Source of the DNA: Pseudomonas putida
GTDB taxonomy: Bacteria > Pseudomonadota > Gammaproteobacteria > Pseudomonadales > Pseudomonadaceae
NCBI RefSeq assembly: GCF_026625125.1
Contig: NZ_CP113097.1
Span: 2,294,001 to 2,358,000 of the forward strand
DNA: 64,000 nt
Direction: 5' to 3'
How positions within the stretch are numbered: the stretch's first letter is position 1; each line of letters opens with the position of its first letter. Made by a program: the position numbers and the translations under genes. Below the pieces are notes generated by a model that saw only the letters and a list, made by a program, of their open reading frames with translations, was not told where the DNA came from and made no database searches. This document shows, piece after piece, positions 1 through 64,000 of the stretch.

Positions 1-122
1 AAGTTACGCAGCGTCAGGGTTGCCTTGGCGTCGTCGACGAAGCCTTCGGCCACAGCTTGCAGTGGCAGGCTGGCTGCCAGGGCGAATGTGGGGACGAGCG
101 GGTACAGGGTGCGGCATTTCAT
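1..122 (-). CDS. galP: OprD-family outer-membrane porin, 5' part only (probable gallate porin)
   Basis: Only the first 40 codons are inside the window; the gene runs off the left edge. The translation starts MKCRTLYPLVPTFALAASLP, a Sec signal peptide ending about residue 25 (LQAVA), and continues EGFVDDAKATLTLRNF, which is the typical mature start of OprD/OpdK-type porins. A GGAG motif lies about 12 bases before the ATG. It follows galT and galA on the same strand, and in P. putida the porin gene galP sits in this position, so uptake of gallate across the outer membrane is the likely role. The specific substrate is inferred from context only. Confidence 0.75.
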   Translation of the reverse strand, partial: MKCRTLYPLVPTFALAASLPLQAVAEGFVDDAKATLTLRN

Positions 123-152
123 TATTTTTATTCTCCAGGGATGGGCACAGCG

Positions 153-184
153 CTGCCCGCCAGCGTCGTTTCGGCGCTGGGCAG
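153..184. terminator. Intercistronic hairpin between galA and the porin gene
   Basis: CTGCC and CAGCG are matched by CGCTG and GGCAG across a short loop, with a two-base bulge. No T-run follows on either strand, so it may be an mRNA-stabilising or attenuating hairpin rather than a full terminator. It lies in the 127-base gap between galA and the porin start. Confidence 0.35.
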
Positions 185-249
185 GTTGAATCAGGGAGCG
201 GTGTGGCAGCGCGGCTCGCGCCGCCACAGGATCAAGCGGGCTGCACCGC

Positions 250-1512
250 TTAGCTGGACGTTTTGCCAGCCACTGAGTAGCGAACCTGCTGGTTGCGGGT
301 CTTCATGAAGTCTTCGATGCTCTGCCCGCGCATGGCGGCGTAAATATCCAGGTTGGACACACCCAGCACGGCGCCCAGCTTCTCCAGCACGAAGAAGATC
401 ACCCCGTAGTGGATCAGGCCACGCCAGTCGCGGCGGCGCAGCAAGTCGCTTTCCTCTTCGTTCAGGCCCGCTTCGCGGTACAGCGTTTCGGGTTCGCTGA
501 GGAAGCGCTGGCGCCACTGCGGCTCGATCATGCGGTGCAAGAACTTGTTCAGACGGTAGCCTTTGGCACTGCGCTCCAGGGTGTAGGGGTAGGTGCCCTC
601 AAGCTGCTCAGCCCCTGCCAGCTGATGCTGCATGTGCTGGCGGTAACGTTCGTTGACCGGCGCCGGCAGTGCCTGGTCGCGGTTTTCCAGCAGCAGGGTG
701 GCGATGCCGGTCATCGACGGCAGGTAGTAGCTTTGGTGCTTGCGCTCAACGTTGGCAGACAACGCGCCACGCATGATCAGCCAGGTGATCACCTCGGCAC
801 CTTCCATGCCGCCGAGCGTGGCGTACTCGGCCAGTGTCATCTCGGTCAGGCGCTGCGGGTCGTTCACCAGCAGGTCAAGGAACTGCGCGTCCCACTCCGG
901 ATTGTTGAAACCGCAACGCTCGCCATGCACCTGGTGCGACACCCCGCCGGTAGCGACGATCGCGACCTTGAGGTCTTCGGGGTAGCTCTCGATGGCGCGG
1001 CGCAGCGCCTGGCCCAGTTTGTAGCAGCGCCGCGCCGTGGGGATCGGCAGCTGCAGTACGCCGACCTGCAGCGGCACGATCTGTACGGGCCAGCTTTCAT
1101 CGCAGGGCAGCAGGGCCGACATGGGCGAGAAGAAGCCGTGGTCCAGCGGCTTGTCGCGGAAGAAACTCATGTCGAACTCATCGGCCATCAGGCTCTGGCC
1201 GATGTGCCGCGACAGCGCGGCGTGGCCGCCTACTGGCGGTAGGTCCCGTGGGTTGCCGCCTTCATCGGCCACGCCGTATTGCTCGTCCACGCCCAGGGTG
1301 AAGGCACTGTAATGGTCGAAGAAGAACGAGGTGACGTGGTCGTTGAAGATGTAGAACAGCACGTCCGGCTGGCGCTGCTGCAGCCAGGTGCGGATCGGCT
1401 CGAAGCTTTCGAAGATCGGCGCCCAGGCGGCTTCTTCCTGTTTGTCGTGGTCGACTGCGAAGCCGATAGTTGGGGTGTGGGAGACGGCCAGGCCACCAAT
1501 GATACGAGCCAT
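250..1512 (-). CDS. galA: Gallate dioxygenase
   Basis: A 420-residue extradiol dioxygenase that opens the ring of gallate between carbons 4 and 5 to give 4-oxalomesaconate, an Fe(II)-dependent cytoplasmic step. Residues 1 to about 285 form a LigB-type catalytic domain, with the start MARIIGGLAVSHTPTIGF and the His-containing segments FNDHV and GGHAALSRHI supplying likely metal and acid-base residues. Residues about 290-420 form a LigA-like domain, so large and small subunits are fused. This fusion and the 420-residue length match GalA of P. putida as I recall it. It lies 21 bases after galT, consistent with co-transcription galT-galA-galP. Protocatechuate 4,5-dioxygenases are the nearest alternative, but those normally have separate LigA and LigB chains. 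Confidence 0.93.
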   Translation of the reverse strand: MARIIGGLAVSHTPTIGFAVDHDKQEEAAWAPIFESFEPIRTWLQQRQPDVLFYIFNDHVTSFFFDHYSAFTLGVDEQYGVADEGGNPRDLPPVGGHAALSRHIGQSLMADEFDMSFFRDKPLDHGFFSPMSALLPCDESWPVQIVPLQVGVLQLPIPTARRCYKLGQALRRAIESYPEDLKVAIVATGGVSHQVHGERCGFNNPEWDAQFLDLLVNDPQRLTEMTLAEYATLGGMEGAEVITWLIMRGALSANVERKHQSYYLPSMTGIATLLLENRDQALPAPVNERYRQHMQHQLAGAEQLEGTYPYTLERSAKGYRLNKFLHRMIEPQWRQRFLSEPETLYREAGLNEEESDLLRRRDWRGLIHYGVIFFVLEKLGAVLGVSNLDIYAAMRGQSIEDFMKTRNQQVRYSVAGKTSS

Positions 1513-1533
1513 GCGAAAGTCCTCTGTTACAAG

Positions 1534-2883
1534 TTACGGCGCGGTTACTGCGGGGGTCGTGCGCAGCCGGGCGTGGCCGTTGGCCAGGATCGCCAGGGCA
1601 GCGACGAATGCCGGCAGGCCGAGGAGGGTGAACAGCAGCGGCAGGCCCAGCCCCAGGCTGAGCACGGCACCACCGATGAGGGAGCCGAAAATGGCCCCGA
1701 AGCGCCCGATACCGAGCATCCAGCTTACACCTGTGGCGCGGAACTCGGTCGGGTAGTAGCCAGGGGCGAAGGCGTTCAGGCCGGTCTGCGCACCGCTCAT
1801 GCAGAACCCGGCAGCCGCCACGCCCACCACCAGCAGGCTCGACTCCAGGCTCAGGGCGCCCAGTGAGACGATGCACAGGCCGCCGAGGGCGTAGGCGATG
1901 GCGATGACCCGGTTGGGGTTGCGTCGGTCCATGATCCAGCCGACCACGATTGCGCCCACTGCGCCGCCGATCTGGAACAGGCCGGTGATGGTGGCGGCGC
2001 GCTCGATGGACAGCCCGCCGTCACGCAGCAGGGTCGGCAACCAGCCCATGGTCAGGTAGATCACCAGCAGGCCCATGAAATAGGTCAGCCACAGGGCCAG
2101 GGTGCCGAACCGGTAGCGCTCGCTGAACAGCTGCCGGGCCGGTGCCTTGTGCTGGGTGGTCGGCTCATTGACGATGAAACGGGTGCCGGCAGCGAAGCGG
2201 CCGCCGAGCTTGGCCAAGGCTGCCGCAATCTGGCTGGCCGGTGCCTGGCGGGCTGCGAGGAAGCGAGCTGACTCTGGCAGCAGCCACAACAACAGTGGCA
2301 GCAATGCCAGTGGCAGAAGCCCCCCGGCAAGCAGTACCGATTTCCAGCCGTGATGAGGGATCAGCCAGGCGGACAGAAAGCCGCCCAGGCCCGAGCCCAT
2401 GTTGAAGCCGGTGAACATGATGGTGATCATCAGCGAGCGGTTGCGTGTGGGCAGGTATTCGGCGAGCAGTGTGGTGCAGTTGGGCATGGCCGCGCCCAAG
2501 GCGATGCCGGTCAGCAGCCGTAGCACGGCCAGCTCATAGGGGGTGCGAGCGAAGGCGCAGGCCAGGCTCAGCAGGCTGAAACCGCTGACCGCGATCAGCA
2601 GCACTTTCTTGCGCCCCAGCCTGTCGGCATACGGGCCCGCGGTAAGTGCACCGATGGCCAGGCCCACCATGCCGGCACTCATCACCGGGCCAAAGGCGGT
2701 ACGCGACAGCCCCCAGTCCTGCATCAGCGAAGGGGCGATGAAACCCATGACGGCAACATCGAAGCCGTCGAACAGCACGATCAGGAAACACAGTGACAGG
2801 ATCAGCCACTGGTAGGCAGCGATGGGGCGGTTATCGATCCAGTCTTTGACATCGACAGGGGCATCGACAGAAGGCTTGAGCAT
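1534..2883 (-). CDS. galT: Gallate/aromatic acid:H+ symporter (MFS, AAHS family)
   Basis: A 449-residue major-facilitator protein of the inner membrane with about 12 hydrophobic segments. The first helix carries LFDGFDVAVMGFIAPSL, the D-G-F-D signature of aromatic acid:H+ symporters, and the loop between helices 2 and 3 has the MFS motif GPYADRLGRKKVLL. Both features are typical of PcaK, VanK and GalT. It is first in the gal operon, directly before galA, which makes gallate the probable substrate. The ATG is preceded by AAGGTG about 8 bases upstream. A LysR-type inverted repeat lies about 150 bases upstream, but no LysR gene (galR) is present beside it, unlike my recollection of P. putida KT2440. 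Confidence 0.88.
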   Translation of the reverse strand: MLKPSVDAPVDVKDWIDNRPIAAYQWLILSLCFLIVLFDGFDVAVMGFIAPSLMQDWGLSRTAFGPVMSAGMVGLAIGALTAGPYADRLGRKKVLLIAVSGFSLLSLACAFARTPYELAVLRLLTGIALGAAMPNCTTLLAEYLPTRNRSLMITIMFTGFNMGSGLGGFLSAWLIPHHGWKSVLLAGGLLPLALLPLLLWLLPESARFLAARQAPASQIAAALAKLGGRFAAGTRFIVNEPTTQHKAPARQLFSERYRFGTLALWLTYFMGLLVIYLTMGWLPTLLRDGGLSIERAATITGLFQIGGAVGAIVVGWIMDRRNPNRVIAIAYALGGLCIVSLGALSLESSLLVVGVAAAGFCMSGAQTGLNAFAPGYYPTEFRATGVSWMLGIGRFGAIFGSLIGGAVLSLGLGLPLLFTLLGLPAFVAALAILANGHARLRTTPAVTAP

Positions 2884-3030
2884 GGGTGGTCACCTTTGTT
2901 CTTGTATTGGTATGAGTTCCGTCTGGTTCCAGTAAGGCTTCGAAAGCGCTACGGCCCAGCAGAAATCACCCCGCCGGACTACGGCGTGACGGCGACTGTA
3001 ATCCCACGGTTCAGGCAGCGCCTGCGGGAT

Positions 3031-3045
3031 TATCTTAACGAGATA
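3031..3045. promoter_or_regulatory. LysR-type T-N11-A binding site upstream of galT
   Basis: TATCTTAACGAGATA is a perfect inverted repeat, TATCT-N5-AGATA, that fits the T-N11-A consensus of LysR-type regulators. Its centre is about 155 bases upstream of the galT start, slightly far for a classical activator site. The gallate operon is known to be controlled by the LysR regulator GalR in P. putida. That this site is the GalR target is inferred. Confidence 0.5.
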
Positions 3046-3110
3046 TCCAATTTTCTTATCGCAGCCCTCCGGCCGTGTGCTGGCAAGTGGCAATGCACAC
3101 TGCACAGCCC

Positions 3111-3385
3111 TCAGCGGTGCGCCGATACGCCGTTGAGCGCACCCTGTTCGAGGCTTTGCACGCTGTTGCCCAATGCATCTGTTGCTTCGATATCGGCGCC
3201 CCGGGCGGTCAGCGCGTCGAGCAATGCTTTGCGCTGAAACATCGCCGCATACATGGCGGCCGTCTCGGATGAAGAAGGTCGGGAAGTTGTTGCCTACCAG
3301 GTCCCAGTTGCCGTCTGCGGTGTAGAACTTGGTGGCGAAGCCGCGTGGGTCACGCAGGGTCTCGGGCGAGTGTTGATGGGTATGT
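3111..3385 (-). pseudogene. Catalase (KatB-type) fragment fused to AnkB-like ankyrin C-terminus: deletion scar
   Basis: Read on the minus strand, about 3376-3267 encodes [20 protein letters not shown] followed by [19 protein letters not shown], the conserved haem-pocket region of clade-type KatA/KatB catalases. At about 3259-3267 the catalase frame is lost and a different frame continues with [20 protein letters not shown], then an ankyrin-repeat-like tail ending in a TGA at 3111. KatB is followed by the ankyrin protein AnkB in pseudomonads. The remnant therefore looks like the two ends of a katB-ankB operon joined by a deletion that removed most of both genes. Neither part is functional. The join sits in a short stretch (CGAGACGGCC) that could belong to either gene, which suggests microhomology. 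Confidence 0.75.
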
Positions 3386-3453
3386 TGGTAAATCCCACTT
3401 GAACTGCCTCGTCAGGAGGAAGCCCAACGAACATCACCCTGAGGGCAAGCACC

Positions 3454-3570
3454 ATGACTGAGCACAACGAAGACCCGAAACAAAGCCAGGTTCCGGCTCA
3501 TTCCACGGAAGAGGAAAAGGCCAGGCTCAAGGACAAGAACAAGGACGGTATCCCGCCTGGCGCTGAGTGA
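3454..3570 (+). CDS. Small hydrophilic protein, 38 residues
   Basis: An ATG with a good ribosome-binding site (GAGGG, 9 bases upstream) opens a 38-codon frame starting MTEHNEDPKQSQ and ending KDGIPPGAE. It is highly charged (Glu, Lys, Asp), has no membrane segment and no cysteine, and contains KDKNKDG, which faintly resembles an EF-hand-like DxNxDG loop. Codon use is normal for this genome. I do not recognise a function. It stands alone between the catalase/ankyrin scar and a REP cluster that probably ends its transcript. Confidence 0.6.
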   Translation: MTEHNEDPKQSQVPAHSTEEEKARLKDKNKDGIPPGAE

Positions 3571-3582
3571 GGCCTTCAAGTT

Positions 3583-3624
3583 GGGGCCGCTATGCGGCCC
3601 ATCGCCGGCAAGCCCGGCTCCCAC
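3583..3624 (+). repeat. REP hairpin, copy 1
   Basis: GGGGCCGCTATGCGGCCC forms one hairpin and is followed by ATCGCCGGCAAGCCCGGCTC, the second arm set of the Pseudomonas REP element. It is in the opposite orientation to the copy at 3721-3763. The position just after the stop codon of the 38-residue gene suggests it also ends or protects that transcript. Confidence 0.75.
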
Positions 3625-3664
3625 ATGTCCAGCGCGCAGCTCAAGAACTGCGCTGTCCATGCAA

Positions 3665-3683
3665 GAGCCGGCAAGCCGGCTGA
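3665..3683. repeat. REP core hairpin, partial copy
   Basis: GAGCCGGCAAGCCGGCTGA is the central stem of the same REP family without its flanks. It lies between the two fuller copies in this intergenic region. Confidence 0.55.
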
Positions 3684-3720
3684 CACAGGTCGAGCGCGCA
3701 GCTCAAGAACCGCGCCGTCC

Positions 3721-3763
3721 GGGTGGGAGCCGGCTTGCCGGCGATGGGCTGCGCAGCAGCCCC
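3721..3763 (-). repeat. REP hairpin, copy 2 (inverted)
   Basis: GGGTGGGAGCCGGCTTGCCG, then GCGATGGGCTGCGCAGCAGC, is a full REP unit in the orientation opposite to 3583-3624. The two form a BIME-like inverted pair. Bases 3571-3853 hold nothing else I can support. Confidence 0.75.
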
Positions 3764-3853
3764 AAAGCGCTTAGGCATAACCAATCAGATTGAACGTTTC
3801 AGCAATTCACCCCGTCGGTACTTCCAAGTCGTTCGCATTTGGAGGCACTACCC

Positions 3854-4927
3854 ATGAAGTACCGCACACTCGGCAACACTGGCCTGCTGGTCTCTGAACT
3901 GGTAGTCGGCACGGTCCCGTTCGGTGGGCGTGGCGCATTCGAGAAAACCGGCAGCGTGGACGTGGCACTGGCCCGGCGCATGTTCGACATGGCCTTCGAC
4001 GCCGGGGTCAACCTGGTCGACACGGCAGACCTTTACTCCCACGGCCTGGCCGAAGAAATCGTCGGCCAGGCGCTGGGTGAACGGCGTCAGTCGATCATCC
4101 TCGCCACCAAGGCGCGCAGCCCGATGGGCGACAACCCCAACGACAGCGGCGCCTCGCGCTATCACCTGATCCGTGCCTGCGAAGCCAGCCTCAAGCGCTT
4201 GGGCACCGACCATATCGACCTCTACCAGATCCACAACTGGGACGGCATCACCCCTGTAGAAGAGACCCTGGCCGCGCTGGAGCATCTGGTGCAAAGCGGC
4301 AAGGTGCGTTACTTCGGCACGTCCAACTACACCGCCTGGCAGATGATGAAAACCCTCGGCAGTGCCCGGCTCAACGGCTGGCAGCAGCCGGTTTCCCAGC
4401 AGATCTACTACACCCCCGAAGCCCGTGAAGCGGAGTACGAGCTGCTGCCGATGGCGCTCGACCAGGGCCTTGCCACGCTGGTATGGGGGCCGCTGGGGGA
4501 GGGCTTGTTGACCGGCAAGGTGCGCCGCGGGCAACAGACCCCCGCCGGCACGCGCCAGGGCAATGATTGGCCGGAACCCTACGTGCATGACAAGGAGCGG
4601 GCCTACGACATCATCGAGGCGCTGATCGAGGTGGGGCGGCGCCATGGCTGCTCCCCGGCACGGGTGTGCCTGGCCTGGCTCAAGGACCGGCCAGGGATCA
4701 CCAGTGTCATCACCGCGGGGCGCACGGCCGAGCAGTTGCACGACAACCTGCAGGCGGTGGAACTGGTGCTGACAAGCCAAGACCTGGAGCAGATCGAGCG
4801 GGTGACGCAGATCGCGCCGCAGTATCCGTACTGGCACCGCATCGCGGCGAAAATGGACCGCATCGACCCGGCGGAGGCACCGTTCATTGCCCTGCATCGG
4901 CAAACGATGAAGCAGCACAACGCCTGA
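3854..4927 (+). CDS. Aldo/keto reductase
   Basis: A 357-residue NADPH-dependent aldo/keto reductase of the AKR superfamily. The N-terminus MKYRTLGNTGLLVSELVVGT is the standard first strand. NLVDTADLYSHGLAEEIVGQ carries the catalytic Asp and Tyr, ILATKA the Lys, and YQIHNWDG the His-containing strand. GVTSVITAGRT-like residues near 280 bind the cofactor. I chose the ATG at 3854 because GGAGG lies 9 bases before it; an upstream ATG at 3839 has no such site. The substrate is unknown. The gene is convergent with mtlZ, with only 7 bases between the stops. Confidence 0.9.
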   Translation: MKYRTLGNTGLLVSELVVGTVPFGGRGAFEKTGSVDVALARRMFDMAFDAGVNLVDTADLYSHGLAEEIVGQALGERRQSIILATKARSPMGDNPNDSGASRYHLIRACEASLKRLGTDHIDLYQIHNWDGITPVEETLAALEHLVQSGKVRYFGTSNYTAWQMMKTLGSARLNGWQQPVSQQIYYTPEAREAEYELLPMALDQGLATLVWGPLGEGLLTGKVRRGQQTPAGTRQGNDWPEPYVHDKERAYDIIEALIEVGRRHGCSPARVCLAWLKDRPGITSVITAGRTAEQLHDNLQAVELVLTSQDLEQIERVTQIAPQYPYWHRIAAKMDRIDPAEAPFIALHRQTMKQHNA

Positions 4928-4934
4928 TCGGTAA

Positions 4935-5900
4935 TCAGCCCGAGGTATCGACAGCCTGAGGCATGCGGGAAACCTCACGTTCAAACGGCAGGTCCGGCCC
5001 GACCCTGGAACAGGTCACCGCCGCCGCCGCAATGGCGTAGGTCAGTATCGCATCGACCGTCTCGCGCTCCAGCATCGCCACACCCCTCGGGCTGTCCACA
5101 CCCAGTCGAGACAGGCAGGCCAGCACGGCTGCCTGGAACGTGTCCCCAGCCCCCACGGTATCGCGAACCGGCAGTGAGCTGTCCGCGGGCCTGTGCCATG
5201 ACCCGTGCGCACAATGCACGCTGGCCCCCTCAGCCCCGTGGGTCACGAACACCAGCCGGCAGCGCTCGTTCAACCAGCCACGGGCTACCTCGCCAACGTC
5301 GCGCCCCGGGTACAGCACCTGCAGGTCTTCCTCGCTGGCCTTGATCAAATGTGCGTGCGCGGCAAATGCTTCAACGCGTGTGCGCCACAGCGCCACATCC
5401 GGCTGTGGGTTCAGGCGCACGTTCGGGTCCAGGCTGATCAGCCGCTGGTCGCGTTCGCGTTCCACCAATGCCAGCAGCGAGTCGGCCACGGGTGTCACCA
5501 CCAGTGTGTACGACCCCACGTGCAGCCCGTGCACGTGCTCATCCAGTATCGGCAGATGCTCAAGCCGCACCTGCCGGTCGGCGCAGCCTTCGCCGCGGAA
5601 CTGGTACTGCGCCGAGCCGTTGGCATCCAGGCCGACCATGGCCAGGGTGGTGGGGGCATCGCTGGTGACCAGGTGCTGGCAATCTACGCCTTCTTCCTCC
5701 AGTACCCGGCGCAGGCGCGCGCCGAGGTGGTCGCTGGACAATCCGCCGAACAACCCAGCAGCAACGCCAAGCCTGCGCAGGCCGACGGCGACGTTGAACG
5801 GCGAGCCGCCAGCGATTGCGGTAAAGCCCAGTTCTGCGCTGCGCGGGCTGTTTTCCACGCTGAAGACATCGAACAACGCCTCGCCACATACCAGATACAT
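4935..5900 (-). CDS. mtlZ: Fructokinase (PfkB family) of the mannitol operon
   Basis: A 321-residue sugar kinase that phosphorylates fructose, the product of mannitol oxidation by MtlD. The start MYLVCGEALFDVF and the internal AIAGGSPFNVAVGLRRLG form the N-terminal PfkB signature. Near the C-terminus VRDTVGAGDTFQAAVLA is the second PfkB signature with the anion hole and catalytic Asp. GGGAG lies about 8 bases before the chosen ATG; the frame is open further upstream into mtlY but without a plausible start. It is the last gene of the seven-gene mtl operon, in the same order as in P. fluorescens. Confidence 0.92.
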   Translation of the reverse strand: MYLVCGEALFDVFSVENSPRSAELGFTAIAGGSPFNVAVGLRRLGVAAGLFGGLSSDHLGARLRRVLEEEGVDCQHLVTSDAPTTLAMVGLDANGSAQYQFRGEGCADRQVRLEHLPILDEHVHGLHVGSYTLVVTPVADSLLALVERERDQRLISLDPNVRLNPQPDVALWRTRVEAFAAHAHLIKASEEDLQVLYPGRDVGEVARGWLNERCRLVFVTHGAEGASVHCAHGSWHRPADSSLPVRDTVGAGDTFQAAVLACLSRLGVDSPRGVAMLERETVDAILTYAIAAAAVTCSRVGPDLPFEREVSRMPQAVDTSG

Positions 5901-5941
5901 GAAGTTCTCCCAAACAGAAAAAAGTAAGGACAGTACCGCGA

Positions 5942-7432
5942 TCAGCGCACAGGCAGGTGATCCAGGTAGCGTCTGTAGGCCACGCCGTAGGCGGCCTGTT
6001 GCGCCAGGTTGGGCAGCGTGCGGGTGCTTTCGTCCAGCTCGACGCAGCGCTCGCACAGGGCCTGGAGGCTGTCGCCGTCGCCCAGTTGGCGGCCAAGGCT
6101 CCAGGCGGCCTGGATGGCCGCGCCCAGTGCGGCGGCTTCGGTCTGGCGCGGGCACACCACTGGCAGGCCCAGTAGATTGGCCAGGACCTGGCGCCACAAC
6201 TCGCTTTTTGCCGCCCCACCTACCAGGCGGATTTCGCTGCCCTGCAGGCCATTGGCGCGCAGCAGATCCAGGCCATAGCGCAGGCTGAAGCAGGTGCCTT
6301 CGAGCACGGCCCGGCACAGGTTGGCACGGGTCAGGTTGGCGCTGGTCATGCCATGCAGGCTGGCGCTGGCAGTGGGCAGCGCGGGTACGCGTTCGCCATC
6401 GAAAAACGGCAGCATCAACAGGCCGTCGGCGCCAACCGGCGCGTGTGCGGCGAGGGCCGTGAAGCGGGTGAGGTCAAGCTCCAGCAGGTCACGCACCAGC
6501 GCACAAGCGCTGGTCAGGTTCATCGTGCAGATCAAGGGCAGCCAGCCACCGCTGGAGGCGCAGAAGTTCGCCACCTCGCCCTTGGGGTTGAGCTGGGCAT
6601 GCTCGGTGTAAGCTGCCAGGGTACCCGAGGTGCCCAGGCTGAGGGTGATCATGCCGGGGCTGATATTGCCGGTACCGATGGCGCTGAGCATGTTGTCGCC
6701 GCCGCCGGTGGCCACCCAGGCGTGAGGGTTCAGCCCCAGGCCAGCAGCAGCCTGCTCGCGTAGCGGGCCGACGCAGGCGCCAGGGGCGAGCAGCTCGGGC
6801 AGTGCCGCCAACAGGCGCTCGCCCGGCTCTATGAGTTGCAGCACATCGTTTGCCCAGCTGTTGCGGTGCACGTTGTAGTAACCGGTACCCGACGCATCGC
6901 CCGGCTCGCTGCAGGCGCGGCCTGTCAGCCAGTAATTGAGGTAGTCGTGGGGCAGCAGCACATGGGCCAGGCGGGCGAACAGGTCGGGGAAGTGCCGTTT
7001 GCTCCACAGCAGCTTAGACAGGGTATAGCCCGGGGCGATCACCAGCCCCAGCCGGTCGAGCGAGCCCTGCGGACCGCCGAGCGCGTTCAGCAGGGCCTGG
7101 TTTTCTGCCGTGGTTTCGGTGTCGCACCAGAGCTTGGCCGGGCGCAGCACGTGGCCTTGGGCGTCCAGCATCACCAGGCCATGCTGCTGGCCAGATACCG
7201 CCAGCGCACGGATGGCCTGGCCGTCGACGCCGGCCTCATGCAGTGCGCCAGCGACTGCCGTGTGCAGGGCGGCCAGCCAGTCGGCCGGGTCCTGCTCGCG
7301 GCGCCCGTTTAGGCCCCGGGCAGGCGCGTGCGCGGCACTACCAAGGCCCAGCACCTGGCCGCTGCCGGCGTCCAACACCAGCGCCTTGGTGCCCTGGGTA
7401 CCGCAATCGATGCCGAGAAACAGTCCGTCCAT
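5942..7432 (-). CDS. mtlY: Xylulose kinase (FGGY family) of the mannitol operon
   Basis: A 496-residue FGGY-family kinase for D-xylulose, the product of arabitol oxidation by MtlD. The N-terminus LFLGIDCGTQGTKALVLD is the ATP-binding phosphate-1 motif, and IRLVGGAAKSELWRQVLANL near 430 is the FGGY C-terminal signature. I chose the ATG at 7432 because GGAG lies 6 bases upstream; an in-frame ATG at 7456 would overlap the end of mtlD and lacks a site. It sits between mtlD and mtlZ as in the characterised P. fluorescens operon. Confidence 0.92.
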   Translation of the reverse strand: MDGLFLGIDCGTQGTKALVLDAGSGQVLGLGSAAHAPARGLNGRREQDPADWLAALHTAVAGALHEAGVDGQAIRALAVSGQQHGLVMLDAQGHVLRPAKLWCDTETTAENQALLNALGGPQGSLDRLGLVIAPGYTLSKLLWSKRHFPDLFARLAHVLLPHDYLNYWLTGRACSEPGDASGTGYYNVHRNSWANDVLQLIEPGERLLAALPELLAPGACVGPLREQAAAGLGLNPHAWVATGGGDNMLSAIGTGNISPGMITLSLGTSGTLAAYTEHAQLNPKGEVANFCASSGGWLPLICTMNLTSACALVRDLLELDLTRFTALAAHAPVGADGLLMLPFFDGERVPALPTASASLHGMTSANLTRANLCRAVLEGTCFSLRYGLDLLRANGLQGSEIRLVGGAAKSELWRQVLANLLGLPVVCPRQTEAAALGAAIQAAWSLGRQLGDGDSLQALCERCVELDESTRTLPNLAQQAAYGVAYRRYLDHLPVR

Positions 7433-7445
7433 CGCGCGCTCCGGG

Positions 7446-8921
7446 TCAGTCGCCAAGCACGTGGCGCAGCGTTTCGCTCACGCCAACCTCACACAGGCTG
7501 TCATACAGGCGCTCGAAAGCGCTGACGAAGGCACCGGAGGCGGGGATGACCGTGCCAAATATGGTCTCGTCGCCCAGCACCCGGGCAGCCAGCCCGTCAC
7601 GCTGCACCACCCGTGCCTGGCACTGGGCCGCGCGCGGGTCGGGGATGGCATAGGTGCTGCCCTGTTCGTCTACCCCGCCCAGGTACAAGGCCCAGGCCGC
7701 CACCACCAGGGCCACGCGGTCCAGCGGCTGGCCCTGGGCAATCAGCTGGTTGGCGGTGGGGACGATGTACTTGGGAAACTTCGATGAGCCGTCCGAGCAC
7801 ACCCGCTCCAGTTGATCGGCGATGGCGCGGTTGGCAAAGCGCTCGGTGAGGCTGTCCTTGTAGCGTTCCAGGTCGATGCCGGGCGCCGGGGCAAGCTGCG
7901 GGGTCACGTCCAGGTCCATGAACGTGCGCATGTAGCGGCGCAGCAGTGGGTCGGCAAGGGTTTCGTGGACCAGGCGATAGCCCTGCAGGAAGCCCAGGTA
8001 GGTCAGTGCCAGGTGGCTGCCGTTGAGCAGCTTGATCTTCATTTCTTCATAGGGGGTGACGTCGTCGGTGAACTGCACGCCGACCTTTTCCCAGGCCGGG
8101 CGCCCGGCGACGAATGTGTCTTCCACCACCCACTGCAGGAACGGCTCGCACACCACCGGCCAGGCATCCTCGACGCCGTGGCGCTCGAACAGTTGTTGGC
8201 GGTGGTCGCTGCTGGTCATTGGCGTGATGCGGTCGACCATGGCATTGGGGAAGCTCACGTTCTCGCCTATCCAGCGGGCCAGGTCCGGGTCGAGCAACTG
8301 GGCAAAGGCCAGCAGCGCCTTGCGCGCCACCGCGCCATTGTGTGGAAGGTTGTCGCAGGACATCACCGTGAACGGCCCCACGCCGGCCTCGCGGCGCCGC
8401 CGCAAGGCTTCGCAGAGGAAGCCGAAGACGCCTTGCGGCGCCTGCGGGTTGGCCAGGTCGTGCTGGACCTGCGCCAGCTCGGCGCGAAACTCGCCGGTGC
8501 TGTCGTCGATGCAGTAGCCGCCTTCGGTGATGGTCAGCGAGACGATGCGGATGCCGGGCTCGGCCAGTTTGGCCAGCAGCGCCTGGGCGTCGTCCTCGGC
8601 CAGAAGCATATCATTGAGGGCACCGATCACCCGCACTTCGGTGTCAGGTTGGTCGTCCAGCACGAACAGGGTGTACAGGTAGCCCTGCGCCGCCAGAGCG
8701 TCGCGCATGGCGCGGTCTTCGCTGCGCAGGCCGGCGCCGCAGATGGCCCAGTCCAGCCCTTCGCCGCGGTTCATCAGGGCGTCGGTGTAGGCCGCCTGGT
8801 GGGCGCGGTGGAACCCACCTACGCCAATGTGCACGATGCCCTGGCGCAGTTGCGAGGGCGCGTAGGAAGGGCGGGCGACCGTAGGCGCCAGCAGGTCGAG
8901 GTGGTGCGGGTCGAGTTTCAT
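7446..8921 (-). CDS. mtlD: Mannitol 2-dehydrogenase
   Basis: A 491-residue member of the polyol-specific long-chain dehydrogenase family that oxidises mannitol to fructose, and typically arabitol to xylulose and sorbitol to fructose, with NAD+. The dinucleotide-binding region is IVHIGVGGFHRAHQAAYTDA (about 29-48). The catalytic residues known from the P. fluorescens enzyme, Lys295, Asn300 and His303, fall at exactly those positions here (EMKIKLLNGSHLALTYLG), and Asp230 is present. It lies 11 bases after mtlK. Confidence 0.95.
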   Translation of the reverse strand: MKLDPHHLDLLAPTVARPSYAPSQLRQGIVHIGVGGFHRAHQAAYTDALMNRGEGLDWAICGAGLRSEDRAMRDALAAQGYLYTLFVLDDQPDTEVRVIGALNDMLLAEDDAQALLAKLAEPGIRIVSLTITEGGYCIDDSTGEFRAELAQVQHDLANPQAPQGVFGFLCEALRRRREAGVGPFTVMSCDNLPHNGAVARKALLAFAQLLDPDLARWIGENVSFPNAMVDRITPMTSSDHRQQLFERHGVEDAWPVVCEPFLQWVVEDTFVAGRPAWEKVGVQFTDDVTPYEEMKIKLLNGSHLALTYLGFLQGYRLVHETLADPLLRRYMRTFMDLDVTPQLAPAPGIDLERYKDSLTERFANRAIADQLERVCSDGSSKFPKYIVPTANQLIAQGQPLDRVALVVAAWALYLGGVDEQGSTYAIPDPRAAQCQARVVQRDGLAARVLGDETIFGTVIPASGAFVSAFERLYDSLCEVGVSETLRHVLGD

Positions 8922-8932
8922 CGCGTGTGTCC

Positions 8933-10045
8933 TCAGGCCGCGTGCTGCAGGCGTTTGTCCAGGGCTTGGCCGTTGCTGTCGAACAGGTGGCAGTGGCCCG
9001 GGTCGAAGGTCAGGTCCAGGGGCGCGCCGTAGGCCGGCGCAAAGTCGCCGCGCACCCGTACGGTGAGCATTTCCCCGGAGCCGGCACGTACATGGCAGTA
9101 GCTGTCGCTGCCCAGGCGTTCACTGACGTCGGCGGTCACCTGCAGTGAGCCGGGTGTGCCGTGCCCAGTGCTGGCGATGTTCAGGTGCTCCGGGCGGATG
9201 CCCAGCGTCACGGGGCTGCCAGCGGGCAGGGCGTCTGCGCTCAGTGCCAGGCTGACACGGGCGCCGCACTCAAGGGTGACCTCGCTCTGTGTGCCCTGGC
9301 TGTGGCTCAGGTGGCCGCGCAGAAAGCCCATTTTCGGGGTGCCGAGAAAACCTGCGACGAACAGGTTGGCCGGGTGGTGGTACAGCTCCAGCGGCGAGCC
9401 GACCTGCTCGATGCGCCCGCCGTTGAGCACCACCACCTTGTCGGCCAGGGTCATAGCCTCGACCTGGTCGTGGGTCACGTAGATCATGGTCGCGGCCAGC
9501 TCCTGGTGCAGGCGCGCAAGCTCCAGCCGCATCTGCACGCGCAGGGCGGCGTCGAGGTTCGACAGCGGCTCATCGAACAGGAAAATCTTCGGGTTGCGCA
9601 CGATCGCCCGGCCGATCGCCACCCGCTGGCGCTGGCCACCCGACAGTTGCCGCGGCTTGCGTTCGAGCAACGGTTGCAGTTCGAGGATGCGTGCGGCGTT
9701 GTCGACTTTGGCCTGCACGTCACGCTTGTCCACGCCGGCCAGGTCCAAGGCGAACGACAGGTTCTTGCGAACGGTCATGTGCGGGTAAAGCGCGTAGGTT
9801 TGGAACACCATGGCCAGGTCACGTTTGGCCGGGGCGGTGTCAGTGATGTCGACGCCGTCCAGGGTGATATGGCCGCCGCTGACCTCCTCAAGCCCGGCGA
9901 TCAGCCGCAGCAGGGTCGACTTGCCACACCCGGACGGGCCGACGAAGACCACGAACTCACGGTCGCGCACCTCCAGGTCGATGCCCTTGATGATGGCGTG
10001 GCCATCGAAGCCTTTGTGCAGGTTGCGGATCTTCAGGTCAGCCAT
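8933..10045 (-). CDS. mtlK: Mannitol/polyol ABC transporter ATP-binding protein
   Basis: A 370-residue ATPase of the MalK/UgpC type that powers polyol import together with MtlE, MtlF and MtlG. Walker A is GPSGCGKST (residues 36-44), the signature is LSGGQRQRVAIGRA (about 134-147), and Walker B is KIFLFDEPLSNLD. The last 130 residues form the TOBE-like regulatory domain typical of carbohydrate importers. It lies between mtlG and mtlD. Confidence 0.94.
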   Translation of the reverse strand: MADLKIRNLHKGFDGHAIIKGIDLEVRDREFVVFVGPSGCGKSTLLRLIAGLEEVSGGHITLDGVDITDTAPAKRDLAMVFQTYALYPHMTVRKNLSFALDLAGVDKRDVQAKVDNAARILELQPLLERKPRQLSGGQRQRVAIGRAIVRNPKIFLFDEPLSNLDAALRVQMRLELARLHQELAATMIYVTHDQVEAMTLADKVVVLNGGRIEQVGSPLELYHHPANLFVAGFLGTPKMGFLRGHLSHSQGTQSEVTLECGARVSLALSADALPAGSPVTLGIRPEHLNIASTGHGTPGSLQVTADVSERLGSDSYCHVRAGSGEMLTVRVRGDFAPAYGAPLDLTFDPGHCHLFDSNGQALDKRLQHAA

Positions 10046-10108
10046 GGCGAATGTCCTCTGCGGCGGCCGGCAATGGGGTTGATCGAGCAGGTGTCGCGGG
10101 GAGCTGGG

Positions 10109-10942
10109 TCATTTGACGGCCCCGAACGAGAGGCCACGCACCAGCTGCTTTTGGCTGATCCAGCCGAAAATCAGGATGGGCGCGCAGGCCAGGGTCGAGA
10201 CGGCCGAAAGCTTGGCCCAGAACAGCCCCTCGGGGCTTGAGTAGGAGGCCACCAGCGCGGTCAGTGGCGCGGCCGCTGAAGAGGTCAGGTTGAGCGACCA
10301 GAACGCCTCGTTCCAGCACAGGATCAACGACAGCAGCACGGTCGAGGCAAGCCCGCCGCGGGCGATCGGCAGCAGCACGCGGACGATTTCCTGCCAGGTG
10401 CCGGCACCGTCCAGGCGCGCGGCTTCAAGGATGTCCACCGGGATGTCCTTGAAGTAGGTGTACACCATCCACACCACGATCGGCAGGTTGATTAGGGTGT
10501 AGACGATGATCAGCGCCAGGCGCGAGTCGAGCAGGCCGAACTGCTTGGCCAACAGGTAGATGGGCATCAGCACGCCCACCGGCGGCAGCATCTTGGTCGA
10601 CAGCATCCACAGCAGCGTGCGCTTGGTGTGGCGGGTTTCGAAAAAGGCCATGGAGTAAGCCGCCGGCACTGCGATAAGCATGCACAGCGCGGTGGCCGAG
10701 AAAGCGATCAGCACCGAATTCCAGGCGTAGGCGAAATAGTCGCTGCGGTCGTTGATGTGCAGGTAGTTTTCCAGCGTTGGCGCGAAGATGAACTGCGGCG
10801 GGGTGGCGAAGGCATCGAGCTCAGTCTTGAAGCTGGTCAGCAGCATCCAGAAGATCGGGAAGAAGATCGTCAGGGCGATGCCCCAGCACAGCAGGCCAAT
10901 CAATGCGTCGCGCAGGCGGCGGGTTTGCTTGAGTGACAGCAT
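10109..10942 (-). CDS. mtlG: Mannitol/polyol ABC transporter permease
   Basis: A 277-residue inner-membrane permease of the MalG type with six predicted hydrophobic segments. The cytoplasmic EAA loop reads DILEAARLDGAGTWQEIVRV, which docks to the ATPase. It lies 10 bases after mtlF and 63 bases before mtlK, and forms the importer channel together with MtlF. Confidence 0.92.
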   Translation of the reverse strand: MLSLKQTRRLRDALIGLLCWGIALTIFFPIFWMLLTSFKTELDAFATPPQFIFAPTLENYLHINDRSDYFAYAWNSVLIAFSATALCMLIAVPAAYSMAFFETRHTKRTLLWMLSTKMLPPVGVLMPIYLLAKQFGLLDSRLALIIVYTLINLPIVVWMVYTYFKDIPVDILEAARLDGAGTWQEIVRVLLPIARGGLASTVLLSLILCWNEAFWSLNLTSSAAAPLTALVASYSSPEGLFWAKLSAVSTLACAPILIFGWISQKQLVRGLSFGAVK

Positions 10943-10952
10943 GGCGGGCTCC

Positions 10953-11876
10953 TCAGCGGCGCTCGGTCAGGTTCTTGCCGATCATCCGTACCAGCACGAT
11001 GGCGGCGATGTTGGCGATCAACACGGCGATCAGCCCGCCCGCCGAGGCCATGCCCACGTCGAACTGCAGCAGCGCCTGGTTGTAGATCAGGTAGGCGAGG
11101 TTGGTCGACTCATAGCCCGGGCCGCCGCTGGTGGTGGTGAAGATTTCGGCGAACACCGACAGCAGGAAGATGGTCTCGATCATCACCACCACGGCAATCG
11201 GGCGGGCCAGATGCGGCAGGGTCAGGTGCCAGAAGATCGCCAGCGGCCCGGCGCCGTCCAGGCGTGCGGCTTCTTTCTGTTCCTGGTCCTGCGACTGCAT
11301 GGCGGTCATCAGGATCAAGATGGCGAACGGCAGCCACTGCCAGGAGACGATCAGGATGATCGACAGCAGCGGGTAGTGCGCCAGCCAGTCCACCGGCTGT
11401 GCGCCGAACAGCCGCCACACGGCGGCGAGGATGCCCGACACCGGGTGGAATATCAGGTTCTTCCACAGCAGCGCGCTGACGGTGGGCATGATGAAGAACG
11501 GTGAAATCAGCAGCACCCGCACCACGCCGCGGCCCCAGAACTCGCCGGCCTCCAGCAGCGCCGCGATGAGCACGCCAAACACCACGCTGATCGCCAGCAC
11601 ACTGCCGACCAGGGTCAGGGTGTTGAGGGCGCCGGGCATGAAGCCTGGGTCGGTGACGAAGTACGCGAAGTTCTCCAGGCCGACGTACGCATTTTCGCCC
11701 GGGTACAGCAGGTTGTAGCGGATCAGGGAAAAATACAGGGTCATGCCCAAGGGCATGACCATCCACAACAGCAGCAGCGCCACTGAAGGGCTGACCAGGA
11801 ACCAGCCCGGCCCGACGCGGCGTTTGCCGGGGCGTGGGGTGGCGAGGGTCGGGGTATCGAGGGCCGAAGTGTCCAT
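10953..11876 (-). CDS. mtlF: Mannitol/polyol ABC transporter permease
   Basis: A 307-residue inner-membrane permease of the MalF/UgpA type. After a hydrophilic N-terminus of about 30 residues there are about six hydrophobic segments. The EAA loop is KEAARLDGAGPLAIFWHLTL. It pairs with MtlG. The gap to mtlE (80 bases) holds a strong hairpin, as is common after genes for binding proteins. Confidence 0.92.
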   Translation of the reverse strand: MDTSALDTPTLATPRPGKRRVGPGWFLVSPSVALLLLWMVMPLGMTLYFSLIRYNLLYPGENAYVGLENFAYFVTDPGFMPGALNTLTLVGSVLAISVVFGVLIAALLEAGEFWGRGVVRVLLISPFFIMPTVSALLWKNLIFHPVSGILAAVWRLFGAQPVDWLAHYPLLSIILIVSWQWLPFAILILMTAMQSQDQEQKEAARLDGAGPLAIFWHLTLPHLARPIAVVVMIETIFLLSVFAEIFTTTSGGPGYESTNLAYLIYNQALLQFDVGMASAGGLIAVLIANIAAIVLVRMIGKNLTERR

Positions 11877-11914
11877 GGCGACTCCGTGTGCAGCGACAAG
11901 GGCGGACGGCAGCC

Positions 11915-11943
11915 ATCCGCGCGCCAGGCGTTGGCGCGCAGAT
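11915..11943. terminator. Intercistronic hairpin between mtlE and mtlF
   Basis: GCGCGCCA (11919-11926) pairs with TGGCGCGC (11932-11939) across a 5-base loop, and ATC/GAT extend the stem beyond one mismatch. No T-run follows. Such hairpins after binding-protein genes usually slow 3' decay, so that much more binding protein than permease is made. Confidence 0.6.
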
Positions 11944-11956
11944 GGCCACGGCTGGG

Positions 11957-13267
11957 CTACTTGGGATAACCGGCGCGCTTCATCTCGCGTTCGGTGGACT
12001 GCTGTGCGGCGGCAAGCACTTGGTCGACCTTCATCTGCCCGGTCAGGGCGGCGGAGAACAGCTTGCCGACCTGCGTACCAATGGCCTGGAACTCAGGGAT
12101 GGTCACCAATTGAATACCCACGTACGGCACGGGCTTGAGCGTGGGGTGGTTGGGGTCGACGCGCTTGAGCGACTCCAGCGTCACCTTGGCGAACGGCGCA
12201 GCGGCCAGGTAGGCGTCGCTGTAGGTCGAGGCGCGGGTGCCTGGTGGCACGTTGGCCACGCCTTCCTTGTCGGCCACCAGCTTGCCGTAGGCTTCGGACG
12301 TGGCCCAGGTGCTGAAGGCCTTCGCCGCGTCCTTGGCCTTGGAGCTGCTTGGGATGGCCAGCGCCCAGGCATACAGCCACGAGGCGCCCTTGTCGGTGAC
12401 CTCCTTTGGCGCAAAGGTGAAGCCGACCTGGTCGGCGACCTTGCTCTGGGTCTTGTCGGTGACGAACGAGCCGGCAACGCTGGCATCGACCCACATCGCG
12501 CACTTGCCGCTGTTGAACAGCGCCAGGTTTTCGTTGAAACCGTTGCTCGACGCGCCAGGCGGGCCGTACTGCTTCAAGGTATCGACGTAGAAGTTCAGCG
12601 CGTTCTTCCACGCGCTGCCGGTGAATTCCGGCTGCCACTGTTCGTTGAACCAACGTGCGCCAAAGGCATTGGCCACGGTGCCGATCAGCGCCATGTTCTC
12701 GCCCCAGCCGGCCTTGCCGCGCAGGCAGATGCCGTACTGGCCCTGGTCGGGGTGGTGGAGTTTGGCGGCGAACTCACCCAGCTGGGTCCAGGTTGGTTGC
12801 TCGGGCATGCTCAGCCCTGCGTTCTGGAACAGGTCCTTGCGGTAGTAGGTGATCGAGGCTTCGGCGTAGAAGGGCAGGGCATACAGCGTACCGTTGGCCG
12901 ACAAGCCATTGCGCACGGACGGGAACACGTCGTCGAGGTTGTAATCGGCCGGCAGGTCCTTCATTGGCTCCAGCCAGCCTTTGGCGCCCCACAGCGCCGC
13001 TTCATACATGCCGATGGTCAGTACGTCGAACTGCCCGCCCTGGGTGGCGATGTCGGTAGTCAGGCGCTGGCGCAGCACGTTTTCTTCAAGCACGACCCAC
13101 TTGAGCCTGATGTCCGGGTGCTGTTCTTCGAACACCTTGGCCAGGCGCTGCATGCGGATCATATCGTTGTTGTTGACCGTGGCGATGGTCAGTGTTTCGG
13201 CGCCCTGGGCCAATAGCGGCAGGCTGAGGCAGGCAGCGGCCAGGCAGGCCTTGATCGCGTCGTTCAT
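11957..13267 (-). CDS. mtlE: Mannitol/polyol periplasmic substrate-binding protein
   Basis: A 436-residue solute-binding protein of the MalE type. The start MNDAIKACLAAACLSLPLLA with QGAETLTIA is a Sec signal peptide cleaved near residue 22, followed by the first strand of the mature domain. It captures mannitol, sorbitol or arabitol in the periplasm and delivers it to MtlFG. It is the first gene of the operon. AAGGGAG lies about 7 bases before the ATG. Confidence 0.93.
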   Translation of the reverse strand: MNDAIKACLAAACLSLPLLAQGAETLTIATVNNNDMIRMQRLAKVFEEQHPDIRLKWVVLEENVLRQRLTTDIATQGGQFDVLTIGMYEAALWGAKGWLEPMKDLPADYNLDDVFPSVRNGLSANGTLYALPFYAEASITYYRKDLFQNAGLSMPEQPTWTQLGEFAAKLHHPDQGQYGICLRGKAGWGENMALIGTVANAFGARWFNEQWQPEFTGSAWKNALNFYVDTLKQYGPPGASSNGFNENLALFNSGKCAMWVDASVAGSFVTDKTQSKVADQVGFTFAPKEVTDKGASWLYAWALAIPSSSKAKDAAKAFSTWATSEAYGKLVADKEGVANVPPGTRASTYSDAYLAAAPFAKVTLESLKRVDPNHPTLKPVPYVGIQLVTIPEFQAIGTQVGKLFSAALTGQMKVDQVLAAAQQSTEREMKRAGYPK

Positions 13268-13408
13268 CTATGAACTCCCTTACCGGGCCGGCTGACGGCA
13301 CGGAAGACATTATTATTTTTGTGTCGCTGGCGCTGATTACACCCCCGTACGGCGTTGGCGACAAAGCGTGGACTGCACGCCGGCTGATACTTTTTTGCAG
13401 TGGTTCGC
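13268..13408 (-). promoter_or_regulatory. mtl operon promoter region
   Basis: This 141-base gap separates the stop of mtlR from the start of mtlE on the same strand. Read on the minus strand it holds CACTGCAAAAAAGTATCAG near its upstream end and an AT-rich element ACAAAAATAATAATG about 45 bases before mtlE that could hold the -10. The mtl operon is known to be activated by MtlR in P. fluorescens, so MtlR sites should lie here. I cannot fix exact boundaries. Confidence 0.4.
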
Positions 13409-14314
13409 TCAGTGACGGTTCTGCTCGGTCAGCCGCTGGGTCACCAGGCTGCGGTAGTCGGAGGGGGTCATGCCTTTGAGCTGTTGAAAGCGCCGGTTGA
13501 AATTGGACAGGTTGCTGAAGCCTGATTCGAAGCACACCTCGGTCACCGGCAGGTCGCTTTTGGCCAGCAATTCGCAGGCCTTGCTGACCCGCAGGCGGTT
13601 GACGAACTCAACAAAACCGCGCCCGGCCGCCTGTTTGAAAAAGCGTGAGAAGTAGGTGGGGGTCATGCCCAGATGCTCGGCCACTTCGTTCTGGGTCAAG
13701 TCCTGGGCGTAGTGCTGGAAGATGTAGTCCACCGCCCGGTTGATGCGCTCGACGTTGTGCTCGTCAGCCAGGTGCGAGGAGGTGACCGTGGACAATAACT
13801 GGTAGTCCTCGCAGCCGGCGAGCTGTTCCATGAGGATAAAAAAGTATCCAAGGCGGGTCATGCCCCGGCTGTCCGCGATGCGTTGCAACAGCTTGCGGCT
13901 CTCGGCGATCAGCGCCGGGTCACGGAACTCGATGCCGTAGTGCGCGCGGGCCAGCAACGGGCTGAGTTGGTGCAGTTCAGAAAACACCCGGCTGCCGCTG
14001 TGCAGCACCTCGTCGGTGAAATTGACCAGCATGTCGCGCTGGCTGAACACCTCGTCGGGGCCGGCCTGGCTGATCCAGTTGTGCGGCAGGTTGGGGCCTG
14101 TGAGGAACAGCGTGTTCGGCCCGAAGCTGCCGATGTAGTCGCCGATGAACACTTTGCCGGCGCTGGCCACGATCAGGTGCAGTTCGTATTCCTTGTGGAA
14201 ATGCCAGCGCACCAGCGGGCTGGGGAAGCCATGCTGGCGGTAGATCAGTGAGTCGCCCTCGTGGTCGTCCATCAACTCGTAGGACGGGTCGGTGACTTTG
14301 CTCGTTCTGGGCAT
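13409..14314 (-). CDS. mtlR: AraC-family transcriptional activator of the mannitol operon
   Basis: A 301-residue regulator. Residues about 30-180 form a cupin-like sensor (VRWHFHKEYELHLI). The C-terminal 100 residues form two helix-turn-helix motifs, with NEVAEHLGMTPTYFSRFFKQ in the first and the family signature VCFESGFSNLSNFNRRFQQL in the second. I chose the ATG at 14314 because the protein then starts MPRTSKVTDPSYEL and matches the usual MtlR length; an in-frame ATG at 14347 is an alternative. The gene lies directly upstream of mtlE, as in P. fluorescens, where MtlR activates the operon with polyols. Confidence 0.9.
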   Translation of the reverse strand: MPRTSKVTDPSYELMDDHEGDSLIYRQHGFPSPLVRWHFHKEYELHLIVASAGKVFIGDYIGSFGPNTLFLTGPNLPHNWISQAGPDEVFSQRDMLVNFTDEVLHSGSRVFSELHQLSPLLARAHYGIEFRDPALIAESRKLLQRIADSRGMTRLGYFFILMEQLAGCEDYQLLSTVTSSHLADEHNVERINRAVDYIFQHYAQDLTQNEVAEHLGMTPTYFSRFFKQAAGRGFVEFVNRLRVSKACELLAKSDLPVTEVCFESGFSNLSNFNRRFQQLKGMTPSDYRSLVTQRLTEQNRH

Positions 14315-14436
14315 GGCGCTGATGGGCTCCGGAGGACGAAGGGGCATCGTAGCCTGAACAGGGCAGGTGTTACAGGCCGCCAAGCGCGCCCGCGCTTGCG
14401 GTAAGATGCGCGCTTCTGTCTCTGGAACCTCCCTGG

Positions 14437-15150
14437 ATGAGCAAGCCCGGTCAAATGGTGCTGATCGCGTTGCGCAAGATGATCGCTTCGGGCGAACTGG
14501 CGGCTGGCGCGCGGCTGATGGAAGTGCCCACCGCCGAACGGTTCGGCGTCTCACGCATGCCCGTACGCATGGCATTCCGAACCCTGGAGCAGGAGGGCCT
14601 GCTGGTGCGTTGCGGCGGCCGGGGCTTCCAGGTGCGTTCGGTCAGCGCCGAGGACATCGCCGGTGCCGTGGAGGTGCGCGGTGTACTCGAAGGCCTGGCG
14701 GCCCGCCAGGCGGCTGAGCGTGGCCTGCTGCCAGCGGCGCGCGAGGCGTTGCAGCGCTGCCTGGTCGAAGGCGACCTGTTGTTCGGCAAGGGGTATGTAA
14801 GCGAAGAGGACTTGCACGCCTATCACGACCTGAACATGCGCTTTCACCAGGTGATCGTCGAGGCCAGCCACAACCCGGCCATCGCCGATGCCCTGGCGCG
14901 CAACGATCACCTGCCGTTCGCTTCGGTCACCGCGCTGGCGGTGGACCGTCACGACCTTGCCCGTGAATACCGGCGCTTCAACTTCGCGCACATGCAGCAC
15001 CATGCGGTGTTCGACGCGCTCATCCACGGCCAGGGTGCCCGCGCCGAGGCGATCATGCGCGAGCATGCCAATGCCACGCTGCGCTATGCCGAAACCTTTG
15101 GCGGGGCCACGAAGGACGAGGGCATGAAAGTGATCCTGCCCTCGTCCTGA
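14437..15150 (+). CDS. vanR: GntR/FCD-family repressor of vanillate genes
   Basis: A 237-residue regulator with an N-terminal winged helix (PTAERFGVSRMPVRMAFRTL, about 28-50) and a C-terminal FCD all-helical effector domain with metal-type His residues (FHQVIVEASHNP, HAVFDALIHG). It is convergent with vanB, 5 bases apart. VanR proteins repress vanAB and release DNA on binding vanillate. The palindromes upstream of vanA closely resemble known VanR operators, which supports the assignment. The gene also faces away from mtlR, but that link is positional only. Confidence 0.9.
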   Translation: MSKPGQMVLIALRKMIASGELAAGARLMEVPTAERFGVSRMPVRMAFRTLEQEGLLVRCGGRGFQVRSVSAEDIAGAVEVRGVLEGLAARQAAERGLLPAAREALQRCLVEGDLLFGKGYVSEEDLHAYHDLNMRFHQVIVEASHNPAIADALARNDHLPFASVTALAVDRHDLAREYRRFNFAHMQHHAVFDALIHGQGARAEAIMREHANATLRYAETFGGATKDEGMKVILPSS

Positions 15151-15155
15151 GCCGT

Positions 15156-16106
15156 TTACAGGTCCAGTACCAGCAGGGGCGTCTTCGCCCGCGAACAGCA
15201 CGGTGTGAACTGATCGTTCAGCGCCTGTTCCTGTTCCGTGAGGAACAGGTCGCGGTGCTCTGGCGTGCCCTGCAGCACACGGGTCAGGCAGGTGCCGCAA
15301 ATGCCTTGTTCACAGGAAACGGCGATCTCGATGCCGTGGCGTTCCAGCACCTGCACCACGCTCTGGTCGGCCGGCACCTCGAACACCTGGCCGGTGCTGC
15401 CTAGCTGCACCGAGAAGCTGCCGTCGTCGCTGTTTTCAACCGGTGCTGCGGCGAAGTATTCGCGGTGCAGGTTGGCCTGCTGCCAGCCCAGCTGCCGGGC
15501 GGTGTCCAGCACGTGCTGCATGAAGCCGCCCGGGCCGCACACGTAAAGGTGCACATCATCCTGCGCGGTGCCCAGCACCTGGGCGATGTCCAGGGCGGTC
15601 TCCGGCTGCTCGTCAAAATGCACGAACAGGCGGTCAGCGAACGGTGCGGCGCGCAGGCGCTCGACGAAGGCCGCGCGTTCGCTGGAGCGGGCGCAGTAGT
15701 GCAGCTCGAAATCGTCGCCGTTGCAGGCCAGCTGTTCAGCCATGCACAGCAGCGGCGTGATGCCGATGCCGCCGGCGAACAGCACGCTGCGCCGGGCGCC
15801 CTGGGCCAGCGGGAACAGGTTGCGCGGGGCGCTGATGCGCAGGCGGTGGCCGGCCTGCACCTGCTCGTGAAGGCTGCGCGAACCGCCGCGTGAGGCCGGG
15901 TCGTTGAGCACACCGATCAGGTAGCGGTGGCGTTCGGCGGGGTGGTTGCACAGGGAATACTGGCGCACCAGCCCATCCGGCAGGTGCACATCGATGTGCG
16001 CGCCGGCGCTGAAGGGCGGCAATGGGCTGCCATCGGCGGCTGCCAGCTCGAAGCTGCAGATGCCTTGGGCTTCGATGTTGCGGGATACCACTACGGCATC
16101 GATCAT
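15156..16106 (-). CDS. vanB: Vanillate O-demethylase oxidoreductase subunit
   Basis: A 316-residue class IA reductase that passes electrons from NADH to VanA. The FMN domain has RQYSLCNHP (about 70), the NAD domain has FAGGIGITPLLCMAEQL (about 115), and the C-terminal plant-type [2Fe-2S] domain has SCEQGICGTC with the further cysteine in FTPCCSR. It lies 12 bases after vanA and is surely co-transcribed with it. Confidence 0.96.
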   Translation of the reverse strand: MIDAVVVSRNIEAQGICSFELAAADGSPLPPFSAGAHIDVHLPDGLVRQYSLCNHPAERHRYLIGVLNDPASRGGSRSLHEQVQAGHRLRISAPRNLFPLAQGARRSVLFAGGIGITPLLCMAEQLACNGDDFELHYCARSSERAAFVERLRAAPFADRLFVHFDEQPETALDIAQVLGTAQDDVHLYVCGPGGFMQHVLDTARQLGWQQANLHREYFAAAPVENSDDGSFSVQLGSTGQVFEVPADQSVVQVLERHGIEIAVSCEQGICGTCLTRVLQGTPEHRDLFLTEQEQALNDQFTPCCSRAKTPLLVLDL

Positions 16107-16118
16107 GGCGCGGGCTCC

Positions 16119-17177
16119 TCAGGCGTGGGTGGCGATCACGTGCGGTTGGGGCGCGTGCTCTTTGGCGATCAGCCGCTCCAGCACCTTGCGTGCCTGTACG
16201 CCGCCGGCGTCGATGTTGAGTTTGAGCAGGTTGCGCTCGGGGTAGGCGAGCAGGTTCTGCTGCTGGCGTTCGAGCATGTCCAGGTCTTCGCTGAATATCT
16301 TGCCCTGGCCTTCTCGGATGCTCTCGGTCAGGGCCTGATCGTGGGCGGCAAAATTGCGCGCCATGCCCCAGAAGTACCAGATCGACGTGTCGCTCTCGGG
16401 GGTGATGAAATCGACCACGATGCTCGAGGCCTTGTGCTCGACCGGGGCGTGGTAGCCGCCGTGGCCGGCATGCGCCACACCCACTTCGATCAGTACATGG
16501 CTGGGCGGTGTGAAGCGGCAGATCTGCCAGCGGTCCACCGGCACGTCATCGGCCAGGCCATTGCCGCGCAGGGCCATGCGCCAGAAGGGCGGGGGCATGA
16601 TGTTTTCCATGTGCCGGGCGGTGACCACTTCGTCGCCGCTCACCGTGGTGACGGGGTGCGCCTCGTCGATTTCTTTCTGGCCGATGCTGGAGGCGTGCAC
16701 ATAGGTTTCGTGGGTGAGGTCCATCAGGTTGTCGATCATCAGGCGGTAATCGCAGCCGATGTGGAACAACCCGCCGCCATAGGCCCACTCATCGCTGGCC
16801 GCCCAGGGCAGCTGCGGGATCAGGGCGGGGTCAGCCTGGGCCTGGTCACCCGGCCAGACCCAGATGAAGCCATGGCGCTCGACCACGGCAAGAGCCTTGT
16901 TGCAGGGGAAGCCACGCACCCGTTGGCCCGGCATGTCGACGGTTTTGCCATCACAGCCCATCACCAGCCCGTGATAGCCGCACACCAGGTTGCCGTTTTC
17001 GACAAAACCCAGCGACAACGGCGCGCCGCGGTGGGGGCAAAAGTCTTCGACGGCCGCCACGCGGTTTTCGCTGGGGCGGTAGAACACGATCTTTTCCCCG
17101 CAAATCTGCCGGCCCAAGGGCTTCTCGGCGATTTCGTCAGGGGTGCAGGCGACATACCAGGCGTTTTTCGGGTACAT
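16119..17177 (-). CDS. vanA: Vanillate O-demethylase oxygenase subunit
   Basis: A 352-residue Rieske non-haem iron monooxygenase that demethylates vanillate to protocatechuate and formaldehyde. The Rieske centre is CPHRGAPLSLGF followed by CGYHGL (C-x-H and C-x2-H). The mononuclear iron site is in NLMDLTHETYVHASS. I chose the ATG at 17177 because the protein then begins MYPKNAWYVAC as in other VanA and GGAGG lies about 6 bases upstream; the frame continues further but without a site. It is controlled by the twin operators upstream. Confidence 0.96.
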   Translation of the reverse strand: MYPKNAWYVACTPDEIAEKPLGRQICGEKIVFYRPSENRVAAVEDFCPHRGAPLSLGFVENGNLVCGYHGLVMGCDGKTVDMPGQRVRGFPCNKALAVVERHGFIWVWPGDQAQADPALIPQLPWAASDEWAYGGGLFHIGCDYRLMIDNLMDLTHETYVHASSIGQKEIDEAHPVTTVSGDEVVTARHMENIMPPPFWRMALRGNGLADDVPVDRWQICRFTPPSHVLIEVGVAHAGHGGYHAPVEHKASSIVVDFITPESDTSIWYFWGMARNFAAHDQALTESIREGQGKIFSEDLDMLERQQQNLLAYPERNLLKLNIDAGGVQARKVLERLIAKEHAPQPHVIATHA

Positions 17178-17200
17178 GAAGGACCTCCGATTGTTGTTAT

Positions 17201-17216
17201 TTAATGGATCCATTAA
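17201..17216. promoter_or_regulatory. VanR operator O1, overlapping the vanA -10 region
   Basis: TTAATGGATCCATTAA is a perfect 16-base palindrome. Its core ATGGATCCAT resembles the ATTGGATCCAAT operator of VanR in Caulobacter. It covers the proposed -10 of vanA, so a bound repressor would block RNA polymerase. Confidence 0.75.
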
Positions 17217-17240
17217 TACCCGAGCTGAAAAGCTGGTCAA
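17213..17240 (-). promoter_or_regulatory. vanAB sigma-70 promoter
   Basis: On the minus strand TTGACC (17240-17235) and TATTAA (17218-17213) are separated by 16 bases, a good sigma-70 arrangement about 36 bases before the vanA start. The -10 lies inside operator O1. Confidence 0.65.
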
Positions 17241-17285
17241 TGGTAAATCCCAACAAAAATTGGAGGTTGTGCGATTATCGTACGT

Positions 17286-17300
17286 TTAATGGATCCATTA
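17286..17300. promoter_or_regulatory. VanR operator O2, upstream of the vanA promoter
   Basis: TTAATGGATCCATTA repeats the 14-base core of O1. The two centres are 85 bases apart (about eight helical turns), which would place two bound dimers on the same face and allow looping across the promoter. Confidence 0.7.
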
Positions 17301-17322
17301 TGCCGTTTGCGGATGAACCAAC

Positions 17323-17793
17323 CTAGTCCTTGTAGATTTTCGTCAGCAGCCGCAGCAGTTGTGCGCGCTCATCCTCGTCAAGGCTGGCAGTAGCCTCCCG
17401 GTCGCTGTCGCTGGCGATCTGCTTGAGCTGCTTGAGCATCGCTTCACCCGACTTGCTCAAGAAGATGCCGTAGGAACGCTTGTCTGGCTTGCAGCGTACT
17501 CGCACGGCCAGCGCGCGCTCTTCCAGTTTGTTCAGCAGCGGCACCACTTGCGGCGGCTCGATCGCCAAGGCACGCGCCAGGTCCGCCTGCATCAAGCCTG
17601 GGTTCTGCTCGATAATCGCCAGCGCAGAGAACTGCGCCGGGCGCAGGTCGTAGGCCGACAACCGGCCGATCAGGTGCTGGAACAGCTTCAGTTGGGCGCG
17701 GCGCAATGCATAGCCGAGCAGGTCTTCGAGGACCGTATCGTCAGGCGGCGTGGGCAGGGAAGCGGTGTCGTCGGTTCGGGCAGACCTTGCCAT
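17323..17793 (-). CDS. ferR: MarR-family regulator of hydroxycinnamate genes
   Basis: A 156-residue MarR-family winged-helix protein. QADLARALAIEPPQVVPLLN is the recognition helix region and KPDKRSYGIFLSKSGEAML the wing. It is divergent from ech, with 199 bases between the starts, and in pseudomonads the ferulate genes are repressed by such a MarR protein that responds to hydroxycinnamoyl-CoA thioesters. Two inverted repeats at the ech promoter are its likely targets. It lies upstream of vanA on the same strand, but the vanA promoter is separate. Confidence 0.82.
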   Translation of the reverse strand: MARSARTDDTASLPTPPDDTVLEDLLGYALRRAQLKLFQHLIGRLSAYDLRPAQFSALAIIEQNPGLMQADLARALAIEPPQVVPLLNKLEERALAVRVRCKPDKRSYGIFLSKSGEAMLKQLKQIASDSDREATASLDEDERAQLLRLLTKIYKD

Positions 17794-17920
17794 CGGGTTG
17801 CATGCTCCTGGTTCATGAGTAAGAAAGTTACCCAGTTTGCCTGCGCCGGCACGATCCGGCTAGGGGAGCTCAGGCCAAAAAGCCTCTCAACCGGCTGGAA
17901 GGCAAAGATAATTTTCATAA

Positions 17921-17956
17921 TAGTTAATTGACATAACTAATTTGCCAGATTAGCTT
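17921..17956 (+). promoter_or_regulatory. ech promoter with two MarR-type operators
   Basis: TTGACA (17928-17933) and TAGCTT (17951-17956) are 17 bases apart. TAGTTA-N7-TAACTA (17921-17939) has the -35 box between its arms. CTAAT-N7-ATTAG (17937-17953) runs from the spacer into the -10. Two inverted repeats of the same N7 spacing over one promoter fit repression by the divergent MarR regulator. Repression is inferred; the repeats are seen directly. Confidence 0.65.
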
Positions 17957-17992
17957 GATGGTCACCACCCCGAACAACAAGAGTGCAGAACC

Positions 17993-18823
17993 ATGAGCAA
18001 ATACGAAGGCCGCTGGACCACCGTGAAGGTCGAACTGGAGTCGGGCATCGCCTGGGTAACCCTCAACCGCCCGGAAAAGCGCAATGCCATGAGCCCCACC
18101 CTGAACCGGGAAATGGTCGACGTGCTGGAAACCTTGGAGCAGGACGCCGAGGCCGGCGTGCTGGTGCTGACCGGGGCAGGTGAGTCGTGGACGGCGGGCA
18201 TGGACCTCAAGGAATACTTCCGCGAAGTCGACGCCGGCCCTGAAATCCTTCAGGAAAAAATCCGCCGTGAAGCCTCGCAATGGCAGTGGAAGCTGCTGCG
18301 CATGTACGCCAAGCCGACCATCGCCATGGTCAACGGCTGGTGCTTCGGTGGCGGTTTCAGCCCACTGGTGGCGTGCGATCTGGCGATCTGCGCCAACGAG
18401 GCCACCTTCGGCTTGTCGGAAATCAACTGGGGCATCCCACCTGGCAACCTGGTGAGCAAGGCGATGGCCGATACCGTTGGCCATCGTCAGTCGCTGTACT
18501 ACATCATGACCGGCAAGACCTTCGGCGGTGCCAAAGCCGCCGAGATGGGCCTGGTCAACGAGAGCGTGCCGTTGGCCCAGCTGCGCGAGACGACCCGCGA
18601 GCTGGCGCTGAACCTGCTGGAGAAAAACCCGGTGGTGCTGCGTGCCGCCAAGAACGGCTTCAAGCGCTGCCGCGAACTGACCTGGGAGCAGAACGAAGAC
18701 TACCTCTACGCCAAGCTCGACCAGTCCCGGCTGCTGGACACCGAGGGCGGTCGCGAGCAGGGCATGAAGCAGTTCCTCGATGACAAGTCCATCAAGCCGG
18801 GCCTGCAGGCTTACAAACGCTGA
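17993..18823 (+). CDS. ech: Feruloyl-CoA hydratase/aldolase (hydroxycinnamoyl-CoA hydratase-lyase)
   Basis: A 276-residue crotonase-family enzyme that hydrates feruloyl-, caffeoyl- or p-coumaroyl-CoA and cleaves it to the aromatic aldehyde and acetyl-CoA. Residues known to matter in the P. fluorescens enzyme occur at the same positions: Ser123 (GGGFSPL), Glu143 (LSEINWGIPPGN), Tyr75 and Tyr239. The length is identical to that enzyme. It is the first gene of ech-vdh-fcs. Confidence 0.96.
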   Translation: MSKYEGRWTTVKVELESGIAWVTLNRPEKRNAMSPTLNREMVDVLETLEQDAEAGVLVLTGAGESWTAGMDLKEYFREVDAGPEILQEKIRREASQWQWKLLRMYAKPTIAMVNGWCFGGGFSPLVACDLAICANEATFGLSEINWGIPPGNLVSKAMADTVGHRQSLYYIMTGKTFGGAKAAEMGLVNESVPLAQLRETTRELALNLLEKNPVVLRAAKNGFKRCRELTWEQNEDYLYAKLDQSRLLDTEGGREQGMKQFLDDKSIKPGLQAYKR

Positions 18824-18898
18824 GGGCCAGCGCGGGCTGTGCCGCCCCTGGCCACAGCCTGCGGATATTTCTCTATAACCACAACAAGAGGAATGAGC

Positions 18899-20347
18899 AT
18901 GTTGCAGGTGCCTTTGCTGATTGGCGGGCAGTCGCGCCCCGCCAGTGATGGACGAACCTTCCAGCGCTGCAACCCGGTCACCGGTGAGGTGGTGTCGCAA
19001 GCCGCTGCCGCCACCCTGGCCGATGCCGATGCGGCGGTGGCCGCGGCCAGCGCAGCGTTCCCGGCCTGGGCCGCGCTGGCGCCCGGTGAACGGCGCAGCC
19101 GCTTGCTGGCCGGCGCCGACCTGTTGCAGGCGCGGGCTGCCGAGTTCATCGCCGCCGCCGGCGAAACCGGGGCCATGGCCAACTGGTATGGCTTCAACGT
19201 GAAGCTGGCCGCCAACATGCTGCGCGAAGCCGCGGCCATGACCACACAGGTTACCGGTGAGGTCATCCCTTCGGACGTGCCTGGCAGCTTCGCCATGGCC
19301 TTGCGCGCACCGTGCGGTGTGGTGCTGGGCATCGCGCCGTGGAATGCCCCGGTGATCCTCGCCACGCGGGCCATCGCCATGCCGCTTGCCTGTGGCAACA
19401 CCGTGGTGCTGAAGGCCTCCGAGGTCAGCCCGGCGGTGCACCGGTTGATCGGCCAGGTGCTCCACGATGCCGGCTTGGGCGAGGGTGTGGTCAATGTGAT
19501 CAGCAATGACCCGGCCGATGCGCCTGCCATCGTCGAGCGGCTGATCGCCAACCCAGCGGTGCGCCGCGTCAATTTCACCGGGTCCACCCAGGTGGGGCGT
19601 ATCGTCGGCGAGCTGGCTGCCCGGCACCTGAAACCTGCTTTGCTCGAACTGGGCGGCAAGGCGCCGCTGCTGGTGCTCGACGACGCCGACCTGGACGCCG
19701 CCGTAGCCGCCGCAGCGTTCGGGGCGTACTTCAACCAGGGCCAGATCTGCATGTCCACCGAGCGCCTGGTGGTCGACGACCGCATCGCCGACAGGTTCGT
19801 CGACAAGCTGGCGGCCAAGGTCGCCGGGCTGCGCGCTGGCGACCCGCAGGCCAGCACCTCGGTGCTCGGTTCGCTGGTCAGCGGTGCGGCCGGCGAGCGC
19901 ATCAGGGCGCTGATCGACGATGCCGTGGCCAAGGGCGCACGCCTGGTATGCGGCGGCCAGCTGGACGGCAGCATCCTGCAACCCACCTTGTTGGACAACG
20001 TCGACGCAAGCATGCGCCTGTATCACGAAGAGTCCTTCGGGCCGGTCGCGGTGGTGCTGCGCGCGCAGGGCGATGAAGCCTTGTTGACGCTGGCCAACGA
20101 CTCGGAATTCGGCCTGTCGTCAGCCATCTTCAGCCGCGACACCAGCCGTGCGTTGGCCTTGGCCCAGCGTGTGGAGTCGGGTATCTGCCATATCAACGGC
20201 CCGACCGTGCATGACGAAGCGCAGATGCCCTTCGGTGGGGTCAAGGCCAGCGGCTACGGTAGCTTCGGCAGCCGCACCGCCATCGATCAATTCACCCAGC
20301 TGCGCTGGGTCACCCTCCAGCACGGACCCAGGCATTACCCCATCTAG
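18899..20347 (+). CDS. vdh: Vanillin dehydrogenase
   Basis: A 482-residue NAD(P)+-dependent aldehyde dehydrogenase that oxidises vanillin to vanillate and related benzaldehydes. Cys284 (GQICMSTERL) is the nucleophile, Glu250 (LLELGGKAP) the base, and FTGSTQVG the cofactor loop. I chose the ATG at 18899, six bases after AGAGGA; an ATG at 18893 sits too close to that site. It lies between ech and fcs. Confidence 0.95.
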   Translation: MLQVPLLIGGQSRPASDGRTFQRCNPVTGEVVSQAAAATLADADAAVAAASAAFPAWAALAPGERRSRLLAGADLLQARAAEFIAAAGETGAMANWYGFNVKLAANMLREAAAMTTQVTGEVIPSDVPGSFAMALRAPCGVVLGIAPWNAPVILATRAIAMPLACGNTVVLKASEVSPAVHRLIGQVLHDAGLGEGVVNVISNDPADAPAIVERLIANPAVRRVNFTGSTQVGRIVGELAARHLKPALLELGGKAPLLVLDDADLDAAVAAAAFGAYFNQGQICMSTERLVVDDRIADRFVDKLAAKVAGLRAGDPQASTSVLGSLVSGAAGERIRALIDDAVAKGARLVCGGQLDGSILQPTLLDNVDASMRLYHEESFGPVAVVLRAQGDEALLTLANDSEFGLSSAIFSRDTSRALALAQRVESGICHINGPTVHDEAQMPFGGVKASGYGSFGSRTAIDQFTQLRWVTLQHGPRHYPI

Positions 20348-20423
20348 GCAACGCGCATCATTGGCCGTCGTCCGTACTGTCGGGCGGCGGCAGGCTGTAC
20401 AACAATAACAAGGAGCAACCTGC

Positions 20424-22307
20424 GTGAATAACCAAGCCCGCACAGGGTCGCGCGACCCTGGCCAAAGCCCGCGCTACCGGCAGGTGTCCATCGGGCATCC
20501 CCAGGTGCAGTTCAGCGAGGCCGAAGGCATATTGCGCATGCAAGCCGTCGAGCCCCTGGCGCCGCTGCCGGCGCGCCTGCTCGACCGGCTGCTGCACTGG
20601 GCCGTACAGCGCCCGGACACTACCTTCATTGCCGCGCGGCAGCCCGATGGGGCCTGGCGCGCGATCACCTACGCGCAAATGCTCGTGCAGGTCCGTACCA
20701 TCGCCGCCAACCTGCTGGGCTTTGGCCTGAGCGCCGAGCGGCCGCTGGCGCTTTTTTCCGGCAACGATATCGAGCACCTGCAGATCGCCTTGGGCGCCAT
20801 GTATGCCGGCATCCCGTATTGCCCGGTGTCGCCGGCCTACGCACTGTTGTCCCAGGACTTCGCCAAGCTGCGCCATGTGTGTGAGGTACTGACCCCAGGG
20901 CTGGTGTTCACCACCGACACCCAACCGTTCCAGCGGGCCTTCGATGCCGTCCTGGATGCCTCGGTGGCGGTGGTGAGCGTGCATGGCCAGGCCCCGGGCC
21001 GTCGGCACCTGGGCTTCGACAGCCTGCTGCAGCCGTGCGACCTTGCGCCCGCCGACGCCGCGTTTGCCGCCACCGGGCCCGACACTATCGCCAAGTTCCT
21101 CTTCACCTCTGGCTCCACCAAGCTGCCCAAGGCGGTGGTCACCACACAACGCATGCTGTGCGCCAACCAGCAGATGCTGTTGCAGACCTTCCCGGTGTTC
21201 GCCGAAGAGCCGCCGGTGCTGGTGGACTGGCTGCCGTGGAACCACACCTTCGGCGGCAGCCACAACCTGGGCATCGTGCTGTACAACGGCGGCAGCTTCT
21301 ACCTGGATGCCGGCAAGCCCACCCCGCAAGGCTTCGGCGAAACCTTGCGCAACCTGCGCGAAATTTCCCCCACCGCCTACCTGACCGTGCCCAAGGGCTG
21401 GGAAGAGCTGGTCAAGGCGCTGGAGCAGGACGCGCAGTTGCGCGAGGTGTTCTTTGCCCGCATGAAGCTGTTTTTCTTCGCTGCCGCCGGGCTTTCGCAA
21501 AGCGTGTGGGACCGCCTGGACCGCATCGCCGAGCAGCACTGTGGCGAGCGCATCCGCATGATGGCTGGCCTGGGCATGACCGAGGCGGCGCCGTCCTGCA
21601 CCTTCACTACCGGGCCTTTGTCCCTGGCCGGCTACGTGGGCTTGCCTGCCCCAGGTTGCGAAGTGAAGCTGGTGCCGCTGGATGGCAAGCTGGAGGCGCG
21701 CTTTCGCGGCCCGCACATCATGCCCGGCTATTGGCGCTCGCCGCAGCAAACGGCCGAGGCGTTCGATGATGAAGGCTTTTACTGCTCGGGCGATGCCTTG
21801 AAGCTCGCCGATGCGCAGCAGCCCGAGCAGGGCCTGATGTTCGATGGGCGCATTGCCGAAGACTTCAAGTTGTCGTCCGGCGTGTTCGTCAGCGTCGGCC
21901 CGCTGCGTAACCGTGCGGTGCTCGAAGGCTCGCCCTATGTGCAAGACATCGTGGTGGCCGCGCCGGACCGCGAATGCCTGGGCATCCTGGTGTTCCCGCG
22001 TTTGCCCGAATGCCGCCAACTGGCCGGGCTATCGGCCGAAGCCAGCGATGCCGACGTGCTCGGCAGCGACGCGGTGCGCAGCTGGTTCGCCGCTTGGCTG
22101 CAGCGCCTGAACCGTGACGCCCAGGGCAACGCCAGCCGCATCGAATGGTTGTCACTGCTGGTGGAGCCGCCGTCGATCGACGCCGGGGAGATCACTGACA
22201 AAGGTTCGATCAACCAGCGCGCGGTGTTGCAGCGCCGGGCTGACAAGGTAGCGGCGCTGTACCGTGGCGAAGACCCGACCGTGCTGCCCGCGCAGGTGCG
22301 CCCGTGA
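20424..22307 (+). CDS. fcs: Feruloyl-CoA synthetase
   Basis: A 627-residue adenylate-forming CoA ligase that activates ferulate, p-coumarate or caffeate with ATP. FLFTSGSTKLPKAVVTTQRM is the phosphate-binding loop, and GMTEAAPSCTFTTGP and YCSGDALKLAD are later core motifs. The start codon is GTG, with AAGGAG 9 bases upstream. The stop overlaps the next gene by 4 bases. Confidence 0.95.
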   Translation: MNNQARTGSRDPGQSPRYRQVSIGHPQVQFSEAEGILRMQAVEPLAPLPARLLDRLLHWAVQRPDTTFIAARQPDGAWRAITYAQMLVQVRTIAANLLGFGLSAERPLALFSGNDIEHLQIALGAMYAGIPYCPVSPAYALLSQDFAKLRHVCEVLTPGLVFTTDTQPFQRAFDAVLDASVAVVSVHGQAPGRRHLGFDSLLQPCDLAPADAAFAATGPDTIAKFLFTSGSTKLPKAVVTTQRMLCANQQMLLQTFPVFAEEPPVLVDWLPWNHTFGGSHNLGIVLYNGGSFYLDAGKPTPQGFGETLRNLREISPTAYLTVPKGWEELVKALEQDAQLREVFFARMKLFFFAAAGLSQSVWDRLDRIAEQHCGERIRMMAGLGMTEAAPSCTFTTGPLSLAGYVGLPAPGCEVKLVPLDGKLEARFRGPHIMPGYWRSPQQTAEAFDDEGFYCSGDALKLADAQQPEQGLMFDGRIAEDFKLSSGVFVSVGPLRNRAVLEGSPYVQDIVVAAPDRECLGILVFPRLPECRQLAGLSAEASDADVLGSDAVRSWFAAWLQRLNRDAQGNASRIEWLSLLVEPPSIDAGEITDKGSINQRAVLQRRADKVAALYRGEDPTVLPAQVRP

Positions 22308-23545
22308 GCAGTGGCGGGCTGTGCACGGCGTTCGACGATGTGGCCATCGTGGAGATGGTACGGACGCCCTGGGTCGACCTTGGCGGTGCGCTCGCCGCGG
22401 TTTCACCGATCGACCTGGGCATCAAGGCCGGGCGGGCGGTGCTGGCACGGGCCGGTATCGCCCCACAGGCGGTGGACAGCGTGCTGGCCGGCAGCATGGC
22501 CCAGGCCAGTTTCGATGCGTACCTGCTGCCGCGCCATATCGGGCTGTACTGCGGGGTGCCGCAAGCCGTACCCGCACTGGCAGTGCAGCGTATCTGCGGC
22601 ACCGGCCTGGAGCTGTTGCGCCAGGCCGGGGAACAGTTGCGCAGTGGCGTGCAGCAGGTACTGTGCGTGGGCGCCGAGTCGATGTCGCGCAACCCGATCG
22701 CGGCTTATGAGCACCGTGGCGGCTTTCGCCTCGGCGCGCCGGTAGGGTTCAAGGACTTTCTTTGGGAGGCGCTGTACGACCCGGCTGCCGGAGTGGACAT
22801 GATCGGTACCGCAGAAAACCTGGCACGCGCGCATGGCCTTGGCCGCGAGGCGGTGGATGCCTGGGCGCTGCGCAGCCATCAGCGTGCGCTGCAGGCTCAG
22901 CAGCAGGGCTGGTTCGATGAGGAAATCGTCGAGGTCACGGCAGAGGCTTTCAGCGCTGACGGCTGCCTGCCGCGCGGCATCGAACTGCCACGCGGGGTGG
23001 CCCATGTCAGCCACGACAGCCACCCGCGGCCTACCGATGCCCCAGCGCTGGCCCGCTTGCGTGCGGTGCACGCCGGTGGCGTGCAAACCGCGGGCAACAG
23101 TTGTGCGGTGGTCGATGGCGCGGCGGCAGCGTTGGTGAGGCGTTTTTCCACGTGCTCCCAGCCACCGTTGGCCCGCCTGCTGATGGCCACCGCCGTGGGT
23201 GTGCCCCCCAGCACCATGGGCATCGGGCCGGCCCCGGCGATTGCCCTGCTGCTCGAACGCAGTGGCCTGCGCCTAGAGCAGGTCGACCGCTTCGAAATCA
23301 ACGAAGCGCAAGCCGCCCAGGTGCTGGCGGTGGCCCAGGCCCTGCAACTGGATGAGGCAAAACTCAACGTCCATGGCGGGGCCATCGCCCTGGGCCACCC
23401 CTTGGCCGCCACCGGCTTGCGCCTGGTGCATACCCTGGCCCGCCAACTGCGCCAGGGCAACCTGCGTTATGGCATCGCTGCGGCCTGCATCGGCGGCGGC
23501 CAGGGCATGGCGGTGCTGATCGAAAACCCCCACTTCGCGGCTTGA
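22304..23545 (+). CDS. Thiolase (acetyl-CoA acetyltransferase) of the hydroxycinnamate cluster
   Basis: A 413-residue thiolase. Cys98 (VQRICGTGLELL) is the acyl-accepting nucleophile, GHPLAATG supplies the His, and CIGGGQGMAVL the second Cys. The start is GTG and overlaps the fcs stop (GTGA), so translation is probably coupled. With the next gene it could support a beta-oxidation-like side route for phenylpropenoyl-CoA. The main CoA-dependent non-beta-oxidative route does not need it, so its role is uncertain. Confidence 0.88.
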   Translation: MSSGGLCTAFDDVAIVEMVRTPWVDLGGALAAVSPIDLGIKAGRAVLARAGIAPQAVDSVLAGSMAQASFDAYLLPRHIGLYCGVPQAVPALAVQRICGTGLELLRQAGEQLRSGVQQVLCVGAESMSRNPIAAYEHRGGFRLGAPVGFKDFLWEALYDPAAGVDMIGTAENLARAHGLGREAVDAWALRSHQRALQAQQQGWFDEEIVEVTAEAFSADGCLPRGIELPRGVAHVSHDSHPRPTDAPALARLRAVHAGGVQTAGNSCAVVDGAAAALVRRFSTCSQPPLARLLMATAVGVPPSTMGIGPAPAIALLLERSGLRLEQVDRFEINEAQAAQVLAVAQALQLDEAKLNVHGGAIALGHPLAATGLRLVHTLARQLRQGNLRYGIAAACIGGGQGMAVLIENPHFAA

Positions 23546-23559
23546 AACCGAGGACGCCC

Positions 23560-25299
23560 ATGGCCTGGAAGGCTCCCCTGCAAGACATGCAATTCGTGCT
23601 TGAGCATTGGCTCAGAGCCGACCAAGCCTGGCAGCACCTGCCGGCCTACGCCGACGTCGATCTGGAACTGGCCCTGCAGGTGCTGCAGGAGGCCGCCCGT
23701 TTCAGCGAACAGGTTCTGGCGCCGCTGAATGCTTCCGGCGACCGCCAGGGCTGTCGCCTGGAGCAGGGCAGGGTGCGCACGCCGGACGGCTTTGCCGCAG
23801 CCTATCGGGCCTACGTGGACGGCGGCTGGCCGGCGCTGGCCTGCGAGCCCCGGTTCGGCGGCCAGGGCTTGCCATTGGTACTGGATGCGGCCGTTCAGGA
23901 AATGCTCTTTGCCAGCAACCATGGCTGGACCATGTACACCGGCATCGCCCATGGCGCCTACCTGTGCCTGAAGGCCCATGGCAGCGCCCAATTGCAGGCG
24001 CGTTACCTGCCCGGCATCGTCAGCGGCGCTAGCCTGCCGACCATGTGCCTGACCGAGCCACAGGCCGGCAGTGACCTTGCCTTGCTGCGCTGCCGTGCCG
24101 AACCGCTGGGCGATGGCAGCTACGCCGTTACCGGCAACAAGCTGTTCATTTCCGGCGGCGACCACGACCTGACCCGCGACATCCTGCACCTGGTGCTGGC
24201 GCGTTTGCCCGATGCCCCGGCAGGCAGCCGCGGGCTGTCATTGCTGCTGGTACCCAACGGCCTGGAAGGTGATGTGGGCAATGGGGTGCAGTGCGATGGC
24301 CTGGAGCACAAGCTGGGCATTCGCGCTAGCGCCACCTGTGCGCTGCGCTTCGAGGGGGCCAGAGGCTGGCTGGTCGGGCAGGCCCACGGTGGGCTGGCGG
24401 CCATGTTCGTGATGATGAATTCGGCCAGGCTGCATGTTGGCCTGCAAGGGTTGGGGCACGCCGAAGCGGCCTGGCAACTGGCCCGTGACTACGCATGGGA
24501 GCGTCGCCAGATGCGCGCCCCCGGGCATTGGCCGGGGGCTGCTGCCGACCCCATTCACCTGCACCCTGCCATGCGCCTTGCGCTGCTGGAGTTGCGGGTG
24601 CGTAGCGAAGGCATGCGCGCCTTGGGCTACTGGACGGCGCACTGGCTGGATGTGGCCGACGCCTCTGCCGACCCTGCGCTGCGCGCCAAAGCGGCGACGC
24701 TGGCGGCGTTGCTGACGCCCATCGTCAAGGCAGCGTTCACTGACTACGGTTTCAGCCTGTCGAGCAAAGCGCTGCAGGTGTTTGGCGGTTACGGCTACAC
24801 CTGCGAGTTCGCCATCGAGCAGGTGCTGCGCGACAGCCGGATTGCGATGATCTACGAAGGCACCAACGAAATTCAGGCCAACGATCTGTTGTTGCGCAAA
24901 GTGCTGGGCGATGGCGGTGAAGGTTTCGCGCTGCTGCTGGGCGAGCTGCGCGCGGAGGCTGTTGCTGCCCCGGGCGCAGCGGCCGAGGCACTCGGCGTGA
25001 TCTGCGACCGGTTGCAAGGGCTGGTTGCCACGCTTGAGCGCAGTGCGGCGCACAGCGTGGAATACCCCTATCGCGCGGCGGGGGCCTTCCTGCAGGTGTG
25101 CGCCACGGCGCTGCAGGCCTTTGCCTGGGCCCGCACCGTTCGCTGCCTCGACGCGTTGCCGGCCGAGGCGCCGCTACGGCGTGAGAAACATGAAAGCGCC
25201 ACCTTCTTTTGCAGCTACCTGCTGCCTGACTTCGACCGGCAAGTGGCCGCTGTCGAGGCGGCCGCCTGCCCATTGCCTTTCATTGCCGAACCGTTCTGA
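23560..25299 (+). CDS. Acyl-CoA dehydrogenase
   Basis: A 579-residue flavoprotein of the long acyl-CoA dehydrogenase type. CLTEPQAGSDLALLRCRAEP binds FAD, and GGYGYTCEFAIEQVLRDSRI with MIYEGTNEIQANDL is the second signature with the catalytic Glu. I chose the ATG at 23560, preceded by GAGG about 7 bases upstream; a TTG at 23542 overlapping the thiolase stop is possible but weaker. Its 3' end overlaps the convergent formylglycine-generating enzyme gene by 20 bases. It may act on phenylpropanoyl-CoA. Confidence 0.88.
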   Translation: MAWKAPLQDMQFVLEHWLRADQAWQHLPAYADVDLELALQVLQEAARFSEQVLAPLNASGDRQGCRLEQGRVRTPDGFAAAYRAYVDGGWPALACEPRFGGQGLPLVLDAAVQEMLFASNHGWTMYTGIAHGAYLCLKAHGSAQLQARYLPGIVSGASLPTMCLTEPQAGSDLALLRCRAEPLGDGSYAVTGNKLFISGGDHDLTRDILHLVLARLPDAPAGSRGLSLLLVPNGLEGDVGNGVQCDGLEHKLGIRASATCALRFEGARGWLVGQAHGGLAAMFVMMNSARLHVGLQGLGHAEAAWQLARDYAWERRQMRAPGHWPGAAADPIHLHPAMRLALLELRVRSEGMRALGYWTAHWLDVADASADPALRAKAATLAALLTPIVKAAFTDYGFSLSSKALQVFGGYGYTCEFAIEQVLRDSRIAMIYEGTNEIQANDLLLRKVLGDGGEGFALLLGELRAEAVAAPGAAAEALGVICDRLQGLVATLERSAAHSVEYPYRAAGAFLQVCATALQAFAWARTVRCLDALPAEAPLRREKHESATFFCSYLLPDFDRQVAAVEAAACPLPFIAEPF

Positions 25300-26290
25300 A
25301 CCCCACGTGCGAAGTCGCGATAAAGACCGGCTGGGGCTGGCGCGCCGAGGGCCGGTAACGCATGCACAGGTCCGCTGAGCACAGGTGCGATCCGCCTTTG
25401 ATCACCACCACCGGTACGCCGGGTTCTGTCGGGTCGTAGCTTTCGCTCAAGGCGGGGCCGGGCGGGTCGAGGGCCGCGTCGCGTCGCGCATCGTGGCCCG
25501 GGCGGTAACCGGTGCGGGTCAGCTCCCAGACATTGCCCCCTGCATCGAACACACCAAACCGGTTGGCCGGGAAGCAGCCCACCGGTGAAGTACCGCTGAA
25601 GCCGTCGGCGGCCGTGTTGTTGTAGGGGAACTGGCCCTGCCAGGTGTTGGCCATCAGCTTGCCCTTGGGCAGTTCAGTCTTGCCCCAACTGAAGTCGGCA
25701 TCGTCCAGCCCGCCACGCATGGCGTATTCCAGTTGCGCTTCGCTGGGCAGTGCACGGCCCGCCCAGCGCGCGTAGGCCTGGGCATCTTCCAGTGTCACTT
25801 GCACCACCGGGTGGTTTTCCAGCCCTGCCAGGTCACTGCCAGGGCCTTGCGGGTGTCGCCAGCTAGCCCCCGGCACGAACTGCCAGCCGGGAGCGAGCAC
25901 CTTCGGCCCTTGCTGGAACACCATAGCGCCCGGCACGCGCAGCGTGTCGGGCAGGGTGGGGTCCGCCTCGGCGCTGATGCCCCGTTCGGCCTGGGTACGG
26001 TAGCCGGTAACGGCCACGAACCGGGCGAACTGGGCGTTGGTGACCGGGTGCCTGTCGACCCAGAAGCCCGACACCTTTGCCGCATGTGGCGGGCCTTCTT
26101 CATCGTAGAAACGGTCGGAGCCGAAGGTGAAGGCGCCCCCCGGCAAGTGCACCATGCCATCTTGCCTGCCGGGTAAGCCGCTGTAGCCCTCGCACAGCAG
26201 TACCGGCGCCGGGGCGTGTGGCCAGGCGCCGTAGGCCACGGCGAGCAAGCCAGCGGCGAGCAGCGCGCAGCCGGCTACCCGGGCCATCAT
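25280..26290 (-). CDS. Formylglycine-generating enzyme (sulfatase-modifying factor)
   Basis: A 336-residue aerobic FGE that converts the active-site Cys of sulfatases to formylglycine. MVHLPGGAFTFGSD and DRHPVTNAQFARFVAVTGY open the FGE-sulfatase domain, and the C-terminus has KGGSHLCSADLCMRYRPSAR, where Cys304 and Cys309 match the redox Cys pair (five apart) of known FGEs. An N-terminal hydrophobic stretch (about residues 5-23) suggests membrane anchoring or export. It starts with ATGATG overlapping the sulfatase stop by 4 bases, so the two are translationally coupled. Confidence 0.93.
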   Translation of the reverse strand: MMARVAGCALLAAGLLAVAYGAWPHAPAPVLLCEGYSGLPGRQDGMVHLPGGAFTFGSDRFYDEEGPPHAAKVSGFWVDRHPVTNAQFARFVAVTGYRTQAERGISAEADPTLPDTLRVPGAMVFQQGPKVLAPGWQFVPGASWRHPQGPGSDLAGLENHPVVQVTLEDAQAYARWAGRALPSEAQLEYAMRGGLDDADFSWGKTELPKGKLMANTWQGQFPYNNTAADGFSGTSPVGCFPANRFGVFDAGGNVWELTRTGYRPGHDARRDAALDPPGPALSESYDPTEPGVPVVVIKGGSHLCSADLCMRYRPSARQPQPVFIATSHVGFRTVRQ

Positions 26291-27957
26291 GGTTTGCTGG
26301 CCAGGGGCATGGCGGGGCTTGCGGGGCGCCCGTCAGCGTCGATGGCGATGTTGCTGCGCTGGGCATAGGCCTTCCAGTCGCGCAGCAGGTCGCCCACCTG
26401 CTGGGGGTGTGCAGCTGCGATGTCATGGTGTTCGCCGGGGTCTTTGCTCAGGTCGTACAGGTGCCAGGCCGGGGTGCTGTCGGTGGCGTCCCACAGCAGT
26501 TTCATCGGCCCCTTGCGCAGCGAGGCGCTGCCGTTGATTTCCCAGCCCAGCGCTTCGTCATGGGCGTGGATCCGCGTGTCCTTGCCTTGCAGGTAGTCCA
26601 GCGCCGAGGTGCCCTGTGGCGGCACGATGGCGCGGTCGCGGTAGCTGATGCCGGGCATCGGCGCGCCGGCCAGTTGCAGCAGGGTCGGCATGATGTCCCT
26701 GACACTGGCCATCTCATCGCTGCGTCCGGCCTTGATGCTGGCCGGGTGGTAAACGAAGGCAGGCACGCGGATGCCGCCCTGGTAGGTGGTCATCTTGTAG
26801 CGGCGGCTGGGCAGGGCGCTGACTTGCGCCCAGGCCGAGCCGATCATCAGGAACGAATCACGCCGGCCGTAGTTGGCCAGGCGGTTATCGAAGTGTTCCT
26901 TGATCCAGTTGGGGTCGACGCGGGTGGCATTTTCCGGCCCGTTGTCGGACATGAACAGTACCAGTGTGTTGTCCAGCTCGCCGGTTTGGCGCAGGTGATC
27001 GACCAGGCGTCCGACCTCGGCATCCAGGGCCGACACCATGGCCGCGTACACCTCCATGGTGCGCGCCGATTGCCGTTGTTGCTGTTCGCTCAGCGTGGCC
27101 CAGCCCGGTACACCTTCCAGTTGCGGCTCGAGGGGGAAGTCTGCTGGCACCAGCCCGGCCTTGCGTTGGCGCGCCAGGCGCTCGCGGGCAATCACCTCAT
27201 AGCCCTGGTCGTAGCGGCCGCGGTATTGCGCCAGGTATTTATCCGGTGCCTGCAAGGGCCAGTGCGGCGCAGTGTAGGCGGCAAAGGCAAAGAAGGGTTT
27301 GTTGCTGGCCTTGCCATCGTCGATGGCGGCGATGAGGCGGTCGGTGAACCAGGTGGTGGAGTAGAAGTCGTCAGGCAGTTCGATGGGGTCGCCATTGTGG
27401 CGGAAGGTCGAACTGTAGTTGGGCTGCAGCGCCATGTTGGCCTGCTTGAAATGCGCGGCGCCGCCTTCGAGCAGCACGTAGGCCTGGTCGAAGCCGCGGT
27501 TCTGGGGCTGCTGCGCAGGCTGCATGCCCAAGTGCCATTTGCCGGAGATGTAGGTGCGGTAGCCAGCATCGTGCAGCAGTTCTGCCAGGGTCGCGACGTT
27601 GCTGCCCAGTACCCCTTCGTAACCGGCGCGCACCGCAACGCCGGCCGGCAAGCGCTTGCGTGCTTCGGCCATCATGCCCAGCCCTGCCAGGTGCGGGTCG
27701 TTGCCAGACATCAGCATGGCGCGGGTAGGGGAGCAGCTTGGCGCCGCGTGGAAGTCCAGCATCAGGCGGCCGTCGGTCAGCAACTTGTCCAGGTTGGGCG
27801 TCTGGATTTCGCTGCCCAGGGCCGACAGGTCAGAGAAGCCGAGGTCATCGGCAACAATCAGCAGAATGTTTGGTTGTTTAACGGTTGGCGTGGCCATGGC
27901 CTGGCTGGTGCCAAGCATGAGCAGGCCGAGAGCGGCAAGGGATTTGAGGCAGTTCAT
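26287..27957 (-). CDS. Exported arylsulfatase
   Basis: A 556-residue type I sulfatase with a Sec signal peptide (MNCLKSLAALGLLMLGTSQA). Cys75 in CSPTRAMLMSG is the C-x-P-x-R site to be converted to formylglycine. NILLIVADDLGFSDL carries metal-binding Asp residues, and LFMSDNGPE the later Asp-Asn pair. I chose the ATG at 27957 because it directly precedes the signal peptide; the frame is open further up. It is expressed with its own FGE. The position between the hydroxycinnamate enzymes and their presumed uptake genes suggests a sulfated phenolic as substrate (inference). Confidence 0.93.
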   Translation of the reverse strand: MNCLKSLAALGLLMLGTSQAMATPTVKQPNILLIVADDLGFSDLSALGSEIQTPNLDKLLTDGRLMLDFHAAPSCSPTRAMLMSGNDPHLAGLGMMAEARKRLPAGVAVRAGYEGVLGSNVATLAELLHDAGYRTYISGKWHLGMQPAQQPQNRGFDQAYVLLEGGAAHFKQANMALQPNYSSTFRHNGDPIELPDDFYSTTWFTDRLIAAIDDGKASNKPFFAFAAYTAPHWPLQAPDKYLAQYRGRYDQGYEVIARERLARQRKAGLVPADFPLEPQLEGVPGWATLSEQQQRQSARTMEVYAAMVSALDAEVGRLVDHLRQTGELDNTLVLFMSDNGPENATRVDPNWIKEHFDNRLANYGRRDSFLMIGSAWAQVSALPSRRYKMTTYQGGIRVPAFVYHPASIKAGRSDEMASVRDIMPTLLQLAGAPMPGISYRDRAIVPPQGTSALDYLQGKDTRIHAHDEALGWEINGSASLRKGPMKLLWDATDSTPAWHLYDLSKDPGEHHDIAAAHPQQVGDLLRDWKAYAQRSNIAIDADGRPASPAMPLASKP

Positions 27958-28075
27958 CAGAGTGCTCTTTTTGTTTTTTGTTGGGGGTCGTGGCGGCGTG
28001 CCCGCAAGGTAGAGAGCCCGCAGCACTCATGTTAACGGCCATAACGGCGACTGCGCAGGCGCCCTGGGAAAAAGC

Positions 28076-28090
28076 GTTCGATAAACGAAC
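28076..28090. promoter_or_regulatory. PcaR-like (IclR-family) operator
   Basis: GTTCGATAAACGAAC is a near-perfect 15-base inverted repeat (CGTTCG-N5-CGAACG when extended by one base on each side). It matches 13 of 15 positions of the P. putida PcaR box GTTCGATAATCGCAC as I recall it. It lies about 40 bases upstream of the proposed -35 of the porin gene. No pcaR gene is in this window. Confidence 0.55.
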
Positions 28091-28130
28091 GGTGGATTTG
28101 GGCCAATGTCAGGTAGTTTGCATCCCCCTA

Positions 28131-28166
28131 TTGACGGCAAGATGGTTAACAAAAATAATCGTTAAC
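28131..28166 (+). promoter_or_regulatory. Porin/MFS promoter with paired GTTAAC elements
   Basis: TTGACG (28131-28136) and AATAAT (28154-28159) are 17 bases apart. GTTAAC occurs at 28145-28150 and 28161-28166, flanking the -10, with a third copy at 28031-28036 near the sulfatase start. The pair could be an operator for an unidentified regulator. Confidence 0.5.
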
Positions 28167-28208
28167 AGAGTTATCCAATTTCATAAAAACAAGTAAAGGG
28201 AAATTCTG

Positions 28209-29600
28209 ATGACCAGGCCGTTGAACCGGTGGTGGGTGCCCGTTGTACTGCTTTCCATAGGCCAATGCGTGCAGGCGGCCAGTCCGCTTGAACAGAGCCG
28301 GCCAGGCCGGCCCGGTGCGCCTCGCTGGGTCGAGGACTATCGCTTCCTGGATGCCCCGGCCAAGGCCAGCGACCCATTCGATGGGGTGCGCTACCATCGC
28401 TTGTCCGAGTCGGCCTGGCTGCAGCTGGGGGCCGAAGCCCGTTACCGGGCCGATGTATTCAACAAGCCATTTTTCGGCTTGCGCGGGTTGAACGACGACT
28501 CCTATCTGATGCAGCGCTTGCAGGCGCACGCCGACCTGCATCTGTTCGATGATGCTGTGCGCACGTTCGTCCAGGTGGAGAACACCCGGGCTTTCGGCAA
28601 GGACCTGTACTCCCCCAACGATGAAAGCCGCAATGAAGTGCGCCAGGCCTTCGTCGACTTCAATCATGACGTTGCCCAAGGGCGCTACACCACCCGCATA
28701 GGCCGCCAGGAGATGGGGCTTGGCGACCAGGCGTGGGTCACCTACCGGGACTCACCCAACATCCGCCTGAGCTTCGATGGCGTGCGCGCCAGCCTCAACC
28801 TCAAGGACGGCCGCAAGCTCGATGCCTTCGCGTTTCGGCCGCTCAAGACCGGCGAGGACAGCTGGGACGACGGCAGCAACAATGCGGTGAAGTTCTATGG
28901 CCTGTACGGTACCTTGCCGCTTACGGCAGCCTGGAACATCGACCTGTTCGCCTTCGGCCTGGAAACCGATGACCGCAGCCTGGCGGGTGAAGCAGGCGAT
29001 GAACAACGCTATACCTTCGGCACGCGGTTGTTCGGCCGCCAGCAGGCCCTGGACTGGAGCTGGAACCTGGCCGGGCAGACCGGCCACCTGGGCAATGCCT
29101 CGATCCGTGCCTGGGCACTGTCCAGCGACACCGGCTACACCTTCGCCCACCCCTGGCAGCCGCGGTTGGGCATGCGCATCGACGCCGCCAGCGGTGACCG
29201 CGAACTGGGCGATGGCAAGGTCAACACCTTCGACCCGCTGTTCCCGCGCAATGGCGTTTATGGCGAGGCCAGCCTGACCACCTTGAGCAACCTCATCGTG
29301 GTCGGGCCGACGTTGGGCTTTTCACCCTGGCGTACCTTGCGCTTCGAGCCGGGCGTCTTCGAGGTGTGGAAGCAGCGTGCAGAAGACGGTGTGTACATGC
29401 CTGGCATGAGCATGCTGGCCAACACCCGGGGCACCGGGCGCCATGTGGGCACCATCTACCGCGCCAACACCCGTTGGTTGGCGACACCCAATCTGACCCT
29501 GGACGTCGACCTGAAGTACTACGACGTCAGTTCCGCCATCAAGGACGCCGGTGGGGAAGATTCTTCGTTCATCTCGTTACGTGCCACGTTCAGGCTTTGA
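28209..29600 (+). CDS. Outer-membrane channel with alginate-export-type barrel
   Basis: A 463-residue outer-membrane protein with a signal peptide ending near residue 23 (GQCVQA). The body has alternating strands and the motifs NEVRQAFVDFN and TTRIGRQEMGLGDQ, typical of the AlgE-like alginate_exp barrel family, and ends SFISLRATFRL with a C-terminal aromatic-type strand. It is followed after 36 bases by an aromatic-acid MFS transporter, so it probably admits hydroxycinnamates or related aromatics. Confidence 0.82.
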   Translation: MTRPLNRWWVPVVLLSIGQCVQAASPLEQSRPGRPGAPRWVEDYRFLDAPAKASDPFDGVRYHRLSESAWLQLGAEARYRADVFNKPFFGLRGLNDDSYLMQRLQAHADLHLFDDAVRTFVQVENTRAFGKDLYSPNDESRNEVRQAFVDFNHDVAQGRYTTRIGRQEMGLGDQAWVTYRDSPNIRLSFDGVRASLNLKDGRKLDAFAFRPLKTGEDSWDDGSNNAVKFYGLYGTLPLTAAWNIDLFAFGLETDDRSLAGEAGDEQRYTFGTRLFGRQQALDWSWNLAGQTGHLGNASIRAWALSSDTGYTFAHPWQPRLGMRIDAASGDRELGDGKVNTFDPLFPRNGVYGEASLTTLSNLIVVGPTLGFSPWRTLRFEPGVFEVWKQRAEDGVYMPGMSMLANTRGTGRHVGTIYRANTRWLATPNLTLDVDLKYYDVSSAIKDAGGEDSSFISLRATFRL

Positions 29601-29636
29601 TCCCAACCCAACGCATAACAACAAAAGGGCCTACCC

Positions 29637-30842
29637 ATGCGTGATTCATCCTCGTCCTCAAGCAAGCCGGTGCTTACCATCGGCCTGTGTTTTCTCGTAG
29701 CACTGCTCGAAGGCCTCGACCTTCAGGCGACCGGCATCGCCGCACCACACATGGCCAAGGCGTTCGCGCTGACCCCGGCGATGCTTGGCTGGGTGTTCAG
29801 CGCAGGGCTGCTGGGGTTGTTGCCCGGCGCCTTCATCGGGGGTTGGCTCGCCGACCGGCTGGGCCGCAAGAACATCCTGATCGTGGCGGTGCTGCTCTTC
29901 GGTGGCTTTTCGCTCGGTACTGCCTTGGCCGACAGCTACGCCTCACTGCTGGTCGCACGGCTGATGACGGGGCTGGGGCTGGGGGCGGCGTTGCCCATCC
30001 TCATTGCCCTGGCCAGTGAGGCGGCGCCCGAGCAATTGCGCAGCACCGCGGTGAGCATCACGTATTGTGGCGTACCCCTGGGCGGCGCCATTGCTTCGAT
30101 CATCGGCATGGCGCCGTTGGGCGAAGACTGGCGGGTAGTGTTCTATGTGGGCGGTATCGCGCCGATCGTCATCGCCCTGGTGCTGGTGGTATGGCTGAAA
30201 GAGTCCCAGGCGTTTCGGGCGCAAACCGGTGAAAAGATTGCCGGCCAAGGCATGCTGGCCCAGCTGTTCGGGCCTGGGCATGCAAGCCGCACCTTGCTGC
30301 TGTGGGTGGCGTGCTTCTTTACCCTTACCGTGTTGTACATGCTGCTCAACTGGTTGCCGTCGTTGCTGATCGGGCAAGGTTTCAGCCGCCCGCAGGCTGG
30401 CATGGTACAGATCCTGTTCAACCTCGGCGGTGCGGCGGGCTCGTTCCTCACCGGGCGGATGATGGACAAGGGGCATGCTCGGCGCGCAGTGTTCATCGCC
30501 TACATCGGCATGCTGGCAGCGCTGGCGGGGCTTGGCCTGTCGACGAGCTTTGCGTTCATGCTGGTGGCCGGTTTCGTTGCCGGCTATTGCGCCATCGGCG
30601 GCCAACTGGTGCTGTACGCACTGGCGCCGACCCTGTATTCGACGCAGGTTCGGGCCACGGGGGTGGGGGCTTCGGTAGCCATCGGGCGCTTGGGTTCGAT
30701 GGCCGGGCCGTTGGCGGCGGGGCAGATTCTGGCCGCCGGGACGGGGGTGGGTGGGCTGCTGCTGGCAGCCTCACCGGGGCTGGTGGTGGCTGCTGTGGCG
30801 GCACGCGCATTGCTGGCCAGGCGTAACCGCCAACCGCAGTGA
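29637..30842 (+). CDS. MFS transporter for aromatic acids (MhpT/AAHS type), probable hydroxycinnamate importer
   Basis: A 401-residue major-facilitator protein. The first helix reads LLEGLDLQATGIAAPHMAKA, as in the phenylpropionate transporter MhpT, and GGWLADRLGRKNILI is the helix 2-3 loop motif. Twelve hydrophobic segments are expected. Its place behind the outer-membrane channel and next to ferulate catabolism suggests uptake of ferulate, p-coumarate or phenylpropanoids. The exact substrate cannot be told from sequence. Confidence 0.85.
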   Translation: MRDSSSSSSKPVLTIGLCFLVALLEGLDLQATGIAAPHMAKAFALTPAMLGWVFSAGLLGLLPGAFIGGWLADRLGRKNILIVAVLLFGGFSLGTALADSYASLLVARLMTGLGLGAALPILIALASEAAPEQLRSTAVSITYCGVPLGGAIASIIGMAPLGEDWRVVFYVGGIAPIVIALVLVVWLKESQAFRAQTGEKIAGQGMLAQLFGPGHASRTLLLWVACFFTLTVLYMLLNWLPSLLIGQGFSRPQAGMVQILFNLGGAAGSFLTGRMMDKGHARRAVFIAYIGMLAALAGLGLSTSFAFMLVAGFVAGYCAIGGQLVLYALAPTLYSTQVRATGVGASVAIGRLGSMAGPLAAGQILAAGTGVGGLLLAASPGLVVAAVAARALLARRNRQPQ

Positions 30843-30866
30843 GCCGGGCCGCGGCCGGTTCAAGCT

Positions 30867-30894
30867 GCCAGGCAGCTCGGTGAGCCTGCCTGGC
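30867..30894. terminator. Bidirectional hairpin between converging genes
   Basis: GCCAGGCAG (30867-30875) pairs with CTGCCTGGC (30886-30894) over a 10-base loop, followed by GCTTCTT. It lies between the ends of the MFS gene and the convergent deaminase gene, where a shared terminator is expected. The T-run is weak. Confidence 0.5.
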
Positions 30895-30922
30895 GCTTCT
30901 TGGGCTCAGTCAGTGCCCATGC

Positions 30923-31432
30923 TCATTTCCAGAACCCTTTGTGCGCCGCAGCGGCTTCGTCCTCCAACAGCGGGCCGTGCACGACGATCTCACGCTGGCC
31001 GCGGGCGAACACCTCGCGGCATGGCAAGGAAAACGTCGGGTTTTCCGGGTGGTCCCCGGTCAGTTCGAGCAGCGTATGTTCCGACAGCGCATACACCACC
31101 CGGCCGATGCCGGTCCAGTACACGGCACCGGCGCACATGCAGCAGGGTTCAGCGCTGGTGTAGAGCGTGCAGTTGGCCAGTGCTTCGGCTGGCAGGGCTT
31201 TGGCAGCCAGGGCTGCGGCGACCAGTTCGGCGTGTTGGGTGGGGTCGCCTTCGGGCGGCATGGAGTTGTTGCCAGCGCTGGCGATCACCCGGCCTTGGGC
31301 ATCGGCGACAATGGCCGCAAAGGGGTGACGACCGCGTGCTTTGGCCTGCTCTGCCAGGCGCATCGACTGGCGTAGCAGGTCCAGGTCCAGGGCGGACAGG
31401 TCGGCGGCGGCAGGTGTGTGGAGAGTGGTCAT
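30923..31432 (-). CDS. Nucleoside/nucleobase deaminase (cytidine-deaminase-like zinc fold)
   Basis: A 169-residue zinc deaminase. The motif HAELVAAALAAK supplies the zinc His and proton-shuttling Glu, and SAEPCCMCAGAVYW the two zinc cysteines. The remaining sequence (RVVYALSEHTLLELTGDHPE) is like guanine-deaminase and other small nucleobase deaminases rather than TadA. It follows a purine/pyrimidine permease gene by 33 bases on the same strand, so it probably deaminates an imported base. The exact base is unknown. Confidence 0.85.
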   Translation of the reverse strand: MTTLHTPAAADLSALDLDLLRQSMRLAEQAKARGRHPFAAIVADAQGRVIASAGNNSMPPEGDPTQHAELVAAALAAKALPAEALANCTLYTSAEPCCMCAGAVYWTGIGRVVYALSEHTLLELTGDHPENPTFSLPCREVFARGQREIVVHGPLLEDEAAAAHKGFWK

Positions 31433-31465
31433 GGTTGCTCCTGGGATCGGCAGGGGAAAAAGGGC

Positions 31466-32800
31466 TCACTTGGCCACGCTGGCATCGGCGCGGTCCGGGT
31501 CAGTGGTCTTGGTGTTGTTGAGCAGCAGATTGAGCGTGATCGCCGTGATCGCGCCGAGGAAAATACCGCTCTCCAGCACCAGCTTGAGCGGGCCGCTCAG
31601 GTGCTGGAACAGCCCGGGGAAGGACATTGGCAATACGCCGATGCTGATCGAAACGGCAACGATGATGCCGTTGCGGGTGCCTTCGAACGGTACGCGGGAG
31701 AGCGCCTGGATCCCGGCCACCGTGGTCATGCCGAACATGACGATGGCGCAGCCGCCCAGCACCGGCGTGGGCACGGCAGCGATCAGCGCGCCCAGTTTCG
31801 GAAACAGCCCCATCAGCACCATGATTGCGCCGGCGGCGGCCACCACAAAGCGGCTCTTGACGTTGGAAAGCGCGATCAACCCGGTGTTCTGGGTGAAGGC
31901 GTTGTACGGGAAACTGTTGAACAGCCCGCCGAGCATCGTCGATAGCCCGTCTGCGCGGAAAGCGTCGCCCAGTGTGGTGGCGTCTGTGGGCTTGCCGACC
32001 AGTTTGCCGATGGCCAGGCAGTTGCCGGTGGTTTCGGCCATGATCACCAGCATGGCCAGCACCATGATGAGGATTGGCGTGGTAGAGAACTGTGGCGCAC
32101 CGAAGGCCATGGGCGGGCTCAGCTCGAACCAGGCGGCTTGGCTGACTTTGCCGAAGTGCGTCATGCCGAAGGCTGCGGCCAACAGGCTGCCGCCCAACAG
32201 GCCGAGCAGCACGCTGAGGTTGCCGATAAAGCCTGAAAAGCGTGCATGAATCAGCAGCGTGATGGCCACCGTCGCGATGCCCAGCAACAGGTTGGCGGGG
32301 GCGCCGAAGTCCGCCGCGCCCGGGTCGCCGCCCCCCAGCCAGATGGCCGCTGCAGGCATCAGCGAAATACCGATGATGGTGATCAGGCTGCCGATCACCA
32401 CCGGCGGGAAGAAACGCAGCAGCCGGCTGAACAGCGGCGCGAGGGCGATGGTGATAGCGCCGGCAGCAATCACCGCACCGAACACCTCCTGCAGGCCGAA
32501 CTGCTTGCCGATCATGATCATCGGTGCCAGCGCGATGAACGAGCAGCCCTGGATCAACGGCAGGCGCGCCCCGAAGCGCCAGAAACCGAGGGTCTGGATG
32601 AGGGTGGCGATACCCGAGGTGAACAGGTTGGCGTTGATCAGCGTCACTACCTGCGCCTGGGTCAGGCCCAGTGCGCTGCCGAGGATGAGCGGCACGGCGA
32701 CCGCGCCGGCATACATCACCAGTACGTGCTGCAGGCCAAAGGTGAACAGTTGGCGCAGCGGTAATACTTCGTCTACAGCGTGGACCTTGCATGGGCTCAT
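31466..32800 (-). CDS. Nucleobase:cation symporter-2 (xanthine/uracil permease family)
   Basis: A 444-residue inner-membrane transporter of the NCS2/NAT family. NTGLIALSNVKSRFVVAAAG, preceded by FTQ, is the NAT signature, and MAETTGNCLAIGKLVGK the substrate-site helix. About 12-14 hydrophobic segments are present. GGAG lies 9 bases before the ATG. It is divergent from a LysR gene and upstream of the deaminase, forming a small base-salvage operon. Confidence 0.9.
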   Translation of the reverse strand: MSPCKVHAVDEVLPLRQLFTFGLQHVLVMYAGAVAVPLILGSALGLTQAQVVTLINANLFTSGIATLIQTLGFWRFGARLPLIQGCSFIALAPMIMIGKQFGLQEVFGAVIAAGAITIALAPLFSRLLRFFPPVVIGSLITIIGISLMPAAAIWLGGGDPGAADFGAPANLLLGIATVAITLLIHARFSGFIGNLSVLLGLLGGSLLAAAFGMTHFGKVSQAAWFELSPPMAFGAPQFSTTPILIMVLAMLVIMAETTGNCLAIGKLVGKPTDATTLGDAFRADGLSTMLGGLFNSFPYNAFTQNTGLIALSNVKSRFVVAAAGAIMVLMGLFPKLGALIAAVPTPVLGGCAIVMFGMTTVAGIQALSRVPFEGTRNGIIVAVSISIGVLPMSFPGLFQHLSGPLKLVLESGIFLGAITAITLNLLLNNTKTTDPDRADASVAK

Positions 32801-32985
32801 GGCGTGAATCTCCTGAAGGTGCGGCTCTTTTCGTTGTTATCGGCGCCTGGAGTGACACGCAGCGCAGGGTTTGAACAGGGCAGCTGCAAGCGTGGTCGAG
32901 GCCGATGATCCGGCGAAACAAACGATGGAACAAATGAGTAACCATCGTTAGCATCGATGGATCACGGGGTAGGCAGGGGGTAGGG

Positions 32986-33900
32986 ATGCGTTTTTCGCTG
33001 GAGCAATTGCAGGTGTTCGTTGCCGCGGTACAAGCGGGCTCGTTTTCGGCAGCGGCGCGGCGCCTGGGGCGTACGCAGTCCACCGTCAGCGCTGCAATCG
33101 CCAACCTGGAAACCGACCTGGGCGTGGCGCTGTTCGACCGTAGCAGCCGCATACCGGCACTGACCGCCGCCGGGCATAAACTGCAGCTGCGAGCCGAGGG
33201 CATCCTTGAGCGTTGCTACGCCCTGGAGGGCAGCGCCGACAACCTGGCCCAGCAGGCCGAGCCTGCGCTCACGCTCGCCATCGAGGTGCCGTATGGTTCA
33301 CTGATCCCGGTGTTCAAAGCGTTCGACCAGGCCTTTCCCTTCGTCGACTTGCTGATTCGTCACCCGGTGCACGGCGATGTCAGCGAGATGGTGCATAAAG
33401 GTGAGGCAGACCTGGGCATCGCCTTTTCCCAGCCGGGCTACCCGCCCGTATTGGCCTTCCAGCAGCTGGGCAAATTGATCATGGCGCATGTCTGCCACGC
33501 TACCCACCCGCTGGCGCAACTGCAAACCTGCACCTTCGCCGACCTGCACGCCCACCGCCGGCTGGCCTTCTTCGCCCACGCCCAAAAGCTGCCCAGCAGC
33601 GAATACCTGCGTACCGCCCAGCTCTGGCAGGCCGAGAGCTACCTGGCGTTGGTGGAGATGGTGCGCGGAGGCCTGGGGTGGGCGACCCTGCCACGGCAGC
33701 TGGTGCAGCGGGAGCTGGACGCCGGGGAGTTGATCGAGCTGCAACTGCAGGCCTATCCGCACACCGACTGGCTGGTCGGCGTGGACCTGCTGTGGCATCA
33801 GCAGCACCGGCCGGGCAAGGCTGCCCTGTGGTTGCGCGATTGCCTGCAGCGTACCAAGGTGTTCGAGCTGGACCGGCGCGGCATGCCTACCACTTTGTAG
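32986..33900 (+). CDS. LysR-family transcriptional regulator
   Basis: A 304-residue LysR-type regulator. The N-terminal helix-turn-helix is LQVFVAAVQAGSFSAAARRLGRTQSTVSAA (residues 8-37, split by a run of small residues), and the rest is the periplasmic-binding-like effector domain. It is divergent from the NCS2 permease operon, 185 bases apart, and is its likely regulator. The ligand is unknown. Confidence 0.88.
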   Translation: MRFSLEQLQVFVAAVQAGSFSAAARRLGRTQSTVSAAIANLETDLGVALFDRSSRIPALTAAGHKLQLRAEGILERCYALEGSADNLAQQAEPALTLAIEVPYGSLIPVFKAFDQAFPFVDLLIRHPVHGDVSEMVHKGEADLGIAFSQPGYPPVLAFQQLGKLIMAHVCHATHPLAQLQTCTFADLHAHRRLAFFAHAQKLPSSEYLRTAQLWQAESYLALVEMVRGGLGWATLPRQLVQRELDAGELIELQLQAYPHTDWLVGVDLLWHQQHRPGKAALWLRDCLQRTKVFELDRRGMPTTL

Positions 33901-33998
33901 GCGGCATGTGCTGGGCCTGCCAGGTGCGCTGGCCTGCTGCCAATGATTGCGATGTCGTCTAGATTACAACCAATCTCTCCACCGCAAGGAGTGCCCTC

Positions 33999-34154
33999 AT
34001 GGCCAAGTTGAAAGCGTTGATTGCCGCTGTAACGTCTGTGGCAGTGCTAGCGTCGTCGGGCGCTGCGCTCGCCGACCCGGGTAACGGCAAAGGCAACGGT
34101 AATGGCAGCTTCGAGCACCGGGCTGGCGGCAAGGACGTCGATTTCAAAGGCTGA
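33999..34154 (+). CDS. Small exported Gly/Asn-rich protein, 51 residues
   Basis: An ATG 8 bases after AAGGAG opens a 51-codon frame. Residues 1-25 (MAKLKALIAAVTSVAVLASS then GAALA) are a clear signal peptide with an Ala-x-Ala cleavage site. The mature part is DPGNGKGNGNGSFEHRAGGK and DVDFKG. No function is known to me. It stands alone after the LysR gene. A hairpin CAGGCG-N9-CGCCTG follows at 34156-34176 and may end it. Confidence 0.65.
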   Translation: MAKLKALIAAVTSVAVLASSGAALADPGNGKGNGNGSFEHRAGGKDVDFKG

Positions 34155-34200
34155 CCAGGCGCGGATACGCCGCCTGATCAATGCCCGCATCTGTGGGAGA

Positions 34201-35205
34201 TCAAGCGGCAAGCTTGCCGCGAACCTCCTGAGCATGCTCCAGCTCTTTGTGGACGCTGTCCTGCAGGACCACGTCCTTACCGTTCTTCTTGCCGGCCAGG
34301 GCGCTCTGTACCAGCTGGGTCAGCAGTTTTACTAGCATGATGTTGTTGGACAGCAGATCTTTTTCATCCTGGCTGAATGCGTTGTAATCAGTGGTGCGCT
34401 GAACCAACTGCTCCAGGCTGGTAACGTGTTTCACGTACAGGCTGAATGTGATGGTCAGTTCACCAATGACTTTGTCGCTGATGAGCTTGAGCTTTTTCAG
34501 GTAAACAGTCGATTCCTTGATCAGGTCGACAGTCTTGTTCACTTCCTGGCGGATCTCTTCGGCCTTTTCGAGGCTTGAGTTGCCCTTGGCATTGAGCAGC
34601 AAACCACCTACGGCAATCACCGGGCCCGCCACTGCACCGCCCAGTACCATCGAGCCCAGTGCCATGCCGCCGCCACCTGCAGAAAGCGCGCCGCCGCCCA
34701 GGGCCGCGAGCGTGGCGTTGTAGGCAGCAACGCCAGACAGCGAGCTGATTGCCGTGCCGGTCGACGCCACCCCCAGAGCCATGGTGCCACCGTAGGCGGC
34801 AAAGCCTGCAAGTGCGCCAGCGCTTGCAGTCAGTGCCGAGCTGCCGAGAAGGTCGATTGCGGAAATGGAGATTTCCTTGATCTGATCCAGATCGTGCTTG
34901 TCGAAGCGGATGTCCTCGCCGTGAAACTCTTTGAATTGGGGCTTGTTCTTGATTTTCTCGTAGGCGGATGCAAAACGTCCGAAGCTACGGCTGATATCGA
35001 GCTTGAGTGCACCCAGCGCCTCAAGCGATTGCTCAGTGTTCTTCTGGTCACCGTCAAGTTGTTCGCGGGCGCGGTCATAGCGCTCCTGCGCGTCGGCGAC
35101 GATGCCTTTGGCTTCGGAAATTTTCTTGGCGCCTTTCACGCCGCCGGCGATCCCGGCTCCACCCGCGACTACAGCTGCACCGATCAACAGAAACGGTAAT
35201 GGCAT
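34201..35205 (-). CDS. Glycine-rich membrane protein with coiled-coil flanks, unknown function
   Basis: A 334-residue protein. Residues 3-24 are a hydrophobic N-terminal segment (PLPFLLIGAAVVAGGAG). Residues about 28-110 are charged and helical. Residues about 112-206 are a long stretch of Gly, Ala, Ser and Leu with repeated small-x3-small spacing (glycine-zipper-like, e.g. GALAGFAAYGG, GAVAGPVIAVGG). Residues 210-300 are helical again. The layout (helix, hydrophobic hairpin, helix) resembles pore-forming or membrane-remodelling helical proteins, but no family is recognised with confidence. It is the third gene of a compact operon; its start is 2 bases after the previous stop. Confidence 0.8.
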   Translation of the reverse strand: MPLPFLLIGAAVVAGGAGIAGGVKGAKKISEAKGIVADAQERYDRAREQLDGDQKNTEQSLEALGALKLDISRSFGRFASAYEKIKNKPQFKEFHGEDIRFDKHDLDQIKEISISAIDLLGSSALTASAGALAGFAAYGGTMALGVASTGTAISSLSGVAAYNATLAALGGGALSAGGGGMALGSMVLGGAVAGPVIAVGGLLLNAKGNSSLEKAEEIRQEVNKTVDLIKESTVYLKKLKLISDKVIGELTITFSLYVKHVTSLEQLVQRTTDYNAFSQDEKDLLSNNIMLVKLLTQLVQSALAGKKNGKDVVLQDSVHKELEHAQEVRGKLAA

Positions 35206-35207
35206 CT

Positions 35208-35474
35208 CTAACGTGTCCTTTTGCTTTTGAGAGTTTCACAGGCAGCCTGATTGAGCACATGGAACTGCGCTCGGCTCATGTGGCTTGCGTAAATGTGGTC
35301 GTAGCTGTCGTCGATCCGGCACTTGAGCGGTCGTTGCTCATAAATGCCGCAGCGGCTGCTGCCCTTGTCGTAGTGGCGGCAAACCCCTGTGCCGTCGTCC
35401 AGGTCGCTGTACAGCGGCTGCCCTGCCAGGTTCTGGCAGCACAGCCCACAGGCATCGCAGTTGAACCGCGACAT
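35208..35474 (-). CDS. CxxCxxCC (YkgJ-type) zinc/iron-binding protein
   Basis: An 88-residue protein. The N-terminus CDACGLCC (Cys6, 9, 12, 13) and later CRHY, CGIY and PLKCR are the metal-binding cysteine set of the YkgJ/CxxCxxCC family, often described as a putative zinc- or iron-chelating domain. It lies 6 bases after the HNH-like gene and 2 bases before the glycine-rich gene, so all three are co-transcribed. Its biochemical role is unknown. Confidence 0.85.
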   Translation of the reverse strand: MSRFNCDACGLCCQNLAGQPLYSDLDDGTGVCRHYDKGSSRCGIYEQRPLKCRIDDSYDHIYASHMSRAQFHVLNQAACETLKSKRTR

Positions 35475-35480
35475 TGGCGC

Positions 35481-37145
35481 TCAAAACACCAGCACAGCGT
35501 CTTTGTCGTTCATGAAGTCGTCCAAGCCTTTGCGATCTTGGTAAGGCATGTCGATTTCGCAAGTCGCCATGGCACTGAACAGTGCGTCATTCAGGTCGGC
35601 ATGGGTTTGTGCCAGCACCAGGCTGGCATTGACCTTCTGCAACGTGGCCAGCTGGTCTTGCAACTGCTGGAAGTCAATGCCCGCGAGTTCGGCGGTATAG
35701 GCTTCCAGGCGCTGATTGACCAGCTTGTAGTAGTCCAGCGTGTGATCCAGTGTCGACTTGAGGCCGTTGGCGAACTCGACAATCCGGTTCACCAGCGGCG
35801 AGTGGTCGATGAAGTACAGCAAGGAGATGTTCAGCAAGCCGCTGGCCAGCGCGCCGACGAAGGTGGAAAGTATTTCTCCCAGCACTGGAACCTGCATGCC
35901 AGGCACTTTGGCGATGGCTTCTTGCACCAGCACTCCGGTACACACCGACACGCCGGTTGCTACGATCTTCGAGACTGCGCGCAGCAACTCACCGAATGGC
36001 AGCCGCTGGGGGTTGAATACCAGCGTGCGCACCGCTTCAAGGATGGTTGCCCAGGATTCACGCAGGATCTTGGCGACGTTCTTGGCCGTGGTGAAGAAGA
36101 TATTGATCAAGGTGGTCATCACTGACGACAGCACGCCAGCGAGCAGCCCGTCCTTGAAACGTGTCAGCAGTTCACCGCGCCGGGCCTGTACGCCTTCAAA
36201 CGCTGCCTTGCAGGCATTACCCAAGTGCTGCAGGAAGAGGCCGAGGTCAAAGTTGCCTTTCATGCTCTGCAGAATGTGCGGCAGTTCCTGGCGTAGCGCA
36301 TTCCACGCTTCGATCAGCACCAGGCCGAGCGTTTCCCGGGCGCCCATGCGGACCCCTTGGTTGAGGCTGGCACTGGCAGTGTCGGCCAGGAATGCAGTGC
36401 TGGTGTAATAACTGTTGGCCAGTTCGCGCTCATAGGCTTCACGGGCGATCCGGTCTCTTTCACGCAGTTTGCCCGGGTCGACGGCGTCGAGTTTCTCAAG
36501 CTTGTTCAACGTTTTGCGTTCTTTATCGGTCAGGCCCACACTGCGCTGCTTCGATTGAAGATCGCTGATTTCAGCCTTGCGTTGCGCTTCGTTCTGGTCG
36601 AGGTAGCGAATGAACTCGTCAGCGCTCTTGTCCTTTTTCGATGTATTGACAGACCCATCGGTGGCGTTGAGGTTACTGCGCTGATTGGCCAGTTCTACAC
36701 CATCACGGTTTGCCAGAACCCGCGCACGGTCGTCGTGGATCTCTTTCGCCGAGATAGTGTGGTCGCGATGTACATCGGCGTTCGGCGCGAACGTCTTGCC
36801 CGTATAGGCATCCTGCAGCGTGCCGGATTGCTTGCCAGCTTTGTACTCTCGGCCTACCTGTATGTAAGTGTCGGTGGAGTGGTAAGCCGCGCTGTCATAA
36901 TCGCCGCGCGCCGCATAAGCCGCCTCGTTCGCTGCGGATGCATAGCCAACGGTCTCGTCGCGCACGGTATGCAGGGTATCTACATGGCCACCACGTCGAT
37001 CGTTGGCCAACAGGAAGTCCAGGCCGAATGAAGTGAGCAGGCTTTTGATGACGACTTGCTCGTACTGGTGCACAAGCGTTGCGCCTACATCGGGGGTGGC
37101 CTGGTGGACGGCTTGGGCCAAGGGATCCACGGCGAGTTGGGTCAT
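35481..37145 (-). CDS. HNH-like nuclease domain fused to a membrane-associated C-terminus, unknown function
   Basis: A 554-residue protein. Residues about 106-180 read LQDAYTGKTF, then RDHTISAKEIHDDRARVLAN, then NLNATDGSVNTSKKDKS. The Asp128-His129 pair, Asn160-region and Asn167-x-x-Lys170 follow the order of HNH/His-Me finger nucleases. Residues about 180-245 are a highly charged helix. Residues about 335-356, 389-412 and 420-447 are hydrophobic segments that could span or insert in the membrane. I chose the ATG at 37145, which has AAGGAG 9 bases upstream. It has its own sigma-70 promoter and heads a three-gene operon under a WYL-family regulator. HNH assignment is by motif reading only. Base composition is lower in GC than the flanking catabolic genes. 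Confidence 0.75.
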   Translation of the reverse strand: MTQLAVDPLAQAVHQATPDVGATLVHQYEQVVIKSLLTSFGLDFLLANDRRGGHVDTLHTVRDETVGYASAANEAAYAARGDYDSAAYHSTDTYIQVGREYKAGKQSGTLQDAYTGKTFAPNADVHRDHTISAKEIHDDRARVLANRDGVELANQRSNLNATDGSVNTSKKDKSADEFIRYLDQNEAQRKAEISDLQSKQRSVGLTDKERKTLNKLEKLDAVDPGKLRERDRIAREAYERELANSYYTSTAFLADTASASLNQGVRMGARETLGLVLIEAWNALRQELPHILQSMKGNFDLGLFLQHLGNACKAAFEGVQARRGELLTRFKDGLLAGVLSSVMTTLINIFFTTAKNVAKILRESWATILEAVRTLVFNPQRLPFGELLRAVSKIVATGVSVCTGVLVQEAIAKVPGMQVPVLGEILSTFVGALASGLLNISLLYFIDHSPLVNRIVEFANGLKSTLDHTLDYYKLVNQRLEAYTAELAGIDFQQLQDQLATLQKVNASLVLAQTHADLNDALFSAMATCEIDMPYQDRKGLDDFMNDKDAVLVF

Positions 37146-37211
37146 CAAACATGCTCCTTGCACGAATAGGGCGTCTTGCGGCGATTGGCAGATGTACCTG
37201 AATCGGAACGG

Positions 37212-37240
37212 AATATAGCGAAGTGCCATCTTTGGTTCAA
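37212..37240 (-). promoter_or_regulatory. Sigma-70 promoter of the HNH-like operon
   Basis: On the minus strand TTGAAC (37240-37235) and TATATT (37217-37212) are separated by exactly 17 bases. Transcription would begin near 37205, leaving a leader of about 60 bases. The palindrome ACGATATCGT (37258-37267) lies about 18 bases upstream of the -35 and GTCACGTGAC (37275-37284) a little further; either may be a regulator site. Confidence 0.7.
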
Positions 37241-37288
37241 GGCGCGGAGCAACTACTACGATATCGTGGTTGAAGTCACGTGACCTCA

Positions 37289-37315
37289 GGCGGTGGCTAC
37301 CCCGCTGGCACCGCC
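37289..37315. terminator. Hairpin after the WYL regulator gene
   Basis: GGCGGTG (37289-37295) pairs with CACCGCC (37309-37315). It lies 40 bases beyond the stop of the WYL gene and before the operon promoter. No T-run follows, so termination efficiency is uncertain. Confidence 0.4.
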
Positions 37316-37356
37316 GTGGCCAGTTCAGAAGAATGGCTAACTAACCCGTTGCTCAT

Positions 37357-38229
37357 TCACAGGTACAGCCAAGGCCTCAACGCCTCCAGGTTTTTCACCA
37401 CGATCTGCTGCGCCGATGCCTTGGGCTCAAGCTTTTTCGGGTCGATCTGATAGCGCTGCAGTACATAGCCCACCAGTGCGCAGCGGGTCGGGATCACCAG
37501 CTCACCGGCCTGCATACCCAGGTCAATTTCGATAATGGCCTTCTGTTCGGGGTTGAGACGGGAGTCTGGCTCGATGATCACATCGATCATGGTGTTCCAT
37601 TCCTCATCGTCATCGATCAGGTGCTCGCTCATGCGCTCGAACTCTGGTACGCCCCTGAACCTGCTCAGCACAAAATCCCGGTACTTGCGATTCTTCTCGC
37701 AATACGCGCGTACGTGCCAGCGCATGCCGGTGTAGACCAGGGTGTGGGGCGAAATCAGGCGTATTTCCGGTACCGGGTTGGCCAGCGACACGTATTCGAT
37801 AGAGAGCACTTCATTGTTACGGCAGGCCTTGAGCAGAGGGCGCAGCACGTCCGGGCGAATCGTCCTGTCGGGTACTTCCAGCACCTTGGTGTGGGCATAC
37901 GCCAACGCCAATCCCTCCACATGCGGCGCCCGCGAGTGGGTCTGATTGAGTAATTGCAGATAGGCATTGGCACTGTCATCGATGAACAGCGGCTTGAACT
38001 GCCTGCCGGGTACATAACCCTTCAGTTGCTTGTCATATGTAAGGTTTTTAGGCGCATGCTCACTGATGTAGGTATTGATGTCCTTGGAGGCCTGTTGGCG
38101 GCTTATGCCGAAGCTCTGCATCAAGTGCCCCGTGGTCAGCCGGCCCTCCCACCAGGCTACGGTTTCGATCAGGCGATAGCGAAGTGCCAGGTCCCAGCGG
38201 ACCTGGTTTATTTGCTGAGTGCGTTTCAT
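37357..38229 (-). CDS. CapW/BrxR-like WYL-domain transcriptional regulator
   Basis: A 290-residue regulator with an N-terminal winged helix (GHLMQSFGISRQQASKDINT, about 33-52), a central WYL domain (about 120-200; HTLVYTGMRWHVRAYCEKNR) and a C-terminal WCX-like extension (about 210-290). The helix-turn-helix plus NLTYDKQLKGYVPG pattern matches the BrxR/CapW group that controls BREX, CBASS and other defence loci. It lies upstream of the HNH-like operon in the same direction, 211 bases away. A long inverted repeat before its own start is the probable operator. Confidence 0.88.
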   Translation of the reverse strand: MKRTQQINQVRWDLALRYRLIETVAWWEGRLTTGHLMQSFGISRQQASKDINTYISEHAPKNLTYDKQLKGYVPGRQFKPLFIDDSANAYLQLLNQTHSRAPHVEGLALAYAHTKVLEVPDRTIRPDVLRPLLKACRNNEVLSIEYVSLANPVPEIRLISPHTLVYTGMRWHVRAYCEKNRKYRDFVLSRFRGVPEFERMSEHLIDDDEEWNTMIDVIIEPDSRLNPEQKAIIEIDLGMQAGELVIPTRCALVGYVLQRYQIDPKKLEPKASAQQIVVKNLEALRPWLYL

Positions 38230-38253
38230 GGCCCATCCATGTGTGCGAATTGT

Positions 38254-38286
38254 TTACCTGTATAAGTCTACAATCTATACGTGTAA
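38254..38286. promoter_or_regulatory. Probable WYL-regulator operator between divergent genes
   Basis: TTACCTGTATA (38254-38264) and TATACGTGTAA (38276-38286) form an 11-base inverted repeat with 9 matches and an 11-base spacer. This is the arm and spacing size expected of a dimeric CapW/BrxR site. It is 25 bases upstream of the WYL gene start. Within it TTTACC and TATACG, 17 bases apart, could be a rightward promoter for the 85-residue gene. Confidence 0.55.
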
Positions 38287-38348
38287 GAAATCACTACATA
38301 TCCTTTGGCTGTCTTCGAAACAAACTGACTTGGTAAAAGGATTGAACA

Positions 38349-38606
38349 ATGGCTACGACGGATATGATTTGGGCAGCGGCGCTTTTGATGATGCTGGTGA
38401 TTTCGGTGCTGCTGTTGGCCCAATACCTGAAACTGCAGGAAGTGTGGGAAACCCTCGTCAATTGCCGTACCACCCTGCGTTGGGCGCGGATTCAGCAATC
38501 GGAAAACAAGGAGCTGCGTTCTGCACTGCGCGCGCACCAGGCGCATGTCGACCAATTGCAGCGCAAGGTGACCCTGCTGCAAGCGCTGGTTCCTGAAGGC
38601 AAGTAG
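38349..38606 (+). CDS. Small single-pass membrane protein with coiled coil, 85 residues
   Basis: An 85-residue protein with one N-terminal membrane helix (DMIWAAALLMMLVISVLLLA, residues 5-24) and a charged helical tail (EVWETLVNC to LQALVPEGK) likely to form a coiled coil. The gene is divergent from the WYL regulator and convergent with the 5'-nucleotidase gene. AAGGATTG lies before the ATG. Function unknown. Whether it belongs to the WYL-controlled locus is open. Confidence 0.7.
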   Translation: MATTDMIWAAALLMMLVISVLLLAQYLKLQEVWETLVNCRTTLRWARIQQSENKELRSALRAHQAHVDQLQRKVTLLQALVPEGK

Positions 38607-38615
38607 ATCTGGCCT

Positions 38616-39605
38616 TTACTCTGCGGTGCTGTCGAGTTCGGCAAGGTTCACTGGGTGCTCGGCAACCTCGACACCCACCGCCCTGTTCGCCACTCCGAAT
38701 GGCACATGCACCATCGGCAAATCCCCTGCGGCCGACATCAGGTGGCTGCGCTGATCATCGAAGAACATGTGTGGCTTGAGAATCGACAGCACCCGGTCTT
38801 TCTCCATGCCTCCGAGAAAGAACGATTCATCCGGCGAAACGCCCCAGTTTTTCAAGGTCGTCACCCCACGTTCATGCGATGGGGCATTGCGCGCAGTGAC
38901 GATGGCGATGCGCAGGATGCGCTTGTACGCCGGGTCGAGCGCCAGTTTCTGGTCTTCAAGCGTACGAATCAGCGAAAGTTTGCGGTACAGATCCGCCAGG
39001 GGCCCCGGTTGGTGCGGTATGGCCTTGTGCGCATGCTCGTGGGCCTGAAACTCAGTCAGGTCCTGGCGCTGCTTGTACACGCTTTCGGCTTCGTCATCGG
39101 CGATCACGCCGTCGAAGTCGAAAGCCACCCGTAATTCGGTATCGATCTCGTCATCGTAGATCTTGCTCGGCAACACCAGGCCGGCGGGATAGTCGGCGTC
39201 GATGGCGCGCTGCACGTCCCCTTCGTGGGCGCTTAGAAACAGCGAGGCGTTGAAGGCCGGGATGTATTCGTAGGGCGAGCGGCCGGACATGAACGCGGCG
39301 CGGGTGATGTCCAGGCCGTAATGGGCGATGGAGCGGAACACCCGCAGGCCGGTTTCGGGTGAGTTGCGCGAGAGCAGCACCACTTCTACGGGCAACTGCT
39401 CGGGGAACGCTTTGTTGATGCTCAGGAAGCGGCGGATGAAGGGAAACGCCACACCTTTGGGAAAGGGTACGTCAAGGTTGGCCTCCTGGTGCAGGCGGTA
39501 GGCTTCCACGCCATCTGCCTGATAGATATCGTCCGAGACGGTCAGGTCGAACAGTGCACTGGAAGCGACGCCGACGACGAGTTTCTGTTCGATGGGGTAG
39601 GGCAT
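38616..39605 (-). CDS. 5'-nucleotidase (cN-I type)
   Basis: A 329-residue protein of the 5'-nucleotidase family related to cytosolic nucleotidase I. The HAD-like phosphatase motif VAFDFDGVIADDEAESVYK holds the nucleophile Asp. IAIVTARNAPSHERGVTTL and FLGGMEKDRVL are the later motifs, and MFFDDQRSHL the acidic motif. It hydrolyses nucleoside monophosphates in the cytoplasm. It is a conserved chromosomal gene and marks the edge of the accessory region. Confidence 0.88.
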   Translation of the reverse strand: MPYPIEQKLVVGVASSALFDLTVSDDIYQADGVEAYRLHQEANLDVPFPKGVAFPFIRRFLSINKAFPEQLPVEVVLLSRNSPETGLRVFRSIAHYGLDITRAAFMSGRSPYEYIPAFNASLFLSAHEGDVQRAIDADYPAGLVLPSKIYDDEIDTELRVAFDFDGVIADDEAESVYKQRQDLTEFQAHEHAHKAIPHQPGPLADLYRKLSLIRTLEDQKLALDPAYKRILRIAIVTARNAPSHERGVTTLKNWGVSPDESFFLGGMEKDRVLSILKPHMFFDDQRSHLMSAAGDLPMVHVPFGVANRAVGVEVAEHPVNLAELDSTAE

Positions 39606-39682
39606 GGGGAACCTTCGGCTGCATGAGAGTAAGGATGCCGGGGGTTAGACAAGGCTATTCCGCCCAAAGAGTTGACGCCCAG

Positions 39683-40336
39683 CTATTCTGCTCGGTAATG
39701 ATCTTCGTGATTAATCAGTGGCGAGTATTGCACCACCTTTTGCAAGGTCTTCAAAAGCTCTTCGCCTTTGTCAACGTCTGCAAGCAGTCGTGTAACCGGC
39801 GTGGTTATCAGGCTGCGCACGTCCTCTAAAGTGTTGAGCCCAGCAACACGCAAACTGTAAGTCCACCAGTCTGGTTGGCCTGTGTTTGCTGGCCAGCGGA
39901 AGAGGCGGGCACAGCCATTAGCCAATTGGTTCATTGTTGAAGGGATCATTTCATAACATGGGAAACCCATGTACTCCATCGTATTTGGATCCGTTACACT
40001 GTCCCAGAAACTGATATGCAGGAGTGGCTCATCAATTGAGCCAGCTTCAGGGCTATCGCAGAAGATGCTGAGCTGTAAACTCAGGAAGGCAGTGGCGTCG
40101 TCCTTGTTGGCAGGGGCGAGTGGCACAAACCAGACCATATCGGAATACACCCAACCGGCCCCGATGGTTTTGTATCGACTGCTCCATTTTCCGGGTGCCA
40201 AACCCAGTGCACGGGCGGCTGACGGCAACTGCTCGCTGATCTCTTGCCGGATCAATTGAGCAAGGGCTTCGCATTCTTCGCCCACTTTAGATACGTAGTT
40301 GAATGCCTCTGCGATTGTTTGGCCGACCGTTTTCAT
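39683..40336 (-). CDS. Unknown partner of a PD-(D/E)XK-like nuclease
   Basis: A 217-residue soluble protein starting MKTVGQTIAEAFNYVSKVGE, with no membrane segment. The middle (KWSSRYKTIGAGWVYSDMVW) is rich in Trp and Tyr. Its ATG overlaps the stop of the upstream gene (ATGA), so the two are translationally coupled and probably act together. I do not recognise a family. It could be an immunity, specificity or sensor partner. Confidence 0.75.
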   Translation of the reverse strand: MKTVGQTIAEAFNYVSKVGEECEALAQLIRQEISEQLPSAARALGLAPGKWSSRYKTIGAGWVYSDMVWFVPLAPANKDDATAFLSLQLSIFCDSPEAGSIDEPLLHISFWDSVTDPNTMEYMGFPCYEMIPSTMNQLANGCARLFRWPANTGQPDWWTYSLRVAGLNTLEDVRSLITTPVTRLLADVDKGEELLKTLQKVVQYSPLINHEDHYRAE

Positions 40337-41034
40337 AAGTGCGCCTTGAAGTTGGAAACCGATGAAAAGAAAAGTGGCCCAACGGGCACTGATAGCGATG
40401 GTTGCTCAATTGAAGAGAAACCGCGGAATGTGGGTACTCTAACCAGCGAAAAAAACGCCATCACCTGATGACGCCACAATGTGAAGCCGTCGTTGGCTGA
40501 CGGAGCGCTGCGGTTGAGTATGGTCATCACATCGAACCAGTTGCGTGCTAGCAGCTTTCCTTGCCATACGTCCTGTCGGGCACATGCGTTGTGCGCTTCG
40601 GCGGAATCCAGGCCGATGAAAAGGTGATACGCGCTCATTTGCTCTTCTGGTGTAAGAAAACGCTGCCATTGGTTATGTAGTTGTGCTTCACCGCTCAGCG
40701 GTGCACGCCATTTGAACTCTACCAACAGGATTCTTGTTTCCTCACCCCACCAAAGCTTCACATAAAGGTCTGGCTCAATATTACAGCGCTTTGGCCAGAA
40801 CTCCATTTGTGCTCGCGTGGGGGCTGTTGAAGGAAATGAGATTTCAGGGTTGTAAAGCTTGATCAATGCCTCCCAAAACGAGACGATTGTGGTTGCGTCA
40901 AGGAATGCGAGTGGCCCCATGATGAGTGAAGTAATTTCATCTTCAGCACTGATTCGGCGCTCTTCAGGATCGTCTCTGATGCCAAGATAGCGCTGGAAAA
41001 GGAGTGATTTTTTCTGATTGAAGGCATGTAGCAC
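40333..41034 (-). CDS. PD-(D/E)XK-like nuclease, unknown system
   Basis: A 233-residue protein. SAEDEITSLIMGPLAFL (about 29-45) supplies an N-terminal acidic residue, NIEPDLYVKL carries Asp89, ILLVEFKWR carries Glu106-x-Lys108, and EAQLHNQWQRF holds Gln118. This E, PD, ExK, Q order is the PD-(D/E)XK nuclease core. The start is GTG with GGAGG 5 bases upstream. It is followed by and overlaps the 217-residue gene. Base composition is clearly AT-richer than the flanks. A defence or anti-plasmid role is possible but not shown. Confidence 0.75.
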   Translation of the reverse strand: MLHAFNQKKSLLFQRYLGIRDDPEERRISAEDEITSLIMGPLAFLDATTIVSFWEALIKLYNPEISFPSTAPTRAQMEFWPKRCNIEPDLYVKLWWGEETRILLVEFKWRAPLSGEAQLHNQWQRFLTPEEQMSAYHLFIGLDSAEAHNACARQDVWQGKLLARNWFDVMTILNRSAPSANDGFTLWRHQVMAFFSLVRVPTFRGFSSIEQPSLSVPVGPLFFSSVSNFKAHL

Positions 41035-41075
41035 TACGACCTCCAGAGTAAGTCGATTCTAGGGGCACCGGTTTG

Positions 41076-41096
41076 GTCGATAGTGGGCCGATCGAC
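41076..41096. promoter_or_regulatory. Inverted repeat upstream of the PD-(D/E)XK-like gene
   Basis: GTCGAT-N9-ATCGAC is a perfect 6-base inverted repeat about 42 bases upstream of the nuclease gene and after the end of the direction of the GIY-YIG-like gene. It may be an operator or a weak terminator stem. ATCGA recurs nearby at 41053 and 41150. Confidence 0.35.
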
Positions 41097-41151
41097 AACA
41101 CCTGGCAGCAATGATTTCACCACAACTTCAGCTGCATATGCAATGAGTCGA

Positions 41152-42216
41152 TCAGTCGAATTCCAGTTTGAGCTGTTGAGCCGTTAGGGTATTTGGCGTA
41201 ACACTTTTAGGTAGAGGTATTGTTTTAAGTTCCGTATGCTTTTTGGTGAATGCTTTTTTATCCTTGCGCTTACTATTGTTGATATGCGAGCGGTTAAACA
41301 GCCCACTCCAAAGGGCACGGCCAAGTTCAGCTGTTTCCTCTTCAGTAAGGTCATCGATGAAAGATCGTCCTACATGAGATTGATACGCCGGGGGTAGAGG
41401 GTATCTTTCTGCGTGCTCGTCAAGCATAGCACGGTAAATTGCGCTTTTACCCTTGGATTCCCAGCTTTGCTCGAGACCCTCCATGTCTTTACGGATCGAA
41501 AAGCAAGCTTTTTTAAATAGAGAGCAACTCTGCGTAGATGTGCATAGATTTGCACCGGCCCAAATTTTTCTATTGTCAGCGGTCAGTCGAGAGATTTGGA
41601 GAATTGAGTCAATGAATGAGGCGGGGGTGTCCGGGCTAAAGAAGATTTCATAGTGGTTGCTGTGATCGCTGGTCTGTAATCTGACGACCCCAATGAGGTG
41701 GCGCGTCATTTCTTTAATGATTGCTCTGAAGCTTCGGGCGTTATGTGTGTTGCTGCAAAGTGCTCTGATTTGATTGCTCAGTCCTTCGAGGAAGCTTTGG
41801 AAGGCCTGTTGTCTTATGACGCCATTCTCAGTGATCGGCTTAATAAGCTTATGGTCGATGGCTTGTAGGCTGTAACCATCTCCCATCTTTACACAGGCTA
41901 ATGTTTTAAGGGATTCCACCATGCCGTCGTAGCATTCTTCTGCGAACCACTCCGTTTCCCCCTTGGCGAATTTTTTCTCCGGGAGTGGCGTATTGTAATC
42001 CGCGTACAGTGTTTTTAACATGGTCTCCAAATCAGTCGCATCTTTGCGGTTGTCAGTGCGGAGAGTAAAAGAACGCTTTAAGCAAAAGGGGCCGCACTCT
42101 CGGTTGAGGTCGTTGACACGACGTTTGAAGTCGCTGGAAATTCCCATTTTGTAAGAAATGCCATTTGTTCTAACGAGAATATACAAAAAGTGCTTGCCTA
42201 ACATTGGTTTGTCCAT
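41152..42216 (-). CDS. GIY-YIG-like (T5orf172/MUG113-type) nuclease-domain protein
   Basis: A 354-residue protein with this start. Residues about 8-95 read FLYILVRTNGISYKMGISSD, then FKRRVNDLN, then GETEWFAEECY. These match the GIY-YIG fold of the T5orf172 group (YIL, YKxG, KRR, EWF). The remaining 260 residues are charged and unrecognised. The ATG at 42216 is chosen because it directly precedes the domain; it has no good ribosome-binding site and the frame stays open to a TTG at 42327, so the start is uncertain. The stretch 41461-41520 has 26 G/C of 60, far below the neighbours, which suggests recent transfer. Confidence 0.7.
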   Translation of the reverse strand: MDKPMLGKHFLYILVRTNGISYKMGISSDFKRRVNDLNRECGPFCLKRSFTLRTDNRKDATDLETMLKTLYADYNTPLPEKKFAKGETEWFAEECYDGMVESLKTLACVKMGDGYSLQAIDHKLIKPITENGVIRQQAFQSFLEGLSNQIRALCSNTHNARSFRAIIKEMTRHLIGVVRLQTSDHSNHYEIFFSPDTPASFIDSILQISRLTADNRKIWAGANLCTSTQSCSLFKKACFSIRKDMEGLEQSWESKGKSAIYRAMLDEHAERYPLPPAYQSHVGRSFIDDLTEEETAELGRALWSGLFNRSHINNSKRKDKKAFTKKHTELKTIPLPKSVTPNTLTAQQLKLEFD

Positions 42217-42441
42217 AAATAGCGAGGCGGCATTGTGTATTGAGTCTGGCTGCAGCGCAAATGCGAGGTTGGCGTATATGCATTTCAGCGCTAAGCAGGC
42301 ATAACCACCCATTAAAGCCCAGCTCAATCTGCTTCGCTGTCCTATCGTGCAAGATTCTGACCTGCAGCAAGTCCTCCGGCCAAACCACCACTATGCTGAA
42401 CGCTCCAACTCAAGCTCACTCAGGTAACCAAGGAGGCATTC

Positions 42442-43452
42442 ATGAAAGCTGCAGTTGTGGCCAAAGGGCAACGCGTGGACGTGGTGGAAAAAACCCTGCG
42501 CCCGCTTGCCCACGGTGAAGCGTTGCTGAAGATGCAGTGCTGTGGCGTGTGCCACACCGACCTGCACGTCAAGAATGGCGATTTCGGTGACAAGACGGGT
42601 GTGACCCTCGGCCACGAAGGGATTGGCGTGGTGGTGGAGGTAGGCCCGGGCGTCACGTCGCTCAAGCCGGGCGACCGCGCCAGCGTGGCGTGGTTCTTCC
42701 AAGGGTGTGGGCACTGCGAGTACTGCAACAGCGGTAACGAAACGCTGTGCCGTGAGGTGAAGAACTCGGGCTATACCGTCGACGGCGGCATGGCCGAGGC
42801 GTGCATCGTGGTGGCCGACTACGCGGTGAAGGTGCCTGACGGGCTCGACTCGGCTGCCGCCAGCAGCATCACCTGCGCCGGTGTGACCACGTACAAGGCG
42901 GTGAAATCGTCCAACATCCGCCCCGGGCAGTGGCTTGCGGTCTATGGCCTCGGCGGGCTGGGCAATCTGGCCCTGCAGTATGCGAAGAATGTCTTCAACG
43001 CCCGGGTCATCGCGATTGACGTGAACGATGAGCAGCTGGCATTCGCCCGTGAGATGGGCGCCGACCTGGTGGTCAATGCGCGCAGTGAGGATGTAGCCAA
43101 GGTCATCCAGGCGAAAACCGGCGGCGCGCAGGCGGCCGTGGTGACGGCGGTGTCGAAAAGCGCGTTCAATTCTGCAGTCGATGCGCTGCGTGCCGGGGGG
43201 CGGCTGGTGGCGGTCGGGCTGCCGCCAGAGGCCATGAGCCTGGACATTCCGCGCTTGGTGCTCGATGGCATCGAAGTGGTCGGCTCATTGGTGGGTACCC
43301 GCCAGGACCTGGCTGAAGCCTTCGAGTTTGCCGCGCAAGGCAAGGTGGTGCCGAAGGTGACGTTGCGGCCGATCGAAGACATCAACGCTATTTTCGAAGA
43401 GATGCTGGAAGGCAAGATCAAGGGCCGCATGGTGATCAACTTCGCGGATTGA
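42442..43452 (+). CDS. adhP: Zinc-dependent alcohol dehydrogenase
   Basis: A 336-residue medium-chain dehydrogenase that interconverts ethanol and other primary alcohols with aldehydes using NAD+. [10 protein letters not shown] and [10 protein letters not shown] carry catalytic zinc ligands, [15 protein letters not shown] the structural zinc, and [14 protein letters not shown] the NAD fold. GGAGG lies 8 bases before the ATG. It marks return to normal GC composition. Confidence 0.93.
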
Positions 43453-43548
43453 GCAGTGCGCTGTCAGGGGCATGGGGCGGGTCTTCGGCACTGCTTGGAC
43501 CGAGTGACGGAGCACTTGCGCCACGCACCCGGCTTCACCTTGGCAACG

Positions 43549-44295
43549 TCACCAGGTGATCGGCTGACCATCCCACGCCCAGAAGCTGCCACTGTCCGCC
43601 GGCCCAAGCCGGCCAATCTGCTTCAGGATGCACTGTGCAGCGAACGTGGGTGCAAACAATTGCTCGGCGGGCACATTCGCCTGGAACGGTTGGGAAAGCT
43701 GGGTATCGGTGGTGCCGGGGTGCAGCACTAGCACCGTAGAGGCCGGGTTGAGCCGTTTGAGTTCGATGCTGGCCGTATGCAGCAGCTGGTTCAACGCGGC
43801 CTTGCTGGCGCGGTAGCTGTACCAGCCGCCCAGGCGGTTGTCGCCGATGGAACCGACCCTGGCCGAAAGCGCGGCAAAGGTGCAGGGCTGCTTGCGCAGC
43901 AGCGGCAGCAGGTGTTTGAGCAGCAGCACCGGCGCGAACGCATTGGTAGCGAAGCTGGCCTGCAGGCCAGCCAGGTCGAGTTGGGCCAGGGCCTTTTCCG
44001 CTTTGGCCCCGTCGCGCTGCAGAATGCCCAAGGTGCTTATGACCAGATCGAGGTGTGTGCAGATGCGGCTGACCTCGCTGGCCAATGCTTCAAGGGCCTG
44101 TTCATTGCGGGCGTCGCAATCGATACGCACCAGGCGCTCGCCATGTGCAGCGGCGAGCGCGGCCAGGGCTTGGCTGCCCCTGGCCTGGCGTGACACCGCC
44201 CACACTCGCGCCACGTCGTCGCGTGCCAGCAGCTGTTCGCACAGCGCCAGGCCGATGCCCTGGCTGGCGCCGCAGATGAGTGCGTTCAGCGTCAT
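43549..44295 (-). CDS. Short-chain dehydrogenase/reductase
   Basis: A 248-residue SDR-family oxidoreductase. The cofactor motif is CGASQGIGLALCEQLL (G-x3-G-x-G) and the catalytic motif is YSYRASKAALNQLL with the Ser before it. It resembles the CsgA/YbbO-like C-factor group. The substrate is unknown. It lies 12 bases after the DJ-1/PfpI gene. Confidence 0.88.
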   Translation of the reverse strand: MTLNALICGASQGIGLALCEQLLARDDVARVWAVSRQARGSQALAALAAAHGERLVRIDCDARNEQALEALASEVSRICTHLDLVISTLGILQRDGAKAEKALAQLDLAGLQASFATNAFAPVLLLKHLLPLLRKQPCTFAALSARVGSIGDNRLGGWYSYRASKAALNQLLHTASIELKRLNPASTVLVLHPGTTDTQLSQPFQANVPAEQLFAPTFAAQCILKQIGRLGPADSGSFWAWDGQPITW

Positions 44296-44307
44296 GGCGC
44301 AGCGGGC

Positions 44308-44994
44308 CTACTCGGCTGCCAGGCGCTTGAGCAGCGCCTTGGCCACCGCTTCCGACGATGCCGGGTTCTGCCCAGTGATCAGATGCCCGTCCTCGACCAC
44401 ATGGCTTGCCCAGTCCGGGCCTTTGGAGTACTCGCCGCCGTTGTGCTTGAGCATGTCCTCGACCAGAAAGGGCACCACATCAGTCAGCCCGACCGCATCT
44501 TCCTCGCTGTTGGCGAACCCGGTCACTTTCTTGCCCTTGACCACAGGGTGGCCGTCTGGCGCTTTGACGTTCTTGAACACACCCGGTGCATGGCACACGG
44601 CGGCAATCGGCTTGTTGGATGCATAGAAGGCTTCGAGAAGCGTCTTGGAGTCGGTGTCCTCGGCCAGGTCCCACAGCGGCCCATGGCCACCGGGGTAGAA
44701 TACGGCGTCGAAGTCATAAGGGTCGATTTCGCTCAGCGGTACTGTGTCGGCCAGTGCCATCTGCCCCTCGGTATCACTGCGAAAACGCCGGGTCGCGTCG
44801 GTTTGCGCATCGTCCTCGTCACTTTTGGGGTCCAGCGGTGGCTGCCCGCCTTTGGGCGAGGCAAGGGTGACGTCGGCGTTGGCGTCGATGAACACGTAGT
44901 AAGGTGCGGCAAACTCCTCCAGCCAGAAGCCGGTTTTCTTGCCGGTGTCGCCCAACTGATCGTGGGATGTCAGCACCATCAGGATCTTTTTCAT
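44308..44994 (-). CDS. DJ-1/PfpI family (type 1 glutamine amidotransferase-like) protein
   Basis: A 228-residue protein of the DJ-1/PfpI superfamily, close to the Hsp31/HchA-like glyoxalase III group. Cys134 in AAVCHAPGVF is the nucleophile in the tight elbow, and YDFDAVFYPGGHGPLWDL the preceding strand-loop. Members detoxify methylglyoxal or act as stress proteins. I chose the ATG at 44994, where the protein starts MKKILMVLTSHD, with GGAG about 11 bases upstream. Confidence 0.88.
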   Translation of the reverse strand: MKKILMVLTSHDQLGDTGKKTGFWLEEFAAPYYVFIDANADVTLASPKGGQPPLDPKSDEDDAQTDATRRFRSDTEGQMALADTVPLSEIDPYDFDAVFYPGGHGPLWDLAEDTDSKTLLEAFYASNKPIAAVCHAPGVFKNVKAPDGHPVVKGKKVTGFANSEEDAVGLTDVVPFLVEDMLKHNGGEYSKGPDWASHVVEDGHLITGQNPASSEAVAKALLKRLAAE

Positions 44995-45101
44995 CTGAGC
45001 CAGTTCTCCAAGCATGAATGGGCAGCGCGCCGTTCGCCCTGCATTACTGTGGGAGGGCATAGCGGGGCAGACGTTCCCTGCCCGGCATCAGCCTGGTGTA
45101 G

Positions 45102-45314
45102 TCAGCCCTGGTGAGGCTGGCCCTTGGCGCTCGGCCATACCACCGCCTGGCCTGCGATGACGCACTGTTGCTGGGGGTCATAGGTGAGGCTTGGCGAACC
45201 ATGCAGCTCATACCCCAAGGCAAGTATGTCCGATATTCTGCGACAGAACGCAGCATCGTCCTTGCCGGTGATCAGCCGGTAGCGGGGGAGGTCATTGGGA
45301 GGGGATGCTTGCAT
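45102..45314 (-). CDS. DUF1737-domain protein
   Basis: A 70-residue protein with the DUF1737 core YRLITGKDDAAFCRRISDIL and ALGYELHGSPSLTYD. These small proteins are common in pseudomonads; no function is established. It lies alone, upstream (minus strand) of the DJ-1 gene. Confidence 0.85.
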   Translation of the reverse strand: MQASPPNDLPRYRLITGKDDAAFCRRISDILALGYELHGSPSLTYDPQQQCVIAGQAVVWPSAKGQPHQG

Positions 45315-45450
45315 GTCGAGTTCCTTTCAGGGGGGGCACCGATCATGCCGTTTCGCTGTGCGTCATTCCACAGCAACCGGCGAGCCTGTTGATCTTAGCC
45401 AGGCTTGAACTGGTCCCGTCGAGGGCGCTCGGGCTATTACCGTACCGCTA

Positions 45451-45495
45451 TGGGGGCTGCTGCGCAGCCCATCGCCGGCAAGCCGGCTCCCACCA
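45451..45495 (+). repeat. REP hairpin, copy 3
   Basis: TGGGGGCTGCTGCGCAGCCC followed by ATCGCCGGCAAGCCGGCTCC is the same REP family as at 3583-3763. The 496-base gap 45315-45810 between DUF1737 and the fecI gene holds this, the inverted copy at 45578-45606, a Fur-like repeat, and no other gene I can support. Confidence 0.75.
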
Positions 45496-45577
45496 CAACC
45501 GCGCAGTTCATCAGGCCTGCGCTTTACCTGTGCAAGCAACCGTCTTGCCCAATTTCTAAACGCCGGCGCGATCCCAG

Positions 45578-45606
45578 TGGGCCGGCTTGCCGGCGATGGG
45601 GCCGGT
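45578..45606 (-). repeat. REP hairpin, copy 4 (inverted)
   Basis: TGGGCCGGCTTGCCGGCGAT continuing GGGGCCGG is an inverted, shorter copy relative to 45451-45495, giving a second BIME-like pair. Confidence 0.65.
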
Positions 45607-45768
45607 ACTTGCAGCACTATTCGCAAGCCACCGCTCTGGCCAGCACGCCAGAACATCCTCAGCAAGCCTACCCCCTACAGATACTGCGCAGACCTCCTGT
45701 GGGAGGAGATTCACAGGCGTCCTGACGGTCCCGTGAACACAAACCCCTTGGATCTGCACCGCAACGTA

Positions 45769-45788
45769 AAATAGAATCACTTCTATTT
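45769..45788. promoter_or_regulatory. Fur-box-like inverted repeat before the sigma factor gene
   Basis: AAATAGAA-TCAC-TTCTATTT is a perfect inverted repeat with 8-base arms, 22 bases before the fecI start. Iron-starvation sigma genes are normally Fur-repressed, and the AT-rich symmetric form fits a Fur site, though the match to the GATAAT consensus is weak. Confidence 0.5.
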
Positions 45789-45810
45789 ACGCCACTGCAG
45801 GGCCTTCCCC

Positions 45811-46320
45811 ATGACTGACGCCGCGACGCCCCCGGAGCACAGCTTGCCTGCCCTGTACCGTGAGCACCGTGGCTGGCTTGAAGCCTGGCTGCGCCGGCGC
45901 CTGAGCAACGCCTGGGATGCGGCCGATCTGAGCCAGGACACTTTTCTGAAAGTGCTGGCCAGTGCCCAGCCACTGGCCGAAATCCGCGAACCGCGCGCCT
46001 ACCTGTTGACCGTCGGCAGGCGCCTGTTGAGCGATTTCCACAAGCGCCGCAGCCTGGAGCAAGCTTACCTGGACGCGCTGGCACGATTGCCGGAGCAATG
46101 CCTGCCATCGCCGGAACAACGCTGGATCTTGCTCGAAACTCTGCAAGCGCTGGATGAACTGCTCGACGGCCTCAACGCGCCGGTGCGCAAGGCCTTTCTC
46201 TGGAGCCAGCTGGAAGGCCTGGGCTACAGCGAAATTGCGCAACGCCTTGGGGTATCCGAGCGCACGGTCAAACGCTACATGGCGCAGGCCTATGAGCACT
46301 GCCTGCTGGTGGACCTGTAA
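45811..46320 (+). CDS. FecI-type ECF sigma factor
   Basis: A 169-residue iron-starvation ECF sigma factor. Region 2 is WDAADLSQDTFLKVL and EPRAYLLTVGRRLLSDFHKR; region 4 is LEGLGYSEIAQRLGVSERTV with KRYMAQAY. It should direct transcription of the receptor gene downstream when the siderophore is bound. Its TAA overlaps the ATG of the FecR gene (TAATG). Confidence 0.93.
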   Translation: MTDAATPPEHSLPALYREHRGWLEAWLRRRLSNAWDAADLSQDTFLKVLASAQPLAEIREPRAYLLTVGRRLLSDFHKRRSLEQAYLDALARLPEQCLPSPEQRWILLETLQALDELLDGLNAPVRKAFLWSQLEGLGYSEIAQRLGVSERTVKRYMAQAYEHCLLVDL

Positions 46321-47264
46321 TGGCCGAACCTTCCGCTCAAGCCCGCGAAGTCGTACGCACGGCGGCGCGCTGGCTGGCACTGCTGGAGTCAGGCAAGGCC
46401 AGTGAAGGTGAGCTGCAGCGCCTGGCGCAGTGGCGCGCCAGCAACACCCTGCATGAGCAGGCCTGGCAGAAGGCGCAGCTGCTGCGCCAACGCTTCGCCC
46501 AACTGCACGGAGAGCTGGCGCTGGCCACGCTCGACCGCCCGGACGCCGAGCGTCGTGCCCTGCTCAAGCAAGCGTTGGGGGTGGCCGCGCTGGTTCCCGC
46601 CGCCTGGCTGCTTGGTCGGCAGGTACCACTGGATGCGTGGACCGCCGATGTGCATACCGCTGTGGGGGCGCGCAGTCGACGGGAGCTGGGCGATGGCACG
46701 GTCTTGCAGCTGAACACCGACAGTGCCGTCAACATTGACCTGGCAGCGCGACGGCTGACGCTGGTCCGCGGTGAGGTGGCCATCAACGCCCCCCAAGGCG
46801 TGCGCATGACCGTGCAGGTACCGTTTGGCCAGGTAGCGGTCAACGCAGGCGAGGCCTGTGTTCGTCTGTTCGATCAGTCTTGTCGGGTTTCTGTACTCAA
46901 CGGCACCGCCACGCTGCAACCACTGCGCGGCACGGCCGTGGCGTTGCAGGCGGGGCAGCAGGCCAGCCTGCAGGCCGCCAGCGTGGGCGCGGTAAGCGGG
47001 CTGGATGATTGGCTGCTGGGCTGGCGCGACGGGGTGCTGAGGCTGGACGATCGGCCATTGGGCGACTTGTTGCGTGAATTGCGCAGGTACCGCCCCGGTG
47101 TTTTGCGCTGGGCACCGGCGCTGGACACGCTGCGTGTCACCGGCACCTTCCGCCTCGACGACACGGACCGCGCGCTGTCACTGCTGGCGGCCAGCCTGCC
47201 GCTGGAGGTACATACGCGCACCCGTTATTGGGTCACGCTGACGGCGCGAGAAAAACGCGCGTAA
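46320..47264 (+). CDS. FecR-type anti-sigma/sigma regulator
   Basis: A 314-residue inner-membrane regulator. The N-terminal cytoplasmic part (about 1-75) has the DUF4880-like EVVRTAARWLALLESGKASE. A single membrane segment is near VAALVPAAWLLG (about 93-104), and the periplasmic FecR domain follows (RRELGDGTVLQLNTDSAVNI). It passes the receptor signal to the FecI sigma factor. It is translationally coupled to the sigma gene. Confidence 0.92.
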   Translation: MAEPSAQAREVVRTAARWLALLESGKASEGELQRLAQWRASNTLHEQAWQKAQLLRQRFAQLHGELALATLDRPDAERRALLKQALGVAALVPAAWLLGRQVPLDAWTADVHTAVGARSRRELGDGTVLQLNTDSAVNIDLAARRLTLVRGEVAINAPQGVRMTVQVPFGQVAVNAGEACVRLFDQSCRVSVLNGTATLQPLRGTAVALQAGQQASLQAASVGAVSGLDDWLLGWRDGVLRLDDRPLGDLLRELRRYRPGVLRWAPALDTLRVTGTFRLDDTDRALSLLAASLPLEVHTRTRYWVTLTAREKRA

Positions 47265-47328
47265 GGCTGTCCCCTTTTTTCCACTCGCCGGTCATTAGCA
47301 GTAGAAAAAATAACGGGAGCTTCATTCA

Positions 47329-49725
47329 ATGCCTGCAGTACAGCCTTGCCGCCCACGTCCCTGGATGCACCTGGGTTTCACCCTGAGCCTGTTGTTGAGT
47401 TCACCCACCTTTGCCGATGATGTTGCCAGGCGTGCCTATCAGGTGCCTGCCGGCAGCCTGGGCGGGGCGCTGACGCGCTTCGCCGAGCAGGCTGGGGTCA
47501 GCCTTTCGCTCGACCCGGCACTGCTCCAGGGCCGGCAAAGTGCCGGGTTGTCCGGCCGCTACAGCGTAGCCGAAGGTTTCATGCAACTGCTCCAGGGCAG
47601 CGGCCTGCAATGGCAGCAAGTGGGCGAGGGGGCCTTCACCCTGGTGCCTGCAGCGCAAAGCGCCAAGGCAATGGAGATCGCCCCGACCAACATCATTGGC
47701 GGCCCTGCAGCGGGTAGCCAAGCGCAGCCTTACGCCGGCGGCCAGGTCGCCCGACAGGGCGCGCAAGGCATGCTTGGCGCGCGCGACTTCATGGACACGC
47801 CGTTCAGCATGACCACCTACACCAGCGACCTGGTCAAGAATCAGCAGGCCCGGACGTTGGGCGACCTGGTCGCCAGCGACCCGTCGGTGCGGGCAACCAA
47901 CCCGGCGGGTGGGCGTTTCGAGCAATTCACCATCCGCGGTTTCAGCCTGTTCAACAGCGATGTCACCTATAACGGCCTGTACGGCATTCTGCCGACCTAC
48001 TCGATCGACATGGAGATGGCCGACCGGGTCGACATCATCAAAGGCCCCAGCCAGCTGATCAATGGCATATCGCCCCGGGGCAGCGTGGGCGGCGGTATCA
48101 ATGTGGTGCCCAAGCGCGCGGGGGATACACCGCTCACCGAGTTCACCGGCAGCTACGCCTCCGATAGCCAGGTGGGTGGTGCGGTGGATATCGGGCGGCG
48201 CTTTGGCGAGGGCGACCCGTTCGGCCTGCGCTTCAACGGGGTGAAGCAGTCCGGCGACACTGAATGGGACCACCAGCGTGTGGAACGCGAGATGGCCGTG
48301 CTGGGCCTGGACTTTCGGGGTGAGCGCTTGCGCCTCTCGGCTGACCTCGGCCATACCGAGCGTGACACCGACGCCCCCCAGGAACGGGTACTGATCGGTG
48401 CCAATGCCAAGGTGCCGAACGCCGACCAGGTGCATCACAACTACGCCCAGGCCTGGAGTCAGGCGCGCACCAACGATACCTTTGGTGCGCTCAATGCCGA
48501 GTACGATATCAGCGATGCGTTGTTGGCCTACGGCGCAGTCGGTGCCCGCAAGAGCAACCATGACTTTCTGCGGCACAACGTTTCGATCATCAACGATGCG
48601 GGTGATTTCAACGTCCAGCCACGGGATTTCTCCCGTGATGAAACCGTGCGCACCGCCATGGCCGGCCTGCGCAACTGGTTCCATACCGGGCCGGTCAGCC
48701 ATGAGCTGAACCTGGCTGCCACCTACTTCTATATGGACTTCGAAAACGGTGGTGCGCGCTATGCCTCGGCGCCCAGCAACCTCTACGACCCGGTCGCGAC
48801 ACCCAGCCCAACCACGCCGACGCGGATCGATGCCAAGGTCTACACCGAAAACCGCTTCACCGGCTTGGCGCTGGCCGATACGCTCGGCTTTTTCGACGAC
48901 CGCCTGCTGCTGACGCTGGGTGCCCGCTGGCAGCGTGTTCAGGTCGATGACTGGAGCGATGGCGTCAAGGGCGACACCGCCTACGACGAGGAAAAGGTCT
49001 CGCCCTCGGGCGGTGTGCTGCTCAAGGTCACCGACCAGCTCTCGCTCTACGCCAACTACATGGAGGGATTGAGCCAAGGCAAGATCGCACCGTCGACTGC
49101 GGTCAACGAGGACCAGATCTTCCCGCCGTTCACCAGCCGCCAGGTGGAGGTCGGCGCCAAGTACGACCTGGGCCATGTCGCCTTTACCGCCAGCGCCTTC
49201 CGCATTCGCCAGCCCGCCTACGAGACCAATGCCGGTTCACGCGTGTTCGGCCCCAATGGCAAGCGCGACAACCGTGGCATCGAGCTCAGCGTATTCGGCG
49301 AGCCGCTGCCGGGCGTTCGCCTGCTGGGCGGAGTGATGTACATCGACAGCGAGCTGACTGACACTATTGGCGGCGCCTACGACGGCAACCGCGCACCGGC
49401 AACCCCGGCGTACAACGTCAACCTCGGCGCCGAATGGGATGTGCCCGGGCTGGCCGGGCTGACCTTCACCGCACGGGGCATCCACTCCAGCTCCCAGTAC
49501 CTGGACCAGAACAACAGCAAGCAGATCGATGGCTGGGAGCGCTTGGACCTTGGCGCGCGGTATGCCTTCAGGGTCGACGCAACCCAGGTCACCTTGCGCG
49601 CCAATGTGGAGAACGTGCTGAACGAGCGCTACTGGGCCTCAGCCGGGGCGTCGGATGACAGCGAGCCAGGGCTGACGCTGTCTACGCCGCGTACCTGGCT
49701 GCTGTCGGCAACGGTTGGGTTCTAG
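47329..49725 (+). CDS. TonB-dependent siderophore receptor with signalling (STN) domain
   Basis: A 798-residue outer-membrane receptor with a signal peptide ending near residue 30 (SSPTFA). An STN domain (about 32-110; AYQVPAGSLGGALTRFAEQA) marks cell-surface signalling. The plug domain contains RFEQFTIRGFSLF and IDIIKGPSQLINGISP-like residues, and the beta-barrel ends WLLSATVGF with the C-terminal Phe. It forms a FecI-FecR-receptor unit with the two genes upstream. The ligand may be a hydroxamate siderophore by resemblance to FiuA/FoxA-type receptors, but the sequence does not fix it. Confidence 0.93.
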   Translation: MPAVQPCRPRPWMHLGFTLSLLLSSPTFADDVARRAYQVPAGSLGGALTRFAEQAGVSLSLDPALLQGRQSAGLSGRYSVAEGFMQLLQGSGLQWQQVGEGAFTLVPAAQSAKAMEIAPTNIIGGPAAGSQAQPYAGGQVARQGAQGMLGARDFMDTPFSMTTYTSDLVKNQQARTLGDLVASDPSVRATNPAGGRFEQFTIRGFSLFNSDVTYNGLYGILPTYSIDMEMADRVDIIKGPSQLINGISPRGSVGGGINVVPKRAGDTPLTEFTGSYASDSQVGGAVDIGRRFGEGDPFGLRFNGVKQSGDTEWDHQRVEREMAVLGLDFRGERLRLSADLGHTERDTDAPQERVLIGANAKVPNADQVHHNYAQAWSQARTNDTFGALNAEYDISDALLAYGAVGARKSNHDFLRHNVSIINDAGDFNVQPRDFSRDETVRTAMAGLRNWFHTGPVSHELNLAATYFYMDFENGGARYASAPSNLYDPVATPSPTTPTRIDAKVYTENRFTGLALADTLGFFDDRLLLTLGARWQRVQVDDWSDGVKGDTAYDEEKVSPSGGVLLKVTDQLSLYANYMEGLSQGKIAPSTAVNEDQIFPPFTSRQVEVGAKYDLGHVAFTASAFRIRQPAYETNAGSRVFGPNGKRDNRGIELSVFGEPLPGVRLLGGVMYIDSELTDTIGGAYDGNRAPATPAYNVNLGAEWDVPGLAGLTFTARGIHSSSQYLDQNNSKQIDGWERLDLGARYAFRVDATQVTLRANVENVLNERYWASAGASDDSEPGLTLSTPRTWLLSATVGF

Positions 49726-49767
49726 GGCAGGCGCTGCAGCCAGCCCCGCCCGCAGGCGTCGGCCCCG

Positions 49768-50391
49768 CTAGGCCATTCCGTTGCGGCCATGGGCCAGGAA
49801 GCCTGGATGCTCGCTCAGCCGTTGATAGTAATCACGCACCGCCGGCAGGTGCGGGTGCTCCAAGGGCGTTTCGAACCAGCGATTGACCGAAAGCCCGATG
49901 GGGATATCGGCCAACGTAAAGCGGTCACCGGCCACATAAGCCCCGGTCGTGGCCAACTGCTGCTCGAGGATTCGCATATGGCGCGACCAGTCTGCGCAGC
50001 CGGCGGCCAGCGCCTGGGCGTCCTGGTGCGCCGGTGAGTGGCGCACCAGCGACATGAAGGCATAGCTCCACGAGCGGTTCAGGTCCGAAGCCTGCCAGTC
50101 TATCCATTGGTCGACCCTGGCCCTGGCCGTGGCTTCGGTGGGGTACACCGGCGCATCGCCATAGCGCGTGGCCAGGTAGCGGATGATGGTGTTGGATTCC
50201 CACAGCGTGAAGTCGCCGTCCTGAATCACCGGGACCATGGCGTTGGGGTTCAGGGCCAGGAACGCGGGCGTGTCCGTGGGCTGAAAGCCTGCGCCCCAGT
50301 CTTCGCGCTCGAAGGGAACATCGAACTCGATGCAGGCCCAGAGGACCTTGCGCACGTTGATGCAAGAATCCCTGCCCAATATCCGTAGCAT
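49768..50391 (-). CDS. Glutathione S-transferase
   Basis: A 207-residue GST. The thioredoxin-like N-terminal domain holds [18 protein letters not shown], with Ser9 a likely glutathione-activating residue, and [20 protein letters not shown] is the cis-Pro and glutathione-binding loop. The helical C-terminal domain follows. Convergent with the receptor gene. Confidence 0.9.
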
Positions 50392-50436
50392 GCTGTGCGT
50401 CCTTTTCCGGTAAGAGCCGACAATGTACCGCGCTGG

Positions 50437-51453
50437 TCACAACTGCGCCTGGACTTTGGCCGCCACATCGGCGGGCAACCAGGCCTTCCATACGTCTGGG
50501 TTGTTGTGCATGAACGCCTTCGCCGCCGCTTCCGGCGCCAGGCGTTTTTCGCTCATTTCAGCAAGTGCCTTGTTCAGGCGATCGATCGGCAGCTCGACCT
50601 TTTCGAACACGACAACCAGTTCCGGGTAGCTGTCCCTGAACGCTTTGGACACACCGATCGACAGTTTCGCCGGCAGCGACTCGCTGCCCCGTGGGTTCGG
50701 GTTGTTCGGGTCGGTGAGGGTTGCCCAGGCTTGGGCATCGAAGGGCGGCTCCTGCAGGCGCACCAGGTCGTGACGGCCGATCAGCGGTGTTGGGCTCCAG
50801 TAGTAGAACAGTACCGGTTTGCCGCGGCGGATGGCCGAGTCGACTTCCGCATCCAGTGCGGCTCCCGTGCCACTGCGAAAGTTGTTGTACAGGCTGTCGA
50901 GGCCATAGGCCTTGAGCTTCTGGCTATTGACGATCTCGGACGTCCAGCCGCTGGGGCTGTTGAGGAAGCGGCCCTTGCCTGGCGCTTCGGGGTCGCTGAA
51001 CACCTGCGGGTAGCGCTTGAGGTCGTCGACCGTGCGCAGGTCTGGCGCCAGCGCCTCCAGGCCACGATCCGGGTCGCCTTTGATCACGTAGGCCGGTACC
51101 CACCAGCCTTCTACAGCGTTTTTCACCGTGTCGCCCAAGGCGAACACCTGGCCGGCCTGCTCGGCCTTGACCCACGCCGGGCTGCGGCCGGCCCATTCCT
51201 CGGCGATGACCTGCAGGTCATTGCGCGCCAATGAGATTTCCATGCCGACGGTGCTGCCGGGGAGGGTCTCGGTGGGGTAGCCATACCCGTCCTCGACGAT
51301 CCGGCGCAGGATCGCGGTGGTCAGGGCGCCGCTTTCCCAGTTGATGGCGCCAAAGCGGATAGGGGTGCGTTGTTCAGCTGATGCCGCGCTGTCGGTGCTG
51401 GCCAGCCCCGCGGTGAGCAGCAGGGCGGCCAGCAGCGTTGGGATTTTCCTCAT
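50437..51453 (-). CDS. Glycine betaine/quaternary amine-type periplasmic binding protein (OpuAC/ProX family)
   Basis: A 338-residue binding protein with a Sec signal peptide (MRKIPTLLAALLLTAGLAST, cleaved near residue 26). IRFGAINWESGALTTAILRR and YGYPTETLPGS are typical of ProX/OpuAC proteins that bind betaine, choline or carnitine through an aromatic cage (Trp-rich: VEGWWVPAYVI, VLFYYWSPTPL). I chose the ATG at 51453 with GAGG 5 bases upstream. No permease or ATPase gene is beside it, so it is an orphan binding protein that shares a transporter encoded elsewhere. Confidence 0.88.
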   Translation of the reverse strand: MRKIPTLLAALLLTAGLASTDSAASAEQRTPIRFGAINWESGALTTAILRRIVEDGYGYPTETLPGSTVGMEISLARNDLQVIAEEWAGRSPAWVKAEQAGQVFALGDTVKNAVEGWWVPAYVIKGDPDRGLEALAPDLRTVDDLKRYPQVFSDPEAPGKGRFLNSPSGWTSEIVNSQKLKAYGLDSLYNNFRSGTGAALDAEVDSAIRRGKPVLFYYWSPTPLIGRHDLVRLQEPPFDAQAWATLTDPNNPNPRGSESLPAKLSIGVSKAFRDSYPELVVVFEKVELPIDRLNKALAEMSEKRLAPEAAAKAFMHNNPDVWKAWLPADVAAKVQAQL

Positions 51454-51621
51454 CAGTACCTCGACGGTTGTCACTGCGTGTGCCGGGCAAGTGTAGTCCA
51501 CCGTTTCGCACGCTTTGGCAGCACCACCGGAACTGCTTCTGTCTGTGCTCCAACGGTACCACTTGCAAGGCTTCGCCCCCGCCCGCGATCGCCGGGCCAG
51601 TCGAGACGAAAGGAAGACGAG

Positions 51622-53544
51622 ATGCGTTTGAATCTGGATTTCGTGTATTACCGCAACTTCACCTTCGATGGGCATTTCCATGTGCGTTGCAGCGGCGACG
51701 ACCTGCACAAGGTCAAGTCGATTCATTACCTGCTGGAGCGCATCGCAGGCGAAGGTGTGGTCCACCTGGATGGCGCTACGGTGGCTTCACAGGTCAGTAG
51801 CGGGCAGGTCGCCCACCATGGTTGCCCGGCCATGCTGAGCTGCGAGGCGCTGGCGGGCAGCTACAGGATCAGGCCGCAGGTGACGCTGATGGACAGCGAA
51901 ATCCTCGCGCTGAACCTGCCCGCCGAAGCGGACGCCACATGGCGCCCAGCACCGCTGGCCATCGACATCAGCGAGGGTGAACTGACCCGGGGCATTCTGG
52001 ACAGCGTGGCGTTATCGTCCACCTCCACGCGGCGCAAGCGATCGGTGCGGGCCGCGAGTGCATTCCCGTATCGCCCCGAAGGCCAGCGTTACCCCGCGCT
52101 GGTGCTGGTGTTCGCCGAAGGAGGCTACGCGCGGCTCATGGCTGACCTGCAGCCCGAGGCCAGGTCGGTACTGGCAAGGTACTGGCCGGGGCTGCAGCAC
52201 GTGATCCAGGTGCATCCGTTTCTTGACCATCTAGAACGGGAGGACGCGCGGTTCAAAGTGCTCGCCAATCACTACTGGATCGAGCAGCCCCAGAGCATGC
52301 TCAACGACACGTTCGTCGCGTTGATCCAGACCCTGGAGGCCCTTGATTACGTCGACGCCACGGCATTCGTGCCGCCTCAGCTCGAGCACGGCAACTTGCT
52401 GTTGCTCGGTGGGGCCGCTGTGATTGCCACACTGCTCACTGGCGGGGCGTATGTCGCCGGCACCAATGCCCACGATGAAGCCCAGCCCACCCCGGACTTC
52501 GAAGCCCTGCAGCGTTACCTGGATGCACCCGATGCCAGGTACCGCGGCCTGAACATTCGCAAAGTCTGGGCGGCTGGCGTGAAGGGCAGAGGTGCACGGG
52601 TGCACTTTTCCGATGGTGGCCTGCATGCCAACCATGAAGACTTGCGGGGCAACCCGAAGTTGAACGTGATTCCGCCATCGATCAACAGGGATGCAGACCA
52701 TGGCACCGCATCGGTCGGTGTGCTGTCGGCGCGTGACAACGGCCTCGGCATGACCGGTATTTGCCATGCGGCAGAGCTGTACCTGTATGACAACCTGGCC
52801 ATCGATGCGCGCAGTTACTCACAAACGCTGAAAAACCTGCTGGCTTACACCAGCGCTGGAGACATCGTCGCTATCAACCGGCAGACGGCCAACCCCAATG
52901 CGCTGGGTACGTTCTTGCCTTCGTTGCATGAAAAGACCTGGTGGGATGTCACCCAGGCGCTGACCGAGCGCGGTGCGGTAGTGCTCAATGCTGCGTGCAA
53001 CGGCACCTACAAGAGTGATGACAAGGCCGGCACCACACAGGGTTATGGTGTCGACCTTGGTGAGTGGCGCTATTTCAACGACCATGGTGACGCCGACGCG
53101 ATTCTGGTGGGGGCTTGCCATTCCTGGGATGGCAAAGCGCACCAGTACTCCAACTACAACTACCGCTACAGCATGCTCAATGCCTGGGGCGACAGTGTCG
53201 CGACGCTGGGTTACGGCGCACTGCAGGACAAGAACGAACACGACCGCGACTACACCAGCAACTATGGCGGCACCTCGAGCGCCACACCCCTGGTCACCGG
53301 CGCCCTGGCCTTGATCCAGTCCTACGCCATCGAACAGCATCACCTTTACCTGAACGCCCGGCAGATGCACCTGCTGGTGATGCAGTCGGGCTACAAGGAT
53401 GCCACGTCAGCCGATACCGGCAGGTTGCCCATGGGCGCCCGACCCAATGTACTGGGCGCCTTGATGCTGCTCGACCGGATCTTGCAGGCCGGCAGGTTTT
53501 ACCTGCCGGACGATGGTGTGTGCGGCGACGAATGTGCGTCTTAG
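51622..53544 (+). CDS. Subtilase (S8 serine peptidase) with long non-secretory N-terminal domain
   Basis: A 640-residue protein. The peptidase domain (about 310-640) has a likely Asp331 (VHFSDGGLHANHEDL), His360 (DADHGTASVGVLSA), Asn460 oxyanion residue (NAACNG) and Ser552 (GGTSSATPLVTGA). There is no signal peptide. Residues 1-255 form an unrecognised N-terminal domain, and residues about 258-281 (NLLLLGGAAVIATLLTGGAY) form one hydrophobic segment just before the peptidase part. I chose the ATG at 51622, 6 bases after AGGAAG. The membrane-anchored architecture is unusual for S8. Substrate unknown. Confidence 0.88.
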   Translation: MRLNLDFVYYRNFTFDGHFHVRCSGDDLHKVKSIHYLLERIAGEGVVHLDGATVASQVSSGQVAHHGCPAMLSCEALAGSYRIRPQVTLMDSEILALNLPAEADATWRPAPLAIDISEGELTRGILDSVALSSTSTRRKRSVRAASAFPYRPEGQRYPALVLVFAEGGYARLMADLQPEARSVLARYWPGLQHVIQVHPFLDHLEREDARFKVLANHYWIEQPQSMLNDTFVALIQTLEALDYVDATAFVPPQLEHGNLLLLGGAAVIATLLTGGAYVAGTNAHDEAQPTPDFEALQRYLDAPDARYRGLNIRKVWAAGVKGRGARVHFSDGGLHANHEDLRGNPKLNVIPPSINRDADHGTASVGVLSARDNGLGMTGICHAAELYLYDNLAIDARSYSQTLKNLLAYTSAGDIVAINRQTANPNALGTFLPSLHEKTWWDVTQALTERGAVVLNAACNGTYKSDDKAGTTQGYGVDLGEWRYFNDHGDADAILVGACHSWDGKAHQYSNYNYRYSMLNAWGDSVATLGYGALQDKNEHDRDYTSNYGGTSSATPLVTGALALIQSYAIEQHHLYLNARQMHLLVMQSGYKDATSADTGRLPMGARPNVLGALMLLDRILQAGRFYLPDDGVCGDECAS

Positions 53545-53547
53545 GGC

Positions 53548-55692
53548 TCAGACGCGGAACTGATCCATCAACGCCTGCTGTTGATTGGCCAGGCTGTTGA
53601 GCGACTGGCTGACCCGCGCCGATTCGTTGGCCTGGCCCGACAGCGATTCGGTGACATCACGTATGGTCGCGACATTGCTGTTGATCTCTTCGGCCACCGC
53701 GCTTTGTTCTTCGGCGGCCGAGGCGATCTGCAGGTTCATGTCGGTGATCACGGTCACGGCCTGGCCGATACGTTGCAGCGCGGTAACCGCCTGGCCGACC
53801 TGCTCGACACCGCCCTGGGCCTGGCGGTGGCTGTTGTCCATGGCGCCGACCACCTCGCGGGTGCCGGTTTGCAGTGCCTCGATGACCTGGCGGGTTTCTT
53901 CCACCGATTCCTGGGTGCGCTGCGCCAGGTTACGCACTTCATCGGCCACCACCGCGAAACCACGCCCGGCCTCGCCGGCACGGGCGGCTTCGATGGCGGC
54001 GTTGAGCGCTAGCAGGTTGGTCTGTTCGGCGATCGAACGGATCACCTCCAGCACCGAGCCGATTTTCTCACTGTTCTGCGCCAGCCCTTCGACTTCGCTC
54101 ATGGCCTGGCTCATGTTGGCGGCAAGTGTGTCGATGCTGTGGGTGGTGCGGTCGATCACCGCCAGGCCTTCGCGGGTGGCCTGGTCGGCATCGCGCGCCG
54201 CCTGGGCAGCCTGGGCGGCGCTGCGGGCGACGTCCTGGGCCGTGGCGCTCATTTCGTGCGAGGCGGTGGCCACCTGGTCGACCTGGCGGTATTGCTGCTC
54301 CATGCCGGCGCTGGTTTGCGTGGCAATTGCCGAGGACTGATCGGCGGTGCCGCGGGCTGCCTGCACCGAGCGTTTGACCTCGGCGATGGTCGGCTGCAGT
54401 TTGTCCAGGAAGCGGTTGAACCAACCGGCCAGTTCGCCGAGCTCGTCGTGCTTGTCGTAGGTCAGGCGGCGGGTGAGGTCGCCTTCACCGCTGGCGATGT
54501 CCTTGAGCATGGCCGCCACCCCGAGGATCGGCCGGGTCACGCCACGGGCCATCAGCCACACCAGCAGCAGGCCGGCAATCGCAGCGCCCAGGCCGAGGCC
54601 CAGTTCCAGCAGGGTGCCGCTGGTGTTCAGGGCGTCGAGCTCTTGTTTCAGCGCTTCGGCCGGGCCGGTCAGGGCGTTTTCCGGCACATCCAGCAGCACA
54701 CCCCATGGCTGGGCGCCAGGGATCGGCTGGAACGCCGCGAGTACCTTGAGGCGTTGCTGGTCGTGGTGGACGCTCAATTTACCCTCGGCCAGCTTACGTA
54801 CCAGTTCGGCGCCTTTGCCGGTGTCGACCTGGTCGAAACGCTGCGCCAGCTTGCTGGCGTCGGCGCTGTAGCCGGCCAGCAGGCCCACGGGGCTGAGGAT
54901 GCCGACCGTGGTGCGGCCTTCGTACAGGCTGCGGCTGGCTTCCTGGCTCAGGGCCTGCAGGCTGTTGAGGTTGATGTCGATGGACAGGGTGGCGATCACC
55001 TTGCCGTTGACCGCCAGCGGGAAGACGATGCTGGTCATCAGCACGCGCTGGCCGTCGATGTCGTAGAAATAGGGTTCCACCACGCACACCTTGCCGCTGC
55101 TGCGCGGGCACACCCACCAGGTGTTGGCGGGCTGGCCGCTGGGGCCGATCTCGGTGTTGCTCATGTCGTGTTCGGGCAGGGCCATGGCAGTCAGCTGGCC
55201 GGCCCGCGGTTGCGACCAGTACAGGGCGAAACGCCCGGTCTCGTTGCTGCCAAGCTCGGGCTGGCCGGTGAACAGGCTGTCCTTGCCGTCCAGCGCATTG
55301 GGTTCGAATACCAGTGACAGGCCCAGCAGCTCGGGGTTGGCCTGCAGGGCTGCACGAACCTGGCGGGTCATGTCTTCACGCAGGTCATAGGCATCGAGGA
55401 AGCGCTTTTCCGCCTGCTCACGCAGGAACAGCACCTGGCGGGCGAACCCGGCACCGTACTGGTAGGCGTCCATGAACTGGCGACGAATGTTCAGGGCCTG
55501 AACTTCGCCTTGCGACTCGATGCGCGCCTGCGCCGCTTCACTGAGCATCTTCTCGCTGCTGGCTTTGACCAGGTCCGAGCTGTGGTCCATGCGGTAGAGC
55601 GAAAGGCCAACGAGCAGTGTGACGATGCTGGCCAGGCACAGGCCGGCAAGCAGGGTGATCTTCCACTGGATGGAAAGTTGTCGCAAAGGCAT
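53548..55692 (-). CDS. Methyl-accepting chemotaxis protein with periplasmic CACHE-type sensor
   Basis: A 714-residue chemoreceptor. The first membrane helix is [21 protein letters not shown] (about 12-32), then a long periplasmic double-CACHE-like domain (about 40-370; [36 protein letters not shown]), a second helix ([20 protein letters not shown]), a HAMP domain and a cytoplasmic signalling hairpin with [20 protein letters not shown]. No CheR-binding pentapeptide ends it. The ligand is unknown. Convergent with the subtilase, 3 bases apart. Confidence 0.93.
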
Positions 55693-55908
55693 GGGGCGCC
55701 CCTTTTTTGAGGGTAAGGGTTTGGCTTTGGAACTCGGTCGGGGCTCAGCCCCTGCGTTATATCGGCGCTCTGTGGTTTTTCTTTATTCAAACATTCAATT
55801 TAAATTTGCCGGCCCGCGTAATACGCCGCCCTCTGGCGCTTTTGACATCTGTGCCCCAGTGCTGCAGAGTGCGCGCTTTTTGTCTGCAGCTACGAGGAAA
55901 GCCAAACC

Positions 55909-57228
55909 ATGAATGCAGTGATTGCCGCGGTAGGCATCATGCTGATACTCAGCCTGTCACGGGTGCACGTGGTCATCGCCTTGATCATCGGCGCCTTGGC
56001 CGGCGGCCTGGTCGGCGGCCTGGGCATGGAGGGAACGCTCAAGGCCTTCAACGGCGGCCTGGGCGGCGGCGCCACGGTGGCGTTGTCCTATGCCTTGCTC
56101 GGCGCCTTTGCCGTGGCCATCGCCAAGTCCGGCCTGGCCCACGCCCTGGCCGACCGTGCGCTGGCGATGATCGACCGCCAGGGGCAGGCCACCGGCGGCA
56201 AGGTCAAGTGGCTGCTGATCGGCCTGATGCTGGTGGTGGCGGTGTCGTCGCAGAATATCCTGCCGATTCACATTGCCTTCATCCCGCTGCTGGTGCCGCC
56301 GCTGCTGTATGTACTGACCCGCCTGCGCATCGACCGCCGGCTGATCGCCTGCGTGATCACCTTTGGCTTGATCACGCCCTACATGTTCCTGCCGGTGGGG
56401 TTCGGCAATATCTTCCTCAATGAGATCCTGTTGGCCAACGTTGCCCGCGCCGGCGTCGATGTGAGCGGTGTCAACGTCACCCATGCCATGGCCATTCCGG
56501 CAGCGGGCATGCTGGCCGGCTTGCTGCTGGCGGTGTGCTTCAGCTACCGCAAAAAGCGTGATTATGACCTGGCGCGCATCGAGCAGGTCGAGCAGGTCAG
56601 CGTGCAGTACAACCCGCTGACCCTGCTGGTGGCGGGGCTGGCGATCGCTGCGGCGTTCATCGTTCAGCTGTGGCTGGACTCGATGATCATCGGTGCCATG
56701 GTCGGCTTCCTGATCTTCTCACTGTCGGGCATCGTGCGCTGGAAAGACACCGACAGCCTGTTCACCGAAGGCATGAAGATGATGGCCATGATCGGGTTCA
56801 TCATGATCGCCGCTTCGGGGTTCGCCGAGGTACTCAAAGCCACTGGCGAGGTCAAAGGCCTGGTGGAAACCTCGGCGCAATGGATCGACCACAGCAAGGG
56901 CGTTGGTGCCTTGCTGATGCTGCTGGTGGGGTTGCTGGTGACCATGGGCATTGGCTCGTCGTTCTCGACGGTGCCGATTCTGGCGGCGATCTTCGTGCCG
57001 CTGTGCGTGCAGCTGGGCTTCGACCCCTTGGCCACCGTGTGCATCGTCGGCACCGCCGGTGCCCTGGGCGATGCAGGCTCGCCGGCATCGGACTCGACCC
57101 TGGGGCCAACCTCGGGGCTCAACGTCGATGGCCAGCATCACCACATCTGGGACACCGTGGTACCGACCTTCCTGCACTACAACCTGCCACTGCTGGCGTT
57201 TGGCTGGTTGGCGGCGATGACGCTCTAG
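55909..57228 (+). CDS. Na+/H+ antiporter family (NhaC-like) membrane protein
   Basis: A 439-residue inner-membrane protein with about 11-12 hydrophobic segments. It contains [19 protein letters not shown] and [20 protein letters not shown], the conserved polar patches of the Na+/H+ antiporter-related (NhaC-type) family. GAGGAAAG lies before the ATG. Direction of transport and substrate cannot be told. Divergent from the chemoreceptor gene; the 216-base gap is AT-rich with no clear operator. Confidence 0.85.
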
Positions 57229-57232
57229 GGCA

Positions 57233-58243
57233 TCAGCCCTTGTCGGGCGGTGGGGAAATGCTGTTGAGGACAGTGCTGCCGTCCTTGCTGCGGGTCAGGT
57301 AGACCGGCAGCACCTTGGGCAGGTTGTCCACCAGGCGCCCGACTTCACGGGTGTTGTAGATGCCGCTGATGCGGATGCGGCCGGTGCTGGCATCGGCCAG
57401 CAGCAGGGGCGCATCGAGGTAGCGGTTGATCACCGGCAGTGCCTGTTCGAGGCTGAGGTTGTCGAGCACCAGCTGGCCGCGGCGCCAGGCCAGGCTGTTG
57501 CCGTGGTCTTCGCTCTGGGCCAGCTGCGGTTCGAAGTCGCCAGTACGGTAGCTGGCCTGCATGCCGGGGCCCAGGCGGTAGCCGCCGGTGCTGCCGTCGC
57601 TGCTGACCAGCACCGACCCCTGCACCAGGGTGACCTTGACCTGGTCCTGATACTTCCACACGTTGAATTGGGTGCCGGTGACCCGGGTCTGGCCTTGGCC
57701 GGCACGGACGATGAACGGGTGGCTGCTGTCATGCTGCACCTTGAAGAACGCTTCGCCTCGCGTGAGCGTGACCTGGCGCTGGTCCCTGAAGTTGAAGTAG
57801 GTCAGTTCGGTATTGAGGTTGAGCTCCACCGTGCTGCCGTCGCTCAGCTGGACCGTCCGTGCCTGGTTGCCTGCTTCAATGTGCTGGTAGTGGTTGGGTA
57901 GCCAGCCTTGCATCCAGCCGATCCAGCCCGCCAGGGGCAAAACCAGCAGGGCGACGGCTGCCGCCGAGGCCATTGGCCGCCAATGATGGCGCCGCCTCGC
58001 CACCTGACGCGGCGGCGGGTTGAAGTCGACGACCGTGGCGTTGCGCGGCAAAAGGTCGGCGGTGAACCAGATCTCCAGCATCGCCTGGTATTCGTCGTGG
58101 TGGCGCGGGTCCGCTGCCAACCAGCGGGCGAAGGCCTCGCGCTCGGCCGGGGTGCAATCGTCGGCGTGCAGGCGCATGCACCACTGCGCGGCGGCGTCGG
58201 TGATGGCATCGTCAGGGCTGGGATTGAGGCGGTCTTGGTTCAT
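57233..58243 (-). CDS. FecR-family regulator without adjacent sigma factor
   Basis: A 336-residue FecR protein. The N-terminal DUF4880 region reads AAQWCMRLHADDCTPAEREA, one membrane segment is at about 92-112 (ASAAAVALLVLPLAGWIGWM), the FecR domain follows (GNQARTVQLSDGSTVELNLN), and the C-terminal DUF4974 region is NLSLEQALPVINRYLDAPLL. GGAG precedes the ATG. No ECF sigma gene or TonB receptor gene is adjacent, but a Fur-box-like sequence lies upstream. Confidence 0.9.
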   Translation of the reverse strand: MNQDRLNPSPDDAITDAAAQWCMRLHADDCTPAEREAFARWLAADPRHHDEYQAMLEIWFTADLLPRNATVVDFNPPPRQVARRRHHWRPMASAAAVALLVLPLAGWIGWMQGWLPNHYQHIEAGNQARTVQLSDGSTVELNLNTELTYFNFRDQRQVTLTRGEAFFKVQHDSSHPFIVRAGQGQTRVTGTQFNVWKYQDQVKVTLVQGSVLVSSDGSTGGYRLGPGMQASYRTGDFEPQLAQSEDHGNSLAWRRGQLVLDNLSLEQALPVINRYLDAPLLLADASTGRIRISGIYNTREVGRLVDNLPKVLPVYLTRSKDGSTVLNSISPPPDKG

Positions 58244-58300
58244 TGCGGCTCCGGGTTTTGCGCATTCTACTCCTGCCAGGGGGCTCCCGAGAACCGAGGT

Positions 58301-58318
58301 AATGGCGAATGACTATCA
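58301..58318. promoter_or_regulatory. Fur-box-like site upstream of the orphan fecR
   Basis: AATGGCGAATGACTATCA matches the Pseudomonas form AATGAGAATGATTATCA with few changes, read on the plus strand. It is about 58 bases upstream of the fecR start, where an iron-repressed promoter is expected. Confidence 0.5.
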
Positions 58319-58426
58319 GTTGTGTGTGTTTTTCATCGGGTTCACCCGTGTTTTTCAGCGTTTGAGAACCTTTCCCGGTCACCTGCGGGTTACCCAGGCT
58401 ATTTCCATAGCCCCCTAATGAAAGCT

Positions 58427-58454
58427 TTGACATTTGCTGCCTAGGCAGTAATAT
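58427..58454 (+). promoter_or_regulatory. Promoter and MarR-type operator of the efflux operon
   Basis: TTGACA (58427-58432) and TAATAT (58449-58454) are 16 bases apart. The perfect palindrome CTGCCTAGGCAG (58437-58448) fills the spacer, extended to TTGCTGCCTAGGCAGTAA with one mismatch. A MarR dimer here would cover both promoter boxes, giving autoregulation of the marR-emrAB operon. Confidence 0.7.
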
Positions 58455-58482
58455 TTTTACACAATTGTCCGAGCTGCTGTCG

Positions 58483-58956
58483 ATGTCCCATTTCACCCCG
58501 CAAAACTTCCAGTCCTGCGCCATCGGCATGCTCCTGGGCCGTGCGGCCATCCTGAAGGACCGCATTCTCGACTGGCACCTCGAATCAGAAGGCGTCACCG
58601 CCGCGCAGTTCAAGGTGTTGATCATCGTCACCCAGTACCAGGTGGATACGCCGGCCGAGGTCTGCCGCTATCTGGGCCTGGACAGCGGCTCGATGACCCG
58701 CATGCTCGACCGGCTCGAGCACAAGGGCCTGCTCTTGCGCAACCGCTGCGCCGACGACCGTCGCCAGGTACGCCTGGCCCTGACCGCCGACGGCCAGCGC
58801 CTGGCCGACCGCTTGCCAGAGATCGGCGCGGCGGCGATGAACGAACTGGTCGGCGTGCTGCAGCCTGACGAACTCAAGACCCTTGAAGGCCTGCTGGCCA
58901 AGGTCCTGCTCGGTGCCGGCGACCCTCTGACGATCCGCCGCTACGGCGATCGTTGA
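58483..58956 (+). CDS. MarR-family regulator of an EmrAB-type pump
   Basis: A 157-residue MarR/EmrR-family repressor. PAEVCRYLGLDSGSMTRMLD is the recognition helix region, and RCADDRRQVRLALTADGQRL the wing. I chose the ATG at 58483 (MSHFTPQNFQS); a TTG at 58465 is possible. It is first in an operon with emrA and emrB, as emrR is in E. coli. The ligand is unknown. Confidence 0.88.
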   Translation: MSHFTPQNFQSCAIGMLLGRAAILKDRILDWHLESEGVTAAQFKVLIIVTQYQVDTPAEVCRYLGLDSGSMTRMLDRLEHKGLLLRNRCADDRRQVRLALTADGQRLADRLPEIGAAAMNELVGVLQPDELKTLEGLLAKVLLGAGDPLTIRRYGDR

Positions 58957-58984
58957 TCCCTGTTACATATTCCAAGGTATTGTC

Positions 58985-60178
58985 ATGGCCAATAACGCAG
59001 ACAACTCAACTCCCTCCGCCGCACCCGAACCGTCGCGCAAGCGCAAGGTCTGGCTGCTTGGCCTGTTGCTGGTGGTGCTGCTCGCCGGCGCTGGCGCCTG
59101 GGCTTGGTACAGCCTGATCGGGCGCTGGCACGAAAGCACCGACGACGCCTACGTCAACGGCAACGTCGTGGAGATCACCCCGCTGGTCACCGGCACCGTT
59201 ACCAGCATTGGCGCCGATGACGGCGACCTGGTGCACGCCGGCCAGGTGCTGCTGCAGTTCGATCCCGCCGACAGCGAGGTGGCCCTGCAGTCTGCCGAAG
59301 CCAAGCTGGCCCGCACGGTGCGAGAGGTCCGTGGCCTGTACAGCAACGTCGATTCCCTCAAGGCCCAGCTGCAGACCCGCCAGGCCGAGCTGCAGAAGGC
59401 CCAGCAGAACTACAACCGACGCAAGGTGCTGGCCGACAGCGGCGCGATTGCCGCAGAAGAAATCTCCCACGCCCGGGACGACCTGACCGTGGCCCAGGCC
59501 GCCGTCAACAGCGCCCGTCAGCAGCTCAATACCAGTACGGCGCTGGTGGACGACACGGTGGTGTCTTCGCACCCCGAGGTCATGGCCGCCGCCGCCGATC
59601 TGCGCCAGGCATACCTGGACCACGCACGCACCACGCTGGTGGCGCCAGTCACCGGTTACGTTGCCAAACGTACCGTGCAGCTCGGCCAGCGTTTGCAGCC
59701 GGGCACCGCGACCATGGCAGTCATCCCCCTGGACGAGGTGTGGATCGACGCCAACTTCAAGGAAACCCAGCTGCGCGACATGCGTATCGGCCAACCCGTG
59801 GAAATCAGCGCTGACCTGTACGGCAGCGACGTCAAGTACAGCGGCACGGTCGACAGCCTGGGCGCCGGTACCGGCAGCGCCTTCGCCTTGCTGCCGGCAC
59901 AGAACGCCACCGGCAACTGGATCAAGATCGTCCAGCGCGTGCCGGTGCGCATCCACCTCAGCCCGGATCAGCTCAAGGACCACCCGCTGCGCATCGGCCT
60001 GTCCACCGTGGTCGAGGTCGACCTGCACGACCAGAGTGGCCCGGCCCTGGCCCAGCAGCCACCGCAGCAGGCCAGCTACACCACCCAGGTGTACGACCGT
60101 CAGTTGGTCGAAGCTGACCGTCTGATCGCTCGGCTGATCCACGACAACAGTGCCCCTGGCAAGACGGCGCAACGATGA
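58985..60178 (+). CDS. emrA: EmrA/HlyD-family membrane-fusion protein
   Basis: A 397-residue periplasmic adaptor of a multidrug pump. One membrane helix is at about 20-40 (KVWLLGLLLVVLLAGAGAWA), followed by the lipoyl-like STDDAYVNGNVVEITPLVTG, a coiled-coil region (about 98-190) and the barrel domain with DEVWIDANFKETQLRDMRIG. It links EmrB to an outer-membrane channel encoded elsewhere. Its stop overlaps emrB by 4 bases. Confidence 0.92.
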   Translation: MANNADNSTPSAAPEPSRKRKVWLLGLLLVVLLAGAGAWAWYSLIGRWHESTDDAYVNGNVVEITPLVTGTVTSIGADDGDLVHAGQVLLQFDPADSEVALQSAEAKLARTVREVRGLYSNVDSLKAQLQTRQAELQKAQQNYNRRKVLADSGAIAAEEISHARDDLTVAQAAVNSARQQLNTSTALVDDTVVSSHPEVMAAAADLRQAYLDHARTTLVAPVTGYVAKRTVQLGQRLQPGTATMAVIPLDEVWIDANFKETQLRDMRIGQPVEISADLYGSDVKYSGTVDSLGAGTGSAFALLPAQNATGNWIKIVQRVPVRIHLSPDQLKDHPLRIGLSTVVEVDLHDQSGPALAQQPPQQASYTTQVYDRQLVEADRLIARLIHDNSAPGKTAQR

Positions 60179-61710
60179 GCAACAACGCTGCGGCGCAGTT
60201 CACCCCGCCGAGCCTGCTGCTGACCACCATAGGCCTGTCGCTGGCGACGTTCATGCAGGTGCTCGACACCACCATCGCCAACGTCGCCTTGCCGACCATT
60301 TCCGGCAACCTGGGGGTGAGTTCCGAGCAGGGCACCTGGGTGATCACCTCGTTCGCGGTGAGCAATGCCATCGCGTTGCCGTTGACCGGCTGGCTCAGCC
60401 GGCGTTTCGGTGAGGTCAAACTGTTCATCTGGGCCACGCTGCTGTTCGTACTGGCGTCCTTTCTGTGCGGCATCTCGCAGTCGATGCCAGAGCTGGTGGG
60501 CTTTCGAGTGCTGCAAGGTGTGGTGGCTGGGCCGCTTTACCCGATGACCCAAACCTTGCTGATCGCTGTCTACCCGCCGGCCAAGCGGGGGATGGCGCTG
60601 GCGTTGCTGGCGATGGTCACGGTGGTGGCGCCGATTGCCGGGCCGATCCTGGGCGGCTGGATCACCGACAGTTACAGCTGGCCGTGGATCTTCTTCATCA
60701 ACGTGCCCATCGGCCTGTTCGCGGCCGCAGTGGTGCGTCAGCAAATGCGCGCACGGCCGGTGGTCACCAGCCGCCAGCCGATGGACTACATCGGCCTGCT
60801 GACCTTGATCGTGGGGGTGGGCGCATTGCAGGTGGTGCTCGACAAGGGCAATGACCTGGACTGGTTCGAGTCGTCGTTCATCATCATCGGCAGCCTGATC
60901 TCGGTCGTGTTCCTGGCGATCTTCATCATCTGGGAGCTGACCGACCGCCATCCTGTGGTCAACTTGCGGCTGTTCGCGCACCGTAATTTCCGAATCGGTA
61001 CCATTGTGCTGGTGGGAGGCTACGCAGGCTTTTTCGGCATCAACCTGATCCTGCCGCAATGGTTGCAGACGCAGATGGGCTACACCGCCACCTGGGCAGG
61101 CCTTGCGGTGGCACCGATCGGCCTGCTGCCGGTGATCATGTCGCCGTTCGTGGGCAAGTACGCGCAGCGGTTCGACTTGCGGGTGCTGGCGGGGTTGGCG
61201 TTCTTGGCCATCGGCGCCAGCTGTTTCATGCGTGCAGGCTTCACCAATGAGGTGGATTTCCAGCACATTGCCCTGGTGCAACTGTTCATGGGGATCGGTG
61301 TAGCGCTGTTCTTCATGCCGACCCTGAGCATCCTGCTGTCGGACCTGCCGCCGCACCAGATCGCCGACGGGTCTGGCCTGGCGACGTTCCTGCGTACATT
61401 GGGCGGCAGCTTTGCGGCGTCGTTGACCACCTGGATCTGGATCCGCCGGGCGGACCAGCATCATGCCTACCTGAGCGAGAACATCAGCCAGTTCGACCCG
61501 GCGACGCGGCACACGCTGGAGCAGCTGGGCGGGGCCAGCCCGCAAAGCTATGCGCAGCTGGAGCAGATACTCAACGGGCAGGCCTACATGATGTCGACGG
61601 TGGATTACTTCACCTTGATGGGCTGGATATTCGCCGGCCTGATCCTGTTGGTGTGGTTGGCCAAGCCGCCGTTTGCTGCCAAGGCCGGGCCGGCGTCGGC
61701 AGGGCATTGA
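60175..61710 (+). CDS. emrB: EmrB-type MFS drug efflux permease (DHA2 family)
   Basis: A 511-residue inner-membrane transporter with 14 expected hydrophobic segments. The DHA2 helix 1 motif is LDTTIANVALPTISGNLGVS, helix 4 region VLQGVVAGPLYPMTQ, and helix 5 motif MVTVVAPIAGPILGGWITD. It exports hydrophobic toxic compounds with EmrA using the proton gradient. Translationally coupled to emrA (ATGA). Confidence 0.93.
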   Translation: MSNNAAAQFTPPSLLLTTIGLSLATFMQVLDTTIANVALPTISGNLGVSSEQGTWVITSFAVSNAIALPLTGWLSRRFGEVKLFIWATLLFVLASFLCGISQSMPELVGFRVLQGVVAGPLYPMTQTLLIAVYPPAKRGMALALLAMVTVVAPIAGPILGGWITDSYSWPWIFFINVPIGLFAAAVVRQQMRARPVVTSRQPMDYIGLLTLIVGVGALQVVLDKGNDLDWFESSFIIIGSLISVVFLAIFIIWELTDRHPVVNLRLFAHRNFRIGTIVLVGGYAGFFGINLILPQWLQTQMGYTATWAGLAVAPIGLLPVIMSPFVGKYAQRFDLRVLAGLAFLAIGASCFMRAGFTNEVDFQHIALVQLFMGIGVALFFMPTLSILLSDLPPHQIADGSGLATFLRTLGGSFAASLTTWIWIRRADQHHAYLSENISQFDPATRHTLEQLGGASPQSYAQLEQILNGQAYMMSTVDYFTLMGWIFAGLILLVWLAKPPFAAKAGPASAGH

Positions 61711-61769
61711 GGCCCGGGCAGGGCCCGGCGTATGGCGAACAATCAAGCGCTGTACGCCACGTGCGCCTG

Positions 61770-61801
61770 AGATCGAGCGCTGCCTGGGCAGTGCTCGATC
61801 T
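61770..61801. terminator. Long hairpin between emrB and the convergent esterase gene
   Basis: AGATCGAGCGCTGCC (61770-61784) pairs with GGCAGTGCTCGATCT (61787-61801), 14 Watson-Crick pairs plus one G-T wobble and a tiny loop. It sits between converging genes, where a shared terminator is expected, but neither side has a T-run. It could instead be a recombination or RNA-processing site. Confidence 0.45.
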
Positions 61802-61836
61802 GGAGGGTGCTGGAGCGATCAAGGTATGCCTTTGGT

Positions 61837-62856
61837 TTACTGCAAGTGCACCTTCAATTCCCCAGCCGCCTGGCGCATCGCTGCCTTCACCGCAGGCACC
61901 TCGCTCAGCGGGTTCAGCAACCCGTAGTCGTGAATCATGCCGTTGTAGCGCACCGAAGTAACCGTCACCCCGGCCGCATCCAGTTTGCGTGCATACGCCT
62001 CACCTTCATCACGCAGCACATCGAACTGCGCCGTCTGCACCAGCGCTGGGGGCAACCCTTTGAGCTGCTCGCTGCTGGCCCGTAGCGGCGAGGCGTAGAT
62101 CTGCTCGCGGGCCTTGGCGTCGGTGGTGTAGTTGTCCCAGAACCACTTCATCATCCCTGTGGTGAGGAAGTGGCCCTCGGCAAACTGTTTATAGGAAGCC
62201 GTCTCGAAGCTGGCATCGGTCACCGGCCACAGCAGCAACTGGAAGCGCAACTGGGGCGTACCGGCCTCTTTGGCCTTGAGCGCGACCACCGCCGCCATGT
62301 TGCCACCGACACTGTTGCCGGCCACGGCCAGGCGCTTGCCGTCCACACCCAGCGCTTTGCCATGCTCGGCCACCCAGCGGGTCGCGGCGTAGGCCTGGTT
62401 GATCGCAGTGGGGTAGTGCGCCTCTGGGGAGGGGGTGTAATCCACATAGACGGCCACTGCGCCAGAACCCACCACCAGATCGCGAATCAGCCGCTGGTGG
62501 GTCGGGAAGTCGCCCAGCACCCAGCCGCCGCCATGGAAGAACATGAACACCGGCAACTCACCTTTGACGTTGGCCGGGCGCACGATCTGCAGCTTGATCG
62601 CCTCACCGTTGACCTTGATGGTACGCGCTGTCACTTCGATGCCAGACAGGTCCACCTTCACCGACGCCTGGGCACCGGTCAGCACGGCGCGGGCATCTTT
62701 AGGGCTGAGTTGTTCGAGCGGCTTGCCACCGCCTTTTTCCAAGGCTTCGAGGAAAGCCTGGGTGTGCTGCTCGACACCTGGGCTACCTGCTGCCAGTGCA
62801 CTGGTTGCAGACAAGGCCAGCAGGCCGGCACTGAGGGTTTTGCGGACAATGTTCAT
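61837..62856 (-). CDS. Exported alpha/beta hydrolase (HSL-type esterase/lipase)
   Basis: A 339-residue carboxylesterase of the hormone-sensitive lipase family with a Sec signal peptide (MNIVRKTLSAGLLALSATSA, cleaved near residue 23). HGGGWVLGD is the oxyanion motif, GNSVGGNMAA holds the nucleophile Ser, DVLRDEGEAYA the Asp and IHDYG the His. I chose the ATG at 62856, which begins the signal peptide and follows AAGGA; the frame is open further upstream. The periplasmic ester substrate is unknown. Confidence 0.9.
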   Translation of the reverse strand: MNIVRKTLSAGLLALSATSALAAGSPGVEQHTQAFLEALEKGGGKPLEQLSPKDARAVLTGAQASVKVDLSGIEVTARTIKVNGEAIKLQIVRPANVKGELPVFMFFHGGGWVLGDFPTHQRLIRDLVVGSGAVAVYVDYTPSPEAHYPTAINQAYAATRWVAEHGKALGVDGKRLAVAGNSVGGNMAAVVALKAKEAGTPQLRFQLLLWPVTDASFETASYKQFAEGHFLTTGMMKWFWDNYTTDAKAREQIYASPLRASSEQLKGLPPALVQTAQFDVLRDEGEAYARKLDAAGVTVTSVRYNGMIHDYGLLNPLSEVPAVKAAMRQAAGELKVHLQ

Positions 62857-63001
62857 GGCGAATCCTTTTCTGGGCACGGGTTGTGGGTGGGCGTATCGCC
62901 TGGCCTTGGCGGCCATCGCTGCGACCTGTGCGTAGAGTAGGCAGATGCAATGATGGGAAAAAGCCGCTATAAAGCGTTTGACTGTCACCAAGAGCGAGAC
63001 A

Positions 63002-63886
63002 ATGAACCCGTACGAAGACATGCGCATTTTTGCCCAGGTCATGGAGGCCGGCAGTTTTACCGCCGCCGCCGACCGCCTGGGCATGTCCAAGCAGTCGGTC
63101 AGCCGGCGCCTGATGCAGCTCGAAGAGCGCCTGGGCGTACGCCTGCTCAACCGCTCCACCCGGCGCCTGGATGCCACCCCGCTGGGCCAGCACTACTACC
63201 AGTCGGCCTTGCGCTTGCTGGGTGAGGTGCAGCAGGTGGAGCACGACATCAGCGGCCAGGCCCAGGCCTTGCGCGGCACCCTTCGCTTGAGCGCGCCGTT
63301 GTCGTTCGCCATGGCGCACCTGGGGTGCCTGTTGACCGAGTTCCTGCGCTTGCACCCACAGGTGAATGTGGAGGTGGACCTGAGCGATCGGCCGGTGGAC
63401 CTGATCGGCGAGGGTTATGATTTGGCCTTGCGTATCGGTGCGCTGGAGGATTCCAGCCTGATCGCGCGGCGCATTGCCGATGTCGAGCGGGTGTATTGCG
63501 CCAGCCCTGCGTATCTTCAGGCGCGGGGCGCGCCGCAGCGGCCCGAGCTGCTGGCCGAGCATGACTGCCTGCCCTATGGCCATTCACGGCAAGTGCAATG
63601 GCAGTTCACCCAAGGGGGCAGGGCTCAGGCAATCGCAGTGGCCGGCCGCATGCGCGCCAATAACGGTGAGTTGCTCAGGGACGCGGCGATTGCCGCGATG
63701 GGGGTGACTTACCTGCCGACCTTCATCGTCGGGCAGGCGTTGGCGGACGGGCGCCTGGTGAGGGTGCTGGAAGACTGGACGCCGCCGGCGTTGCAATTGT
63801 CGGCGGTGTATCCGCAGCATCGGCAGGTGGCCAGGCCGGTGCAGGGGTTTGTCGAGTTCTTGCGCACGCGGTTGGCGCAGCTTTAG
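63002..63886 (+). CDS. LysR-family transcriptional regulator
   Basis: A 294-residue LysR-type regulator. MRIFAQVMEAGSFTAAADRL and SKQSVSRRLMQLEERLG form the helix-turn-helix, followed by a substrate-binding-like effector domain. I chose the ATG at 63002; an earlier TTG at 62978 is weaker. It is divergent from the exported hydrolase, 145 bases apart, and is its likely regulator. Confidence 0.88.
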   Translation: MNPYEDMRIFAQVMEAGSFTAAADRLGMSKQSVSRRLMQLEERLGVRLLNRSTRRLDATPLGQHYYQSALRLLGEVQQVEHDISGQAQALRGTLRLSAPLSFAMAHLGCLLTEFLRLHPQVNVEVDLSDRPVDLIGEGYDLALRIGALEDSSLIARRIADVERVYCASPAYLQARGAPQRPELLAEHDCLPYGHSRQVQWQFTQGGRAQAIAVAGRMRANNGELLRDAAIAAMGVTYLPTFIVGQALADGRLVRVLEDWTPPALQLSAVYPQHRQVARPVQGFVEFLRTRLAQL

Positions 63887-63951
63887 CCGTTGCGGGATCA
63901 GCCGCCAATTTTGCTGCTCATACTCTCGCCGCGACGCGCTATGCTTGGCCC

Positions 63952-64000
63952 ATGAGCACAGCACCTGCCTTACGCCAACCTTGCCCACCTGGCGCCTGTG
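63952..64000 (+). CDS. Start of a small Cys-containing protein gene (truncated by window end)
   Basis: An ATG at 63952 opens a frame reading MSTAPALRQPCPPGAC to the last complete codon in the window. A short Pseudomonas protein family begins with a similar P-C-P-P-G-A-C stretch, so this is likely a real gene start, but too little is visible to be sure. Confidence 0.45.
   Translation, partial: MSTAPALRQPCPPGAC

Follow-up and report, generated by a model that had tools for sequence, protein, structure and literature searches.

Within the window, the 64,000-nucleotide stretch of Pseudomonas putida DNA analyzed here (NCBI RefSeq assembly GCF_026625125.1, contig NZ_CP113097.1, positions 2,294,001 to 2,358,000), open reading frames on the minus strand give the order WYL regulator gene, then genes A, B, and C. 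The WYL regulator gene (37357..38229; 290 amino acids [aa]; BrxR/CapW type) ends 211 bases before the ATG of A (37145). Gene A (35481..37145, 554 aa) has a predicted N-terminal HNH domain and C-terminal hydrophobic helices and is a relative of PADLOC PDC-M40B. Gene B (35208..35474) encodes an 88-aa CxxCxxCC (YkgJ-type) cysteine-cluster protein, and gene C (34201..35205) encodes a 334-aa, Gly/Ala-rich, hydrophobic, and probably helical protein related to PADLOC PDC-M09A. Six bases separate the end of the A stop codon (35481) from the start of B (35474), and two bases separate the end of the B stop codon (35208) from the start of C (35205). A preliminary description of the region had read three tightly packed genes with gaps of 2 to 6 bases, which is what the coordinates give, all on one strand. 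A, B, and C look like real genes under constraint in a codon comparison with an 82%-identical Pseudomonas vranovensis relative (L024), where dN/dS (NG86) was 0.07 for A, 0.085 for B, and 0.064 for C at a dS above 1.2, near saturation; YN00 gave 0.081 for C.

As a single sequence, A gave no HNH or GmrSD_C match in Pfam (up to E 1) or NCBIfam, and its HNH assignment rests on profile comparison: the A profile matched GmrSD_C-type HNH proteins at 97.5% (hhalign), with the domain at residues 105 to 181 of the profile match (36603..36833, minus strand). The Asp/His/Asn/Asn set (D128, H129, N158, and N167) is kept in 27 of 27 aligned relatives, and H129, N158, and N167 are invariant in 27/27 A1 rows and 26/26 A2 rows, which argues for catalysis by A. 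A predicted model of A contains a beta-beta-alpha arrangement (strands 125 to 129 and 159 to 163, helix 164 to 170). The HNH-like motif set reported in the preliminary description was thus recovered by conservation, profile, and model, the fold elements lying within residues 100 to 185, the part it had named for a structure check. Its three hydrophobic segments were recovered too, as helices at residues 333 to 351, 394 to 412, and 425 to 443 (35817..36149, minus strand), in or near which G337, T344, N348, T353, and R362 are conserved. By these comparisons, A is a true HNH domain joined to hydrophobic helices, with predicted nuclease activity. It shares with GmrSD_C/HNH_4-type nucleases the DH...N...N-x-x-K signature and a preceding Y-T/S-G motif, but differs in joining its HNH to a conserved domain of hydrophobic helices; the closest HNH relatives lacking this domain are 206 to 367 aa long, with one of 601 aa. 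Relatives of the C-terminal half of A in which the HNH domain is very diverged or missing were seen at three loci (L079, L080, and L090), the latter two with TerB-like partners. In database records, A is named “hypothetical,” “cobalamin adenosyltransferase,” “ATPase,” or “membrane protein.”

With the Pfam CxxCxxCC model (PF03692), B scores 28.4 bits, above the gathering cutoff of 23 and in line with its first reading as a small CxxCxxCC protein, and its eight cysteines are invariant in 15/15 aligned rows. C is Gly/Ala-rich with hydrophobic segments at the N terminus and center, and many of its Gly and Ala residues are invariant across 16 aligned rows; its predicted model was unusable (pLDDT, 42). 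The earlier comparison of C to helical pore formers goes no further than a hydrophobicity pattern. B appears tied to C, not to A, and may be a small metal-binding accessory.

The WYL protein matched BrxR (7t8k; E, 3.7e-64 over residues 12 to 265) and CapW (7tb6; E, 5.3e-39 over residues 8 to 288), and its WYL domain (PF13280) scored 52.3 bits against a cutoff of 21.8. By these matches, the regulator belongs to the BrxR/CapW WYL family, and a CapW/BrxR-like gene directly upstream in the same direction is what had been proposed. No second WYL-domain gene was found in the 5.86-Mb genome; among 99 same-genus genomes, 68 have any WYL gene and none has more than four. In the part of the source cited here, BrxR/CapW regulators are reported to control BREX, CBASS, and other defense loci (PMC9122601). 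The cargo in the window differs, being neither BREX nor CBASS: no PADLOC model of BREX core or CBASS cyclase genes matched any of nine window proteins (E up to 1).

A probable sigma-70 promoter of A-B-C (TTGAAC-17-TATATT; 37212..37240, minus strand) lies between the regulator gene and A. The motif that the preliminary description had called clear is present, but a scan gave one site in 4.3 kb against 1.8 from shuffles, so the bare match is no rarer than expected by chance; what adds weight to it is the near-identical TTGAAT-17-TATATT that L024 carries before its A (by eye). On the 5′ side of the WYL gene is a conserved box (38252..38284, minus strand), a possible autoregulatory operator, which could be aligned in 13/13 copies of this regulator type. 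In the window it forms an imperfect 11-5-11 inverted repeat whose arms agree at 7 of 11 positions, against 4 to 6 of 11 in the other copies. The window copy has roughly the geometry given for the BrxR operator in the cited portion of that report (an 11-5-11 inverted repeat with 10- to 11-bp arms and a 5-bp spacer; PMC9122601). A box search of the region found no good copy before A, and for this reason we only infer control of A by the WYL protein, which may repress its own gene and probably also the A-B-C operon.

The WYL gene shares its intergenic region with a small divergent gene (38349..38606, plus strand) encoding 85 aa, in which a single hydrophobic segment is accompanied by a charged helical stretch. 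Relatives of this gene stand divergent to 9 of the 13 copies of the regulator type (seven by blastp, window counted, and two by eye), and so frequent a hydrophobic neighbor is a further difference from the known BrxR/CapW loci. Other copies of the regulator adjoin different cargo, e.g., LeoA/LeoBC-like GTPase or patatin-like genes. Near one copy (L095, 1462-7034) are a gene resembling those of phospholipase effectors and an 857-aa gene that matches LeoBC/ZorA weakly. In L034 (8588-10753), a single 721-aa frame joins the WYL protein and C, either a real fusion or a sequencing error.

Loci of A relatives were grouped by the partner of A, using HMMs and clusters built from those same loci. C occurs in 16 loci, of which 15 are bacterial or plasmid, all with A and B, and one is a phage locus with A and without B. 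Elsewhere, A stands with a TerB-like protein (nine loci, including the truncated L074 and the C-terminal-half relative L090), with a cl5 protein bearing a C-terminal hydrophobic segment (five loci), or with a PDC-M40C relative (three loci, two of them with SUKH). The TerB-like label rests on weak matches (L043 to PF05099 at 20.4 bits, cutoff 24.4; L080 to DUF533 below the cutoff), and “coil,” applied to the cl5 and M40C partners, was assigned by eye. Every partner protein checked (16 C, 6 TerB-like, 4 cl5, and 2 M40C) has at least one hydrophobic segment. The contig ends soon after A in L040 and L074, where B could not appear. In L036 (8865-13153), B is followed by two genes matching Orf5/SspE/HEC-06-type PADLOC models (DUF262/GmrSD-like by eye), the first of which overlaps B by 4 bases.

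On a tree of 33 A proteins, partner labels change five times, the minimum possible, against a mean of 16.4 for shuffled labels. The TerB-like group was not recovered as one clade, and L079, L080, L026, and L028 form long branches. The window, L024, and a Clostridioides difficile plasmid row share the order WYL-A-B-C and form one clade (97/91), which depends in part on a long branch, the C. difficile row, whose composition is unusual; the remaining 12 A-B-C loci have the order C-A-B. Across 15 loci, pairwise distances correlate at 0.92 (A-B), 0.96 (A-C), and 0.90 (B-C), values reached in 0 of 2,000 permutations and to which shared descent contributes. Judged by these distances, the three genes have diverged in step.

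A WYL gene is present no more than 5 kb from A in 10/15 A-B-C loci and 5/5 cl5 loci, compared with 1/8 TerB-like loci (L074 excluded), 0/3 M40C loci, and neither the single phage locus nor the single partnerless one. One A-B-C locus (L025) has an additional truncated WCX-bearing gene annotated as WYL; with it counted, 4 of the 15 A-B-C loci had no WYL gene found nearby. Same-genus loci with a WYL gene number 12 of 20 (window, L024, and L032 to L049). In these neighborhoods, the reading of the preliminary description is supported in that A, B, and C occur together and often with WYL genes.

A was found in 17 of 298 same-genus genomes (window genome counted), with no match in the other 281, and in 64 of 72,556 plasmid records. 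Phage copies came from 7 of 50,697 records, each belonging to an Aeromonas phage (D3, D6, D9, or LAh10) with a genome of ~260 kb. Ten plasmid records carry C, and five were taken into the locus set. The enterobacterial form of A occurs in 3 of 5,426 Escherichia coli genomes, all chromosomal; in the one E. coli locus viewed (E41), a WYL-C-A-B cassette lies beside an integrase and tRNA-Sec. Aeromonas phage LAh10 (L026, 4949-8023) has C-like and A-like genes side by side, with an adjoining gene annotated PagP. On a viral contig (L074, 4682-6417), apparent tail genes are directly followed by the gene for a TerB-like partner and the beginning of A.

The cassette sits in a strain-variable block (33943..38683). 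A same-species genome (G215) has an empty site, its flanks matching at 98 to 99% and 126 bp replacing the block, which is wider than the extent first described. Within window positions 28000-46000, DNA identity to L024 is confined to two pieces spanning 34201-38315. By these comparisons, the cassette is mobile and sits at no fixed core locus, as had been expected of it. None of the contrary outcomes named in the preliminary description (no co-occurrence, no HNH fold, and a fixed core locus) was observed. Inside the block, between a LysR gene and C, lies a possible small gene (33998-34153, by eye) for a Gly-rich peptide with a signal-like start. A second block (39608-42340) is replaced by 69 bp in G215; its genes include one for a T5orf172/GIY-YIG-type nuclease (41152-42327) and one weakly related to PDC-M15A (40333-41034). 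The two blocks flank a 5′-nucleotidase gene on both sides, and the boundary of the cassette falls inside the 3′ end of that gene. PADLOC PDC-S08 matches the gene (38616-39605; E, 1.1e-135), which may nevertheless be an ordinary one, because most of it (38684-39607) is present in G215 at 93%.

The preliminary description had found no known defense system matching any of the three proteins. This needs correction: PADLOC candidate models match both A (PDC-M40B; E, 2e-33) and C (both PDC-M09A models; E, 6e-35 and 1e-30), so that PADLOC-DB already lists relatives of the two under separate candidate names. The likeness to PDC-M40 extends to L048, where the A relative stands between matches to PDC-M40A (SUKH) and PDC-M40C; the window differs in that A is partnered by C and B with a WYL gene, and neither PDC-M40A nor PDC-M40C matched any of the nine window proteins. 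Beyond PDC-M09A, no other part of PDC-M09 was matched by these nine proteins either. The PADLOC candidates were reportedly introduced in a preprint. Candidate status is weak evidence, because two other candidates tested experimentally were, in the part of the source cited here, not protective (PMC12409345) and because PDC-S08 matches the 5′-nucleotidase gene shared with G215. The names PDC-M09 and PDC-M40 did not occur in the literature searched, where no paper was found to describe the cassette by its title and the opening of its abstract. New here are the HNH assignment, the link of PDC-M40 to PDC-M09 through one nuclease family, the link to a BrxR-type regulator, partner swapping, and the phage copies.

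Zorya consists of a ZorAB motor with the HNH protein ZorE. The idea of a membrane part combined with an HNH nuclease is common to both, but no Zor model matched the nine window proteins (E up to 1). Separately, L089 (2891-5886) encodes a 601-aa fusion of an OmpA domain and a GmrSD_C HNH beside a gene whose product is hydrophobic and helical; the two may be a motor pair resembling that of Zorya, with the nuclease fused to it.

As the best explanation, we propose a horizontally moved conflict cassette with a WYL-repressed, membrane-held HNH nuclease, most likely directed against phages or plasmids, and lean toward it with slightly better than even confidence. The features read from sequence (HNH domain, hydrophobic segments, WYL identity, co-inheritance, and mobility) could fit together as follows. 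A would be held at the inner membrane by its C-terminal helices and act as an HNH endonuclease, its HNH residues arguing for DNA cutting. C would be a membrane-associated, Gly/Ala-rich helical partner serving with A as a scaffold or sensor, and B a small metal-binding accessory where C is the partner; that partners are exchanged while the nuclease is conserved favors such a sensor/effector split. The BrxR-type WYL protein would keep its own gene, and probably A-B-C, low until an infection or DNA-damage signal relieved repression, whereupon the membrane-held nuclease would cut incoming or damaged DNA and the invader would be stopped or the infected cell killed. What points to a conflict role is the mobility, the carriage by phages and plasmids, and the BrxR-type switch. 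Counting against this explanation are the lack of an HNH match for A as a single sequence, the lack of a good box copy before A, the weakness of PADLOC candidate status as evidence, the absence of a WYL gene found near 4 of 15 A-B-C loci, its absence near A in seven of eight TerB-like, all three M40C, and the phage loci, the long branch in the clade with the C. difficile row, and the relative L090, which keeps the C-terminal half of A without the HNH domain.

The last of these would fit a membrane-damage effector, in which A and C, through their hydrophobic parts, make a pore or otherwise break up the membrane and the HNH domain is a sensor or recent addition. The hydrophobic, Gly/Ala-rich character of C and the hydrophobic segment in every checked partner point the same way, and yet the invariance of H129, N158, and N167 across all A1 and A2 rows speaks for the nuclease, and we consider this effector unlikely. 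A polymorphic-toxin-like module, with A as a nuclease toxin against neighbors or rival elements and a partner conferring immunity (SUKH in PDC-M40 relatives, perhaps B here), we judge quite unlikely. HNH domains are common as toxin tips, and in L048 and L049 a SUKH protein is encoded upstream of A, but the SUKH cluster occurs in only 2 of 27 loci and was not found among the nine window proteins. The usual secreted-toxin layout is, moreover, opposite to the N-terminal nuclease and C-terminal helices of A, Pfam gave no secretion or repeat domain, and WYL genes are frequent in the group to which the window belongs.

The 64 plasmid records, the E. coli island at tRNA-Sec, and the phages would also suit an addiction module of plasmids or islands, with A-C as a toxin punishing loss and the WYL protein or B as the restraint. 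Such a module is decidedly improbable given that no constant antitoxin-like gene was seen: the phage copy and the TerB-like, cl5, and M40C loci showed no B, and at least two WYL sequence types stand in for each other, with none at some loci. The names that plasmid and phage records give (cobalamin adenosyltransferase, chemotaxis protein, or ATPase) would make A a housekeeping enzyme, which is barely credible: no such domain was found in Pfam or NCBIfam, A is strain variable and unmatched in 281 of 298 same-genus genomes, and sporadic presence together with the HNH match counts heavily against it.

Beyond the conflict cassette itself, we tentatively suggest, at somewhat less than even confidence, that a modular immune family is built around A, in which a conserved membrane-tethered HNH nuclease is combined with an exchanged hydrophobic or helical partner, uniting PDC-M09 and PDC-M40. 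The partners would be the Gly-rich C with the cysteine-cluster B, the TerB-like proteins, cl5, and M40C (with SUKH in two of its three loci); BrxR-type or other WYL switches often lie nearby, and the carriers are chromosomes, plasmids, and phages. If this is true, PDC-M09 and PDC-M40 would represent an envelope-positioned nuclease immunity that meets DNA at membrane entry. Through the present analysis, three poorly annotated genes (“hypothetical,” cobalamin adenosyltransferase, chemotaxis protein, or ATPase) become a testable system with named catalytic residues, two separate PADLOC candidates are linked through one nuclease family, and the BrxR-type regulator gains a new cargo. The copies in Aeromonas phages may mean that phages use the same genes against rivals.
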